Assembly (NCBI GenBank): GCA_037013685.1
Contig: CM072888.1
Span: 11,327,034 to 11,391,033 of the forward strand
DNA from: Acridotheres tristis
Lineage: Eukaryota; Chordata; Aves; Passeriformes; Sturnidae
Direction of reading: 5' to 3'
Length of the DNA: 64,000 nucleotides
Every line of letters starts with the position of its first letter. Position 1 is the first letter of the stretch. Below the pieces are notes generated by a model. The model did not search any database and had not been told where the DNA came from. It worked only from the letters and a program-made list of their open reading frames with translations. The translations under genes and the position numbers were made by a program. Positions 1 to 64,000 of this stretch are shown piece by piece.

Positions 1-87
1 CTTCTCCATCTGCTTTGTTTTGAAACACATTTCTTACTCACAACCTTTCTGTATGCCAATAACTTCGTATCAAATCTTACCTTGCAG

Positions 88-153
88 GCACAGAAGCGCA
101 AAATGGATGGCACTCCTGATGGACGTGGGAGAAAAAAGAAGCTAAAGCTGTGA
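88..153 (+). CDS. Terminal coding exon of an unidentified gene (partial)
   Basis: A pyrimidine-rich acceptor ending in TTGCAG at 87 is followed by 21 codons and a TGA stop at 151-153, read in the phase that starts at the first exon base. The encoded tail is very basic and ends in RKKKLKL, which looks like a nuclear or nucleolar localisation tail. The other two phases give non-basic peptides, so this phase is preferred. The rest of the gene lies left of the window. I do not recognise the family. The exon is supported by the acceptor, the basic tail and a poly(A) signal about 200 bases downstream. Confidence 0.5.
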   Translation, partial: AQKRKMDGTPDGRGRKKKLKL

Positions 154-385
154 ATGCAGAATTTTTTTAATCTCTAAATTTAAGAAGTAGTTCTTTAATT
201 TACGGGTCTTCATAAGATGTACTGTATAATGCTTAACTGTTTTAAAGAACATTGGGTTCATCTGTTTATTGAACTAGAACATAGTACTTAATTGTAGTTT
301 CACTTTTTTAAATGCAACAGCTGTGCTGAATTTTTTTTACCATTAACACTTGAAGTAATAAATTGTCTTCATTTATTAATAAGGC
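154..385 (+). terminator. 3'UTR and poly(A) signal of the left-edge gene
   Basis: A/T-rich sequence follows the stop codon. A canonical AATAAA lies at 357-362, and a T/G-rich stretch (TTGTGACCTTTTTTT) about 25 bases later fits a cleavage element. Cleavage is therefore likely near 375-385. Confidence 0.6.
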
Positions 386-3221
386 TTATTGTGACCTTTT
401 TTTAAAATTAATGTTTCCACTTCAATACATATTTATTTAGTTATCCCCCAGTTTGTTTTCTCTTAGGATGTTGTGAACATTATGATAAATAGAATTGTTT
501 AGTGGTGTTTTCTTGGTACAAGCTACCACTCAAAACTCTGTTTCTGGAAATTTTGTGGCTCTGACTTTGCCTTTACTGAACTTACAGTATCAATACGTTC
601 AGTTCTTTGAAATTGGTGGAAAGGCTGGTTATTTTCTTTTAGAATAATGATTGGAGCAAAACTGTTAACACTTGCTGCTTAAAATCTGAGCCAGAAGAAA
701 GGTTGGTGAGTCCTGCTGAGGGTCTGCATCTCATTAGAATGGCCTAAGGATGGCAGAATTGGGTCTGTTGTCAAACAACCACAAAGTCACAATAGGAAAT
801 GTGACAATTTGGGAAACAACCCCTTCTCTCACACACTCAGCTTTGGTAAATGCAGAGGTAGTTGTGACGAGTGAAAGGTGGTGCTGACTCCAGCTGTGCA
901 CAGCTGGACTAAGCAACCCTCACTGCCCTGAGCCAGTCAAACAGGGACCCCTACATTGTCCCTTCCTGATGCTCTATCTGGCATCTGCACACTGAGATGC
1001 CATCATCTCATCATTTTGGAATTTACTAGGAAATACCATAATTTGGAATTTAGTAAGAAAACAAACCAAAACGGAGCAAATGCTCATAGGCTCTGCATAG
1101 TTTTGGCCTGGTAAGAACACAAAGCTGTAAGGCAGCAGTTTTGTGTAAACAGAAATGATGAAAAGCCAATTTTGCTGAGGAGTCCCAGATGCAGTGCAGT
1201 TCTGCTGGCACAGGACATGAGTTTCTGTTTGTCTGTGCCTGATTTGGAAACACCTGCTGAGAACAGACAGAGTTCAACAACATGATGGTGTGTAGCAGTG
1301 TTAACAGCCAGGCCACAGCATGTCACACGTCATTGAATTGTCCTGGCAGCCCTCAAAGAAACCAGTTTAACTGCTTAAACTTAGCATACCCTAAAGAAAA
1401 ATGCTTTAATGCTGAATCCTTCTTTTAAAAGCATCCATTTTCACCAAAAAAAAACCCAAAGAAACCATGAGCACTTGTTTTAAACTAATCTAAATAAAAA
1501 CTTTTAGAGCAAACAGAAGGGAAAGATTTATGAAGTAGTTAAGCAGCACTTCATTTGCAATGATTGTCGAGTGTCCACATTCAGTAAGTGAAAGGAACTA
1601 AACCTTCCTCTCCCAAATGGTGTCCTACAAGTTAGAGAAAATCCCTTTGCTTTCAATAAGTAAGTAAAACAAGCAAAATATTTTGCTTGTAGATTATTCA
1701 AGTGTTTTCCCAGTATCATCTGGAAAGAAAAAAAAAAAGCTGCCTTTTCATAAGTATTTGCCTGTATTTTGATGTTATTGTCAAGCAAATAAATATGGGG
1801 AAGCAGTGATTATTATTGTTCTGAAGTGCTCGAATCTGTTTAAGAATGTTTGAAAGCACTGAAAGCCTTGGCCTATTATTATGGGACTGTAAAGTCCCAG
1901 CGTGGCTTTACAACACAGTTTTAATTCTCGCTGACTACCTGCCGTGTTCTCCTTGCACACAACTGCAGCTGCAGCCTTACCTGTGAGAGAGAGTCTCCTG
2001 CCCCTATGGCTGGGGTCTTCACTAAAATTTGAGAAAATGCTGCCTGCTGCCACGCTAAAAAATACACCCAAACACATAGAAAGCCCCAACAAACCCTGAT
2101 GCACATTTACTATAAACTAGAAAACACCAAGTATTAGATTCGTCCAGACAGACGTCCCAAGTCTGCTGTGAAATACAAGTCAACAGCAGAAGGAGGCACT
2201 TGGAGAAAGGATTAATTTTTCCTTAAGGCAGACTGCTAAAGTAGAGCAGATAAAATATGTTCTAAGACAGCTTATTTATTTCTCCTTAGTGTGAATGCAT
2301 AGAGGCTATTGCATTTATCTAATAAAACATAGATTTAATTTAGACAAAAACTGCACTCCAGGAGACCCAAAAGAGACTCGGGCAATGTGAATTAATCCAA
2401 CTTAAAGCAGGTGGCATGGTTCTCTCCTTTTCTTTTGTATCATCTACACACCAATCACTTTTTATTCAGTTGCAAGAAAATCAAGTCTAATTCCTTATGT
2501 TTTTTCGTGTGCAAAAAGGCCCTCGGGATCTAAAAATCTGCCTGCTACCATCCCATGCATGCCTTGTTTACACAGCAGGATCTTGAATCCCGGTGAGTCA
2601 GCTGGGCACACATCCCAAACATCCATCCCTACTCCTGCTGGTCTGGCTGTACTCGGGCACTGCCCAGAGCAAAGGAACATTTCAGTGCTGCAGCTGAAGG
2701 AGTCACAGAGATTCTGAACTGGATCCACCCATGGATTTCAGATCCTGCTAAAGCAAATCAACACCTTTCACATTGCACCAGTCCATCTAAAATTATTAAA
2801 TCGAGTTATTACCAGGCTGTTCAGGAGAAGAATTGCCTAACTTTAAGTGTATTTATTATTGTATGTGAAGACAATGTGTTCCATGATTATCACTACTGGT
2901 TTATCCTGGGTTTTAGTTTTATTTTCTGTTACAATTCATCCTAAATTGTGGCTCTTACGGTGCAGCTCTTTCTAAGCAAGTTCTCCCTTCTCTTCACTAG
3001 AGGGCAGATCACACCCACATACAAGCAACTGCCAGCCTGATAACATGACAGAGAGCAAAATAAAGTTCTTGGCAGGACAGCTGAGTTTTACACCGATAAA
3101 TCAGGGACCAATTAAACCCAAAATTATTAAAACCCAGCCTCGTAGTGTGGTCCCAAACCTGAGCCCAGGATTCGAGATGCACTTTCAGCAGTGCCGAGTA
3201 CAGGGACATTGGTCCAGGTCA
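386..3221. other. Intergenic sequence, no gene seen
   Basis: I see no open frame with splice sites, no repeat family I can name and no CpG-rich segment. Only short A/T-rich stretches occur. The short open frames present lack homology that I recognise. Confidence 0.5.
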
Positions 3222-3290
3222 AAGAATCATAGAATATTCTGATCTGGAAGGCATCCACAGGGATTGATCCTAAAGTACGCCCAAAAATTA
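3222..3290 (-). mobile_element. CR1 LINE 3'-end fragment (old)
   Basis: The + strand reads AATCATAGAATATTCTGATC followed by TGGAAGGCATCC. This is a diverged reverse complement of the CR1 3' terminus, whose usual form is AATCATAGAATGGTTTGGGT then TGGAAGGGACC. The fragment is short and degraded. Confidence 0.5.
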
Positions 3291-3364
3291 TCACAGTGAT
3301 GTTCAAATGTTGGGAGCAGCAGAAGAAAGGAAGACATTTTTTATATCACAGCATCAAACAAGCT

Positions 3365-3640
3365 GAATAAATAAAATTAAATAAATAAACGGGTTAGGAG
3401 GGAAAAAACCTAATTCAGTTTTAACCCAATAATTAGATTTTTATGATTTTTAGTGTGATGCTGACTAACTAGAAACTATTACCTGAAACTCATGAAGAAG
3501 AAGGAAGATGAACACCGAAAGAGACAACTCTCAAAATCTTTCATATTGTCCCATACTTATTACTATACTATAAAAACCTCCAATTTAAAACCTGTTACCC
3601 TGTGAAAGCACACACTTCTATTTCACTACACACTCGTGAT
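3365..3640 (-). mobile_element. LTR copy A (solo or partial LTR), reverse orientation
   Basis: On the - strand, from 3640 downwards, the sequence runs through GTGTGTAGTGAAATAGAAGT, a TATAGTATAGTAATAAGTAT stretch, TTCCTTCTTCTTCATGAGTT and a TTATTGGGTTAAAA stretch. The same blocks occur in the same order in the + strand copies at 6683 and 23988. It is the most diverged of the three and lacks a clear end. No retroviral genes are associated with it. Confidence 0.6.
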
Positions 3641-3779
3641 TTTTATTTCACCACTCATATTTAGAAGCCGTTTTCAAGGCCTCAGGTCAAAAGCAGCGTT
3701 CTGCAGGGGGTCAGTGCCTGATAGCATAGAAAGCTCAAAAAAAAAAAAAAAACAAAAAAAACCCAAACCAACAGGTTTG

Positions 3780-4480
3780 TGGGATTCAGCACTCGGGGAC
3801 AGCCGGGCAGGGCTCGGTGGCACTCGGGGACAACCCGCGCGCTGCTGCCGGGCGGGGCCGGGGCTGCAGGCGAGCGTTCCGTGCCCGTTCCGTGCCCGTT
3901 TGCCCGTTCCGTGCCCGGGACGCTCCGTTGCCAGCCGGGCGGTGCCAACGGCAGAGCCGCACTTGGGCTGCGGCAGCGCTGAGCGCTCCATCCCGGAGCT
4001 CTGCTCTGCCCGCTCCATCCCGGAGTTCTGCATTGCCCGCTCCATCCCGGAGCTCTGCTCTGCCCGCTCCATCCCGGAGCTCTGCATTGCCCGCTCCATC
4101 CCGGAGCTCTGCTTTGCCCGCTCCATCCCGGAGCTCTGCTCTGCCCGCTCCATCCCGGAGCTCTGCATTGCCCGCTCCATCCCGGAGCTCTGCATTGCCC
4201 GCTCCATCCCGGAGCTCTGCATTGCCCGCTCCATCCCGGAGCTCTGCTCTGCCCGCTCCATCCCGGAGCTCTGCATTGCCCGCTCCATCCCGGAGCTCTG
4301 CTCTGCCCGCTCCATCCCGGAGCTCTGCTCTGCCCGCTCCATCCCGGAGCTCTGCTCTGCCCGCTCCATCCCGGAGCTCTGCTTTGCCCCCAAAGCCTGT
4401 TTGGCAGAGCATTCATTGCCACAGGGGAGGAATTCCTCGCCCGCACGGCCGGCTTGTGCCAGGTAATTCTGCGCTTGGCT
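3780..4480 (+). promoter_or_regulatory. CpG-rich block, likely promoter and untranslated exon 1 of the AFF1-type gene
   Basis: This is the only strongly CpG-rich block in the first 45 kb. It contains GGGCGGGGCC-type Sp1 boxes and CCGTGCCCGTT repeats, and it lies about 3 kb upstream of the first coding exon of the + strand AFF1-type gene. A possible splice donor (GCCAG then GTAATT) follows position 4462. More than half of the block is the minisatellite listed separately. Long open frames run on both strands through it, but they are explained by the 27-base (9-codon) period rather than by coding. The promoter role is inferred from base composition and position. Confidence 0.5.
3984..4389. repeat. 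27-bp minisatellite, 15 copies
   Basis: The unit is CGCTCCATCCCGGAGCTCTG followed by CNTTGCC or CTCTGCC-type ends. Fifteen near-perfect copies sit head to tail. Variation is concentrated in one triplet, which reads TCT, ATT or TTT in a mixed order; copy 2 also has GAGTTC for GAGCTC. Because 27 is divisible by 3, all frames stay open across the array. Each unit adds two CpG sites and one SacI-type GAGCTC palindrome. Confidence 0.95.
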
Positions 4481-6582
4481 ACCAAGGGGCAAACTGGCTG
4501 GGCACGGATGTCCCTGCTGGCCACCAGCGCTGGGCATCAACAGGAGCATCTTCAAAGCCAATGCTCCTGCTCCTGCAAGCTGGCAGCAGTGTGCTGAGAA
4601 AGAGCCACTAACCAGGGAAATTACCTTTAAGGCATTCTTTATATAGCAAATATTTAAGATTATTATTCCCCAGTTTACAGCAGGACAAATTACAAGGTTG
4701 CAGCAGGCCTTGCTGCTGCTGCTGATGCTTTAATCCCAAATGTCTCCAAGCCAATCCCTGGGAAAGGAGGGTGACATGGGGAGCGCAGAGGGCCCTTGGT
4801 TCTGCCCCATGTGCTGCCAAAAGGTGCCAGCACTGAGAAGGAGAGGGCTGAGGGCAGAGCCAGCAGATGTGTGTCAGGGGGAACTTTATTTTTTTGCTTT
4901 TCCTGGGCAGTGCTTGCAGCAGCTGCTCCAGATGTGGCCTGGGATTGCCCCATTGGGAATGGGAGCAGCTGCCAGGGGCTGTTCTGGCAGTTGAATTGTG
5001 GCAGCCAGGTACTCCAGAGGGAGGTGGCAAAGCCCTTGTGGAAACACCCACACCCCAAAGTGAAGGCAAAGTTATTGATTTGTTATTTTTCCAGTTTCAA
5101 GGCTCATGGCTGTTATCATTATAATAGCCTTGTATGTATATTCATATGTTATATTTATCTAAGTACAACAGCCACCAGAATGTTTGAATCATTCAAGGCC
5201 AGGTCTGACAGGCCTTTGAGAAACCTGGTCTAGTGAAAAGTGTCCCTGCCCATGGCAGAGGGGCAGAATCTGGTGACATTTAAGGCCTCTTCCAATGTAA
5301 AGCATTCTGTGATTGTATAGATTTATGGTTCTCTGGTTCTATGAGTCCAGTACGTTCCCTGACTGTATGTCAAATTGTTGCTTCAAATATATATGTAAAA
5401 CACCAAGCTTTGCCCATAAAAATATCATGGGAACGTTAGTGATAGCAACATTTGAAAGAAAAGCTCTTGAGATGGGTACATCAAGTTTCTAAGCAGTTTT
5501 CAAGCAGTTTCCAAGCTTCCTTGTTCCACTAGAGCAGCTCTTTGCCTGGAGCTGGATGGACAAGGCAGAAAGAAGAGCAATCAAATATGTCCTGCTAAGG
5601 GATGCAGAAATGAGCCTGGCCAAAACCAGCACTGTCCAAAGCTTGTAGGAATTGCCATCAGGGTACTTGGGTACCTGCTTTCCTCTCCAGAGTGAGGCAA
5701 GCTTGTGTTCAGAAGCACAGCCTGGTTGCAGGAGCATTTGTGCCTTGTGGGAATAGTGTGGTCAAAAACCCGGCCCTGTCAAGGGCATTTGCACAACTTT
5801 TGGACTGTTTAGTGAAATCTAGATTTTCCTGCTGGCCACTTGTGTGCTTTGTGGCCATGTCAAGGATAAGCTGGTGACAGGGCAGGCTTCCCTGTCATGC
5901 TGTTTATTCACATGTGGGCATGCATCTCTCTGTGCCCAAGTTCTGCCAATGCCAGGTCCATTCAGCAGAAATGGGAAGAAATTTGGAATGACTTCTCCCT
6001 GCATGCACTTCCTACTTCTCCCACTTTTGTTTCTCTTGAAATTCAAGTGGGCACCATGTTCTTTGAAGGCACTTTATTTCCCAGCCAGCAGGATGGTTTT
6101 CATGCTCGTGAGGGAGGAACAAAGATGCAGTGTTTGTTTGCTTCCAGGTGTGTCCTCTGAGCTTGGTGTCAGTGTCTCTTGTGAGGCTTCCCAGCTGCAG
6201 GGGGAGGTGGGGCTCTGGCAGGATCCCCATCCACAGGATTCCCATTCTGTGGCTTGCAGAATGGTTCCCTGCTGGTCCCTTCCCTGGTGTTACAGCCATG
6301 GCTTGGAGCTCAGCTGCTTCAGCTCTTCCCCAAGTGTCTGTGCTCCTGTTCCACACCACTTGCTCTAAGTGGGGTGGCTCACAAGACTTCACAGAAAACT
6401 CCTGTAGCCTCCTCCCCAGCAAGAAATCATTCTGCTCTCTCTGGAGTGTGAGATGCTGTAAATGAATGTCACAAATTGAAATGTCAATGCTCTCAGTCCT
6501 ATTTCAGCCAGTTTGAATTTTTTTACTTCTGCTGAGAGGATCTCGTTATCTTTTTATCTAGAGCTGTGTTTTCAGGGCTTTA
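4481..6582 (+). other. Probable first intron of the AFF1-type gene, left part
   Basis: If the CpG block is exon 1, this is intronic. Apart from the CR1 end at 5175-5335 I see no exon-like segment with supporting splice sites. The overlapping open frames here share no recognisable protein similarity. Confidence 0.4.
5175..5335 (+). mobile_element. CR1 LINE 3'-end fragment
   Basis: The + strand holds TTTGAATCATTCAAGGCCAG, the GAGAAACCTGGTCTAGTG block, TGTCCCTGCCCATGGCAGAG and CCTCTTCCAATGTAAAGCAT, then TTCTGTGATTGTAT. This is the conserved order of the avian CR1 3' end in sense orientation, moderately diverged. Confidence 0.85.
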
Positions 6583-6682
6583 NNNNNNNNNNNNNNNNNN
6601 NNNNNNNNNNNNNNNNNNNNNNNNNNNNNNNNNNNNNNNNNNNNNNNNNNNNNNNNNNNNNNNNNNNNNNNNNNNNNNNNNN
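6583..6682. other. Assembly gap (100 N)
   Basis: A run of exactly 100 N, the usual placeholder for a gap of unknown size. LTR copy B begins at its right edge, so the missing sequence may be repeat-rich. Any untranslated exon inside it would be invisible. Confidence 1.
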
Positions 6683-7045
6683 TGGTGTGTAGTTAGAATA
6701 GAAGTGTGTAATTTCACATGGTGAAGGGTTTGGAATTTGGGGTTTTTATAATATAGTAGTAAGTACGGAACAAGGTGAATGGTCTTGGGTGTTGGTTTGG
6801 TTTTTTTCCTTCTTGTTCCTTCTTCTTCATGATTTCAGGTAGCGGTTTTTGGTTGGATAGTTAGTGCTGCACTGTGGGTCACAGGTGTTTAGTTATTGAG
6901 TCAAAAGTATAAATAATATAGATGCTAGTTCTTAATTGGATAGTTAGCTTTTAAAAGACTTTGTAACTAGCTAAATTTACCTCAATTTTCCTACAAGAAA
7001 TTTGTCTTTTGAACATTCAATTCTGACTCTAAGTGAAGACAGGAG
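6683..7045 (+). mobile_element. LTR copy B, beginning at the assembly gap
   Basis: The sequence starts TGGTGTGTAGTTAGAATAGA and continues with TTTATAATATAGTAGTAAGT, a CCTTCTTGTTCCTTCTTCTT tract, AGTTATTGAGTCAAAAGTAT and AATTCTGACTCTAAGTGAAG. All blocks match copy C at 23988 in order. Copy B lacks the segment of copy C that holds the AATAAA signal, so it is internally deleted. No coding retroviral sequence is visible next to it. Confidence 0.75.
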
Positions 7046-7436
7046 AAAAAAGATAACCACTGTCACATTTGGTTAACTAAAAGCAGGGTTCTCAGGGCAC
7101 ATTTATTCTGAAAATTGAACCAAATATCCTGGAGCCTGTAGCAGTGGCCAGGTTTGTCATGCTCTTGGCCAAATCTGGAGTTAAGAGCTGACCTGAAATG
7201 CAGCATCACCACTGGGGGAAGGGGAAAATGGATCTCTTGGTTCCCCCCATTCTCAGCTATGTGTAAATCCCAAATTTGGATCATTTATGTTAGGAGCACC
7301 ACCAGTAGGGTATTCCAGGCTCTGAGGGTAGCAAGTCCCTGGAGATCGTGGCCTCTGCTTTAATCATGAACTCCTGCAGATGGTGAATATCTGTTTGTTC
7401 TCTTCCAGAGAAGCTGACTCAAACCGAGGCACTAAA

Positions 7437-10400
7437 ATGCAGCGAAGAGGAAACCAGAACAGCAACGTCAGGTAGGGATTGATTTGATGCAATCTTGGCT
7501 TCCCTGGTTCTGTGATGAATGTTGAGAGGGTTTATGAAAAGAATCCTCCCTCCAATGCACGAATCAGAATCGCCGAGTGGGAGAAATAAAAGTTGTCCTG
7601 TCCGTGGGATTGGTTTCAGAACACGTTGGTATTTTCAGAGCTCCTGTTACAGACCCAGACCTGGATGATGCTGTGGGCCAGGGCAGGTTCTCTGCTGGAC
7701 TTTCTGAAGCCAATCTCTCATAACTGGGGCCAGGGCACTCCCTTCTGCACTTTGGGATGCTTTGGGCCCTGGAGTATTTTCCTGGTTCAGTCTGTAGCAA
7801 AGCACAAGAGTTGGCTTTCTTTCGGGGTGGGTGCAAGTTCTTATTTCTTGTGGAATATGTTTGGAGATGATGAGAACTGAGCTGATGTTTCAGGGCAGAC
7901 ATTTGGCTCCCCCTGCCTCTCTGAGCAGTCAGGGTGATGGGGTTTTCCTGGTGACATATCAAGTGTTGACCACCTGCAGCAAGTACAGCAGGGTTTTTAA
8001 CTCTGCAGCTGTTTTCCCCCTGGGGATGGAGAGGGTGGGACTGTGGAGTCCCCCTGCTCCAAGGCTGCCAGGTGCCTGGAGTTCCCAAAGCTTCCAAATT
8101 TCCCTGACCTTAGGGAAACTGTGCAGGGTTATGAGTGGCAGCAGAGCTCAGGTGTGCAAAGGCTTTGAAGAACATCTTGACAAGCACCTTGAATGGCCAG
8201 GTCAGAGATGGGCAGCAATGGTGTGTGCAGGGCTGGGGAGACTGGGAGAGCTACAGGCTTATCTTTAGGGATTGGGCATTTCAGCAGACGCTTTGCTCTG
8301 AATTTGGAATGTCATCTGGTGCAAAAACCAGATTTATTGTAAGTAATGGCACTCAGAATGAGATGAGGCAGCTGTGCCTCGGCTCTAGGGATGATTAAAC
8401 TTTCAGGAGCTGATTACTGGTGTGGTATTGGAGAAAGTGCCACTGCTGGGGGAGAGAAGGCTCTCCCCTTGCAACCTGTGGCACTTGGGAAGTTGGATGG
8501 GCCAAGAAGAATCTAGGAATTGCATGTATAAAGCATACAATTCCTAGATTCTTCTTGGCCCATCCAACTTCCCAAGTGCCGCTGTGCAGTTGAGGAGAAA
8601 TCGATACGTGCATGGCAGTTTCTCCATTGATGATTGCAAGTGGATTTGCCAGCTCGTGTGCTGATCACCCTCAGTGACTGCTTCTCCATTTGTTTCACAA
8701 TGAAATGGGGGGAGAGTCTTTCCCTTCTCATCCTTGTTGATGTCTGGGATGAGGAGTAGCAATCCCTGGGAAGGATGTGTGCTGTGCCCCAGAGCAATGA
8801 GACACACAGGGGACAGAACTGATCTGTCCACTGTCAGCATCCTGAGAATTTCAACATTGCTTTGCTGCTGGACATGTGCCCTTGTGGGAAAGCCCCAGTT
8901 TCTGCACAGAGTATAAAAACGGGGGTTCAAGTGTTAACTCTCCTTTCTCTGTCTCCTTCTGAAAGCTGGAACAACAACAGAAACCTGCTCCGCCGTCTGG
9001 AGCAAGAGAGGCGGAGGAGGGAGGTGGAGGAGAAATATATATCCCGAGAGAAGACTCCTGTCTTTCCCAAACCTTACAAGGTAATGGGAGTGGGGTGCAG
9101 GCTGGAGGGAGAGGAGGAATGAGGCTTGGGGGGTGGGAGAGGAGAGCTGTGTCTTCTGCATGGGCTGTAGCAGACTTTGGCCCAATCCCTGCAAACACAG
9201 CATCTTCCCATCTGCTCCACGGAGCTTGCCTAACTTCCCTAGTGGGGATGCAGGGTGATTCCATGAAGATGCTGAGCAATGTCTCTTGCAGAGCTGGCTC
9301 TCTTGCCTGGGCTGTTTGTGACATTCCCTCTCTGTTCCTGTGCTGCAGACCAATAAAGAGGATGAGCTGTCACGGCGCATCAAGCACATGCTGGGCAAGT
9401 GGGACCTCAACCTGATCCCACGGCAGGAGTCCCCTCCAAGTCCCCTGTGGTTTCCAGAAACGTCCAAATCCAGGTCACAGACCTGCAGCAGTGGTCTGGC
9501 CTCTAGGAAAACAAACCCACGTGAGGACATAAGGAAGGAATTTTCACTGCCATCACAAGACCTGAAGCCTAACACTAAGCAGAACTCCAGTGATCGCAAT
9601 GAAGTTGTCCCAAAACAGAGGTCAGAAGCCAAAGCTCCACCACCCAAAATCCTTCCTGAGCCTGTCAAGGTGAGTGCAATTGTTGGGGTTCTCTGTTGTT
9701 GGCAGTCCCTCAAGGTCAGGGGATCCTCACACTCCTGGCTGGTGGCTGAGCCTTGGCACTTGGGTCCAGATTGTTTTGTGATTTTGCCAGGCTCATCCTT
9801 CAGCACTGGGATGTTGCTGTGCCCTATGGAAGGTAGAAGTTTACAGTGCTGAGCCATGGCAGCTGGGCCAGGAGAGCCATGGAGATGGTTTTCAAACTGT
9901 GTTTGGCCTTTGGGAGGAGAAGGAAGAGCTGGAAGCTGCAGTCAGCTTTCCCTGGAAAAGGGTGGTGATCAAGTGCAAAGGACTGTAGGCAATGCCTTGT
10001 GGAAAATGAGAGGGAGCTGAGAGAAGTAAAGCAGTGCAGGGCCTTGCCTTCTGCAGGAGCCATTCTTCTGTGCCAAAAAAATAAAGCACCCTTCCTGGTC
10101 TCAAACTCTTGGAAATGCAGAGTGCTGCAATCAGCCCTCAGGCCAGCAGCAATGGGCAGTGTTTGTCCTTGCTGCTGGGATGAGCCTGATTTTATTGGAG
10201 TGAATGACAAATGTCAGGGAGTATCAGTGTGAAGAAAGGAGCAGGGATGCTGCATCTTCCTTGGAGAGGGTGGTGAGGGAGGGGAAGGAGGGGGTGCCCA
10301 GAAACATCTGAGACAGGCTTGGAATCCCTGGCAGCTTCTGCCATCAGCTGGGGGTGGGCTCAGCTCTGCAGAACATCCCCAGGCCCAAATCTGGCTGCTG

Positions 10401-13400
10401 AATCCATCACTTGGCCAAGCATGGGAGAGTGAGAAACGGTAGCTGGGGATTTGCAAATCCTGCAGGGGCAGCAAGAGGATGGCTAAAGTCAGCCAGGACT
10501 TGCATAAACTGGGTTGCATCTTTCCAGATGTGTCAGAACTCCGTGTCTTATGCAGACTGCTGTGGCCTTTAGAACAATAAGGAGTCTCGTTTTATTTGGG
10601 TGAATGAGAAATATAACTCTTTCTCTAGAACTGACTTAGAAAAATTGACAACCATTATTTCTGACTGTTTTTTTTTAACCAAGGAAGCTTTTTGCTCCAC
10701 TCTTTTAAATGCAGAGGGAGCCTGTGCCCCTGAAGGCAAAGCTTAGCTGCTTAAAAAAAAGGGAGAAGACTGCACAAACATACTTACATAACAGCAACAA
10801 CAAAATAATAATAACAACAACAATAATAAATAGTAGTAATAGTAGTAGTAGTAGTAGTTTAAGAATGGAAACAATATTTCCTGACTGCCAGGTTCCAAAG
10901 GGAACACAGACATTTTCCTCAGAGGAGGAGAAGGTGACTGTGGGGATTTCAGCTGGTTTTCCACCTGGTCTCCATTATTCACTCCCCTTCAGATGGGCCT
11001 TTTCATCCTTACTGGCATTTTATTATTAATGGACTTGCATGACATTTGTAGAGCTGTTGGTAAGCACATGCTGGCTGAGTGCATGTCAATTAGTAAAAAA
11101 CCCAAATCAACTCCTGCCTCCCTTGTTCTCATTTCAGGAAAAGAAGCCCATTGGTATTGGTGTGCCATCCACTGAAAAAACTTTGAAGGTTGGTGCTCTT
11201 CAATAATAGATCTCTGTATTTGCTTGTTTTGCATACATTAAGGAAATGGGTGGGGAAAAAATGCATTGCTCAGCTCCTGTTCACTCAGCAGTTGTTTCCC
11301 TCCCTGAAAGTGTGTTTTGGGGTGGGTGAGGAGAAGTCGAGATAAAAGCTGGAGCTGTAAGATGTTGTAAGTTCAGCCTTCCTCTCAGTGTGTAACACTC
11401 TCTAGAGCAGCTCAAGAGCCATCCCATGACAACTCATCCTAAGCAGCCAGAGCTGCTCCTTCCTCAAGGTGGAGGTTTCCATTCCTGAGCTCCCCTTGCC
11501 CAAGGGCTCTGGACCTGCTGCCTTGTGTCTGGGCTTCCAAATTCCCATTGCCAACAAAGGGAAACCAGCCCCGTGCTTGCAGCACAGGGTGTTACAGAGA
11601 CCCAGATGCCCTTGAGCTTCTGAGTGTTTCTGAGGGCCAATGTGGCAGCAAACTTCTCTTTCCTCTCTCCCATTGTTTTCAGTAGGCTCTGCATTTGTAG
11701 AGCTGTAACATGTTTGAGCCAGAGGATGAATGGAAAATGCTTCAAGGACTCCCACTTTTGTTACAGCTGTGATCTCCAAATCAGATGTTTTTCACGGACA
11801 TTTGAAGCATGTCACGTGTGGAACCACAAACCCCATTTTACCTTGATTGCCAGCAAAAGCTGACAATAATGATCTGAGTGTGTTAGGCAGAGGTGGGAGT
11901 GCAGAGTGCTGCCCTCCAAGTCAGCTTTAGATGGTGCCTACACCAGGCACACAGATCTTTAAATCATCCCCACTTGCTGCACTGTGCTGAATTCCCTGAG
12001 CTAACCTTGCCTCCCCCTCTCCTCTTTGTTTTTTTGAACAAAACAGGTTGTGGAAAAGCCAGCTCCTTCACTTGCTCCTCCAAGGTACAGTTCCCAAACA
12101 ACCCTCTAGACCAAACTAGAAAAACAAACATTTTCACATGAGGGGGAGATGGGAAGGGGTTCCTGGTTCCTCCTGAAGCTTTGGTTTGTGGCTGCCTGGA
12201 GCTGCTGTTGAAAATTGGTTTCAGTTTTATGAGGTTTTCAGGAAAGCTCCAATTAGAAAGGAATAACCCGGGCATGCTGGAGTTTGCCTATGAAGCAGAC
12301 TTGTATTTCCCCAGGTGTTCCCTTCTTCTCTCCTCCTCCCCTCCTCCAGTGTGTCTGTAGATCCTGTGTTTTTGTCTTAACCAAGGAACACAGATGGAGA
12401 AAAGAAAGCATAAGGGGAAGAATAAATAAACCCTCAAAAATCTAACCTGAAATTTGTTGGGCTCTATTGGAAATTTTCCTTTGAGGGTTGTTGCTTTCAG
12501 AAAGGCACTGGCAAGTTTTGGTGTTTAATTAACTTTAGTTGGCAAAAGACAGGTTCACAATATAGCAGTGAGATCCTGTTTACATTTTTGTCTGTCTGGG
12601 TGTGATGTTGAAGGTTTGATTATTCCCCCAGAGGAGTTTTGATGCTGGTTCTTTATTTCTGGAGCATGGCAATGTGTTCCCCTGGCCCTCTCCCCTCTGG
12701 TCTCAGTGGCCAAATATAGGGTTTGGGTTTAGATTTGAATTCTGCCATGTCAGTGGGATAAGTGAGTAACCTTTCCCCTGCTGCAGTTTAATTTTGTCTC
12801 CTGGTGGCCTTGCAGAGCTCTCCAGCCCCAGCACAAGAGGGTGGCACCAGCACAGCCCAGCAGCTGCGAGTCAGGGAGCTCCAGGGACTGCCACAGCTCC
12901 CCAGCCTCTGCACTCCCAAGTGCACCAGCACCCAAGGTGAGTGCAAATCCAATGTAGAGGCTGCTCCACAGCAGCCCTTGCCTCCCTCTCTGCAGTCTGA
13001 GGGCAGCCACGACAGCAGACCTGAAATCCTGTCCCTCTTAGGTGTCCCCTTGAGACCTCTGCAGCTGCATCAGACTTTTCTTGCCCTCTGCTTCCCTTTT
13101 GGAATTTGTCAATAAATAGCCCTTCTTGGACTTCTGGAGCCTAACCTGGCAGTGTTGCCCCTTGTCCCTTGGCATCATTGTCTAGTCCTTCTGGAGTTTT
13201 CACCCCAGGATTAGTGCATTTTGAAGCTGAGAGATGAAACCTGCAGTGCATGTGCTGGATCCTCTGCAGTAGGGAGCTCTGGGCTGTGGCCCCTGACTGA
13301 CTGATTTCTGGTCATGGCTGTTTTGGACAATGGCTCTAGACGTGAAAAATTCATTCTTTGATTTTCTGCTTCTTTCAGTCCTGTTGACGTAATATTTTTC

Positions 13401-16400
13401 TTAGTTCTGCTTGGTCTCAAAGATGACCCTGTCTTTGATACCACAGTCCTGCAGTGCTGGAGGCTGGAGCCAGCCTGAGTTACCTGAGCAGGAGCAGTGC
13501 TCTGCACTGGAAGCCAAGCACCAACTACACCTTGCAAGGGTTGCATTTTAGCCAGGGCTATTTTTAATTTTTTTTTTACTTCAGAGAGATGAGTCTGATT
13601 TTATTTGAATCAATGACAGATATTCCTCCTTCTCTAGAACTGAACTGAGAATTTCTCTAGAATTAGGAACTGTTATTGCTAAACTGTGTTTCCTTAACTA
13701 CTGAAACTTTTTGCTCAACTCTTTCACATGCAAAGGCAGCCTGTGCCCTTGCAGGCAAAGCTTAGCTGCTTCAATAGCAACTAAAGGAGAGTGATATTCA
13801 ATAAAGGGAGCAGACTGCAAGAACATACTTCCTAGAGAATATGAATAAAAAGTCAGCAATGGAAGCTCTTTCCTGACTGCCAGGGAAGTCAGACATTGAT
13901 CTCACAGGAGGTGACAGTGGTGGCTTCAGCTCTTAATCCTTACGAGCATTTCTCTTTGAATGGACTTGTATGACATTTCCAGACCTGCTGGTCAGCAAAT
14001 GTTTGCTGAGTGCTTGCTTGTTTGCTATCAATGAGTAAAATATCCAAACAAACTCTCACTGCTCCCTCTTTCTTGTTTCAGCGCATCCTGCACGTTTATG
14101 TGCAGTCCATTGAAGGAATCTTGAAGGTGGGTGCTCTTCAATACCAGATCTCCTGTACAAATCCATGAGGAGGTGGAACCCTCTGGCTCTGGAAGGCTGA
14201 AACTCCCTCTGTGTCCATCAGCAAAACTCCTGAGAGCTGCTTCTCTCCCTCTCTTCGCAGGAGATGAGCAGCCCCCTGTCACCTCTCCTGTCACCTCTTC
14301 AGACACCAACTAAAGCAGAGATTTCCAGACTTGCAGTGGCAACAAAGGTAAGCCAGCCCAATTTTCCCAGGGCTTCTGATAAATTACAAAAGATCTTTCT
14401 GCTGAGCAGAAGTCCGGCTCAGCTGTTTGGCAGCTCTTAGAATGTTTTAAAAATAATTCTTCCAAATTGCACATACCCCTAATGTGCCATGAGCACAGTT
14501 TTGGAGTCAGTAGATGTGTTGTTAAGCTGCATGCTAAATTACTTTGTCTTTTCATTCTAGGAGTCCCAACCTGACGGATCTGTAGCACAGAAGCAGGGTA
14601 AGTAGAAATGCAAAGAAAACCCAGTTCTTTATGTGCTGACAGGTAATTTTGTGTGTTTTATGTAGCAGAGACCATCAAGCTTCATTCACACTGATGAAGC
14701 AGCATGATTTCCTCTGCTTTGCTGAGCAGGGGTGAATTGAGGAATGGCTTAAGAAACTGTAAACAATCATTACCTGGAACTCCAGATAGCAGTTCAGCAG
14801 AGGACAAGCAGTATTTTGTTCATCACTGCCATCTGGAGTGATGAACAATCTTGATCTTTGAGGGGCAAACCCCTCCTGGAAGAAAGCACCTGCCTCATCT
14901 GGTGCTCAGAGACCAGAGGGTAAAATATGCTACAGGTCAGGTAAATAAACACAAGCTTTTCATTCTTGATTTCCAGAGCAGGCTGGTGCAGCTTCAGAAA
15001 CGTGGCTGAGTTCTGAGTCAAGAACATCGTAAGTAACCAGACTCTGTTCCAATCTCTGCTGGGAAAAGAACCTGGAATGAACAAAAATTTGGGTTATCTT
15101 AAGTCAGATTTTTCTCAGAAAACTTCAATGCAGGGAATTTTCACCAACAGAAAAATTATTATTTCTTGATGGACTCGTGAAATGGTTTAGGTTGGAAAAG
15201 ATCCTGAAGATCAAGTCCTATAGCTAATCCAACAACACCAAGTGCACTAAACCATGTCATGATGACAGTGACTGTGTTTAAAACCAAAATAAAGTGAAAG
15301 TGAAGAAAAAGCCCCCAGGTCTTCATGTACCAGACTGAAAAAGTCTTCTTTTAATCTGTGGTGCTTAACATCACACTTTGTGCTTGTCAACCTGCTAATA
15401 ATGCCGTTGACAGCAATAAATGCTAAGGGATACCAGCTGAATCTGATCACTCCTGGATATGGTTTTGAAGCCTGGCAGGACTAGTAAAGCTACAGCTACA
15501 AAAACTGTAGAAATGTAGCTGTGAAATTTGAAAGTAATCTCCTGTGCCCAAGGAAAACACTTCTAAGAAGTTTTGCAATGATTTTTTTCTTATTGAAAAA
15601 TTGAGCAGCTCAGAGTCAGGGAGCTCCAGGGACTGCCACAGCTCCCCAGGCCGTGACCCAGAGGTCAGCTCCAGTGACAGTGAGGAGGACCTTCCAAAGG
15701 TGCTGGACCTGCCAGCACCTGAGGTGAGTGCAGAGACCATGGAGAGGCTCCCACAGCCCCTGCCCACTGCAGGGGGGTGTCCTAGGAAGGAAGCAGATGT
15801 TGTACTTCTCCTCTGGTACCAAATTCTGCCTGGTGTGTCCTGCCAATACTGCTTTGTTAGACCCCTCTCACTCCAGTGAAGGCTTAGCTATTTGCCCACA
15901 GGCAAATATGGGTTTTTTATTGAGGAAATATCCATCCATGGTGCTCAAGGAGCAAGTTAGGGCACATGGCCTGTTAGTTTAGAGTAATTCTTCACAGGCC
16001 AAAGCCCAGACCTTACAACCTCTGGGCAAGAGTCCCTGGGCTCTGGTGAGCTGTGCTAGGACAGAAAGAGCCCATAAAGGCATCAGTCTTGAATCCTTCG
16101 TTTCTCTTTTTGTTGGCAGCCTGAGCCACCAGCTGATAAAAAGTGGTGGCTTGGAAACCTGATGAGCCAGGCAAAGCGAGGAGCAGCACCAGGACAGGGT
16201 CCCAGGGAAATTGCCCGTGGGAATGGACGTGAGGAGGGTGAGAAGCAGGAGCAGGGCATCAGCAGCCGCTCCTGCCAGCAGCACTCCAAGGCAAGGGAGT
16301 CTCCTCACGAGAGCTGTGGCCAAGTGGCCAAGAAATCCCAGCAAACCTGTCAGCAAGTGGCCAAGGGCTCTCAGGAGAGCTCTGGCATGCCAGCCAAGAC

Positions 16401-17232
16401 ATCTCAAAAAATCTCTGGCCAAAGGGCCAAGGATTTCCACAAGAGCTCTGGCCAAGCAGTGAAGGATTCTCAGAAGAGCTGGAGCCAAGTGGCCAAGCAT
16501 TTTCCCAAGAGCTCTGGTAAAGTGGCCAAGGAATTTCACACCAGCTCTGCCCAAGGTGCCAAGGCTTCAGAGAAGAGCTTTGGCCAAGAGCACGAGACTT
16601 CTCACAAAAGCTGTGGCCCAGTGGCCAAGGACCCTCAGAAGAGCTCTGGACAAGTGGCCAAGGATGGTCCCAAGAGCTCTGGCTCCCTGGGAAAGGATTC
16701 CCAGAAGAGCAGTGGCCAGGTGGATCAGGCTCCTCAGCGAGCTCATCTTCAGACTAAGCAGAGCTGCCTGCATCCTCCTGGGCTCACCAAGGAGCCTTTG
16801 CCCAAGGAGTCTGTGGGTACCAAAAGGCCTGGAGAGCCCCTGGAACACAACAAACCCAAAAGGGTGAGGAAGGAGGAGAGTGAGCCTGGTCCTGGGGAGG
16901 TCACAGACCAGCCCTGCAAGGATCAGCTGGAAGTCAAAGAGAAGCCAAAAACCGACAGTGAAGACCCAAAGCTGGCACTTCACAAGCCCTCTGAGGAGAG
17001 AGAGCACAAGGGCTGCCCCCAGGCCAACACCAAAGGGTTTTTGGAGCCTGAGCTCCTGGGAGATGCTCAGGAAGGTGATGCCCTCATCCCCAATGGCCAC
17101 AGGACTGGGGATTTGCACAAGGAGAAAGTGCCCTCACCTCCTGGGGAGAAGAAGTTGTTCTTGCCTGCGAGGAAGCCAGACTTGAAGAGAAAAGAAATGA
17201 GGAATCCTGAGGAGTCCCCTAGAAAGAAGAAG
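7437..17232 (+). CDS. AFF1: AFF1-type (AF4/FMR2 family) gene, 12 in-frame exons; 3' part degraded
   Basis: AFF proteins are scaffolds of the super elongation complex in the nucleus. Exons read as 7437-7471 (exon opens at 7409), 8966-9080, 9349-9669, 11138-11188, 12047-12084, 12816-12936, 14082-14126, 14261-14347, 14561-14597, 14977-15028, 15606-15723 and 16120-17232. Every junction is AG/GT with matching phase, giving 711 codons. Residues about 12-70 match the AFF N-terminal region (RNLLRRLEQERRRRE, PVFPKPYK, DELSRRIKHMLG), which binds P-TEFb in AFF4. GILKEM with a following LQTPTKAE matches the ELL-binding segment. SSSDSEED and PEPPADKKWW match the Ser-rich and following blocks. I do not see the ENL/AF9-binding VKI-type motif or the C-terminal homology domain. 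Tail-to-tail placement with KLHL8 matches mammalian AFF1, but the sequence is very divergent and short (711 residues against about 1200), so it could be an extra paralog. The ATG choice rests on the short first exon. Confidence 0.8.
8480..8580. repeat. Perfect inverted repeat, 43-bp arms, in an AFF1-type intron
   Basis: The arm at 8480-8522 (GGCACTTGGGAAGTTGGATG, then GGCCAAGAAGAATCTAGGAA, then TTG) is the exact reverse complement of 8538-8580. After one mismatch, three more pairs (ATG/CAT) leave a 7-nt loop TATAAAG. It lies in the intron between 7471 and 8966. A stem this long without a mismatch would fold in both DNA and RNA. It resembles a template-switch product, or less likely a small-RNA precursor. 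Confidence 0.95.
10565..11215 (+). repeat. Intragenic duplication, copy 1 (contains exon 11138-11188)
   Basis: This matches 13585-14155 by eye. Shared blocks include CTTTCTCTAGAACTGA or its CCTTCTCTAGAACTGA counterpart, GCAAAGCTTAGCTGCTT, ATTTCCTGACTGCCAGG or its CTTTCCTGACTGCCAGG counterpart, GGACTTGCATGACATTT or its GGACTTGTATGACATTT counterpart, and GTGCTCTTCAATA just after the exon donor. The exon ending in TLK here corresponds to the exon ending in ILK at 14082-14126. Confidence 0.8.
10795..10862. repeat. AAC/AAT/AGT trinucleotide microsatellite
   Basis: A compound run of ACA, ATA and AGT triplets inside the 9669-11138 intron. It is absent from the equivalent place of the duplicated segment near 13.8 kb, so it expanded after the duplication or was lost there. 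Confidence 0.9.
12816..12936 (+). CDS. AFF1-type exon that resembles the exon at 15606 (duplicated exon)
   Basis: Entered in phase 2 from 12084 and left in phase 0, the exon encodes 40 codons with SSCESGSSRDCHSSP. The exon at 15606-15723 encodes SSSESGSSRDCHSSP in the same frame. Both are followed by GTGAGTGCA donors. This is the second half of the same intragenic duplication. The two exons diverge after the shared block, and only the 15606 copy keeps the SSSDSEED acidic-serine signature of AFF proteins. Confidence 0.75.
13585..14155 (+). repeat. Intragenic duplication, copy 2 (contains exon 14082-14126)
   Basis: Partner of 10565-11215, about 2.9 kb downstream and in the same orientation. 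The exon inside this copy, ending IEGILK, joins the next exon starting EMSSPLSP to rebuild the family's EILKEM segment. Copy 2 therefore looks like the ancestral exon and copy 1 like the added one. Confidence 0.8.
15178..15255 (-). mobile_element. CR1 LINE 3'-end fragment
   Basis: The + strand reads GAAATGGTTTAGGTTGGAAA, then AGATCCTGAAGATCAAGTCC and a CCAACAACACCAAGTGCACT block ending AAACCATGTC. This is the reverse complement of a CR1 3' end. It lies in the intron between 15028 and 15606. Confidence 0.75.
16120..17232 (+). CDS. AFF1: Large AFF1-type exon (371 codons) with 11-residue repeats
   Basis: The exon is bounded by TTGGCAG and AAG/GTGAGA and is in phase 0 at both ends. It begins PEPPADKKWWLGNLMSQAKR, aligned with the PEPEPP...NKWQLDNWL segment of AFF1/AFF4. 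The repeat array at about 16312-16730 follows, then VGTKRPGEP (compare VGTKQPKKP in human AFF1), and it ends in a very basic stretch with LKRKE and PRKKK. If the donor were not used, the reading frame would close at 17266-17268 after 11 more codons, which would make a natural truncated product. Confidence 0.8.
16312..16730 (+). repeat. 33-bp coding repeat encoding about 13 copies of an 11-residue unit
   Basis: The translated unit is close to SGQVAKDSQKS. Examples in order are CGQVAKKSQQT, CQQVAKGSQES, SGMPAKTSQKI, SGQRAKDFHKS, SGQAVKDSQKS, SGKVAKEFHTS and SGQVAKDGPKS. The period is exact, copies differ by substitutions, and none disrupts the frame. Human AFF1 has no such array in the corresponding region as far as I can recall. 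Confidence 0.9.
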
Positions 17233-17475
17233 GTGAGAGGGGCAAGGGGAGGTGGGTTTGGACAATGACCAAGGTGGTGTTTGAAAACCCCATGTGGAGA
17301 TTCCCTTCATAGGTTGGCACTAGAGCCATGATCTTTCTCCTCTAAAGACAGCTCCATGTGTTATTTTTTCTGTTTTCAACCAGAATCTGTCAAACGGAGC
17401 TGTACTGGTCTGTACTTTATGTGAACTTTCAAGACCTGACTGATTTTATTTCCCTTTTTTCTTTCTTCCTGTTAG

Positions 17476-20253
17476 AGGGAAGACAAGGGGGATACTCCCA
17501 GGAAGAAAAAGGAATGAGAAAAAATCCCCCCAAAAATTTCAGCCTTCAGCAAACAAAGACTGCAGTAAACTGAAGTGAGTATGCAGTGGTGGGATGTGTA
17601 AATCTAAGTCAGAAGGGTGAGAAAAAGAACTGTATCTTCTGTCCAGACCCTTGGGAGTTTGCTTCTAATTTTGTGTGCCTTCTGCAACTTGACCTGCTGC
17701 AGATTGGCCTTTCCATGCTGGAAGCAACCAGTGCAGAAAGCAGCTCTGCAGGTGGAGGTGGGTGAGGGTAGGGAACCTTTCCCTCCTGACATCTTCTGGA
17801 AGCTCAGAGGTGTTGGGCTTGGTGTTTGGCTGGGGGAAGGGATGTTCCAATTGCAGTAGGAATGGCAAAGCTTTAATTGTGGAGTTCTTTGCTCCCTTTT
17901 CCTTAGGGAAAATGAGCAGCTGTCTTAGTCATGTGCTGGCTTTTGGAGTGGGAGGGGTAGGAGGTGTTTCTGGGCAGAGAGGGCTCTGGATCAGGTTGGG
18001 GATGGTGCTGTGCTCTGTGTCCAATGTGATGTGCAGCATCAGCTGTGCCAAGGCAGAGCAGCTGGAGAGCACGTGTGCAATGTGTAGGGACCAAAGCATG
18101 GCAAAGGTGGGTGCTGAAAGAGGGGAGAGGACTGTCCCATGCACAGCAGAGTCAGGCAAGAAGTGCAGCCCCACATCTGAGCCTTCCCACTGCGTTTAAC
18201 TTCATTTCCTCCTCTTCTGATGCTCCAGTCCATGAGCTGGGATTCACTGCTTGCTGTGTTCTTGGAAACTTTGAGGAGCTGACTAAAAATGGTGGAAATG
18301 AGCAGTAGTGAAACAAGGCTGAGAGCTATTCGGTGCTGCTTCTTGCTGCCAGAGTTCCCTGGTCATCCTGATTTCAGATGATCAGAAATCTGCTAGGCTG
18401 TTGTGTTATTGAATGTTAAAATCCCTGCCAATTAAAAGTCCCTGTCACTTGAAGCCTCTCAGCTTTGGAAGCGTTGTCCAGTTGAGACACTGGTGAGATC
18501 TGGTACAGGATGCAGCCAAGTTTTTAAGAACATTGTATGTGCATCATATTAATGAATTTCCTTCTCTTGTGCAGAGCATCAGAAGCTTCATTCCAAGCTG
18601 AGAGGAAGAATGTGGTGCTGCCACCACTGCTGGCCGTGACTGCTGCACAACGTGCACCAAACTCAACCCAAAAGAGACTCAGAACCGAGACTGACAACCT
18701 GGACCTGCCTGCCACGGATAACCCTGCCAGGAACCAGGAGCCAAGCACAGGAAAGTGGAGGAAGATCACAGGGAACAATGCCAGGGCATCACCATGGATA
18801 TCCAGGAGAGCTGACAGGAGGATTCCTGCAACCCACACGTGCTGTGTGATTATCTTCAGAAACATCCTCTCAGATAAGTAACTCTTTCTGATTGCAGCCA
18901 ACTGCAAATGCAAGACTGGTGTAAAAAGGAGTGTGTTTCTAAACAGAAATCTTTTAAATTTTGTTTAAAAATAAGGAACAACAAACCTGTGGGTGTGGCT
19001 GCAACCTGGGCCTGAAGTTTTATAGCTTGCTTACAAAATAGTTCATAACCCTTGCAGCTTTGCATTTCTGGGTTATAAAATTGGATTTTACTGGCTGCTT
19101 GTTAAAATTTGGCTGTTTACTGTTGGCTTGGGGTGTGGGATTTAGGATGTTTGGGGGAGGGTGGGGCTGTGAGTTAAGCCAGGCTGTGCACCCTGTATTT
19201 GCTGCCTTCTAATAGCTCATTTTTTCCTGATAATTTTCCTCCTTCCAGCCCTCACTGCTCTCTCAGCCACTGAGAAGGAAACCTGCTGCTGAATTTCTCC
19301 ATGCCTGGGAGAAGTTTAATGATTCCAAAGCACTGTGAGTTGCCAAGTGAGAAGCCAAGGTTCCATTTCCATTATTGGAGGGATTGCTGGGGAAGGAGGC
19401 GAGAGGGGGAGATCCTGGAGCACAGACTATGCCTGGGACAAAGGAACATTTTCTCTGGAAATTTAGGATAGCCGGCCTTTGGAATTGCTTTAGGCATCCC
19501 TCTCTGACCAGCTTTCTCTCTATGGTTTCTCAGGGATCTGCAGGGGATGAGAAGAATCCTTTCCCAGCGACTTCTCTGCCAAATGAAGACAAGACAAGGA
19601 GACTGAAGTTGGAACAGTAAGTGTTTGTTTCACAGCCCTGCCTGCAGTTTCTGAAGACACCAAACAGGGCTGGCCCTGCAGCCACCCCAGTTCCTGCTTC
19701 CTTATTCCTCATTTTGGGAGCAAAGAGAGAGGGAGGGATGGGGGAGAGCACCTGCTGAGTAGCTTAGCTACAGCTGGGCAGCACTTGGACTTTTGACTCC
19801 TTGCTGGGCTTGTGACCAACATTTGCCAAAAGGAATTCCTAGAGCTGCTGCTACGTTTTTGTCCAGTTTAGTCATTACAAATGTCGTGCTGTCCTGTGGT
19901 GCAAGCAGTGGGGAATAGTCAGAAGCTGTAACCTGCCATCCCACGGGGCCTTTGCAGTGTCATTTTCCATAAAACACAAAGTTTTGTGGGCCCCTTTGGG
20001 CAAAGGGATGCATTGCCATGATCTGCTGGCAAACTTGCAAAAGGAAAAAATCGGGATGTGCCTGGCAGAAGGGCTGGGAGGCTGTAAAAATCCTCTCCAT
20101 AAAGAGGCAGCTGCTGAAAGTCAAAGAGCTCTGCAGGTTCTCTTTGAGTAAAGTCACTCCAGTCATTGAGTGTCTTCTGCCAGACGTGCCTGTTGGATGA
20201 ATCTAACCAAATGTTTTCTCTATCCCTCCTTTTGTTCCAGAGATTTCTGCTGA
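17476..20253 (+). pseudogene. AFF1: Degraded 3' exons of the AFF1-type gene
   Basis: AFF-like segments continue but do not join cleanly. The 100-base candidate exon 17476-17575 starts in frame as REDKGDTPRKKKE and then hits TGA. Its other end (PSANKDCSK) is AFF-like in another frame, implying a one-base loss or two-base gain. The segment from 18575 (ERKNVVLPPLL, then QKRLRTETDN) matches the KKEMLPPPP...LKRSRREAD part of AFF1 but has no clear GT donor and runs to a stop at 18879-18881. Exon 19534-19616 (SAGDEKNPFPATSLPN) matches SSGDTANPFPVPSLPN. The final exon opens at 20241 and stops at 20251-20253, while the AFF-like helix residues (NKAKRRDQE) lie in a different frame. The C-terminal homology domain never appears. 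Sequencing error could explain one lesion but hardly all of them. Confidence 0.6.
19249..19334 (+). other. Exon-like open segment of unknown identity
   Basis: A good acceptor (CCTTCCAG), 28 open codons including AAEFLHAWEKFNDSKAL, and a GTGAGT donor make this look like an exon. It sits between two AFF-like exons. Its phase does not fit the next exon, and I find no AFF counterpart for the peptide. It may be a recruited exon, a decayed one or chance. Confidence 0.3.
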
Positions 20254-21625
20254 ACAAAGCCAAGAGACGTGACCAGGAGCCGGCCTGAGCTCATCCACTG
20301 AACGAGACAGAATTGACAGTGACTGAGACTGGAGCCCAAGTGCCTTAACTGGGTCTCCAGGATGTAAATAGTTCCATGTTCTCTGTTCTTTTGGAGCCTC
20401 AGAAACAGTTTTGTTTTGTTCATTTTCTTACTGTTCAATGCAAAGCACCTGCATGTTTTTTGTTTGTTTTAAATACAGTTTGAAGTTCTTTTGGCTACCT
20501 CAGGAAAGCTTTGTGTTTTTGGAGGGTAATGCTTTTCTGCCTTGCAAAAGAAGAGATGGAGGGTGGTACCTGCCTTTAAAATAACCAAGTGCAAGGAATT
20601 TTCGGGATGGGCCCATGTGCTGGTGGTCTATAAACCTGTCTATTATGAATAACTAACAGGACAATATTGCCACCTATTGCTGACAGGAAATCTGCACTCA
20701 GATTGTTCCTGAGGGTCTTGCTCAGTTTCAGCCTTGTCAGAGCCAAGTTTGGGTGGCAGAATGACACCCAAGGTGTGGTTGGAAACAGCTCTGCCTGTCT
20801 CCTGTGCTGAAGGGATGGGACTCACAGGGAGGATTCATACTTGGGCTGCTTTTTGGCATTTGGGTTGGTGAGGCTGGGAAACTGCAGTGGGTCCCTGGGA
20901 CTGCTTGGGCATTGTTGTGAGTCTGAGAGCTTCCAGGGAGAGGAATCTCTTCTGATAAAGGAGAGATTAAGTGGCTGAATGTGGAACATAAGGCACATTT
21001 TGCATTTGGGTATTTGCCTGCAAGCACTGGTGGTCTCAGGGAGTGTCCAAGAGCAGAATTTGGTACCAAAGTAGGGCATCCTTCCTGTGGGAGAGGACTT
21101 GGGCTCCCTCTCCCACAGGAAGCCACACTCTAGGATGGGCCCAGTGACTTAGAAACCTGCCAAGAGAACCCAAAAGGGAATAATGAGCTGTTTGCAAGCA
21201 TTTTTCCCTTGGCACACTAACAGTGGAGGCAGCATCCACAGCACTGGTGTGTTCAGTTGACACCCTTTCCTTCCCAGAGATTTCCTGGAAATTAAGCTTG
21301 CAGTATGGCTCAAAGGGGTTATTGTTTTCAGAGAAGTCATGCTTCTGTGAAAAAAAAGAAAACCCCAAACCCCTCCAAGTTCTGCAGTAACCTTTCAGCT
21401 GACTTTGATGGGCTTTGGATCAATGTTATTTATACAAGATATTAAGATCAAGTTCAAAAAACTGTTAAACAAAAAGTTTTATTTGTACAAGTAGTTTCCT
21501 TGTCCCTCAAACACAGCTGAGCAGCTTCCTTTCTACAGTTGTATTCCCTGTATTCCAGTATGAAAGCAAGTTTTTGGTAATGGTCGTCAAATGGTCAATA
21601 AAACATGGATGCTTGATATCAGTGA
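20254..21625 (+). terminator. 3'UTR and poly(A) signal of the AFF1-type gene
   Basis: After the stop at 20251-20253 no further AFF-like exon is seen. A canonical AATAAA at 21597-21602 is followed by a GTGAGTGATTCTGG region, giving a likely cleavage site near 21620. The 3'UTR is about 1.4 kb and includes the hairpin at 21081-21122. Confidence 0.55.
21081..21122. repeat. Inverted repeat, 16-bp arms, in the AFF1-type 3'UTR
   Basis: CTTCCTGTGGGAGAGG at 21081-21096 is the exact reverse complement of 21107-21122, with a 10-nt loop. In the transcript it would form a GC-rich hairpin. Confidence 0.85.
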
Positions 21626-23987
21626 GTGATTCTGGAATCTTCATTTATCACCATGCTGGTCCAGTGTGTTGAGTTGACAAAGATTTCCTGTTGTGTGACT
21701 GCAGCATCCTGCCATCCAATGCTGTGCCTGCCTCGGCCCTCTGCTGCTGTCACATCCCTTCCCTATCTCTGACACACCTGTGAGAGTGTGGAGAGGATGG
21801 TATCCCAAAATAATTTGGCTTACAAGGAAGAACTATATCATTTCATGATGAAGAAACAGGTCTGCACACGTTTAGCTGTACCCCCTTTGTAAAATACCTG
21901 TTTGTGGGTCTGAGGCTCAAGAAAATGACCAGTAAATAAATACCAGCAACATGTCTGCATTTCCAAAAGGGGTTTCTGTAGAAAGGGCTCCTGCCTGGAG
22001 CCCTTCTGCCCCTGCAGGACCACTGGGATCATGGCTGGGTCTTCCTACATCTGCAAGGGACTTCAAGGGCCTTTTATGTTCACTTTAACAAAAACCTTTC
22101 AGGGATAAGCTGCCCTAATGGGTGCAAGGAAGGTCCATGTTCCCCCTCCCCGTTTTACCTATCAAACCTTTTTTACTCCCTGTCCCTGGAGTTATCCCTG
22201 CCCATAGCAGGAGGGTTGGAACAAAACCATCTTTCATGTCCCTTTCAACCCAAGCCATTCTATGATTCTATGAAAAAGTAGAAAAGTTTTAAAAATCCAT
22301 TGTATTTCAACCTCAAGCCAGGTCAGGGGTCTGCAAAGGGTTAGGACAGATGCTCATTGTTTTCACTTGGGCCTATTCTAGGACACGGACAAGGTGACTT
22401 TTTACCTGTTCATTTTGTCTGCCAGCTTTGACCTTCTATCAGTGAGGAAAATTTAATTAAGGGCAGTAACTGACCTTCTGCTCAAAACCAGTGACCAGTG
22501 GGTGTGAATCAGCATCACAGACATGCAGAGGGGTGACTTCTTTGCCACTCCCAGCACAGCCAGAGCTGCACAGTTGCCTGCTTAGAGCACAGTTGCATTA
22601 AAATGCCACAAAGTGGCAGCAACAGCAGCCTCGCAGATTGAGCCAAGGAGGAATTACAAATAAATGTTTCATCTCCTGGCTGGCTGGGATTTATTTGACA
22701 CCAGTTCCAGTAGAGAAGACGTGCAAAGCTTTAGAAAACAAATGCAGGTGTGATAAAAGCAGCCAGCAGAAGTAAAAAAAATTAAGTGAAGTATCTGGAA
22801 CAGAGTACTTGGGTTTGCAAAACTGCACTGCAGTGATGCCAAAAATAGTTGCAAGAACAGTTTCAGTCTAAAGAACAGAAAGGCTCATTTGACTGTGGGG
22901 AAAATTTAGAGTTAAGAATTTCCCAGTAATTTGTTCTAATTAAGCTTGAATAGGCTAATTGGCTGAATTTTGATCACCTGTTGACAACTCGTTTGTGAAA
23001 TGAATCTCAGTGTGGTTTGATGTGGGAGCCACAATCCCATCACAAGGGATCCTGCTGAGCATCCTGCAGCTGTCCCAGCAGACATAGCAAACCCAGGTGC
23101 TGCTTCTTGTTCCCATCCTGGTTTGGGGAATTAGTTTGGGCTGGAGCTGGGAAAGCACGTAGTCAGCGTTGCATTCAGAGCACCTTGATTTCATCTTTGG
23201 CAAACCTTTGCTTAGGAGTTTCCCTGGGTTGGTGGGACCTCAGCCTATTCCTCAGTGATTGCTGTTTGTAGATTTTTTTGCTTCTTGATTTGTCTTTCAT
23301 GCAGCTTGTTTCCAACTCCTAGAAGAGATGAAAACACTCTACAATGAAAATGCTGTTGCAAGTGGAGGTAAGAACACAGAATTGAGGTCCTGCACCCAGG
23401 ACACTGGAAGGCACCCTGATTTTAAGTAACTGCACACAAAAAGCTCAGTTTTCTGCATCCCCCTCTGCAGGCAGGCGTTTCTAGTTGGAATAATTTTCCC
23501 AGCTGCTGTTCAAACAGGATGGAAGTTTGCAGTCTTTCTAATAGGAATGCATTTATGTATTTGGTTTATATTTTGAAATATGCAAGTGTTGTGTGCTTTG
23601 CCTTCTAAAATTTTCTGTTCTGAGTATTTTAGCAGGATGTCAAATCCAAAGAGCTTTGCTGCCAGCATGCCTCTATTAGGAATGAGACTCTGCTGGGAAA
23701 GAGGAGTAATAAATAGTATTTGAAGCTGGGAAAGTATAACCAAATAAAACATAAAAAACATAATTAAAGAAGGTGTATTGGGTAGGGCCTCCTATCACTG
23801 TGTGGCTGCTCTGTTCTTCAGCATGAAGTGGGGGGGGGATATTCCTTTGTCATCATTGTTCCATTATGGGAACTTAGAAGCTTGGAAGTTTTGAACTTTT
23901 TGTCCTTTTTGACAGTGGCTCTTAGGGGAATACTACTTTTGATTTAAGGCCTTGGAAAAGGCATCCAAATTTGAGTAATAAAGCCAC
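21626..23987. other. Intergenic sequence between the AFF1-type gene and LTR copy C
   Basis: It holds one CR1 end (22180-22275) and otherwise nothing I can support. A 46-base segment at 23321-23366 has splice-like borders but no homology and is listed among the rejected items. Confidence 0.5.
22180..22275 (+). mobile_element. CR1 LINE 3' end
   Basis: The + strand reads CCTGGAGTTATCCCTGCCCA, then AGGAGGGTTGGAACAAAACC, CCCTTTCAACCCAAGCCATT and CTATGATTCTATG. This is the CR1 3' terminus including its ATTCTATGATTCTATG end. Confidence 0.9.
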
Positions 23988-24415
23988 AGGTGTGTAGTTA
24001 GAATAGAAGTGTGTGGTGTCATATGGTGAAGGGTTTAGAATGTAGGGTTCTTAGAATATAGTAATAGGTATGGGACAAGATGGAAATTCTTAGGTGTTAC
24101 CTCTTCCCTCCTTCTTCTTCTTTTTCATGCTTTCAAGTAGTAGTTTTTAGCTAGATAAAAAATCCCCAAGTGCAGGTCATAGGTGTTTGGTTATTAGGTC
24201 AAAAGTGTAAATCATATAGGTGTTAGCTTTTAATTGGACTGTTTAGCTTTAAAAAACCTTGTAACTAACTAGATTAATCTCCATTTTGCTTGTTTTTAAC
24301 TATTAGCTGGAAGTGTTGCAGAACTCTCTATACTTTAGATAAGATTTAATAAACAACCAAGTTCAAACGAAAAATTAATCTCCTTCATGTTTTAATCCTG
24401 ACTCTGAGTGGACAA
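23988..24415 (+). mobile_element. LTR copy C, the most complete of the three
   Basis: It starts GGTGTGTAGTTAGAATAGAA, shares all blocks with copies A and B, and contains a poly(A) signal AATAAA at about 24347 within AAGATTTAATAAACAACC. It ends near CTGACTCTGAGTGG. The general form (promoter-like 5' part, AATAAA, short 3' tail) is that of a retroviral LTR. I do not assign a named family. Confidence 0.75.
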
Positions 24416-25290
24416 AAAAATGAAAACAAGCCACTAATTAACTAGCACAACTAACCTCTAACAAGTGGCCTTTTGTATGAGGAGTTACATGAAGAGTTGT
24501 AAGGGTTTTTTTTTTTAGTTTTTGATTTGTAGTTTCTAGAAGCTTTTTGAATTGTTATTTTAAGGTGTTTGTTTGGATTGTTGTTACATGTTGAGGAGTA
24601 CTTATTTTGCTCTATGTCTTTATTATCTGAGGCAGGGTTGGCTGTGGATCAGGCAAGGTACTAATTATGTGTTTGTATTTTTTATTGGCATTTGCAAAAG
24701 CTAAGCTTTGAAGTAGATGGGGATGTGCTATTTCATTACTGTACTCCTTTTTTATTGCTTGAGTTAGGTGATTTACGAAAGAAGTGAACGACTTAGATAC
24801 TTTTTGTTTTACTTTTGTATAAATGCTTTTTGAAACTTTAGTAGGTTGGATTTGTATAGTGGTTGAGGTTTTTTTTGTATTTGAGAGTATGTCTGGAGGC
24901 AGGATCGTTGCTTGATCTTGTGGTTTATCATGAGCTTTTTTTGTTCATTTCTTTTAATGTGAGGCTTGCATGTGGACTTTTGGCATAGGATTTTTTTAAA
25001 ATTTGGCGAGAGCTCTTTTTTGACTTTTTGTAACATGAATTGTGCATTTTTTAAGATTGTTATGGTAATATATTTGTGGTTAAAAGGTACGAAATCATAA
25101 TTATTGAAGGTGCTTTTTAATAGTTGTTTGAAGTATGGAGAGTTTAAACTGGTTTTTTTTCAGTGTTTGTCTTAGGTCTTTACATTGTGTATAAGGGGTG
25201 CTCATTTGGGATTTGTATTTTTTTTATATATAATTGACTTGCATGGTTATCAGTTGTGTTGATGCCACGTTGAAATTTTTTTTCAATTAA
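24416..25290. other. T-rich sequence 3' of LTR copy C
   Basis: Strongly T-rich on the + strand, with no recognisable gag, pol or env motif in any frame. It may be a degenerate internal part of the same element or unrelated A/T-rich DNA. Confidence 0.3.
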
Positions 25291-26180
25291 CAACTTACAT
25301 TCCCTTGCCAGGACAGGTGTTAAATCACAACAGCTTTATGTGCAGGCAGGTCACTGCAGTTTGTCACCACAGTAATCCTGTATTTTTATTTCTGGTTATA
25401 CTTTGTCGTCATTAGCACATTTCCAGCAATAGTGATTCTAAAACCAGCTCTGTACAAAATATATTTAGCTGTGGTGCCATCCAAGATTAACAATGTGGGA
25501 CACCACTGTTCTGGGAACAGGGTTGTTCCTTGTAAGCCTGCTTTGCAGTTTTCCTGCCAGTCCTTAGGGATACACCTCCAGAGCCCTGAACAGGAGTGTT
25601 GGGGTGGGGGTGTGCATTGAAATACAAATGAGATGCCTCTTTTAGGATCCTGTTCAGAGCTAGCACCATGTGACTTCAGCTCTTCCCACACAGCACAAAA
25701 TCCCAGAGCTTTTGCTGTAACCTGATTTCCCTGCTGAACACTTCCCCCTTTGGTACCTGGCAGGTGCTGTGGTCAGTGTGGTCCAGGCACGTGAGTCACC
25801 CACAGGCTGCACCCATGGGTGTCACACTTTTCCATCAAGAGGAGAAATGGATCAGCTGGCAACTTGCACTGCTGGGCTACCTGGTTTCACAGTCAGGGCC
25901 ATTTGGTAGAAAACTCAGGGGTTTTGTTATCCAGGACATCCCTTTGGTCCCAGAGAAGGAATCTTTATCCCTCCTTTCCACCCCTCAGAGTGAAGTCAAG
26001 AGCCACGAGGGTAACCACATCCTTGTGAGGAAAGCAGCAGGGTGATGCAGCCCATGCTGGTAATGCAGGATTCTCCCTGCTAACAAAAGCTTCCTGTTGA
26101 GAAACCAAAAAATACTCAAGGCTGTAAAGCTTCCCAGCACCAGGATGCTCCAGACACACAACAAATGAAATGCTTTGAAG
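25291..26180. other. Intergenic, between LTR-associated sequence and the KLHL8 3' end
   Basis: No gene, named repeat or CpG-rich segment seen. The AFF1-type gene and KLHL8 converge across this region. Confidence 0.4.
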
Positions 26181-27627
26181 TACAAATGTTTTATTGCAAT
26201 GTTTCATTATTTACAGTACCGTTCACTTTGTCCCTGGGTGCTACCAAAGTGCAAAGCTATTTTGGGCAGGAAAGCCACATGATGGTAACTCAGCAGAGAA
26301 ACACAACTGTGCCTCCTCGCTCCTGCTGTCCTGCCTCTTCCTGGTCCTGAATACAGAGAAGTTTGCTGCTCTCCCTGGGCGTTTGGAACAACCTGGTAAT
26401 CGTGAAACTTTGGTCACAAAGGATTGTCAGTTGTTGGTCTGCTGAAGGTGATGCAGGAACAGGAATCTGCAGTCTTCCAGCAGGACTTTACTTGGGATGC
26501 AGGGATTGTAATGACCTAACAAGACATCTTTGTATGCAGGGCTGTCTGAGTTTTTGATTGAAATACTGGTTTATTCCCAATTATCTTTCTTGCTGACTTT
26601 CTTTGGTTCATTTACGGTTTTGAGGTTATTTATCTGCTCCCTTAGAAGAGCAAGTAATGTGAGAATGTTACCAGAGTTGCTACTGGATACTGAAATCAGT
26701 CAAGTCTTCTAGAGATGCACTTAAAAATATTACAGAATACCACAAATTTTATTATACACATTTCCATTTTGTATAAAAATGGTGATTCAAACACCACTGA
26801 AGCCTACATTTTCACACACTATCATCTGAAAGTAGGACAAATTACACTGGTTACTTCAGGAAGGACCTCTCAACAGAAACTCTCCTTTGGAGAGGGGGGC
26901 GGCAACTACAAATTTTATGGAAGACTAGAGAATGCCAGTATTCCAGTGGCTAAACTCAGGTCAAGAATCTTTCCAGCTTTCTAACAAGTTTATTAGCTTG
27001 AAAAAGTACTTTGAAAGACAGTTTCCAGACAGAATCCCTGCAATTTTCACTGTTGCCAGCATTCCCTTGGGAGGTGAGCAATGAACTTCTCTGCCTCAGT
27101 TATCTCAGTGTGCATCAGGGATGTCATTATTTCTAAAACTTGAGACACCTTCTGTTACAAAGCTCTTGTACAACTGGGAAACGTTTAAGACTCCATTCTA
27201 GAAAATAAGTTAAATGAAATGGCACTCAAGCCCTCCAGAGAACATGTAGCAGGGCTGCTGGGGGAAGCTCAGCAGGAGTAGCTGCTGCTGCTTTCCTCAC
27301 CACATGCCTGATTTACAGTTCAATATTGAGTCCTTGTAACAGCTGCCTCAAACGATCCTGAAATTACAGCTTCTCAAAAATGGGATTATTGCAGTTCTTG
27401 GCAGGTTTGTTCCTGTGAGTCACACTTTTATTCCATGTTTTCACAGGCTTTTCTGTATCACTATTGATAGAAAGCCACCAAAAGCTTTACAGTTGCAGAA
27501 GATACCATTTTCACAAAGAAAATGTGCCGGATTTATTCCTTAACCTACCATACAAAACACAGTGTTTAGAAGCTCTGCAGTGCCTCCCTTGTAGCATTCC
27601 TTTGGAATTTGGAGGAGGTGGCAGAGC
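26180..27627 (-). terminator. KLHL8: KLHL8 3'UTR with poly(A) signal
   Basis: Reading on the - strand from the stop codon at 27628, the sequence is non-coding to an AATAAA at 26190-26195 (TTTATT on the + strand). Cleavage is likely near 26175-26180, giving a 3'UTR of about 1.45 kb. An earlier, alternative signal cannot be excluded. Confidence 0.65.
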
Positions 27628-30600
27628 TCACATGCAGTCCACAACGTTGCTGGATCCTTGGCCCACATCCCGGATCTGGCTGCTGAGACAGGAGCACACG
27701 GCCACGCCCGCCCCTGCCCTGCAGTGTGACACTGAGCCCACGAGTTCCCACCTATGGGAGAAAAGAAAAATAAGTTCCTGCCCTTTCTGAGCAACCTGAG
27801 AGTATTTTCTGTGCCTGAAATGCTATTACACTGCCTAGCTGTTCACTCTGCACAAAAATGCACCCCATTTAGTGAAAAATCAGATTTGAAACAAGCAGAA
27901 GAATGTAGATTGTTACTGAATTAAAGGGCAATGACAAGGGATAGAGAGGAGCAGAGAAGGAGAAGGTGCTTAAATATTTACAAGACTGTCCTTGTGATAT
28001 AAGCAGCAGCCCTGCATTGACAGTCATGGATAATACTCTATTACCAGGAAACAACAGCTAGGCTCCTCCTGCACACTGCTTCTCTGCTACTGTGTTTTCA
28101 CAGAGGCAGATTTCCTTGTCTTACTAGGACAAACAAAACATTTGAAATTACCTGTTCACTATGGGATCAAATGCTTCCACTGTATTCAGGTACACGTTGC
28201 CATTATGACCTCCAACTGCAAAAATTTTTCCCATCAGTGTTGCTATGCCAACACCACCCCTCGGAGTTGTGAGCTCTGCCACGTATTCCCATTTGTTACA
28301 GCGAGGGTCAAACCGCTCCACCGAGCTCAGGGGCGAGTTGTCATCAAAGCCACCTGCAAGCAACCATCACAGGGTCAGCTTTTGGCATTCCTGCTGCAGG
28401 GGTTATCCCAGACTGGCATCATCTGATCATTCTCAGCATTCAGTGGGTCCTGTCCAACTCTCTCTTTACCAGAACTTTACAAGCTCCTAAAAACTGATCT
28501 AACAGCTCATCCTCTTCTCACTGCACAAGCATCACCCAGAGCAATAATTTTCTTCTACTCAAGTTGTAAGGATTCTAATTTTATTATTTTTCTCCCTGAA
28601 TTCATCATAATGAAACAGCTTCCCATTTGGAAGAGAAAGCAAGCTAACACCAGCATAAGGATGGTCTCAATCTTAAACTCGTTTTACTTTATGCAAAACA
28701 CACTGCAGCAGTGTTCTCAAATTACAGCATTGGCAAGTATTTTAGTAGGGAAAAAAATTTTCATATAAGACTCAGTGATGCACTCCCCTTGCTGGAGAAG
28801 CTGTCAGAGGAGCATTTTGTTCAAAACATATTTAAGTACTTATGACAATACACAGAGCTTTTTAAACTATCACTGTGGCACACCTACCTGGCGTCTTCCT
28901 CTCTCAGGAAAGCAGGTAAATACAAGGTAGCACACAAGACAAGAAGCTGTGGAATAAGTGCAAAAAAAGCTACTGTTGTCTACACTCAGAACACAACTGG
29001 AGTGCTTTGAAAGCATGTGAACTTAAGAATAGTTTCCTAAAAGAACTCAAGCACAGTGAGTCTTGAGAGGATTTTTTAATACAGACATATTTTCCTGAAA
29101 TGTGGGTTAGGAGCTGCTTTTAATTTCCTTGCTAACCTACCTTTGTTTAAGCATGCCCTGGCTCTGCCTGCATTCTTCTCCTGCCCAAGAACACCAAGTA
29201 CAGGTCAGCTCTATCTGTTCCAGTTCCTCTAGCAACAACAGCCTCTTCCAAAGCCCAGCACTTGGCAGCAGCAGCAGCACTACAAAATGCCACATCCCTA
29301 CTCACCCACAACATACAAGCAGCCGTGGAGCTCGCTGACACCGTTCCCAGCCCTTCGCTGACCCATCTCTTTCACTTCTATCCACTTATCCAAGTGGGGA
29401 TCGTATTTCTCCACACTGGAAAGAGATGCTACACCATCATTGCCACCCACGGCGTAAACGTGGTTCTGGAAAATATTTGTACAAACATTGTTTGTGATTA
29501 GTTACCTTTACTGAGCTTTTCATTAGCAGTGTTAAAATTATAGGAAAATGTGGTACATCCACTTTCATTTAAGAATTCCAACAGATTTAACTATCTAACA
29601 TAAATGCTACCTCTTCCAATGAAAAAAGCCAGCAGTTTTGTAGTGTTGCAGCTGTTTTTCAGAGCACAGGGGGATTAAAGTAGAGCATGCATTTGGTTAT
29701 CTTTAAACACAGTTACCATGACAAATCAGTCAGCTGAGTGAGACAGGAAGCACTATTCATGACACTAGAAAGGTACTCCTGTTGAAACAGTTCCATTTGC
29801 CATGAGTATCATCCTAAACATCGTTACTTTTTGCACGGGATTTTGGTGACCAGAGGCGCTCAGACCCATCAGCTGCATTTTGTTTCAGACCTTGTGAACG
29901 CAGCTTTGAAGAGCAGCTGGGCTCCCCAGCTGGCCCCAGCCCGGGGTGCAGGAAGCAGCGACTCACCACCAGGGCTACGGAGCCCACGCCTCCCCGGGGA
30001 GTGTTCATGGAGGCCACGGTGCTCCAGCGATCCGAGTCGATGTCGTAGCGCTCCACGTCGCTGAAGCACGTGTTGTCATCCAAGCCCCCGATGGCGTAAA
30101 TGGGGCCGCCCAGGGACGCCAGGGCGATGCCTCTCCTAGGGAACCACAGCAGCAACAGCTCAGTGAAATTCCTTAATCACAGGGAGCCACACAGCTAGTG
30201 CCATGCTACATGAGTGGCACCTGCCTCAAACTAGGGGGAAAACAGCGATGGAAATTTAAAAAGTGACGTTTATAGTAAATCATCTCACTGGCCCTCTGCA
30301 CACCTGTGTCCTTTTGACTGAATGCCAACTCTAAGGCCAAGTCCTCTGATCACATACTCGGACAAAGGACAGATACAATTTCTTCATTTTATTAAATCAG
30401 AAGATGAACCAAAACCTGCTGGTTTTAACTTTGATGGTATAGCTGGCTGCTACCATTTGAGAATGATTGGGGTGATACTAATACATATTAAAAGGCAAAC
30501 CTGTGCTGGATATTAAGTAGCTGAGCTCTAGCAAGATTTAATTGCAGTGTCTTCCATTCTGATGGCTTTTTATTGTTAAGATGTTTGTTAGATTTGTTTC

Positions 30601-33600
30601 TACTAAATCTACCCCATATGAGAGTACAATCAGTACTATAAAATTAGAACTATGGTCTAGAATGTAAGCATTAGGTTTCTGCTTTTACCATGTTACTGAC
30701 AATATTCTGGTCTCATTAAAGAGGGCGGGTTCAGAGATACTCGAGGCAGCAGCAAGAGAAGCACAATCTTTCTACAGAACAAACATTGTGGCAACATCCT
30801 GGCCTTCTCTTAAATAGCCTCAGAAGATAACACAGACACCATGTAATGGTGGCAGTTATTTTCTCCATTAAGTATTACAAGACCTCTGTGAATGGGAGGA
30901 GTGGAGCTGGGATGTAGCCAAGGCACAGCAAGCCTTTCATTTACCCGAGTACTCAGTAATAAATGTCACAGAAATCTAGGGCTGATTGTTGTTGAGATTA
31001 TGCCCTGGGGTGGTGGCAGGAGGGAGGAAGTAGAGCAAGCCACTTCTAGGAGTCTGGGTCTTCTACTTTAATTAGGTCACAGCTACAAATAGCTTTCAGA
31101 CTTAAGTCATACTTAATATTTCACTCCTACTCGGACATGATGCTTTGAAAAACAAACAATAAAATGGAATGCAGAATTAGGGACATTGATTTAAATAACA
31201 GCAGAAACAAAAAATTACAGATCTGTGAGCCCAGTAACTCCTTAGAAGAATCTTAAATGTCAAGGCAAAAAGAGCCCTCAATCTGACTTTGAGATTGCAT
31301 GCTTTTGGCCTTTTGTGTGAAAAACACAAATAGGCAGCTATTTGTTTCCTGGTGTAGTATTTCACTTTCTTTATTTTCACTATGAAGTATTTCACTTTTC
31401 ATGTAATGCTGGCAGTTATCTCGCTCATTCTTAAAAAGAGCAAAAGCCCCACAGAACCAGTTCATCAGTTCCAAGTTGTTTACTGGGCACAGCAGAAAGG
31501 CCCTGGATGCCAGAATGCAAGCATAGATGGGGCAGAAGAGGCCCCTGGTCCAGAAGCCAGCTCCTCCAAAGAGAACAGAAGGGTAATACATTCATAGCAT
31601 AAAGCTCCAAAATAGGGGAAGGAAATTCCTAGAAATAGAACAGTTTGAAAACCCCCAATAAAGGCAGGAGAGACAGGATGTTTTTAAGCATTAGCAAGAA
31701 ACAGCACATCACAGACTAGGACTTGGAGCATGGGACACATGTACCTCTTTGTGTTCATTGATGCCTTCATCATCCACTTGTTTGTGAGAGGATCAAATAC
31801 TTCCATGCTTCCTAAGTGTTCATTTCCATCATGTCCACCTACTGCGTAGACTTTACCTGAACACACAGACATCTTTTGATACAGAGATTGCTTGGCAACA
31901 TTTCAGTTTTCATTTATATAATATCCCTGCCTATGTGGAGACAAAGAGGTCAAATAAAGGTTAAAGTTTTTAAATGCTTCCAACGACAGAGTTTTATATG
32001 CTGCACTCAACCAGGAATCTGTTCTAATGTGAACTTTTGCACAAAGCTTGAGATTATGTAGACAAAAAAATCTTCTCATAATTTAAGTACTGCAGGTCAA
32101 ATCAGTTTGGACACATGTACCAGTCTCTCCAGATTTTCTATAGAGAAAAATTATCTCTGTTCTGCTGCAACAGAGGGGCTGCCACGTACAAGAGAAGCTG
32201 CATTATTGGTGCTAAGCTGCTCTGGACTGCATAGACCTGTTTTCAGAAGATGGAGACCCAAAAGCTAGATCTGATCTTGGAAGAGTTATGTAACTTTAGT
32301 AACTTAGTAACTTGCCAGGATGGATTTAATTAGGAAGGGAGCCAGTATGAGTATGAGCAAATTCTGGGTGACTGGTGTGTAAGGCCATTTCTTTATAAAT
32401 GGATTTTAAACTAGTAAATCACCTATTAAAGGCCAGAAGCTATATACAGTTCAATTGGGCTGGGAGGAACCTTTAAAGGTCATCTAGTCCAGCCCCTCTG
32501 CAATAAACAGGGACATTTTCAGGTTGCTCAGAGCACCATTCAGTCTGACCGTGACCACTTCCAGAGATGGGACATTTACCACTTCTGTGGACAACCTGTT
32601 CCAGGTTTTCAGCAACCTTACTCTAAAAAACTTCTGCTTCATATCCAGTCTAAATCTACCCTCTTTTAGTTTAAAACCATTACCTCTTGCCCTATTACAA
32701 CAGGCCCCACTAAAAAGCCTGTCTTCCTCTTTCTAGTAAGCTCCCTTTAAAGTACAAAACGGCCACAATAAGGTCTCCATGAAGCCTTCCCAAGTCTGAG
32801 CAGCCCAGCTCTGTCAGTTCCCAGTAATGTCTTTTCCATAAGCACAGTCTCAGATCAGCTCAGGACCAAACACTCCTTCAAGGGGGAGAAGTTTTACTAA
32901 ACCGAAGGCTATCAAACAATTAAGCAATTAGTTTATTTCTTGTACAGCTAGTAAAAGCACCAACACAGCAAAAGGAGCAAACAAGTGCCTTTTGGCTGGG
33001 GTTGTTTGAATGGGATTACTGACCTCCCACGGAGATGACACCCACGTGCCTCCTCCTGCTGTTCATTTCAGGGCCGAAGAACCAGCTGTTCCTACTGATG
33101 GAGTAACACTCGATGCTGCGGAAGGGGTCACCTGATCCTCCTCTGCCACCGACACAGAACAGCACACCTGCAGAACACAAAGCAGACTTCCAGAGAACTA
33201 GCAGGAGGATGGGCAAAAACAGCTGCATAGCAGAGCAAACTGAAAATTATGTAGTTTGGGGGAACCTGTATTTCACTTCAAGGAACACAGTCATTGCCCT
33301 TCATAACTTGATACTGGATTTTAGCATTTGCTTGACATGCTGCTATGGCAATTTGCTGCCTATGCTCTTGTAAAAACAATGCACATTTTAAATATGCTTT
33401 TTGTGATTTGGCTTAAGGAGATAAATCCATTGTTTGTTAAATATAATGATGTAGAAATTATGATCTGCGGTCAACATTCATCACTCACTTTTGGTGTAGG
33501 TTAGTCAAAGACTTTAAAAGTTACCTCAACCTTCAACACCAAAAGGTAACTGTCCACTGTTTTTGGTACAGCTTTGAACAGATTGCCTGGTCATAACATA

Positions 33601-36600
33601 TGTAACAGCTCCGGCTTTAATACAGATAGAGCCAATCGGGATAAATTACTAACGCTTTAAAGAAAGAAAAGTTCTGCTAAAGTTCTGCTAGGAAAATGCA
33701 GCACATTATGGGAACACCAGAGAGGTACACAGCGGCTTTCCCAATTTTGCATCAAGTCATGAACAACCCTCGACATCAAGCTATACCTGCTTGATATCAA
33801 GATACCTGCACAGATGTGCTGCCTTTTCTCCACACCACTCCCTACTGGGTAACCAGACACACATTTAATTACCAGCAGTCTGCTTCCTTGGTGTTGTGCG
33901 AATGGAGTACTCAAAGTCAGGCACTGCCCTGCTGCTCAGGTGAAGGTGGTAGTTCCTTGCTTCATCCAGCAAATCCCTACATTTTAGATTCTGCTTGACA
34001 ATCTCTTCCTTTGCCACAACACCCATAAGGAAACAAATGGGCAAGAGAGGCAGCCGTACCTGACACAGAAATGAACACAGTTGGAGAAAAGTGGCTCAAG
34101 TGCCGAGTGTCACCATGCAGCGCTGCACATGCACCGGCCGGCAGCTGCGGAGCCACCGGCAGCCCCACGCTCCTCAGGAAGGAGAGCAGCTCTCAGAGCT
34201 GTTCCACACAACAGCCACATGAACACTTCTTTCTGCTGATAATGTCTGCTACAACCATCTGCATTTCAGCCACGGTGGAGAAGTGTCCCTTGGCCCAGGC
34301 TGTGCTGAGGAAGGAGACACGCTGCTGCACGAGCACCTGCCCAGCGTGATGCAGGCAGCACCTGTGGCTTTACCAGGGCTTTATCAGCTTAGTGTGCTGT
34401 TGGCTATGAATCTCACTGCTATGTCAGTGTAAGAGGGCTTGTGCTAAAATGGTTCATTTTCCTTGGGTGGCAAGTCAAAAAGGAAACACTTAGTCACCAG
34501 GAACTACATGTCTATGAAGGAAGTATTGCTAGTGCAGTAACACCTTTCTCTAAGGCAGACTTGACAGACTTCAAGCTTAAAAAAAAGTAATAAATATCGA
34601 GAGCTAGTTGTTTCCTTCTCTAAATCCTTCCTGCCATTTATTTCAGCAAACCTTTCATCCTTCTTTGTAAGACAAACAGTGCAGAATACAAAGTACAATC
34701 AGAGGCAAAGGTGGGACACGTTAGTGGGGGGAACTGAAGGAAACCTCCACCTGACTGCCTATGGTTTGGAGTCAACACCATCAAGCAGCTCTCAGCTGGC
34801 TCAACAGCAATGGTGCAGAAGCCCAGTAGCTCCAGTGCTTCTCACAGCAGAAGGATGGGGCTGTTACAGCACTGACAAGCACCCCTGCCTTGAAGCAAGC
34901 ATGTGTCTCTACCCATTCTTCCTCACCTCCTTGCTTTCAGTCCCACTTCTTCCTTTATTTTGGCCCAGCTTATTTGAGGCTACTTTAAAGTACCACTGCA
35001 GCCCTGCTGACAGGCTCCTAAGATTAGTGAAGTGGTAAGAACTCCAAGCTGTTAAATTCAGAACCTCATTGTAACAGTGAAACCCCGTAAGGCTGAATAT
35101 GACACGGATAATCACTGCCCAGAAGCCCAGGCATGTTTTCTGCTAGCAGTAATATCCAAGTCAACTGATGACTCCATATGCTCTGGCAAATAACCCATAA
35201 TTACAAGAAGAGGTTTACTTTTTCTTTGCTTGAATCTAGTCTCCGGTTTCCATCAACAGAGTGAAACTGTTAATCTCATAAATTTCTTTTAAAAAATCTT
35301 TAATTATATTGCCTGTAAGTTTAAGTATAGCATAATAAGAAAGGGGTTTTTGTACCAAAAACCTCATGGTAGTCTAGATGAAACTGAAGGTTTTTGGAAG
35401 ATAGCTAATAGACCATTGTGATCTTTTCCTAGGAAATGTGAAAAATGATTCATGAAGGCAATGACGGCAGCATCTCAGTGGACCTCTCCTTACTCACATA
35501 ACGCCAATATTATCAATTCAGCCAAATGCAAAATAATCAAGTTGGAGTTCAGTGACAACTAAAACTGCACAGCCAATCTACCTGTTAAGACACACGGAAT
35601 GTTTTGCAGCACATGGCATGCAAGTCCTTCCCAATACAGGCTTTCCACACCTGTCTCAAATACTGTGACACAACTTGATGTGACATATCTTAGTTTCCCT
35701 TCCTAGCCATGTAAGAAAACTCAACAGCTTTGCCTCCTCTCTTAAGTACAAATATGTAACAGCAAGGGCAGTGAGCATATCAGGCTGTAGGACTGGCAAG
35801 CCAAGTGAAGTGATGACTTTATATTTTGTTTTGTGTCAGTATAAAATATTTCTGCTCAACCACAGATGTAGCTTTTTGTTGGTTCCCCATCTCCCAGCCA
35901 TGAGCATGAAGTGAGAACTTTCCTCTCTACAGAAACAGGAGAATATCACTTCTCTCTGATATTTAAGAAATCTAACTTGCTTCCATGGTCAACTCCCAAC
36001 TCTGAATACTAGATGAGGCACCAAAATCTAAGAATATTTTTCACCTTGAGATCTACTCAAGTACAGAGAGCTGATTATACAACTAAACCAGTGATGAGAC
36101 AGGCACTTGTTGCCTCGGTCTGCCCTACCTGTCCAAGGATCTCATCCAGCCACGTAGCATGATGCTGTGGATTGGCCAGCAGCCACTTGATAGCAGCATT
36201 GTAAACCTGTTTCTCATTTTCAATATTCAGGTCACTGGAGGACAGCAGTTTATAGAGGTGCTGTGGTGACACGCTCACAAAGTCCTCACACTCCATCACT
36301 TCGGTGAAATGTTCACAGGCGAACTGATCAGCCATGTCCATCAGGTCGATGCGGTTGTGGGTCTCGGCGAACGCCCTGACGGCCAGGCAGTTGGAGGGGT
36401 GGAAGTGCAGCTTCATGTATTCACAGCAGGCCTTGGCCACCAGTTCCACCTGCAGGATGCAGGCGGCGTACAGGAGGGGCTGCACGTTATCCACGGTCAG
36501 CGTGAGCCGCGAGGAGTACGCGAACTTCACCAGGTCCTCGATGGCGTCGCCGTCAAAGTCCCTGATCTCGATCAGCTTCTGCTTGGCTTCAGCCATTTCC

Positions 36601-39600
36601 GAAAGAAACATGGCCCGGAAGTACGGGATAACGCAAGCTAGCACCAGTTTGTGGCAGGAGATTAGCTTTGAACCAACCTGAAAGAGAAAAGAGTAAAAAA
36701 AAAAAAAAAAAAAAAACCCAATGTTTTGCTGGAATGTCAGTTTTGGCTGTGAAAGCAGGAACAGTGAAGTTGAATAAAAATTCTGGACTCCATGTGCTTT
36801 GTCTGTATTATGTCCACACAAATGAACTCATTTGCCCTGTACTTCTGACATTACATCCATGCATCCAAAGGAATTCTGAGCTGTAGCTTGGCCATCGGAG
36901 TAGAGCAAAGCCGTAACATCAGTGCTATTGCTGATAGCACTGAACTTGCCTTTATTTAAAAGCCTTATGAAGCAGCCTTAGAAATATTCTAGATGCATCC
37001 TGGAGATAGGAGGAGACTGCTTGTCTTTTATATGTACTCAGAGACTTTCAGGGGGAAAATTAGAAAGTGACATTTTTAGAGTACTTAATTTAGACTTCTG
37101 GACTTTTACTGCTGTCAAGGAATTGATATTTATACAAGCAAATTTATGTAAAAACATAGGAGTAACAGCTATTTCACGGGTTATTAAAAGTTACCAATCA
37201 CTTCAATATTTTCAGAATGTTTAGCCACAAAAGACAGTGTATTCCCCATAAAGAGAAGGTATTCCTCAAAATTCTGATCAGAAATGTAAGATAAGATTTT
37301 CATGTACAAAATTCTAGAATTCCACTACATTAAAAAAGAATCTGAGTACTGAAGGTAAATGAACAATCCACTGCTTATCTGTGTTGCAGGAGTGCTTTCT
37401 TACAGCCTTTGTCACTCTGCATGTAAAGGGATGGCTGACATAAGCAACCAGCTTTCCTGACAGACTCAAATTACATGTTCACTTTCAGATGAAGGTATTA
37501 CAGAGAGCTGGTGTGCACTTAAAAAAAGAAAAATATAGTAAATTATAAAGGATATTTTGGATTTTTTCTAGCTCTGATTCAATACACAATTGCTCTACTT
37601 TTTTAAAGAGTATGATCAACACAAGTGTAATCTACCTGGTGAGCAGCGAGCTGAGTACGGAAAGTAAACACACAAGCAAGAGTATGCAGATTAAAAAAGA
37701 GGAAAAGATGGATGGTTCAGTGTGGTAACTTCAGATCACTCCAGAAGGAACAATTCAGACCTACCAAATGAAAAAAAAGCAAACCACCGGGAGAAAAGCA
37801 GATGGTATTCATCTGCCACTCTCCGCCTTCTAAGACTGTTCATATGACAGCAGCAGGAGAGTAGGTGAAATTCCAGAATTTAACTCTTTGGAGCAGAGGG
37901 AGTCTCCCTGTGTGCTCCCACAGCTTATCACTGTCACAACATCAGCACTCCAACTAACTACAGTATTGATATAAAAACATGCTACCAGTGAGAGGTCTGA
38001 TGTATCAGGGAAAACTCCCAGGCCATTCTTACCTTCAGACACTTTTATTCTGCCCATCATCCCACTCCATAATTAAACTTTTCTTTTGAATTAAGTGGCT
38101 TTACTATGTTACTCAAATCTACTTAATTTTAAATTACAGAATGGTTTGGGTTGGAAGGCACCTTAAAGGCCATCTCATTCCACCCCCTGCCATGGGCAGG
38201 GACTCCTTCCACCAGTAATCTAGCATGTTCTTGCTATTTTGAGATCAGAGTTCCCCTCCAGTTACTAACTATCATATTTTAAGAGTCAGCAGTTAGAACA
38301 ATAATTGGTCTGACAACAGCAAGACCAGAATTGCTCACTAACTCAGGTCAGACACAAAAGCAAAGAGTTCAGCAGAGATCTGATTATTCTTAAAACATGA
38401 GTGAGGCGTGAGCACTACAGCTAGAAAAATCAAGTCCCTCTGAAAATTCTAATTCAAGTACACGTTAACAGTTACTTGAAAATCACGTCATCCAGCATTC
38501 TTAAGTTACCAAAATAGCTCCACACAGATCATACAAATGAACATTAATACCAGCCTAATTTAGGGAAAGTTAAACTGCAGCCCCAGCAAAGTGTTTTTTC
38601 CAAGGCAAGTTTCCCTAGCAGGAATAGGCATTTAAATATGTTTATAAAATAAGACTTTCTGCCTTTGTTTTATTGTTTCTTTTTTGTTGTTTTTTTGTTT
38701 TTTTTTTTTTTTTATCAAGGGTAGGTAGAAAGGAGGGAAGGGAAGAATGAAGTGAACAAGAAAAGGGATGAAGAGGGTGGGTAACACCAGGGACATGCAT
38801 GTGCCAAGGATTTTCCCTGTTCATATCTAACAGTTAAAGCAGCAGGCTAACAACTTATCCTAAAGGCATCTGTCATTTGTTCTTGGTTTAGGAACTGTGC
38901 TTCATCACTATTCCTTAAATAACTATCTTGCACCAGCAAGTTCTTTAGCTAAGCAATACTTAATAGTCAAAGGTGCTGGGACCCACTTCTTTGCATGCTA
39001 AATACAAATTTATTGTGATCAGGATGTAAGTAATATACAGCTGAGTTACAAATAATGCATTAAAGCAATGCTATGCAAGAATCACAAAATTTGCTTCCTC
39101 CCTCTCTTCCTTTACTCTTTGATCAGCTGCAGAACACAACTGTCTGGGTTTTTTTCTTTCCTTCTCTGAAGAATGCTGGAAGTTAGATTTGTTCCAGAAA
39201 TCCTGTTTGCTGAGAAGAATCTAGCAAAACAACACAAAGTGCAGACATGGAGGTAAAATTGGGGATGAAAGTATATTGAGAACAAAGAGGCTACAAGGAG
39301 CTGGAATTGCACAGTAATTAGTGACCAACAGAGGGAACTTGCTTTAGAAGGCAAGTTGGATGAGGTCAAAGCCATATACTTCCTCTCTCAGATTGTCAGT
39401 ATTTCAAGTGTTTAAATTTCAGCTGTAAACTTCCTAAATAAAGAAAAAAAATATAAGCATCTCCAGAGATGCCTCAGATCCAAGAGGTATTCTGTGGCTT
39501 CCACACCCCTGCCAATATTCACAGCCACCTCCCAACACACTTATCTGCAGCTTTATCTTCAGACTGATACATGCAATGGATATGTGACAAGTATCACCTT

Positions 39601-39804
39601 CAGTGTAACATCACAGAGCTCTCCAGCTTCAAAGAAATGAAGAAGAGAGCTGTGAAAATCCTTCCAAGCCTCATTTGCCTCAAACACGAAGACATCCTCG
39701 TCCCCATCGCTGTTGGAAGGCCGAGTTTGCTGCTGCTGCTGCCGCCTTTTTCCCTTTACCAGATGTTGTTTTGACTGCTCAGGGACCATGGATTCTGAAG
39801 CCAT
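27628..39804 (-). CDS. KLHL8: KLHL8, BTB-BACK-kelch substrate adaptor of CUL3 ubiquitin ligase (complete)
   Basis: Nine coding exons on the - strand, in transcript order: 39804-39598, 36677-36129, 34059-33873, 33167-33024, 31856-31745, 30135-29967, 29465-29306, 28353-28152 and 27751-27628. All junctions are AG/GT and the phases agree, giving 617 residues plus stop (human about 620). Residues 1-54 are a polar, Gln-rich leader. A BTB fold spans roughly 55-160 (ELCDVTLK, SCHKLVLACVIPYFRAMF) and BACK roughly 165-275 (HFHPSNCLAVRAFAETHN). Six kelch repeats run from about 315 to the end, with GG pairs such as FCVGGRGG, YAVGGHDG and YAIGGLDD. KLHL8 recruits targets, rapsyn being the known one, to CUL3 for ubiquitination. 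The protein closely resembles mammalian KLHL8 and shows no lesion. It lies tail-to-tail with the AFF1-type gene and downstream of HSD17B on the same strand. Confidence 0.97.
32448..32835 (-). mobile_element. CR1 LINE 3' part, about 390 bp
   Basis: The + strand reads TTGGGCTGGGAGGAACCTTT, then AAAGGTCATCTAGTCCAGCC, TTGCTCAGAGCACCATTCAG, AACCTGTTCCAGGTTTTCAG and ATAAGGTCTCCATGAAGCCT. This is the ordered reverse complement of the CR1 3' region. It is intronic within KLHL8 and oriented with the gene. Confidence 0.9.
36129..36677 (-). CDS. KLHL8: KLHL8 exon encoding BTB and most of BACK (183 codons)
   Basis: In phase 0 at both ends, beginning VGSKLISCHKLVLACVIPYF and ending LDEILGQ. It covers residues 70-252. 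Its acceptor is preceded by TACTCTTTTCTCTTTCAG and then an uninterrupted run of more than 20 T on the coding strand (A run at about 36694-36717). The first kelch repeat begins two exons later. Confidence 0.95.
38138..38215 (-). mobile_element. CR1 LINE 3'-end fragment
   Basis: The + strand reads ACAGAATGGTTTGGGTTGGA, AGGCACCTTAAAGGCCATCT and CCTGCCATGGGCAGGGACTC, the reverse complement of a CR1 terminus. It is in the first long KLHL8 coding intron. Confidence 0.9.
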
Positions 39805-39906
39805 TGGCTGTTTCTTCTCTCACTACATCAATCTTCAAAAACTCCTGCCAAGATAAAATCCAGCCCATCAGGAGTTAGGTTCTAAAATTCAGTTCTATTC
39901 ATCTTC
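39805..39906 (-). other. KLHL8: KLHL8 5'UTR part of exon 2 (inferred)
   Basis: Upstream of the start ATG (39804-39802) on the - strand, an acceptor TTCTTCTTCTGTGTGTGTTC then TTAAACAG ends at 39907. The exon carrying the start codon would therefore be 39906-39598, spliced to the non-coding first exon near 47041. Confidence 0.55.
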
Positions 39907-42900
39907 CTGTTTAAGAACACACACAGAAGAAGAAAATGAGACATTAGGTAATGCTAGTACATAACACTTCAATTACATTATAATACTACCTACGATCTTG
40001 CTTGGGGAAGGTGAGAGAAGAAGGAACAAAAAAAGAGACCCACAGCTAAGAATCCTATGTAGGTACCTTTAGGAAAAGCCATATTTATGAACTTCTTGTC
40101 CACACTTCTTGATAAAGACATGAAAAAGGCAGATATGTACCATAGAAGCATAGAACTGTTTGGGTTGGAAAGGACCTTAAAGATTGTATAGTTCCAACCT
40201 TCCATTAGATCAGGTTGCTCAGAGCCCCACCCAGCCTGGTATTGAACACTTCCAGGGATGAGGCATCTTGCAGCTTCTCTGGACAACATTTTTCAGTGTC
40301 TCACCACCCTCACAGCAAAGAACTTCTAAACATCTAATCTAAATCTCTTTTCATTGGAACTATTCCCATTTGTCCTATGACCACCTGCCTGTAAAAAGTA
40401 ACTCTCCCTGTTTTTCATAAGCCACCTTTAAGTGCTGGAAGGTACTCCAGAGTATACTGAGAAGCATGTTCCTCTTTTGGAACCGACTACCTTTGGTTTC
40501 ATGGCTTTTTAGCTACTTTATGATGCATTCATTCTTCATTCTATGCTAAGAGTCCATCACTGCTATAATTCAGAGACTTCTGCTCATGGACCCTGGTGTT
40601 GGAGGAAGTGGACTAGCCAAAGAACAAAAATTTCTTCTGCACTAAAAATTTAAGTCACATGTCTGGGAGCAGAACTGATTCCCTTTGGGAGACTTTGAAA
40701 GCGTCCATGCCTCTTATTAAACTTACAGCTCTTCATGCATCAGTACTGGAGAAAAAGCAGGAAGTGACCTGAGGCAACCACACTTGTTCCTGCTGTAAGT
40801 CACGGGGTTGCTGCCAGCTCCAGGTCCTGTGTGGTGACAGAGCTGGTGGCTGCACTGGGCCAGGCAGGTTAAAGTGAGATCAAACATAGAATATTTGGTG
40901 CTTTAAGCAAGGTAAGTACTCTTCTTTTAAAATTCAGGTAAGAGAAAGATCTTACTTCTTCCAAAACTACAAACTAGCTCAAAGATATTATGGATCATGG
41001 GACCTTTATACAGTTTACAGCAACGAATACCTTTTCTGCTGAAAACTTAAGCTTCATTATGCCAGATTTACAAATTACTAAGATGTTCTTCTAGTTCATT
41101 ATGGTATTTTGGCTCTCAAATGAATCCTCTATGACTGGTACTCATGTTTAACATGCCCTTCCAGGAGGTCACTATTAGCACTGAGATCTGAAGCTGACAC
41201 AGAATTTCAAACACAATATCCTGAGGTTATAAAAATTAACATGGACAAACAAGAGGGAGAAGACAGACGTTGAAATTCTGTCCAGGGATGTTGAAAGGCA
41301 CCATGTGTTATTCATTCACATGATAATGTAGGTAAGATATAGCATCTCTAGCCTACACTTGTAGGGAACTCATGCCTATTTTGGTCTTTGACTGACACTC
41401 TCGCTTTACCACTCCCTCCTTAAAAAGGCTGATGTGTACATTTTTCCTATTCTGGGTATGCCACTGTAAACACCAACATAAAACTCATGAGTCTTAAGAA
41501 AAAATCAGTGCTGTCGGGAAGAATTTTTTATGCTACACATGAACTAAGCAGTAACACAAAAGCCAAATATAACTGATTTTAAGCAATTTTACATTCATAT
41601 CTCATGCTCACAGCAAATAAAGGTCTTGGAGATGCTCTGAGCTCTTGCCTCTAAGAAAAGCATTTGACTGCATACTTGGATTTAGATACTTGATACATAC
41701 TAAGTACCCACTTGATACGGTAGGGGAAGAAACTAGAAATGACACCAGAGGAAACCAATGGCATTACTCGGGCACACAGCCACAGATAAGAAAATCACAT
41801 CTATGAGGGAGTGCCCAGTATTGTGATATCAAATATGTGTATGGGAACATGAGGACAAGTCAATTACTGTTCCTCAACTAAAGAGAAGTTTCTGCAACAC
41901 GTTAAAAATGAACATGTGTAACATAACCTTCAGAAATATTCAGACAGCAATAGACTGACACACTTCAGCTTTCTTCTGAGGAGACTTGGTAGCAGGTAGA
42001 TTTTTATTCTTCCTCCCAAGTCACCAATTCAGGAGCATCTTGCTTCTGTCATGCACCTAGGTCATGCAAATCTTTTTAGACAACTATCCCCAAATCCTCC
42101 ACTGGTCTTAATTACAGACTCTTGCAATTTGAATCTTCAAACAAATCATCATCTGCTATGGAAAGTACCAGCTGTAGCCATGTTTCATTTGCAGAAAATC
42201 CTGGCTTGGGCTCATCTTTAGCCATAAGCCTTTTCTAATCTCAGATTTTCAATGAAAAAGAAATTAATTTTAGTAGCACTTGACTCAAGATACTAAGTTC
42301 TGAAAATCTGAAGATGACTCCAAATTCATGAAAGTCAGTATAATATATACTCCACAAAGAAAGAGAAGAGTCATTACAGATGTACTCCCCAAATCAACAG
42401 TAATTCAACGATAACATCCAACTACTTGAGGTTAGTTTAGTCCTGGGTGAATGCAACACACACACACAGAGTTTTTCCTCTCTAGAGCAAAACACTGCCA
42501 TTCAGAACTTCAATAATGTGCTCCCTTCTTCACCTTGGCAATTGAGTCTTCCAGCCTCCATGCAGCCTAATATTTTGATGATATTAAGGGTATAAGTGAC
42601 CATCACAGCAAGTGACTCTAAGGAAACTAAAGGAAGTGCCTCATTCATAACATCATCTATCATTCCTTGAAAACAGCTACTTGACACTTTCCATGAAGGA
42701 GTAGCTGTCTGGATTAAAAACAAACAAACAAACAAACCCCACACATTTACAGCTCACCATCTACTGAGAGCCAGTCAGCAATTTCCTTGTTCAAGTTAAA
42801 TATTTAGAAATACTGATGATGTCTGCTATTCTCAAGAGCTCTGTGCTCTAGTCATCAGTGCTGGCCCTAAGGCAAGGGACTGAGGATGCTCTCCTAGCTG

Positions 42901-45900
42901 CTCCTCTAATTTAAAAAAGCAAGAAAGGATGGGAGGTCAGAGCACAAGCAGGCTATCTCACAACTGCTCTAATTCAGGTAACATCTGAATGTGACATGGT
43001 TTCGATTCAGACATTCTAGCTAAATCTTAAATGGAATAAAGCATAAAATTTCTCAAGTCACATTGAGTACTTGTGCTCAGTAGAGACAAAATACCTCCAT
43101 TTTGAAGCAGAAAGAAATTGAAGACAAAAGGCAGTGATAAAACATAAATAACATTGCTCTGTTTTTCCCCATTGTGAAATGAAATCCCAGGAATCCTGGC
43201 TGACAAGCCAATCTAGACGTTGGAGACATGGCCTCCTTTTCCCCTGTGGAGCACCTCTGGAGGCCATGTCCCAGAATGAAGGGATCATCCTTATTCCTTC
43301 TCTGACACATGGGAGGAAGACACTTCAGTGATATAAAACAAACAAACAAAAATTAGGCAGTGTTCAGATAAGAGGTAATCTTAAATCTGTAAATCCAGTG
43401 CTCCTTATGATCGGTGGTACAAAAGCTGGAAAAAAGGTGGCAGAAATGCAGGAAAAATAAAGACAGAGATGAAATTTCCCCAAGTATCTTGTATGCAATT
43501 TTGACTACCTACCCCCAAGATGAACTAAAATCACATCATGATCTGTGCAAAGAAGTGTGGTCAGCCTCCCTCAGAAAACAAAAAGGCCTTTTAATTGACG
43601 GAGACAAGAAATTTACCTTTGTACATGTGGCTGTGTAAAACTAACTTGTCTAACACAGAGCCTGGTGAGTCTCAGTGGGTAATGAAATGTTTTCACTGCT
43701 GCCCACAAAATCAGAACAGCAGAGGCGGCAACAAGATCTTCTCCAGTTTAATCCAGCTAACAGAGCAATTCGAGTTGTTGTCTTGTGTGGTACTACGAGA
43801 ACTTGAATGTTTGGAGAAAGGACAGCTGGCAGAGCTAAGGAAGACACAGAGGGAGAGAAGTGGGAAGGGCAGGAAGCAGCTGCAGTGCAAACTGCAGACA
43901 AGCAGCAGCTTTGGCAGGGACTGTGCCAGCTGCTGTTTCACTGCTCAGGCCGGCTACAGCTGCACCACCGAGAAGGAACACGGAGGGGGAAAACTGATAG
44001 ACAAAATAGTGTAGGAAATCCTCAGTTCTCTCCCATTCTCCCTTCTCGTCTTTAATTCTGTTAAAGATGATGTGGAAACTTTATGCAAAACTGTTCAGAT
44101 GCCCACACTAACTAGGTCAAATTAGACAAGGCTGGAAAACATGGGAACGTTCAAATGACAGACTGTATTACAATCCTAAACCTACTGCATTTTTCAGTAG
44201 AAAGTTATTTAACAGAAAGAAAAAAAAATAGTCAGAAACCACCCATCTAACTGGTTTCGCTTGTTTAAAACCACCAAGATTGCTTTTGTAGAAACACATA
44301 GGAAAGTTTCTTAGACAACACTAATTTACAGTTTCTAAATCCTTTCAGCATTTCCGAAGTTCTTTGCAGCAAAAAGTGACATTATTGTTTTGTGTTACTT
44401 GTCACACAGGTAGCTCAGCAACGGTGAAATGGGTACAGCTGGCACCATCCCTCTTAAATTGGTATAATCAAATCCCCATCAGTGCTGCAGACACACAAGC
44501 AGTGAATGAGAACGGCTCTTCCATGGAAAAACAAAACAGAAAAGGTGTTTTGTAGAGCATGAAAAGCATAGTCAGATAAAAATTCATTTTGAAAATAATT
44601 CTTCCTGGCAGTTCTTCATGCTGTTTTGAGACAACTTCCTCCCAGCTCTCTTTGAGTCAATGCTCAGTGAAGTTCTCCTGAGGTTTAATCCCAGCTTCTG
44701 TGAAACACCAGAAAGGCCACCTGTCTCCTGGGATTTGTAGAATGACAGGTTGACAATTTTGTTCAATTCTGCATTATAAAAAACAAACAAAAATCTCATG
44801 TGCCATGACTTATTTATGCTTCATTTTTGCTTCAGAACAACCAACAATATCCCTCAGAAGTCACAAAACAGCAAGGCAGGACCCTGCTTTGCAGGTACAG
44901 CAGTAACTAAGGCGTGGTTTTTTTAATGCAAAGTAAACTTGGGAAGACCCAAAAAGTAAAACACAAAATAAAAACCACTGAAAATCAGTGCAATGGGAGC
45001 ATAGCGAAGTGCTGATTGATAAATACAAAAATTTAACTAGCCTGCTACATTCACAAGAATACAGAAGAGTCCCTTACCAAGGCGAGGTACTATTGTCTTC
45101 TCTGACAGACCATATTAAAAATAACAATATTTTAATAGTCTCCACAGCAGCATTTAGTCCAGCCATTCCTGGGAAGTATTAACAGAGAGTAAAATTATTT
45201 CTAAGTGATTTGGCAGCTTCTTTTATCCTGTATATGTAAATCAAGGCATGGTACCCACCAGAGCATCCCAGAACTGCAGCCAAACAATGCTTCCCACGCA
45301 CACACCAGTCCCTTCCTCCCAGGACTCTCTGCCTTAGCTGCCAGCCATCATCACATTCTCTCATTTAGAGCTGAGATTCACAAGACAAACAGCTCAAACC
45401 ATAAAGCACTATCACCTTCCTTTTGTCCCAGAGCTGCAAGGCTCCTTCAAAATCTGAAATCAAGAGGTGGCAGAGGTAATAGAAGACAAAAAGGCTTCAC
45501 AAACCAAGATGCTACAAACATTGTAAGAAATTATTATTACAAAATCTGTTTGGTGAAGCCTGCTGGGGAGGAACTAAAGCACTGGCTAATGTGGTACTGT
45601 GCTGCCTTGCATCAAATTACTGGCAGTCATTACACAATGATCCTGTCTTCTTGTGACCACACCGATTACATTTGCCTTTACAAATAAACAGCCAACCAGA
45701 AAACTCGATGCCAGGCTAGTGACATCCCACTAACAATTAATAAAATAAATGAGGTCATGAGCACACTGCACAGAAACAGCAGGCACAACCTTGCCACGCA
45801 ACAATGCAGTCACATTTCCTTCGCAGCACAAGAGTTTGCAGAGGGATTACTCGGCCCAAACTAACTCAAAAACCTCAGACCACATTGCTTGAAGGTGGCT

Positions 45901-47040
45901 GAACCTTTTGCAGCTTAACCTCCATTTCCAGCACAGACATCTGAGACACGTCTGTTGTGGTTTCAATTTGACAGCACTTGATGAGCTGTTTTACTCGTTG
46001 TGGTCTTTCTTCATAGTGTGTTTTGTTTGTTGATTATCCTTGCAGAAGCCTTTGCAACCAGCACAGCAATCACAGGAAGCCAGGTTTCTCTGAGTCTTGT
46101 AACTTTTACAAGTGTAGGATATATAGGAAAGACATAGGCAAAGGAAGAAACAAAGATACACTTGCCAGTGGCCAGTTAGCAACTGAGTGGAGATGGGAAG
46201 AGGGAACCCATCAAAAGAAGAAGGAAAGCCAAGCAGGCAGTTTCAAGAGCTGAGGGAAGTATGACATTTTAATTTCTTATTTATTTGAAAAGGAAGGAAA
46301 AGCTAGGAACTCCTGAGGCTCTCCCCAACAGCAACGTCAATTTCTTGCTTTTTCAAACACAAACATTTGTTTTGGGGTGAGCTAAGCGACTACTCGTTAT
46401 CCTTCGCAAGGTGCCGATAGCGAGCAGACTAAGGCACCACCTTCGGCTGTGGTCTCCGCATGGAGCACCCTGAAACGCGCGGAATCCCGGCTCAGTTCAT
46501 TTTCAATTAACATTTATCTCCTTTCTCGAGCGGCGTGGCCGCCGGGGCTCTCTCCGTGGGTGCCCCCGATGCCGAGCTCGGGCACGGTGCCGCCTCTGCG
46601 CACAGCCCAGCGCCGGTAACCATTCCCACCGATTCCACCCTAATTCCCCGCACACCGGCGCTCGGCCCGGCTCCCATCGCGGCCATCCCCGCGGGCCAGG
46701 GGGGAGCCGGGCCGGCCCCGCGGCCCTCCCGGGAGCGGCTCCGGGCCGTGCCGCCCTGCCCCGGGGGCAGGAGCCCTCGGCGGTGCCGCAGGAAGGGGAG
46801 GAACACCGCCCGCCCCACAGAGTCCGCTCCCGGGACACCGGCGCGGAACCTGAGGGCAGGGGGCGCGTTACATAAGGGCGGGGGAGCCGCCATGGCGCTA
46901 CGAGCGCGGGATGAGGGCGCGGGATGGCGGGGGAAGGGCGCGGGGTGGGACGAAGCCCTCCGGACCGCGGGGGAAAGCGAGTCGTGAGGTGAGAGCCGGG
47001 GTGATCCCCGCGGTGTCCGCCCGGTGCCCGCCCCGCTCAC
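39907..47040 (-). other. KLHL8: KLHL8 first intron (inferred)
   Basis: About 7.1 kb between the first coding exon and the CpG-island exon. It contains one CR1 copy (40140-40480), an AAAC-type microsatellite at about 42719-42735 and otherwise nothing I can support. Confidence 0.55.
40140..40480 (-). mobile_element. CR1 LINE 3' part
   Basis: The + strand reads CATAGAAGCATAGAACTGTT, GGGTTGGAAAGGACCTTAAA, TCAGGTTGCTCAGAGCCCCA and GTGTCTCACCACCCTCACAG, the reverse complement of the CR1 3' region. Confidence 0.92.
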
Positions 47041-47087
47041 CTGCGCTGCCGCTGCCGCCGCGGCGGGTCCGGCGGAGCGCCCGCCGG

Positions 47088-47104
47088 CCGCCAGGGGGCG
47101 CGCC
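47088..47104 (+). promoter_or_regulatory. CTCF-like site
   Basis: CCGCCAGGGGGCGCGCC matches the CTCF core CCANCAGGGGGCGC at almost every position. Confidence 0.6.
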
Positions 47105-47106
47105 GC

Positions 47107-47116
47107 GCGCATGCGC
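47107..47116. promoter_or_regulatory. NRF1 palindromic site
   Basis: GCGCATGCGC is the exact consensus palindrome for nuclear respiratory factor 1, placed at the likely KLHL8 start region. Confidence 0.65.
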
Positions 47117-47339
47117 CGAGGGGCGGGGGCAAGGCGGGAGGGAGGCCGGCGGCGCTTCCCGCTCTGCCGCCCCCTCAGATTGCCGGGGGAAAACTGACGG
47201 GGATGTGCCTTCCGTCGGTGCGGGAAATGGGTTTTCTTGGAGCGTAAAAGGGCTGGCCTTCAGCGAGGAGCAGAAGCAGGCAGAGCATCTCCTGAGAAAT
47301 GCCATCGCCCTGTCCCCCCGTTAGAGCAATCTCCGCCGG

Positions 47340-47765
47340 AATGATAGTGTGGGGAGTGGCTGAGGGCACTTGGTGTGTTCAGCCTGGAAATGAGGAAACT
47401 GAGGAGAGACCCCATTGCAGTTACAGCTTCCTCCTGAAGGGAAGCGGAGGGGCAGGCACTGAGCTCTTCACTCTCTTGACCAGTGGCAGGACTCAAGGAA
47501 ACAGCCCGAAAATCTCTCAGGGAAGGTTTAGATGGGATATCAGGAAAAGGTTCTATCCCCAGAGAGTGGTTGGGCACTGGAACAGGCTCCCCATGGAAGC
47601 GTCACAGCACCAAGCCCGACAAAGCTCAGTAAGCATTTGGACAATGCTGTCAGGCACAGGGTGTGACTCTTGGGGATGTCCTGTGCAGGACCAGCAGCTG
47701 GGCTCCATGATCCTTGTGTATCCCTTCCACATCAGCATGTTCTGTGATGCTTTGATTCTGTAATA
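47340..47765 (+). mobile_element. CR1 LINE 3' part, about 420 bp
   Basis: The + strand reads TTCAGCCTGGAAATGAGGAA, ACTGAGGAGAGACCCCATTG, AGGTTTAGATGGGATATCAG, TGGAACAGGCTCCCCATGGA and CTGTGATGCTTTGATTCTGT, the conserved order of the avian CR1 3' region in sense. It lies only about 200 bp upstream of the KLHL8 CpG island. Confidence 0.92.
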
Positions 47766-50700
47766 CAGATCAGAGTGATCCTGCTTCAGATTTTGGAGGA
47801 ACTGCTCTCCATGAGTTCAGAGAGAGAAGGATGTAATACAGAGAGGAAAAGGCTGTACCAGCTCCCTCCTCTCCACCTGTCCACCAGCTCTGCACTCTGC
47901 AAGTGTATATTTTTTATGTATACATACAGAGAGGTACATGCAGCCCCTCCAGTGCAGCAATACATTTCCCTAATACACATTTTCCCCCGGGTAGATTCAG
48001 TCTCTTCGTTAGTAGTACCCTTCTCTGCCTGTGGAATAATAAATGTAAGTCTTTATCCCAAAGTCTTATCTTTGGTCAAAGCTTGACTTTAGAACTTGAA
48101 AAGAATTGGCCAAGAAAGCTTTGCAGGCTGTTAGAACCAAAGAAAGCCCTTATGAAAGAAATAGATGCCCTGGGGAGTATGGAGTTTTCCTTGCACAAAA
48201 GCAAGCACAGCTTGCCAAGTGAAAATGTCGTCACCTCCAGCCCCACAGGTTAAGAGCCCAGTAGATTTCCCAGTTCTATACTGCAAAGCTGAAAGCTGGA
48301 CTCACACTGGATGCCAAGTTCAGCTCTACAGATGTGCATAATAATTCTAGGATTTCCTTTTTTCCTGAACCCAGCACAATTCTGCTGAAAAGCAGGAAGG
48401 TGTTTTATAAATCAATGTTTATCTGGGAATGAGTGGCTGGAGCTTTGCAGTTCCACACGGAGTACACATATACTGTTTTTAGGAGGAGATGCACATCCAT
48501 TTAGGAATCTTTAAAGGCAAAAATGTCCAACTAAATAATACTTCTATTTGAGGTAGCCTGTTTGACAAAGAGACAGAACACAGCCCATGAAAATATGGGG
48601 ATCAGTTGTTATTATCTCAAATATATCTGATGGGTTTGGGTTGTTATTCCACAGCCCTGTGCCATTTATTCCATAGAGGTCAGAGATGGTGAAAATTCAG
48701 TGGCAAACAGCTGAATTGATTATATGATGGGCTTATCAAAAAGTTGCACTAGTTGTGATCAACCCAGCACATTTTAGGTTTTGCATAAATACATCTAATG
48801 CATCTCAGAAAATTCCTGTTCAGCAAAGTCATTTTTTCATTTTTTTTCTGAACATAAAAATCTCAAGCAATCTATCCCAAGTTCATCCATGTTTTTGAGA
48901 GGTACTAACCTGAATGTATGTGGCAGAGATGCTGCTGTCCATGTGGAGTTTCCAGAAGGCTGGAATTGGACAAGTGACCTGCACAGACTTGTGTTTTGCA
49001 GATTTCTCCTCCCCTTCTATGGCAGTGTACGCTTATATTCCCTATTGGGGTCAAAGTTTCTACATTATATATCCACAGTGCCCAGCCTGGTTCTCTTCAA
49101 AATGAAAGCCTGACACTTAAGAAGTGCCAAGGGAGGAAATATTACCTCCCAGCTTCCTCAGATGAGTGCTGGGGATTGAAGCAACGTCTGTGAAAAGGTA
49201 GAAGTCATCAGTGGGCAGACTGCTGTTCTAAATGAGGGACTTTGTGCTCTTATTTCTGGCTTTGAGAGTTGGTGATACTGTTTATAATGTATTGTGGCTC
49301 TCATCCAATGCCCCTGGAAACCACCAAAAAGGCTCTGATGACTTCAATCATAGTTTGATCACAAAGATGCCATTGCTTGGTTTCACTGCCATTGAGGTGC
49401 TTGGCATAGTGCTGCTCCTGCTCTCACATACATTCAGATACATACATCCACTGTCCTCAGAAGCAGTGCTTTACAGGGGTGAGGTATAATCCCTGATGAC
49501 ATAAATAGGTTACCTTTTCCTGGGTGTGGGCAGGAGGCTGGATTCCTGGTGATCTATTGTGACTGTTCTGGGAAATGGTTTACTTCTCTTCTCTTAGTAA
49601 ATGTAAAATAAGTATTTGTCTGGATTCTCTTAAAGCCTTGAGTTTAAAACTGTAGTAGATTTTTTGGATTAGCAATTGTAGAGACCTGTAAGACTTCAGT
49701 AGTTTATCTTCCTGCTCTAAAGGCAACAATTTAAAAATATTGTTATTCCCTGATAGTAACAATTCTCATTAAACAAACAAAAGAAAAAGAGCCGACTGTG
49801 AAAACTTAAATAGCCGTATTTTTGTGTGTGTATGGTTTTGTTTTGTTCTTTTCAGCTGCTTCAGAGGGAATAAAAGGACGTTTACTTGGTCCAAAAGATA
49901 AATCATGACCTGGAAGCTCAGACAGGGCATAACCTTGGGTGGAAAAGAATTTTGGGTGTTGAGTGAGTGTGGCTTTGTGTGCTAATCTCAGCTACATCAG
50001 CATGTGACAGATATGCCCCCAAGGTGAAAACCCACAGGGCCATGAACACCTTCCTTGAGGAGGCTTTGAAGAGAAAAGGAATGCCAGATAGTTGTGTCTT
50101 GCCAAGGTGTCATGCACTGAGTATAGCTTTGCACCATGTCACTTGACCTCTTCCAGAGATCCTGGATTAGCTGTTGGATGAAGGACAACGCCTTTCCCAA
50201 ACTTGTTAGTCCACAACTGCACTAACACAGCCAGGCTCCAAGGTAGCAGGTAGTCATGGGGTTACACATACATGCAAAACATCTCTTTTTAGTGCCTTTG
50301 AGCTAGCTCTGAGGTAGCTCAGCATTGCACAGCAGGCATTATCTAAAATGGCCTTTGGAGTACTGAGGATCATGCTTTAGGATTTGTCTGCCTGTGACCC
50401 ATATTATGTTTGTGAACACTTGGGAAGATCTGTGTTTAATGTAAATGTGTATGGAATGTCCTTCATGACTTCCAAGGCTTCAGATGTGTGGTGTGTGGCA
50501 AGGCAAAATTGAAACAATCCGTGTCTTGAAAAATAACTGTCTTAAAAAATCTGTGCTGCTGCTTCCTTATCTCTAGGCCTGTGGCATACATGGACTTATC
50601 CTGCTGAAGGAGAGTACACCCCTGTTTGGCATGTTTCTTCCCTTTTATCTGTTCCCTGCTCCTGAGGAGAGAGAGCATTAACTGAGCTACAGCCCCTTCT

Positions 50701-52662
50701 GCCCCTAAATTGGTTACTGATTAACCATATGCATTAGGCACAAATCCTTCTGAGTCAGGAATTCTTTCTCTAGAAAATGAACATGTGAACATTGAGCATA
50801 AAGTATGTTCATAAAATGTTGCATTTTAATGATTCTCAGTCACTCATTCCTATTGTCATGTCTATTACAACTGACCCATAAAAAAGGAGTCTCCTTTCCA
50901 AGGTGTCTCTCCATAGTGCTGTGCAGAAAATCTGTTAGCTGTAACTGTGTCTCTGTTAATTAGTGTCCTGATTGATTTTAGTTGGTTGGGTTTGGGTTTG
51001 TTTGGGGTTTTTTTGGCTGAAAGTAATCATTAAATGCACAAGAACTGACCATAACTCTGAGTGACCTAAAAGGGCGCTTCTAAGGAAACAACTAATTAAT
51101 CTAAAATTTTTTAGCTTTTTCTGGCCCATACTACATTGCTTGCTATAAATCATGATGCAGCCTCCTTCCAGACAAGTTCATTAAAATCCCCTTAAAATTG
51201 TACTTATGTTTAAAAGGGCTTTTGGTACAATTTAATGTCTAAGAGAGAGAGGAGGATGGAAATGGAAATGTGCCACATGAGCAGATGTTCAGCTGGGAAA
51301 TATCATTAATGATTAGGCTGTGGAGCCAGAACTGGTGTTAACAGCACATGCATGCTTTAAGGGCTTATAGAACCGAGCTATATATTAATACTTGTTTTTT
51401 CCCCTTTCTTGTTTCTCATACCAGAGAAACGTGAATCTTGTCTTTTTCCAGTATAATTCCAGTGTAATTACACAGAAATCATTCAACGAAAATAAATGCA
51501 GGCCACCACATCTACATAATATTAAAGCCAACTATTACATGATTTTCAATTTTTCACCTCTCTTAGAGTGCAGGTGTCAGTTCTATAAAGCTCAAAAATG
51601 TCCTTATGTACTGTATTGCAGGTCAGCTCTTCAGAGGGAAGCAGCAACACCTCATCATGGAAAAGCTATGTAGCCATCAAAGGATTAGTGCAAGCTCCTG
51701 CTCAGGGTTTGGGTTTTTCTCCCATTAGAGATTACCTCATGATTAGCAAGCTGGGAGGCACTGGTGAACATGAGTATTTGTAATTCCTTTATATAAAAAT
51801 ACTGCCACTATTGTCACCAGTTTATTTTTGAGCATTGAGTGTATCTTCCTGTTGCAGCACCGGTTTAACTAGAATGTTTCTTGAAAATCATTTTGATTGT
51901 GATGTTTTAGAAAATGATCAGCTATCAGCTGTGAACATTAAAAGGCTGAGAACACAGAGAGGAAAGAGACTGCACAAGAACAAGTTTAATCCTAGAAACA
52001 CCTGGCTCCTTGGATAAATGTAAGCTTCTTCATACTCCAGTAGAAGTTTTGCAGTAAAGCTACAATCCTACAATCTACGTGATGAGCTCAAACAAAGCAA
52101 GAGACCTGCTTGGAAAAGGAAAAAACACATGGTTGGATAATAGATGCAGAATGAAAGAATCTGAGAGATGGACGGTACCAAAAAGTTGCGTCAGAATTTT
52201 TGCAGAGAGTTTTCAAACACTGTGAATCACCAGTGATCTCAGATGCTTAATTTCAGTGGAGAAGTAGTAAAAAACCACAAAACAATACATACACCCTTCC
52301 TGAACTGGTGTTTTCAGGAGATTCTGTGTGTTTAGAAGTCCATGTTCTGAAATGCTGCCTAGAATTGCCTGGATTTTTATGCATACTGCTACTACCTACA
52401 AGCATTAAAAAGTATTTTCCCAGTCATGACGCTGGGCCCTCGATGCTGGCAGACAGTGGCACTGAGTGGTACAACCCTGATTTTCTCTTGTAAGTGACCT
52501 AGGTTTGTGCCAAGAAACACAGGTTGAGATGGTTCTCCTACCATTCTGAATAGGATTCAAGGACTTTGGAAAAATGCAGCAGAGCCAGTCTCTGAAGAAG
52601 TACCCTCAGACTTTGCTAAAGTCATCGTGCTTTTAACTGAGCTGTTCTCATCGTATATGCAG
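47766..52662. other. Intergenic between the KLHL8 promoter and the HSD17B downstream block
   Basis: Mostly A/T-rich unique sequence. I see no exon with supported splice sites and no repeat family I can name. Confidence 0.5.
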
Positions 52663-53350
52663 GGGACTGGGTCCGTTCTAGCACAAAGTTAAAGAACTGG
52701 GCACTTCCTACTTTTCTCTTGGAACTTGGTTCTCTGCTCAATTAACACATCAGTGTTTGGGCCAGACCCCAATTGCACGGCTCAGCAGTGCTGTCATTTT
52801 CCTGGCACAGGGCTCCAGGCAGTGCTGGGGCCAAGGAAGAGGAGGCAGGGAGTGCATGGAAGCACTGATTCCCAGAGACACCTCAGCAGGAGGCAGAGCA
52901 CAGGGCCAGAGGCACTAACCTGACTCCTAAGGAGTCCTAGAGCAGGGTGTGAGGTCCCACTCTTCGAATTTGGGACTTAGCTGTAGGTGGCTGCATGAAA
53001 CCTGCTCACACGGACTCCTGCTGGGCACCCATGTGTGACCAGAGTCTGGGCTAAGCTTCAGCTGAGTGCTGTGGCCAGGAAGAGAACTGAGGAGCCTGCG
53101 AGGTTTGGTGACTCAGTTCTGTCACTGGTGTTCACTGGAGATGAAGGCTGAAATCCTTGGGTTTTGTCTGGTTTTTTGCCAAGCAGAAGACATGGAAACC
53201 CAAGCAATATGGAGAAGAGCAAGCAGCTCTCAGTTGTGATAGGCCTGTCCTCTCAGAAAGAGCTGAGTATGTAGTTCAAATAAAACAACTTCTTTCAGAA
53301 TAGGCAAAAGTCACTAAATCACTCTTCTCAGATTTGGGGGATACGATCGA
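52663..53350. repeat. Duplicated block A, copy 1
   Basis: Nearly identical, in direct orientation, to 62084-62782. Shared text includes CACAAAGTTAAAGAACTGGG, TGTTTGGGCCAGA, CCTAAGGAGTCCTAGAGCAG and GAGATGAAGGCTGAAATCCT. Copy 2 has an 11-base insertion after CAAATAAAA. The copies part after GGGGGATACGA. Confidence 0.95.
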
Positions 53351-53598
53351 GCCAGGGAAAACAGACTTACAAAATAGCTTACTGAAAATGCATGCAAATT
53401 GTACTGCTTTATCCTTCAGGATTCTAAGTTTCTCTCAAATGCTTTAGGGGCTGGAGGGTCCTGGTTTTAAGTACTAACCACATCTAAGAGTCCTTAACTG
53501 ACTCTTACCTTCTTGGATTTTTTAAAAGTCTCTGAAATTTGCTTACCCTTTCCTTCTTTTCTTTTCCAAAGCTGGGAACCTGAGCTTCACTCACCCTG

Positions 53599-54100
53599 AG
53601 TGTCCAGTTACATGAATGTTCCAAGAGCAAAAAGAAAACTATTTTTGTGTCATTTAGCTCATCTAGCAACTATTTCTGCTGATGGCAGCAAAACATTTAC
53701 CTGTTGCCAGCTAAGAGCAGGAGGAGTTGGGTGGTGAGGGCTCTCCCTCCTCTGAAAAAAAAAAAAAAAAGCACCTTGGTTTACAGAACAGCTTGAAAGG
53801 TTTACAGAACAGCTTGAAAGGCTCAGGTGAGCAGGTCAGATTCCAGCAGTGCCAAAGGTGGCAGCCCTGCCTGGGATGGCTGTGGGCCAGCAGTGCCTGC
53901 AGTGGGAGTTGCACAAGTGGGTGCACAGCTCCTCTGTGCTCTGCAGGGTCTGTGACCCCTGTGTCAGCAGCTGCTGCTCTCCTCGACCCCAGGCCAAAGA
54001 CCTTCAGGGATTTCACCATCAGAGGAGGCCCCTGGCTTGGGATGAGGAGCTGTGTGGAAGTTGGTCTGGAGCCTTCCCCTGCACCCCCTGCCATGGCCTG
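53599..54100. repeat. Duplicated block B, copy 1
   Basis: Matches 63412-63858. The first 100 bases are diverged; from CTGTTGCCAGCTAAGAGCAG onwards the copies are nearly identical. Copy 1 has a poly(A) run at about 53756-53771 and a doubled TTTACAGAACAGCTTGAAAG unit that copy 2 carries once. It ends about 200 bp before the HSD17B poly(A) site. Confidence 0.95.
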
Positions 54101-54289
54101 TAGCTGTGGCACCCAGTCATTTGTAGAGAAATACTGCACTGTTTTCATGAGGAGGTGTTTTAAGTATGTCTGGAAAGTGCAGAGGAGCAGTGTGAGAAGT
54201 TATACAGGGAAAGGTGTATTTCTTGATACCATACCTTACATGCATGTCTAGGACCTGATTATGACTTTCACTGCCAAGAGACACTGTGT

Positions 54290-54766
54290 TCTTTGTGTTA
54301 AAGAACTGTATTTATTCATATAAAGGCCCATTGATGGTGCAAATGCATAATTGATAATCAATGTAATTAGGTACATTACATATACACCTGTATTATTTCA
54401 GGTATCTGCTTCAAAAATATGGGACAGTCAGTGTTCATTAGAGCATTTTATAACTAAAAAATATAAATTGCACGGAAACAGGCCACCCACCTTTGTGGGA
54501 ATTCCTGCCTCAGCACAATGAGACAGAGGTGATGAGATGCACATTCAAAGAAGACCTTCTAGAGCTGCATCTCTGCTTTGCTAACACTCCCTGTTATGCA
54601 GGTGTGTTCCAGCTGCAGGTGTGGGATAAGCCCTTAGGTGTGCCTGGGAATGGTGGCCTGGGAGCACCTGCCTGAGCTCTGTTCTGAATCAAGCCAGCTG
54701 AACTATGCTCAGCACATGTTCTGTTTTCACTGGAGCCTCTGGGAAATGACAATCAATTCTTGCTTT
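54290..54766 (-). terminator. HSD17B 3'UTR with poly(A) signal
   Basis: Downstream of the stop on the - strand, AATAAA occurs at 54311-54316 (TTTATT on the + strand), placing the transcript end near 54290. The 3'UTR is about 0.47 kb. Confidence 0.7.
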
Positions 54767-57700
54767 TCACTGACTGCTTCTCTGCCCAATGACTGCATCA
54801 AACTTGACCTCATACATCTTCTTCAGAAGGTTCAGGGCGCGTTCTGGAAACACCCTGAAAGAGACAGTGACATGAAATTAAACGTGGGATAGAAACTTAA
54901 ATTATGGGAAAAAGTGGCACTGTAGGTGAGGGTAGAGCTGGTCTGGGAGCAGAATGCATGGTCATACATGGACTGTGACAGCCTCTTAAACTTGGCATCA
55001 TTTCCCAAGGACATGTAGCCCTCATCAATCTCTGACAAGTTTTAACTCCAATCCCACCCATCTCTTTCTATGACAATTCCAGGACAGCTCTGTACTAACC
55101 ATGATTTGGCTGCAGTAATTCTGCAGAATCCAGGAAGTTTTCATACTGAACATAGACATTTGCTTTCTCTTTGCAACAGAACCCTTCTAAAGCAATTTCC
55201 CAGCCTTCATGGCCTCAATCTTTGGTGTTGACTTAGAGAAACAAACATGCAGGTGCTCATCTCATTCTGGGACTATGCTGGGGTGGCTGTTTCAGAGAAT
55301 GTGGTGGCCTTTAGAGCAGGAAAGTTCTGCACTGACACCAGTCACCTGAAGCAAGTTGTTCTATGCAGGGGCCTGTGAGAGGGCTCAAAAAAATCTCTGT
55401 ATGATGTCTGATGTTGTCACTGGAAAGAACCACTGCATTACTAAATACTTTGTGATATGTCCTAAAATAAAACTTAATCTTGAATCAGATATTACAAGTC
55501 TGAGGGTGGTACACTCACCAAGTTACAATTGATACATTTTTTTGCCCTACTCACCTTTCAAACAGTAAAGCAATGCCCTGATTTGATGGAACAAAAACCA
55601 TTTTCTGGTTGGTCACTATTCCTTCCATCAGAGCTTCTACAACTTCTTCAATCTCCAAAATCTTTCCAAGCCTACACAGGAAAGCAAACACATAAGAGTT
55701 GCAGAGGTAAGAAGGGCTGGTACCAGCTGATCTAGGAGGCTTCAAAAATGCACAAACTCAGGTAATTCAAACGCAACAATTACAGGGGTAAAAGGGCACT
55801 GCAGACTTTCTTTAGCCAGTGATACACACTGTTGTTATACAGCCAGTTGGAATAGAGGCCTAAAGCTGGGGATAATATGCAGTGCCTTGATGCAAAGAAG
55901 GAAGCACAGGAATGCAGAGTATTGAGAGTTACCTTGCAGTGGGGTTTTTGACAAATCCAGTGTTGATAAAAACTGGACAAAGGCAAGTTGTTTTTATTCC
56001 ATCCTTTCCCAGGGCAGCCAGCTCCTCTGTCAGAGCTTTATGGAATCCAACTGCAGCAAACTTGCTTGAGCTACAGGAGAGGAAAAAGTACAAATGAGAA
56101 GGCAGAAATCCTATTTCCACCTTTCTATCACTGCAAATGGCCTAAGCCATCCTATACATACAGTACAGGTTAGTATGCAAAAACCTCCAAATAATGTAAT
56201 CCAGCTGAGAGGCAGAGCAAGGACTATTCTAACTTTGCCTGTGCCAAGTGTAGTGCTGGACAAGATAGTGAAACTTACGGAGTAATTGTGGAAAGCGGAC
56301 AGGATATAAAGAGGCAGACAAAACAGACAGGAAAACATCAGGGAAACTTCGACAACATTAACAAGTGTGTGTCAATCAATGCAGATCCCATTTTTCCCAT
56401 GAGAGAAGATTCTTGGAATTAATGCATCCTGAATGTCTGAAAGTAAGTAGGATGACAGGGTAGAAACGGAGATTAAACTTTGACTATATTGTACCATACA
56501 AGAACATCTAAAATCAATTTTCTGTCCTTTGAAATAGAGGAATATTATGCAAGCAAAACTGAGGGCAACCTGCCACACAAATAGATGTGGCCCTTAAGTT
56601 GAAACAAATTCCAAAGGAAAGAGATGTCACATGACTATTCTTTCGTAAAAATTTTGCTGACGATTCAGTCAGACCTAATAACTTGGAAATTTCTGATGGA
56701 AAAAACACAATTAATTTTTTTTTAAATTAAGCAAGCTGATTTCAAAATCACTTACCAATAAGTCACCATGTAAGGAATCACGAAATGACCTGCTGCTGAA
56801 GCCACTGTGACAATGTGCCCATAGTTGTTGTTCATCATGACTGGCAGAAAAGCTCGTGTGGTCTTGGAAGTCATTTAAATCAAGAGGTAAAAATACAGGG
56901 GGCAGGAAGAAGGAAAAGAACATTATTTTCTTAGGCATACTCAGCACTGATCCTCAATGTCATTCACTAGGTGGCCAAAGCTATCCCTAAAGCTGTGAGC
57001 TGCACAGCACCTCAGATTCCCAGAGCCCCAGGGATACCTGCTCTCTGACCAGAGGTGCAGCTGGCAACCTGCTCTCCAAAGGTTTCAGCAGCTGGCTATA
57101 AACAGGAGCTGGTTTTCACACCTTTCCTTTGCTGCTTTCAAGGTTTCAGGTGCCAGCAGAAATGGTGGCAGGGTCTCACCCCCAGCATGTACAATACATC
57201 ACTTGTCAACCCATGGCTTCTCTTCTCTTCTGCCACAAACAAGCATTGCTGAAAGCCTCCCACCCTGTCAGCCCCACGACTCCTCTGACAGAGGCCAGTG
57301 CATGCTGCAGGTGAGGCTGTCCCCAGCCAGCTCACATCAGCAAGAGGCCATTCCAGGTTCCCAGCACACAGCCTGCTTTGTGCCTCGGTGCTATACAGGG
57401 ATTTGGTAATTCACTGCTAATCATGGTTGGTCTAAATGTGCCTGCTCAATGACACTCCCAAAAAACTGTAGCTACAGATGGTGCTGGTCCTTACCCACAT
57501 GTGACCCAGAATGTTGACTTCAAACATCTTTTCTATCTGGTGGTCCTGAGTCGAGAGAAAGTCAGCAGTTGTAATAACACCAGCATTGTTCACCAGGATA
57601 GTCACATCCCCAATATCCTTCTTCACCTTTTGGAGAGAAAACAAAAGCCCAAAATTGTGTCTGTCACTCAGGGGAAGAAACAAGTATGCAAGCGTGGGGA

Positions 57701-60700
57701 AGATGAGCCATAACTAATTAAATTCTTAACAATGCATCTTTAAGGGAGAGGAAGATCATGCCACGTTTCCAGATATGGCATGACAGGAACTTTGCAGTAG
57801 AGCCATGAAATCTGATGTAGAACTGATTCTCCCCCATTAATTAACGCCACTATTTACTGTGTTCCAAAAACTGTGCCCAGTTTGGACTGTGTAGTCACAG
57901 TTGGGACCATGAGGTAGAGACTGTTTCAAGGCAGCTGGACCACAGCCATTATAATAAAATGTTCCATATGTCCTCAGTTCTATGTTCCTTCAGAGGCTGG
58001 AGCCCTAGAAATCAAAATTGCCAATAGGATGTGATGTGCTGGAGCCTCCCAAATAGGATGAGACTGGCTGTGCTCCTGGAAATGCTACAGCACTCTGTGT
58101 GCAGATGGCAGGGAGGAGTGGGAAGCTTCCAAGGGCTTGCAGGATTTGTGTACAAGCCCTCTTCTCTAGTTGCCCTGCCTTCTCTGGAAATCAGGCATGG
58201 TTGGGAAAGCCTTTGGCCATGCCCCTGCTGCCCCACCTTTTCTGCAGTGCTGTAGATCTCCTCCCGTTTGCTGCAGTCCACCACAAAGGTTTGAACAGTG
58301 GCTCCCAACTTCTGGCATTCTGCTGCCGTCTCCTCAACGCCGTGCTGGAAGAGGCAGAGAGAAAGACACGGTGCACAGCTGAGCAGCAGAGGCTGAAGAT
58401 GTGCCTGGATTGAGCAACCACTGCCCAGCCCCAGAACAGCTCATGGCTACCCAGGGAAAGAGCTCTGGGTGGGGTTGCTGAAAGGGACGGGCATTCCAGC
58501 CGGATATTTTGGCCCTGTGTAGTGTGATAGCCAGGAAGTAACTCGCAGAATCATGGAATGGTTTGGGTTGGAAGGGACCTTAAAGATTATACAGATCCAA
58601 ACCCCTCCTTGCAATGGGCAGGACACTAGACCAAATTTTCAGAGCTCCATTCAATCTGGCCTTGAACTTTTCCAGGCATGAGGCATCTATAAACTTCTCT
58701 GGGCAACTTGTTCCAGTACCTCAGCATCCTCACAGTAAAAAATTTCGTCCTAATATCCCATCTAAACCTCCTCTCTTTCAGTTTGAAGCCATTTCCCTCT
58801 GTCCTGTCACTACAGGCTGTTGGAAATTTTCTCTCTCCATCTTTCTGTAAGCCCTTTTACATACTGGAAGGTTGCAATTAGGTCACTCTGAAGCCATTGT
58901 TTTTCCAGGCTGAACAATCCCAATCTCTCAGCCTTAGGAATGTGGCAACAAGAGTGAATTTGGCTTGGTAAGGCGCACGCAGCAGCAGAAAGAGGACACA
59001 CGGTGCCTATCACAGCACAGCAGGCAGCACTGTGAGTGTAAACAGAGCTCGTGCAATACAGGCCTGGCTGACACCCTGAGGCGTGGAGAGTGGCTCTATG
59101 TGTTTCTGTATTCACTGCTGGGTGTGAGAAGAGCCACAGTTTTATTGGGACTGGCTGAGATGGAATTAATTTCCTCATAGCATCCTTACAGTGCTGTACT
59201 TTGCACTGGTTACTAGGATGGTGTTGATAACACAGACATTTTTTGGCTGCTGCTGAGCAGTGCTGGCACAGCATCAATGCTATGTTCCCAACATTCCCCG
59301 CCCCATCAGTAAAGCCAGGGAGGGGACACAATTAGGAAAGCAGAGCAAAACTGAGCAAAGGGATATTCCATATCATATGATGACAGCTCAGATACAAAAG
59401 CCAAGAAAAAGAAAGAAGAGGAGGGGCATCCGGTATTTACAATGTTTGCCTTCTGGAGCAAGCACTTTCCAGCATTTGGGCGGTCATCTCTTGCTAATGG
59501 GAAGCAGAGGAATAAAATATTTGTTTTCTCTTTGCTTCTATGCACACAATCTTTCAGCTTTGCTTTTAGCAAACTGCTTTATCTCAGCTTACAAGTCATG
59601 GCTTCCCATGTTATTTCCTCTACCCAGTCCGGCTAAGAAGAGGGAGTGATAGAGCAGCTTGGTGGGCACCTGGCATGAAGCCAAGGTCAATCCACCACAA
59701 CCAGTGCACAGTGCAGAGAGACTTTCCTTACAGAATTGCACTTGACACACACAGAACAGAAGCTTCCCTCTGTCACTGTATCAGCTCACTAGGCCAAAGC
59801 AGGAGTGATTTCCCTGTTGTCTTGTCCACAGGCGCCAGAAGGCTGTGCCAGTGGGGCCCTGTGCTAGGGTTTGTTTTGCAACTTCAGGATGACATAAACA
59901 ACTTCTTTGCTGACCCTGTGTGTCAGAAACAGAAAGCTCAGCCTTTCTCCCTCCCTGTTGCATCTACACCCAGCGCTTTGCCTGGATCCCTTCTGAATGC
60001 CATGCTGCATGTTTGTATCTGCCCATCCTCCTCTTGCCAAGGTCCTTTAGGCGTGCAGCTGCCCAGAGGGCAGCAGGGCTCACACACAGCCCGGCACAGC
60101 GATGCTGCTGACGGGAGCGCAGAGAAAACACATCTCCCAGCAATGCACACAGAACCCCCGAGGCTACAGAGGGAACAAGTGCAGGCAGGGCTGCTCCTCT
60201 CTGCAAACAGCCCAGCGCGCTTTCTCTGCCAGCCCAGGCAGCGGCTGCACCAGCAGCTCCCTGAGCGCTTCCGTCCCTCCCGCAGCTGCACTGCCCGCTG
60301 CTGCCTGCTCCCTCCCGAGCAGCACCGGCTGCCGGAGGGACCAGAGCCCCACATCCTCTGCTGCCAGCGGGGCCAAAGCCCCTCCTGGCGCTCAGCAGCA
60401 TCCCAGCGGGAGCCGACGGGAGCGGGCTGGGAGGAGGCGATGGGGCTGCAATGCGGTGCTGCCCTTCCGACGGCCCTAAGTCCCCCGGAGTGCACCCGGA
60501 GGTCACGGAGTGAGGACACGAGTGTGCCATTACCTTATTGATGTCCCACAGCACCAGCCTGCTCCGGCGCTTGGCGAACTCCAAGGCGGTCGCTCTCCCG
60601 ACGCCATGGCCAGCGCCCGTGATGAGCACCAGCTCCCCGCTGAGAGACTTTCTCCTGGCAGGCACGAAGAGCTTCACAAAAGCCTCCAGGTAGGAGTAAA

Positions 60701-60743
60701 GGAGCGTGACCAGGAACAGGAGAACCTCCACAAACAGATTCAT
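54767..60743 (-). CDS. HSD17B11: 17-beta-hydroxysteroid dehydrogenase 11/13-type short-chain dehydrogenase (complete)
   Basis: Seven exons on the - strand: 60743-60534, 58344-58237, 57626-57495, 56862-56756, 56070-55933, 55671-55555 and 54854-54767. AG/GT junctions and phases agree, giving 299 residues (human HSD17B11 and HSD17B13: 300). Residues 1-28 are a hydrophobic N-terminal segment of the kind that anchors these enzymes to ER and lipid droplets. The Rossmann motif TGAGHGVG is at 42-49, NNAG at 119-122, catalytic Ser172 (TVASAAGH), and Tyr185 with Lys189 in YCSSK. The family oxidises or reduces steroid and retinoid alcohols with NAD(P). CSKREEIY and FEVNILGH resemble HSD17B13, while [15 protein letters not shown] and VASAAGH resemble HSD17B11. 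I cannot decide between them, and the symbol is provisional. KLHL8 is the next gene on the same strand, as in mammals. Confidence 0.93.
58548..58930 (-). mobile_element. CR1 LINE 3' part in HSD17B intron 1
   Basis: The + strand reads AATCATGGAATGGTTTGGGT, TGGAAGGGACCTTAAAGATT, CAACTTGTTCCAGTACCTCA and TTTTTCCAGGCTGAACAATC, the reverse complement of the CR1 3' region. It is well conserved. Confidence 0.95.
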
Positions 60744-61130
60744 TGTTTTCCCGGAGCTCTTTTGAGGACGGAACCGAACTTCAATCCCGTCTGAGGAGAC
60801 GCAGGTTGTTGATTTACCCTCTGCCCGTCTCAGTGCGCGCCGCTGGTCCCATTCGCTCCCGCAGGATCCACCCCCGCACCGCCCGCTGCTCCGCCCAGCT
60901 ATTCCAGTCTGAGCTCCCGGTGTCCCACCCTGAGCTCTCGGTCTTGCATTCTGAGCTCCCGATGTCCCACTCTGAGCTCCCGGTGTCCCTGTGCCGGTGC
61001 GGAGGAGCTGCACTCTGTGCTCGCAGAATCGTGCTCGCCCTGCAGCGCATGGAACGTGCCGGGCGTGGATAAAAAATGCGCTTTTTAGGACGTTATCTGC
61101 CCTCTTGGCTGAGGAAAACACAGACGATGG
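60744..61130 (-). promoter_or_regulatory. HSD17B 5' leader and probable promoter, with a 21-bp tandem repeat
   Basis: GC-richer sequence upstream of the ATG (60743-60741) on the - strand. A four-copy 21-base repeat (unit about CTGAGCTCCCGGTGTCCCACC) lies at 60909-60992. The reading frame of the ATG stays open upstream to 61121, so an N-terminal extension is formally possible, but homologs start at this Met (MN--LE-LL pattern). No TATA box is evident. Confidence 0.45.
60909..60992. repeat. 21-bp tandem repeat, 4 copies
   Basis: Units begin CTGAGCTCCCGG or CTGAGCTCTCGG and are exactly 21 bases each, with substitutions only. Like the 27-bp minisatellite near 4 kb, it contains GAGCTC and CCGG in a CpG-rich promoter setting. 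Confidence 0.9.
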
Positions 61131-62083
61131 AGGTGTGCAAGCCCCTCTGTGTTCTGCCCTTGGTTTTGATCAGTCAGTCGCCCCCGACTGTTCATTCTCT
61201 GTTTTGTGTGTCCGCACAGGTGGCAGTGCCTTTCTGTCCCTTTCTCCGGCTCTTGTATCAAGGAAGAAGCAAAACATGTTCTTGTTCGTCATTTGCTGTA
61301 GGTGGAAAAGGGACGGAAGTGGAAATAAAATTGCTCATCCGGTTACTGACAAAAGCATCTTGAAGTTCCATTCAACTCTGTATTGTAATTATTTTCATTT
61401 TTTGTGCTTTGTGTCGATCGAGTTGCTCAGTGCCGTGAGGTCCTAGAGCAGTTTTCTTCACAGTCCTTCCTTCCACTGCATCTCTGTGCATTGTCAGCAG
61501 GCTTTGTCCCCCACCATCCTCTTCCAGGTCCCTTAAGGAAAGCTGAATGAGACAAGTCTTTTCAACTTCTAAAACTCCACAGGGGAGCTCTTGCCTAGCT
61601 CACCTTACCTTGTTTTTCTTATTATGTCTTTTATTTTGTTATCCATACTCAGACCTTCCATCTTATGCTGCAGCTTCTTAATTTCCATAAGTCCTGTGAA
61701 AAATGGCATTAAATTGCATAATTTTTATCTAATTTAGTCTAAACCACACAACTCAGACTCACTTGTGAGTATGCAGAATCTTAAGCAGAACAGGAATGCA
61801 TATAGGAGAAAAGTACTTCCACGTGTTTTTTCCAGCTCTATCAGTGTAACTGCATTGCCTTTCCTGAAAGGATTGCTGATCTTATTCCTTTGCTTTCAGT
61901 TAGAAAAACTGATGTATCACAGTCATGTTCATTTATCTAAGGATATTCTTGAGCTGCTTAGGGAAGTGTGAAGGGTTCACAAACACCTAACGACTGACCA
62001 AAACTGTGTCCAGTTAAGATTACAGTTTTTGAAAAGTATTATTTTTGTCCTGGTAGTTTGGCTGCAGCTTACCTCATCAGTGA
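61131..62083. other. Intergenic upstream of HSD17B, nothing recognised
   Basis: Unique, increasingly A/T-rich sequence without splice-supported open frames or named repeats. Confidence 0.5.
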
Positions 62084-62782
62084 GAGACTGGGTCAGTTCC
62101 AGCACAAAGTTAAAGAACTGGGCACTTCCTACTTTTCTCTTGGAACTTGGTTCTCTGCTCAATTAACACATCAGTGTTTGGGCCAGATCCCAATTGCACG
62201 GCTCAGCAGTGCTGTCATTTTCCTGGCACAGGGCTCCAGGCAGTGCTGGGGCCAAGGAAGAGGAGGCAGGGAGTGCATGGAAGCACTGACTCCCAGAGAC
62301 ACCTCAGCAGGAGGCAGAGCACAGGGCCAGAGGCACTAACCTGACTCCTAAGGAGTCCTAGAGCAGGGTGTGAGGTCCCACTCTTCGAATTTGGGACTTA
62401 GCTGTCGGTGGCTGCATGAAACCTGCTCACACGGACTCCTGCTGGGCACCCATGTGTGACCAGAGTCTGGGCTAAGCTTCAGCTGAGTGCTGTGGCCAGG
62501 AAGAGAACTGAGGAGCCTGCGAGGTTTGGTGACTCAGTTCTGTCACTGGTGTTCACTGGAGATGAAGGCTGAAATCCTTGGGTTTTGTCTGGTCTTATGC
62601 CAAGCAGAAGACATGGAAACTCAAGCAATATGGAGAAGAGCAAGCAGCTCTCAGTTGTGACAGGCCTGTCCTGTCAGAAAGAGCTGAGTATGTAGTTCAA
62701 ATAAAAGTAGGACAAAACAACTTCTTTCAGACTAGGCAAAAGTCACTAAATCACTCTTCTCAGATTTGGGGGATACGACTGA
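62084..62782. repeat. Duplicated block A, copy 2
   Basis: Direct-orientation copy of 52663-53350, about 9.4 kb away. The homology stops at GATACGACTGAG, where the inverted HSD17B fragment begins. Confidence 0.95.
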
Positions 62783-63096
62783 GGCACATTGTCACAGTGG
62801 CTTCAGCAGCAGATCATTTTGTGATTCCTTACATGGTGACTTATTGGTAAGTGATTTTGAAATCAGCTTGCTTAATTTAAAAAAAAAATTAATTGTGTTT
62901 TTTCCATCACAAATTTCCAAGTTATTAGGTCTGACTGAATCGTCAGCAAAATTTGTACGAAAGAATAGTCATGTGACATCTCTTTCCTTTGAAATTCGTT
63001 TCAACTTAAGGGCCACACCTATTTGTGTGGCAGGTTGCCCTCAGTTTTGCTTGCATAATATCCCTCTATTTCAAAGGACAGAAAATTGATTTTAGA
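62783..63096 (+). pseudogene. Inverted partial copy of HSD17B exon 4 and following intron
   Basis: On the + strand this reads GGCACATTGTCACAGTGGCT, then TCAGCAGCAG, ending in TACATGGTGACTTATTG/GTAAGT, and continues for about 250 bases of intron. It is the reverse complement of 56507-56818, with only scattered substitutions by eye. It holds the 3' part of exon 4, including the catalytic-Ser codon region and the intact donor, but no acceptor and none of the other exons. One change turns AGGTCATTTC into AGATCATTTT, replacing the Gly after SAA. It cannot code for the enzyme. Confidence 0.95.
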
Positions 63097-63411
63097 TTAA
63101 ATTAGACTTTTTGATTCCTCACTAGGTAAGAATATGTGGAAGTGAACATAATCAAAAAGCCACACAGATGTGGCTTCTAGTGTCTCACATGTGTGACAGA
63201 TCATGGTAGCAAGAGGGCAATATGCAGCTCAAAAAGAAGTGAGGATGCAACCCCCCTACATTTTGGCTTGGTTTTCAAATGGAAACCAAGCCTAAGTATT
63301 CTTTGATTGGCTTATAACCTTTTTTATATTGCCCTGAATTTTGTGAACCCATTTTTCCTTTCCTGTCTCAGCTGCAGGAATCTTGCACTGTGAAGCACAA
63401 GAGCTGAAGCT
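63097..63411. other. Unique sequence between the inverted fragment and block B copy 2
   Basis: I see no match to the equivalent interval of copy 1 (53351-53598). The two copies therefore differ in their middle, about 630 bases here against about 250 there. Confidence 0.5.
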
Positions 63412-63858
63412 GGGAAGTGTCCTGTTACATGAAAGTTCCATGGACAAAATGGAATACAGCTGTGTGTTATTTAAGCTGTCACTGGTGCTTCTACCTGTTG
63501 CCAGCTAAGAGCAGGAGGGGCTGGGTGGTGAGGGCTCTCCCTTTTCTGAAGAACTTGATTACAGAACAGCTTGAAAGGCTCAGGTGAGCAGGTCAGATTC
63601 CAGCAGTGCCAAAGGTGGCAGCCCTGCCTGGGATGGCTGTGGGCCAGCAGTGCCTGCAGTGGGAGTTGCACAAGTGGGTGCACAGCTCCTCTGTGCTCTG
63701 CAGGGTCTGTGACCCCTGTGTCAGCAGCTGCTGCTCTCCTCGACCCCAGGCCAAAGACCTTCAGGGATTTCACCATCAGAGGAGGCCCCTGGCTTGGGAT
63801 GAGGAGCTGTGTGGAAGTTGGTCTGGAGCCTTCCCCTGCATCCCCTGCCCTGGCCCTG
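63412..63858. repeat. Duplicated block B, copy 2
   Basis: Direct-orientation copy of 53599-54100 that ends at GCATCCCCTGCCCTGGCC. If the duplication unit includes the gene, the 3' end of a second HSD17B gene should follow within a few hundred bases, outside the window. Confidence 0.9.
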
Positions 63859-64000
63859 CCTTTAAGCCCTGGCCCGTGCATGGGCTGCACTGTCTAGCCC
63901 TGTACCTCACTGATCCTGATGTGGCTTCCCTGTGTGCCTGGAGACTGCCTCATCCCTGCAGCCTGGGCTGGTGTTTGGCAGACTCTGGCTGATCCTTTCA

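Follow-up and report, generated by a model that had tools for sequence, protein, structure and literature searches.

AFF proteins are few, with AFF1 to AFF4 in mammals, and are dosage-sensitive. The closest described system to the gene reported here, which we call AFF1L, is AFF1 (AF4) of vertebrates, with which it shares the ancestral gene, exons and exon phases, the NHD, parts of the CycT1 segment and of the ELL module and, in this genome, homologous introns; AFF1, however, has a long exon 3 with a degron, an ENL/AF9 motif and a C-terminal domain, all of which AFF1L lacks, and the first coding exon of AFF1L is a different one. Comparable as well is AFF4 (structures 4imy, 5jw9 and 6r80), a super elongation complex member whose P-TEFb and ELL peptides are matched by AFF1L and whose AF9-binding and C-terminal dimer domains have no match there. 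In AFF3 and AFF4, variants of the degron are reported to cause disease (PMC11137988). A parallel among passerine genes is the growth hormone duplicate GH2; according to the abstract of PMC10016047, no other gene is known that all major passerine lineages carry and other birds lack. Like AFF1L, GH2 is a passerine-only duplicate with fast protein change, but AFF1L was seen here only in oscines and manakins, New Zealand wrens not being among them. Some of the NCBI models named "AF4/FMR2 family member 1-like" are AFF1L orthologs, the names being assigned automatically. No study of AFF1L was among the listed results of literature searches on songbird AFF1 duplication or paralogs and on AFF1-like gene names, and the terms AFF, AF4, FMR2, KLHL8 and HSD17B11 were absent from the text of the songbird gene survey PMC4377847.

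The window, that is, the whole stretch of DNA analysed, comprises 64,000 nucleotides of the common myna Acridotheres tristis (assembly GCA_037013685.1, CM072888.1, positions 11,327,034 to 11,391,033). The original prediction described in it a shortened AFF1-type gene at 7437-20253, with 12 exons joined in frame for 711 codons. Rebuilding the coding sequence from the DNA gave the same 12 exons (7437-17232, plus strand) and 711 codons without a frame break, and a 13th exon from 17476 added 13 codons in the same frame before a TGA at 17515-17517, giving a protein of 724 residues with GT..AG borders at 12 of 12 introns (Table 1). The codon at the stop position is TCA (serine) in this genome's AFF1. 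The predicted span was thus too long, coding ending at 17517 and the remainder (17518-20253) consisting of relics of later AFF1 exons that form no coding part of the model. An AG at 7407-7408 precedes the ATG and is kept in both AFF1L and the matching region of this genome's AFF1, which suggests a further upstream 5′UTR exon. The acceptor of exon 11 (15604-15605) lies at the joint of an internal duplication and is not an ancestral splice site; the exon itself is present in gene models of relatives. A 100-base assembly gap occupies 6583-6682, inside the AFF1-derived block and near the possible 5′UTR exon. Elsewhere in the window, a 27-base tandem repeat (3984-4389; 15 copies, 94%) is open in several frames on both strands.

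Table 1. AFF1L, the AFF1-derived block around it and the neighbouring genes, in window positions
Feature	Position	Strand	Remark
Whole AFF1-derived block	5755..22378	+	collinear with C6:14805774-14732302 (minus), 73.5 kb reduced to 16.6 kb
Exon 1	7437..7471	+	first coding exon, MQRRGNQNSNVS (MEPTDNQNSDNS in relatives)
Exon 2	8966..9080	+	NHD start and first part of CycT1-binding segment
Exon 3	9349..9669	+	remaining CycT1-binding segment TNKEDELSRRIKHMLGKWD
Exon 4	11138..11188	+	first copy of AFF1 ELL-binding-helix micro-exon, degenerate
Exon 5	12047..12084	+	VVEKPAPSLAPP
Exon 6	12816..12936	+	serine-rich exon, first copy
Exon 7	14082..14126	+	ELL-binding-helix exon, second copy (QSIEGILK)
Exon 8	14261..14347	+	ELL-binding elbow EMSSPLSPLLSPLQTPTKAE
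Exon 9	14561..14597	+	
Exon 10	14977..15028	+	
Exon 11	15606..15723	+	serine-rich exon, second copy; acceptor at duplication joint
Exon 12	16120..17232	+	371 codons; in-frame 33-base repeat array; AF9-binding segment missing
Exon 13	17476..17517	+	conserved tail REDKGDTPRKKKE and stop
Internal tandem duplication	13933..15850	+	second copy of stretch 10973-13196
Relic of later AFF1 exon	18573..18812	+	3′ of AFF1L stop
Joint with AFF1 sequence missing	19747..19774	+	4.1 kb missing, five C-terminal-domain exons included
KLHL8-type gene	29814..36827	-	BTB/BACK and kelch exons; tail-to-tail neighbour of AFF1L
HSD17B11/13-type gene	57432..61169	-	

The prediction that the N-terminal P-TEFb-binding motifs are kept held for the extended part and first helix of the CycT1 segment, but not for the second helix (NYEEVKEF in AFF1), which is replaced. 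The spliced window protein matched 4imy, the P-TEFb-binding AFF4 peptide, with an E value of 1.3e-7, and a profile of 11 AFF1L relatives did so with 6.5e-12. PF05110 (N-terminal AF-4 homology) was matched by 10 of the 11 relatives, and the window exon-2 ORF alone scored 23.8 bits, under the 26.9 cut-off. With the second helix gone, any P-TEFb binding by AFF1L is likely weaker. Nine positions shared with AFF4 were invariant in 10 oscine AFF1L rows (F35, P38, K40, T42, E45, L48, R51, L56 and D60), and the importance of this AFF4 site is reported in PMC3589825. Conservation of the whole CycT1 segment among oscine AFF1L was average for the protein (p 0.37 vs random columns).

The predicted absence of a VKI-type ENL/AF9 motif and of the C-terminal homology domain was borne out. 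Among the four AFF module structures, AFF1 of A. tristis (P0029) matched all (P-TEFb 4imy, ELL 5jw9, AF9 2lm0 and C-terminal domain 6r80), and Motacilla AFF1L matched 4imy and 5jw9 only. In the PDB search, with an E value limit of 1, the spliced window protein matched neither an AF9-complex chain nor one of the C-terminal domain, and neither 2lm0 nor a C-terminal-domain chain was matched by the 11-relative profile. The SIAH degron of the ALF region (KPTAYVRPM, scanned as PTAYVRP) was found in 0 of 22 AFF1L rows versus 113 of 114 AFF1-length proteins, and an ENL/AF9-type motif in 0 of 22 versus 112 of 114, with the qualification that the 22 rows include partial models and absence from short rows means little. 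Three manakin rows carry an unrelated PSALVSP. Exon 3, which holds the degron in AFF1, has 107 codons in AFF1L compared with about 340 residues in AFF1, and the SIAH degron is lost. PF18876, the C-terminal homology/dimer domain, had no Pfam match in any of the 11 relatives scanned, and five of the AFF1 exons that encode it fall in a 4.1 kb gap of the AFF1L alignment. Three further listed proteins without PF18876, P0148 (Cariama), P0161 (Microcebus) and P0168, keep the degron and look like pieces of AFF proteins other than AFF1L. A parrot protein annotated "AFF1-like" (Lathamus discolor P0160, 745 residues) is without the degron and keeps the C-terminal domain, possibly representing a separate AFF1 duplicate.

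The predicted EILKEM-type ELL segment was kept in part. By eye, and using the AFF4 letters that we take to stand at these sites, residues I319, L320, M323 and L331 of AFF4 are retained in the window protein, so that key helix residues are present, but the equivalents of Trp327 and Phe345/347 are altered and the window protein alone matched 5jw9, the ELL-binding AFF4 peptide, weakly (E 0.072); the 11-relative profile matched it at 8.6e-9. The importance of these AFF4 residues is described in PMC5290273. The helix pattern occurs twice in six oscine models (Motacilla, Coccothraustes, Vidua, Agelaius, Oenanthe and Cyanistes), joined by Zonotrichia when an altered copy is allowed; 10 of the 11 manakin models scanned have three modules and the Pipra model two. 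The window gene has one good module plus another, degenerate helix exon. In Mimus, Melospiza and Geothlypis the pattern occurs once, and in some partial rows it is absent. More than one module was never found in the 114 AFF1-length proteins; the ILxEM pattern of the helix was absent from 66 of these 114 models, many of which are without the micro-exon, and at least 40 join another exon directly to EMTRS, as if the micro-exon had been skipped in annotation. Among oscine AFF1L, the module was conserved to an average degree (p 0.56 vs random columns), and exons 9-10 were better conserved than average (p 0.0018).

A multiplied ELL module fits an active adaptor as well as a competitor of AFF1 and AFF4. 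Degron-free and ELL-rich, AFF1L might recruit P-TEFb and several ELL molecules to selected genes, perhaps in germ-line cells, and activate them. The doubled and tripled modules and the lost degron speak for such a role, as does the statement in PMC11137988 that AFF4 degron variants resist SIAH1-driven degradation and that raised AFF3 is harmful; but AFF1L has neither an ENL/AF9 site nor a dimer domain with which to reach chromatin in the known way, and just one good ELL module remains in this genome. We consider activation of this kind rather unlikely.

The original prediction had left open whether the gene is an AFF1 paralog or a degraded AFF1 ortholog. A genome-wide search with PF05110, in which the window locus was not among the matches, located four other AFF loci, at C7:6.71 Mb, C6:14.775 Mb, C18:1.12 Mb and C1:84.6 Mb. 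Those on C7, C18 and C1 are presumably AFF2, AFF4 and AFF3, judging from bird karyotypes and intron sizes. A full AFF1 lies at C6:14.735-14.776 Mb, on the window's own chromosome, 3.4 Mb from AFF1L and inverted relative to it. It carries the degron, the ELL module, the AF9-type motif VVKIDLCHLEKVP and the C-terminal domain, the last located by local tblastn with P0029, to which most of its exons are 94-100% identical. The presence of this full AFF1 in the same genome rules out a degraded ortholog and supports the paralog option. Window 7592-22378 is collinear with C6:14779708-14732302, introns included; upstream, 7068-7583 aligned to C6:14804733-14803304 and 5755-6546 to C6:14805774-14805266. 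The aligned intron bases differ at 22% (1222/5514), a Jukes-Cantor distance of 0.26, which is an underestimate because only the alignable intron parts enter it. An assembly artefact or a haplotype copy of AFF1 was ruled out by this 78% aligned-intron identity together with the orthologs in other species. Judged by these alignments, AFF1L is a compressed duplicate of AFF1.

The flanking genes bear on how the duplicate arose. PTPN13 (PF16599, the sole genome match) lies at C6:14836409, past the 5′ end of AFF1 and on the same strand. The KLHL8-type and HSD17B11/13-type genes are both past the 3′ end of AFF1L, and no gene to its left was identified by eye among the window ORFs. We take the BTB/BACK/kelch neighbour to be KLHL8, and the human order PTPN13-AFF1-KLHL8-HSD17B to be contiguous. 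PTPN13 beside AFF1 and a KLHL8-type gene beside AFF1L suggest duplication at inversion breakpoints: an inversion of 3.4 Mb with staggered breaks, leaving a copy at either end, would explain both the inverted orientation and the split flanking genes. Window 5389-5635 is 73% similar to C6:14727462-14727702, just past the AFF1 3′ end, and may be the other edge of the rearrangement or a repeat. At the other side of the window, 53711-54251 and 63471-63992 hold nearly the same open frames 10 kb apart, flanking the HSD17B region.

Where AFF1L models from relatives include the start, most of them open with MEPTDNQ, MEPPDK or close variants. Only two of the 114 AFF1-length proteins, those of the non-passerines Gymnogyps and Ciconia, start with MEPTDNQSSNNG followed by the common exon 2. 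No passerine AFF1-length protein had a start of this type, but most are incomplete or have MAAQSSL as their start, and isoforms may be concealed in the clustered set. In this genome's AFF1 the counterpart of exon 1 is MEFTDMKNSGNN, located 27 kb upstream of exon 2, with its splice donor changed from GT to CT. AFF1L thus probably inherited an alternative first coding exon that was lost from AFF1 in this genome. The relatives' starts and the homology to the AFF1 upstream region ruled out that exon 1 is accidental.

Protein searches found AFF1L in 14 oscines (Motacilla, Coccothraustes, Vidua, Zonotrichia, Agelaius, Melospiza, Geothlypis, Oenanthe, Mimus, Hirundo, Serinus, Cyanistes, Zosterops and Acridotheres) and in four manakins (Pipridae; Pseudopipra, Manacus, Chiroxiphia and Pipra), with one further piece, P0087, among the matches. 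The orthologs are mostly annotated "AFF1-like", and the fuller models of relatives span 596-1208 residues. The window protein was 98% identical to the Acridotheres AFF1L piece over 66% of its length. Manakins are suboscines. The suggestion of a songbird-specific gene proved too narrow, since manakins also have it. No AFF1L-like protein from a named non-passerine was among the matches listed; one search listed the best 120 of 185 and each scored only 7,984-7,991 candidates, so that little weight attaches to absence elsewhere. In the main tree of 26 rows (11 AFF1L and 15 AFF1, chosen from 176 proteins), AFF1L formed one clade (100/100) among the passerine AFF1 lineages, and AFF1 of Acridotheres grouped with other AFF1, not with AFF1L. 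A quicker 30-row tree, with five partial oscine rows left out, gave the same clade. This placement and the collinearity with the AFF1 locus agree with the predicted AFF1-type identity. Independent duplications in oscines and manakins were not favoured, as grouping manakin AFF1L with suboscine AFF1 gave p-AU 0.0005 and 0.0002, a test that shares the attraction risk posed by the long branches in both AFF1L groups.

A second AFF1L copy was found at C56:28901523-28915725, 97.3% identical to the window over 11.9 kb. Because C56 (80 Mb) carries DMRT1, it is the Z. The frame of the Z copy is open over 710 compared codons, the sole coding indel between the copies being 6 bases long and in frame. It is changed at three of the invariant CycT1 positions, F35, K40 and R51, with the equivalents of the contacts Phe35 (F to L) and Arg51 (R to H) lost. 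Divergence between the copies was 2.8-7.2% per 500-base interval up to 14.6 kb of the window, 1.2% in the next and <1% beyond, a mosaic that suggests later exchange between them. In the swallow Hirundo rustica, five AFF1L models (P0012-P0016) lie apparently on the same contig, some with odd ends, and suggest local copy-number growth. Such copies could also belong to a fast-evolving, copy-number-variable gene under germ-line or sex-chromosome conflict, in which elongation binding would be incidental. The Z-linked copy, the five swallow models and the several models per manakin species would suit this, as would the amino-acid divergence of exons 2-7 between copies, 0.067 compared with 0.037 in introns (p 0.006). 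Synonymous divergence in these exons was raised too, however (0.10, p 0.001), so a mutation effect is possible, and for this reason we do not claim positive selection. A conflict gene appears to us quite improbable.

Weak constraint raises the question of a decaying relic, whose transcription would be at most noise and whose frames would survive by chance or annotation bias. Between the window copy (chr4) and the Z copy, dN/dS was 0.68 overall (no test against 1) and 0.64 in exons 2-7, where a Fisher test showed no difference from 1 (p 0.21). Over the same 10 species pairs, AFF1L was 56-76% identical versus 90-97% for AFF1; between AFF1L and AFF1, dN was 0.36 and dS 0.63, exon 3 aligning poorly. 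Decay would also fit the merely average conservation of the binding segments, the contacts lost in the Z copy, the short or odd models in Cyanistes, Zosterops and the swallow, and the non-ancestral acceptor of exon 11. Against it stand the 724-codon open frame with all splice sites intact and the open Z frame, as well as six other songbirds with models of 771-807 residues. The window branch showed no nonsense change, compared with about 4.1 expected (P 0.016), nor did the comparison of the window and Z copies, where only about 2.3 were expected (P 0.10). Across 10 oscine models none was seen beside 924 amino-acid changes (914 masked) versus about 50-57 expected with free frames, a figure conditional on gene models being called, since models select for open frames. 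Gaps between AFF1L and AFF1 were about half as frequent in exons as in introns (10.2 vs 22.6 per kb), and 7 of 14 exon gaps versus 30 of 128 intron gaps had lengths divisible by 3, a pattern that mildly favours coding.

The C-terminal tail also counts against decay. Exon 13 is used by 12 oscine copies, among which those of the window, the Z and Acridotheres are near relatives; the tail was identical in 10 and differed by one and three residues in the other two, and manakin models reaching it end KKKRGEI instead. The oscine tail had 3 changes in 13 columns, compared with a mean of 1.43 per column (random-column p 5e-5), when the Mimus tail was masked because that model ends elsewhere, and 13 changes (p 0.12) unmasked. 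Open frames and a conserved tail argue for an AFF1L protein, and we read AFF1L as probably translated, weakly constrained and fast-changing; that it is a relic we hold to be unlikely.

The origin, domain content, open frame and species presence of AFF1L are read from sequence, and from these we propose a passerine paralog whose protein, mostly disordered and monomeric, would serve as an adaptor for P-TEFb and ELL apart from the usual super elongation complex, a reading that we place close to, but just short of, an even call. AFF1L was probably born with a chromosome inversion before the oscine/suboscine split. Its protein would hold P-TEFb via what is left of the AFF cyclin-T1 site, the extended segment and helix 1, and ELL via one to three ELLBow modules, and would be without dimerisation through the AFF C-terminal domain, ENL/AF9 binding through the known motif and SIAH marking through the AFF degron. 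A stable AFF1L of this kind might divert P-TEFb and ELL from AFF1/AFF4 complexes, in line with the competitor role that the original prediction had put forward, or might carry both to other targets or form a small complex of its own. In the most far-reaching form, which we regard as doubtful, passerines would have evolved a new elongation scaffold, a stable, monomeric and ELL-multivalent P-TEFb holder, after an inversion duplicated AFF1 and the copies split its alternative first exons.

Beyond what had been predicted for this locus, the analysis adds the loss of the SIAH degron, the multiplied ELL module, the alternative first exon, the inversion flanks and the Z copy. How the first exons and the flanking genes are divided between the two copies offers a concrete case in which to test for duplication by inversion. 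AFF1L is a candidate passerine-specific gene, where PMC10016047, in its abstract, names only GH2 as passerine-wide. If the most far-reaching form is true, the AFF1L scaffold would join a very small number of new genes shared by all passerines. An AFF1 derivative that has long persisted without the degron, the dimer domain or an ENL/AF9 site, and that in several species has a multiplied ELL module, would constitute a natural test of uncoupling the parts of the super elongation complex.
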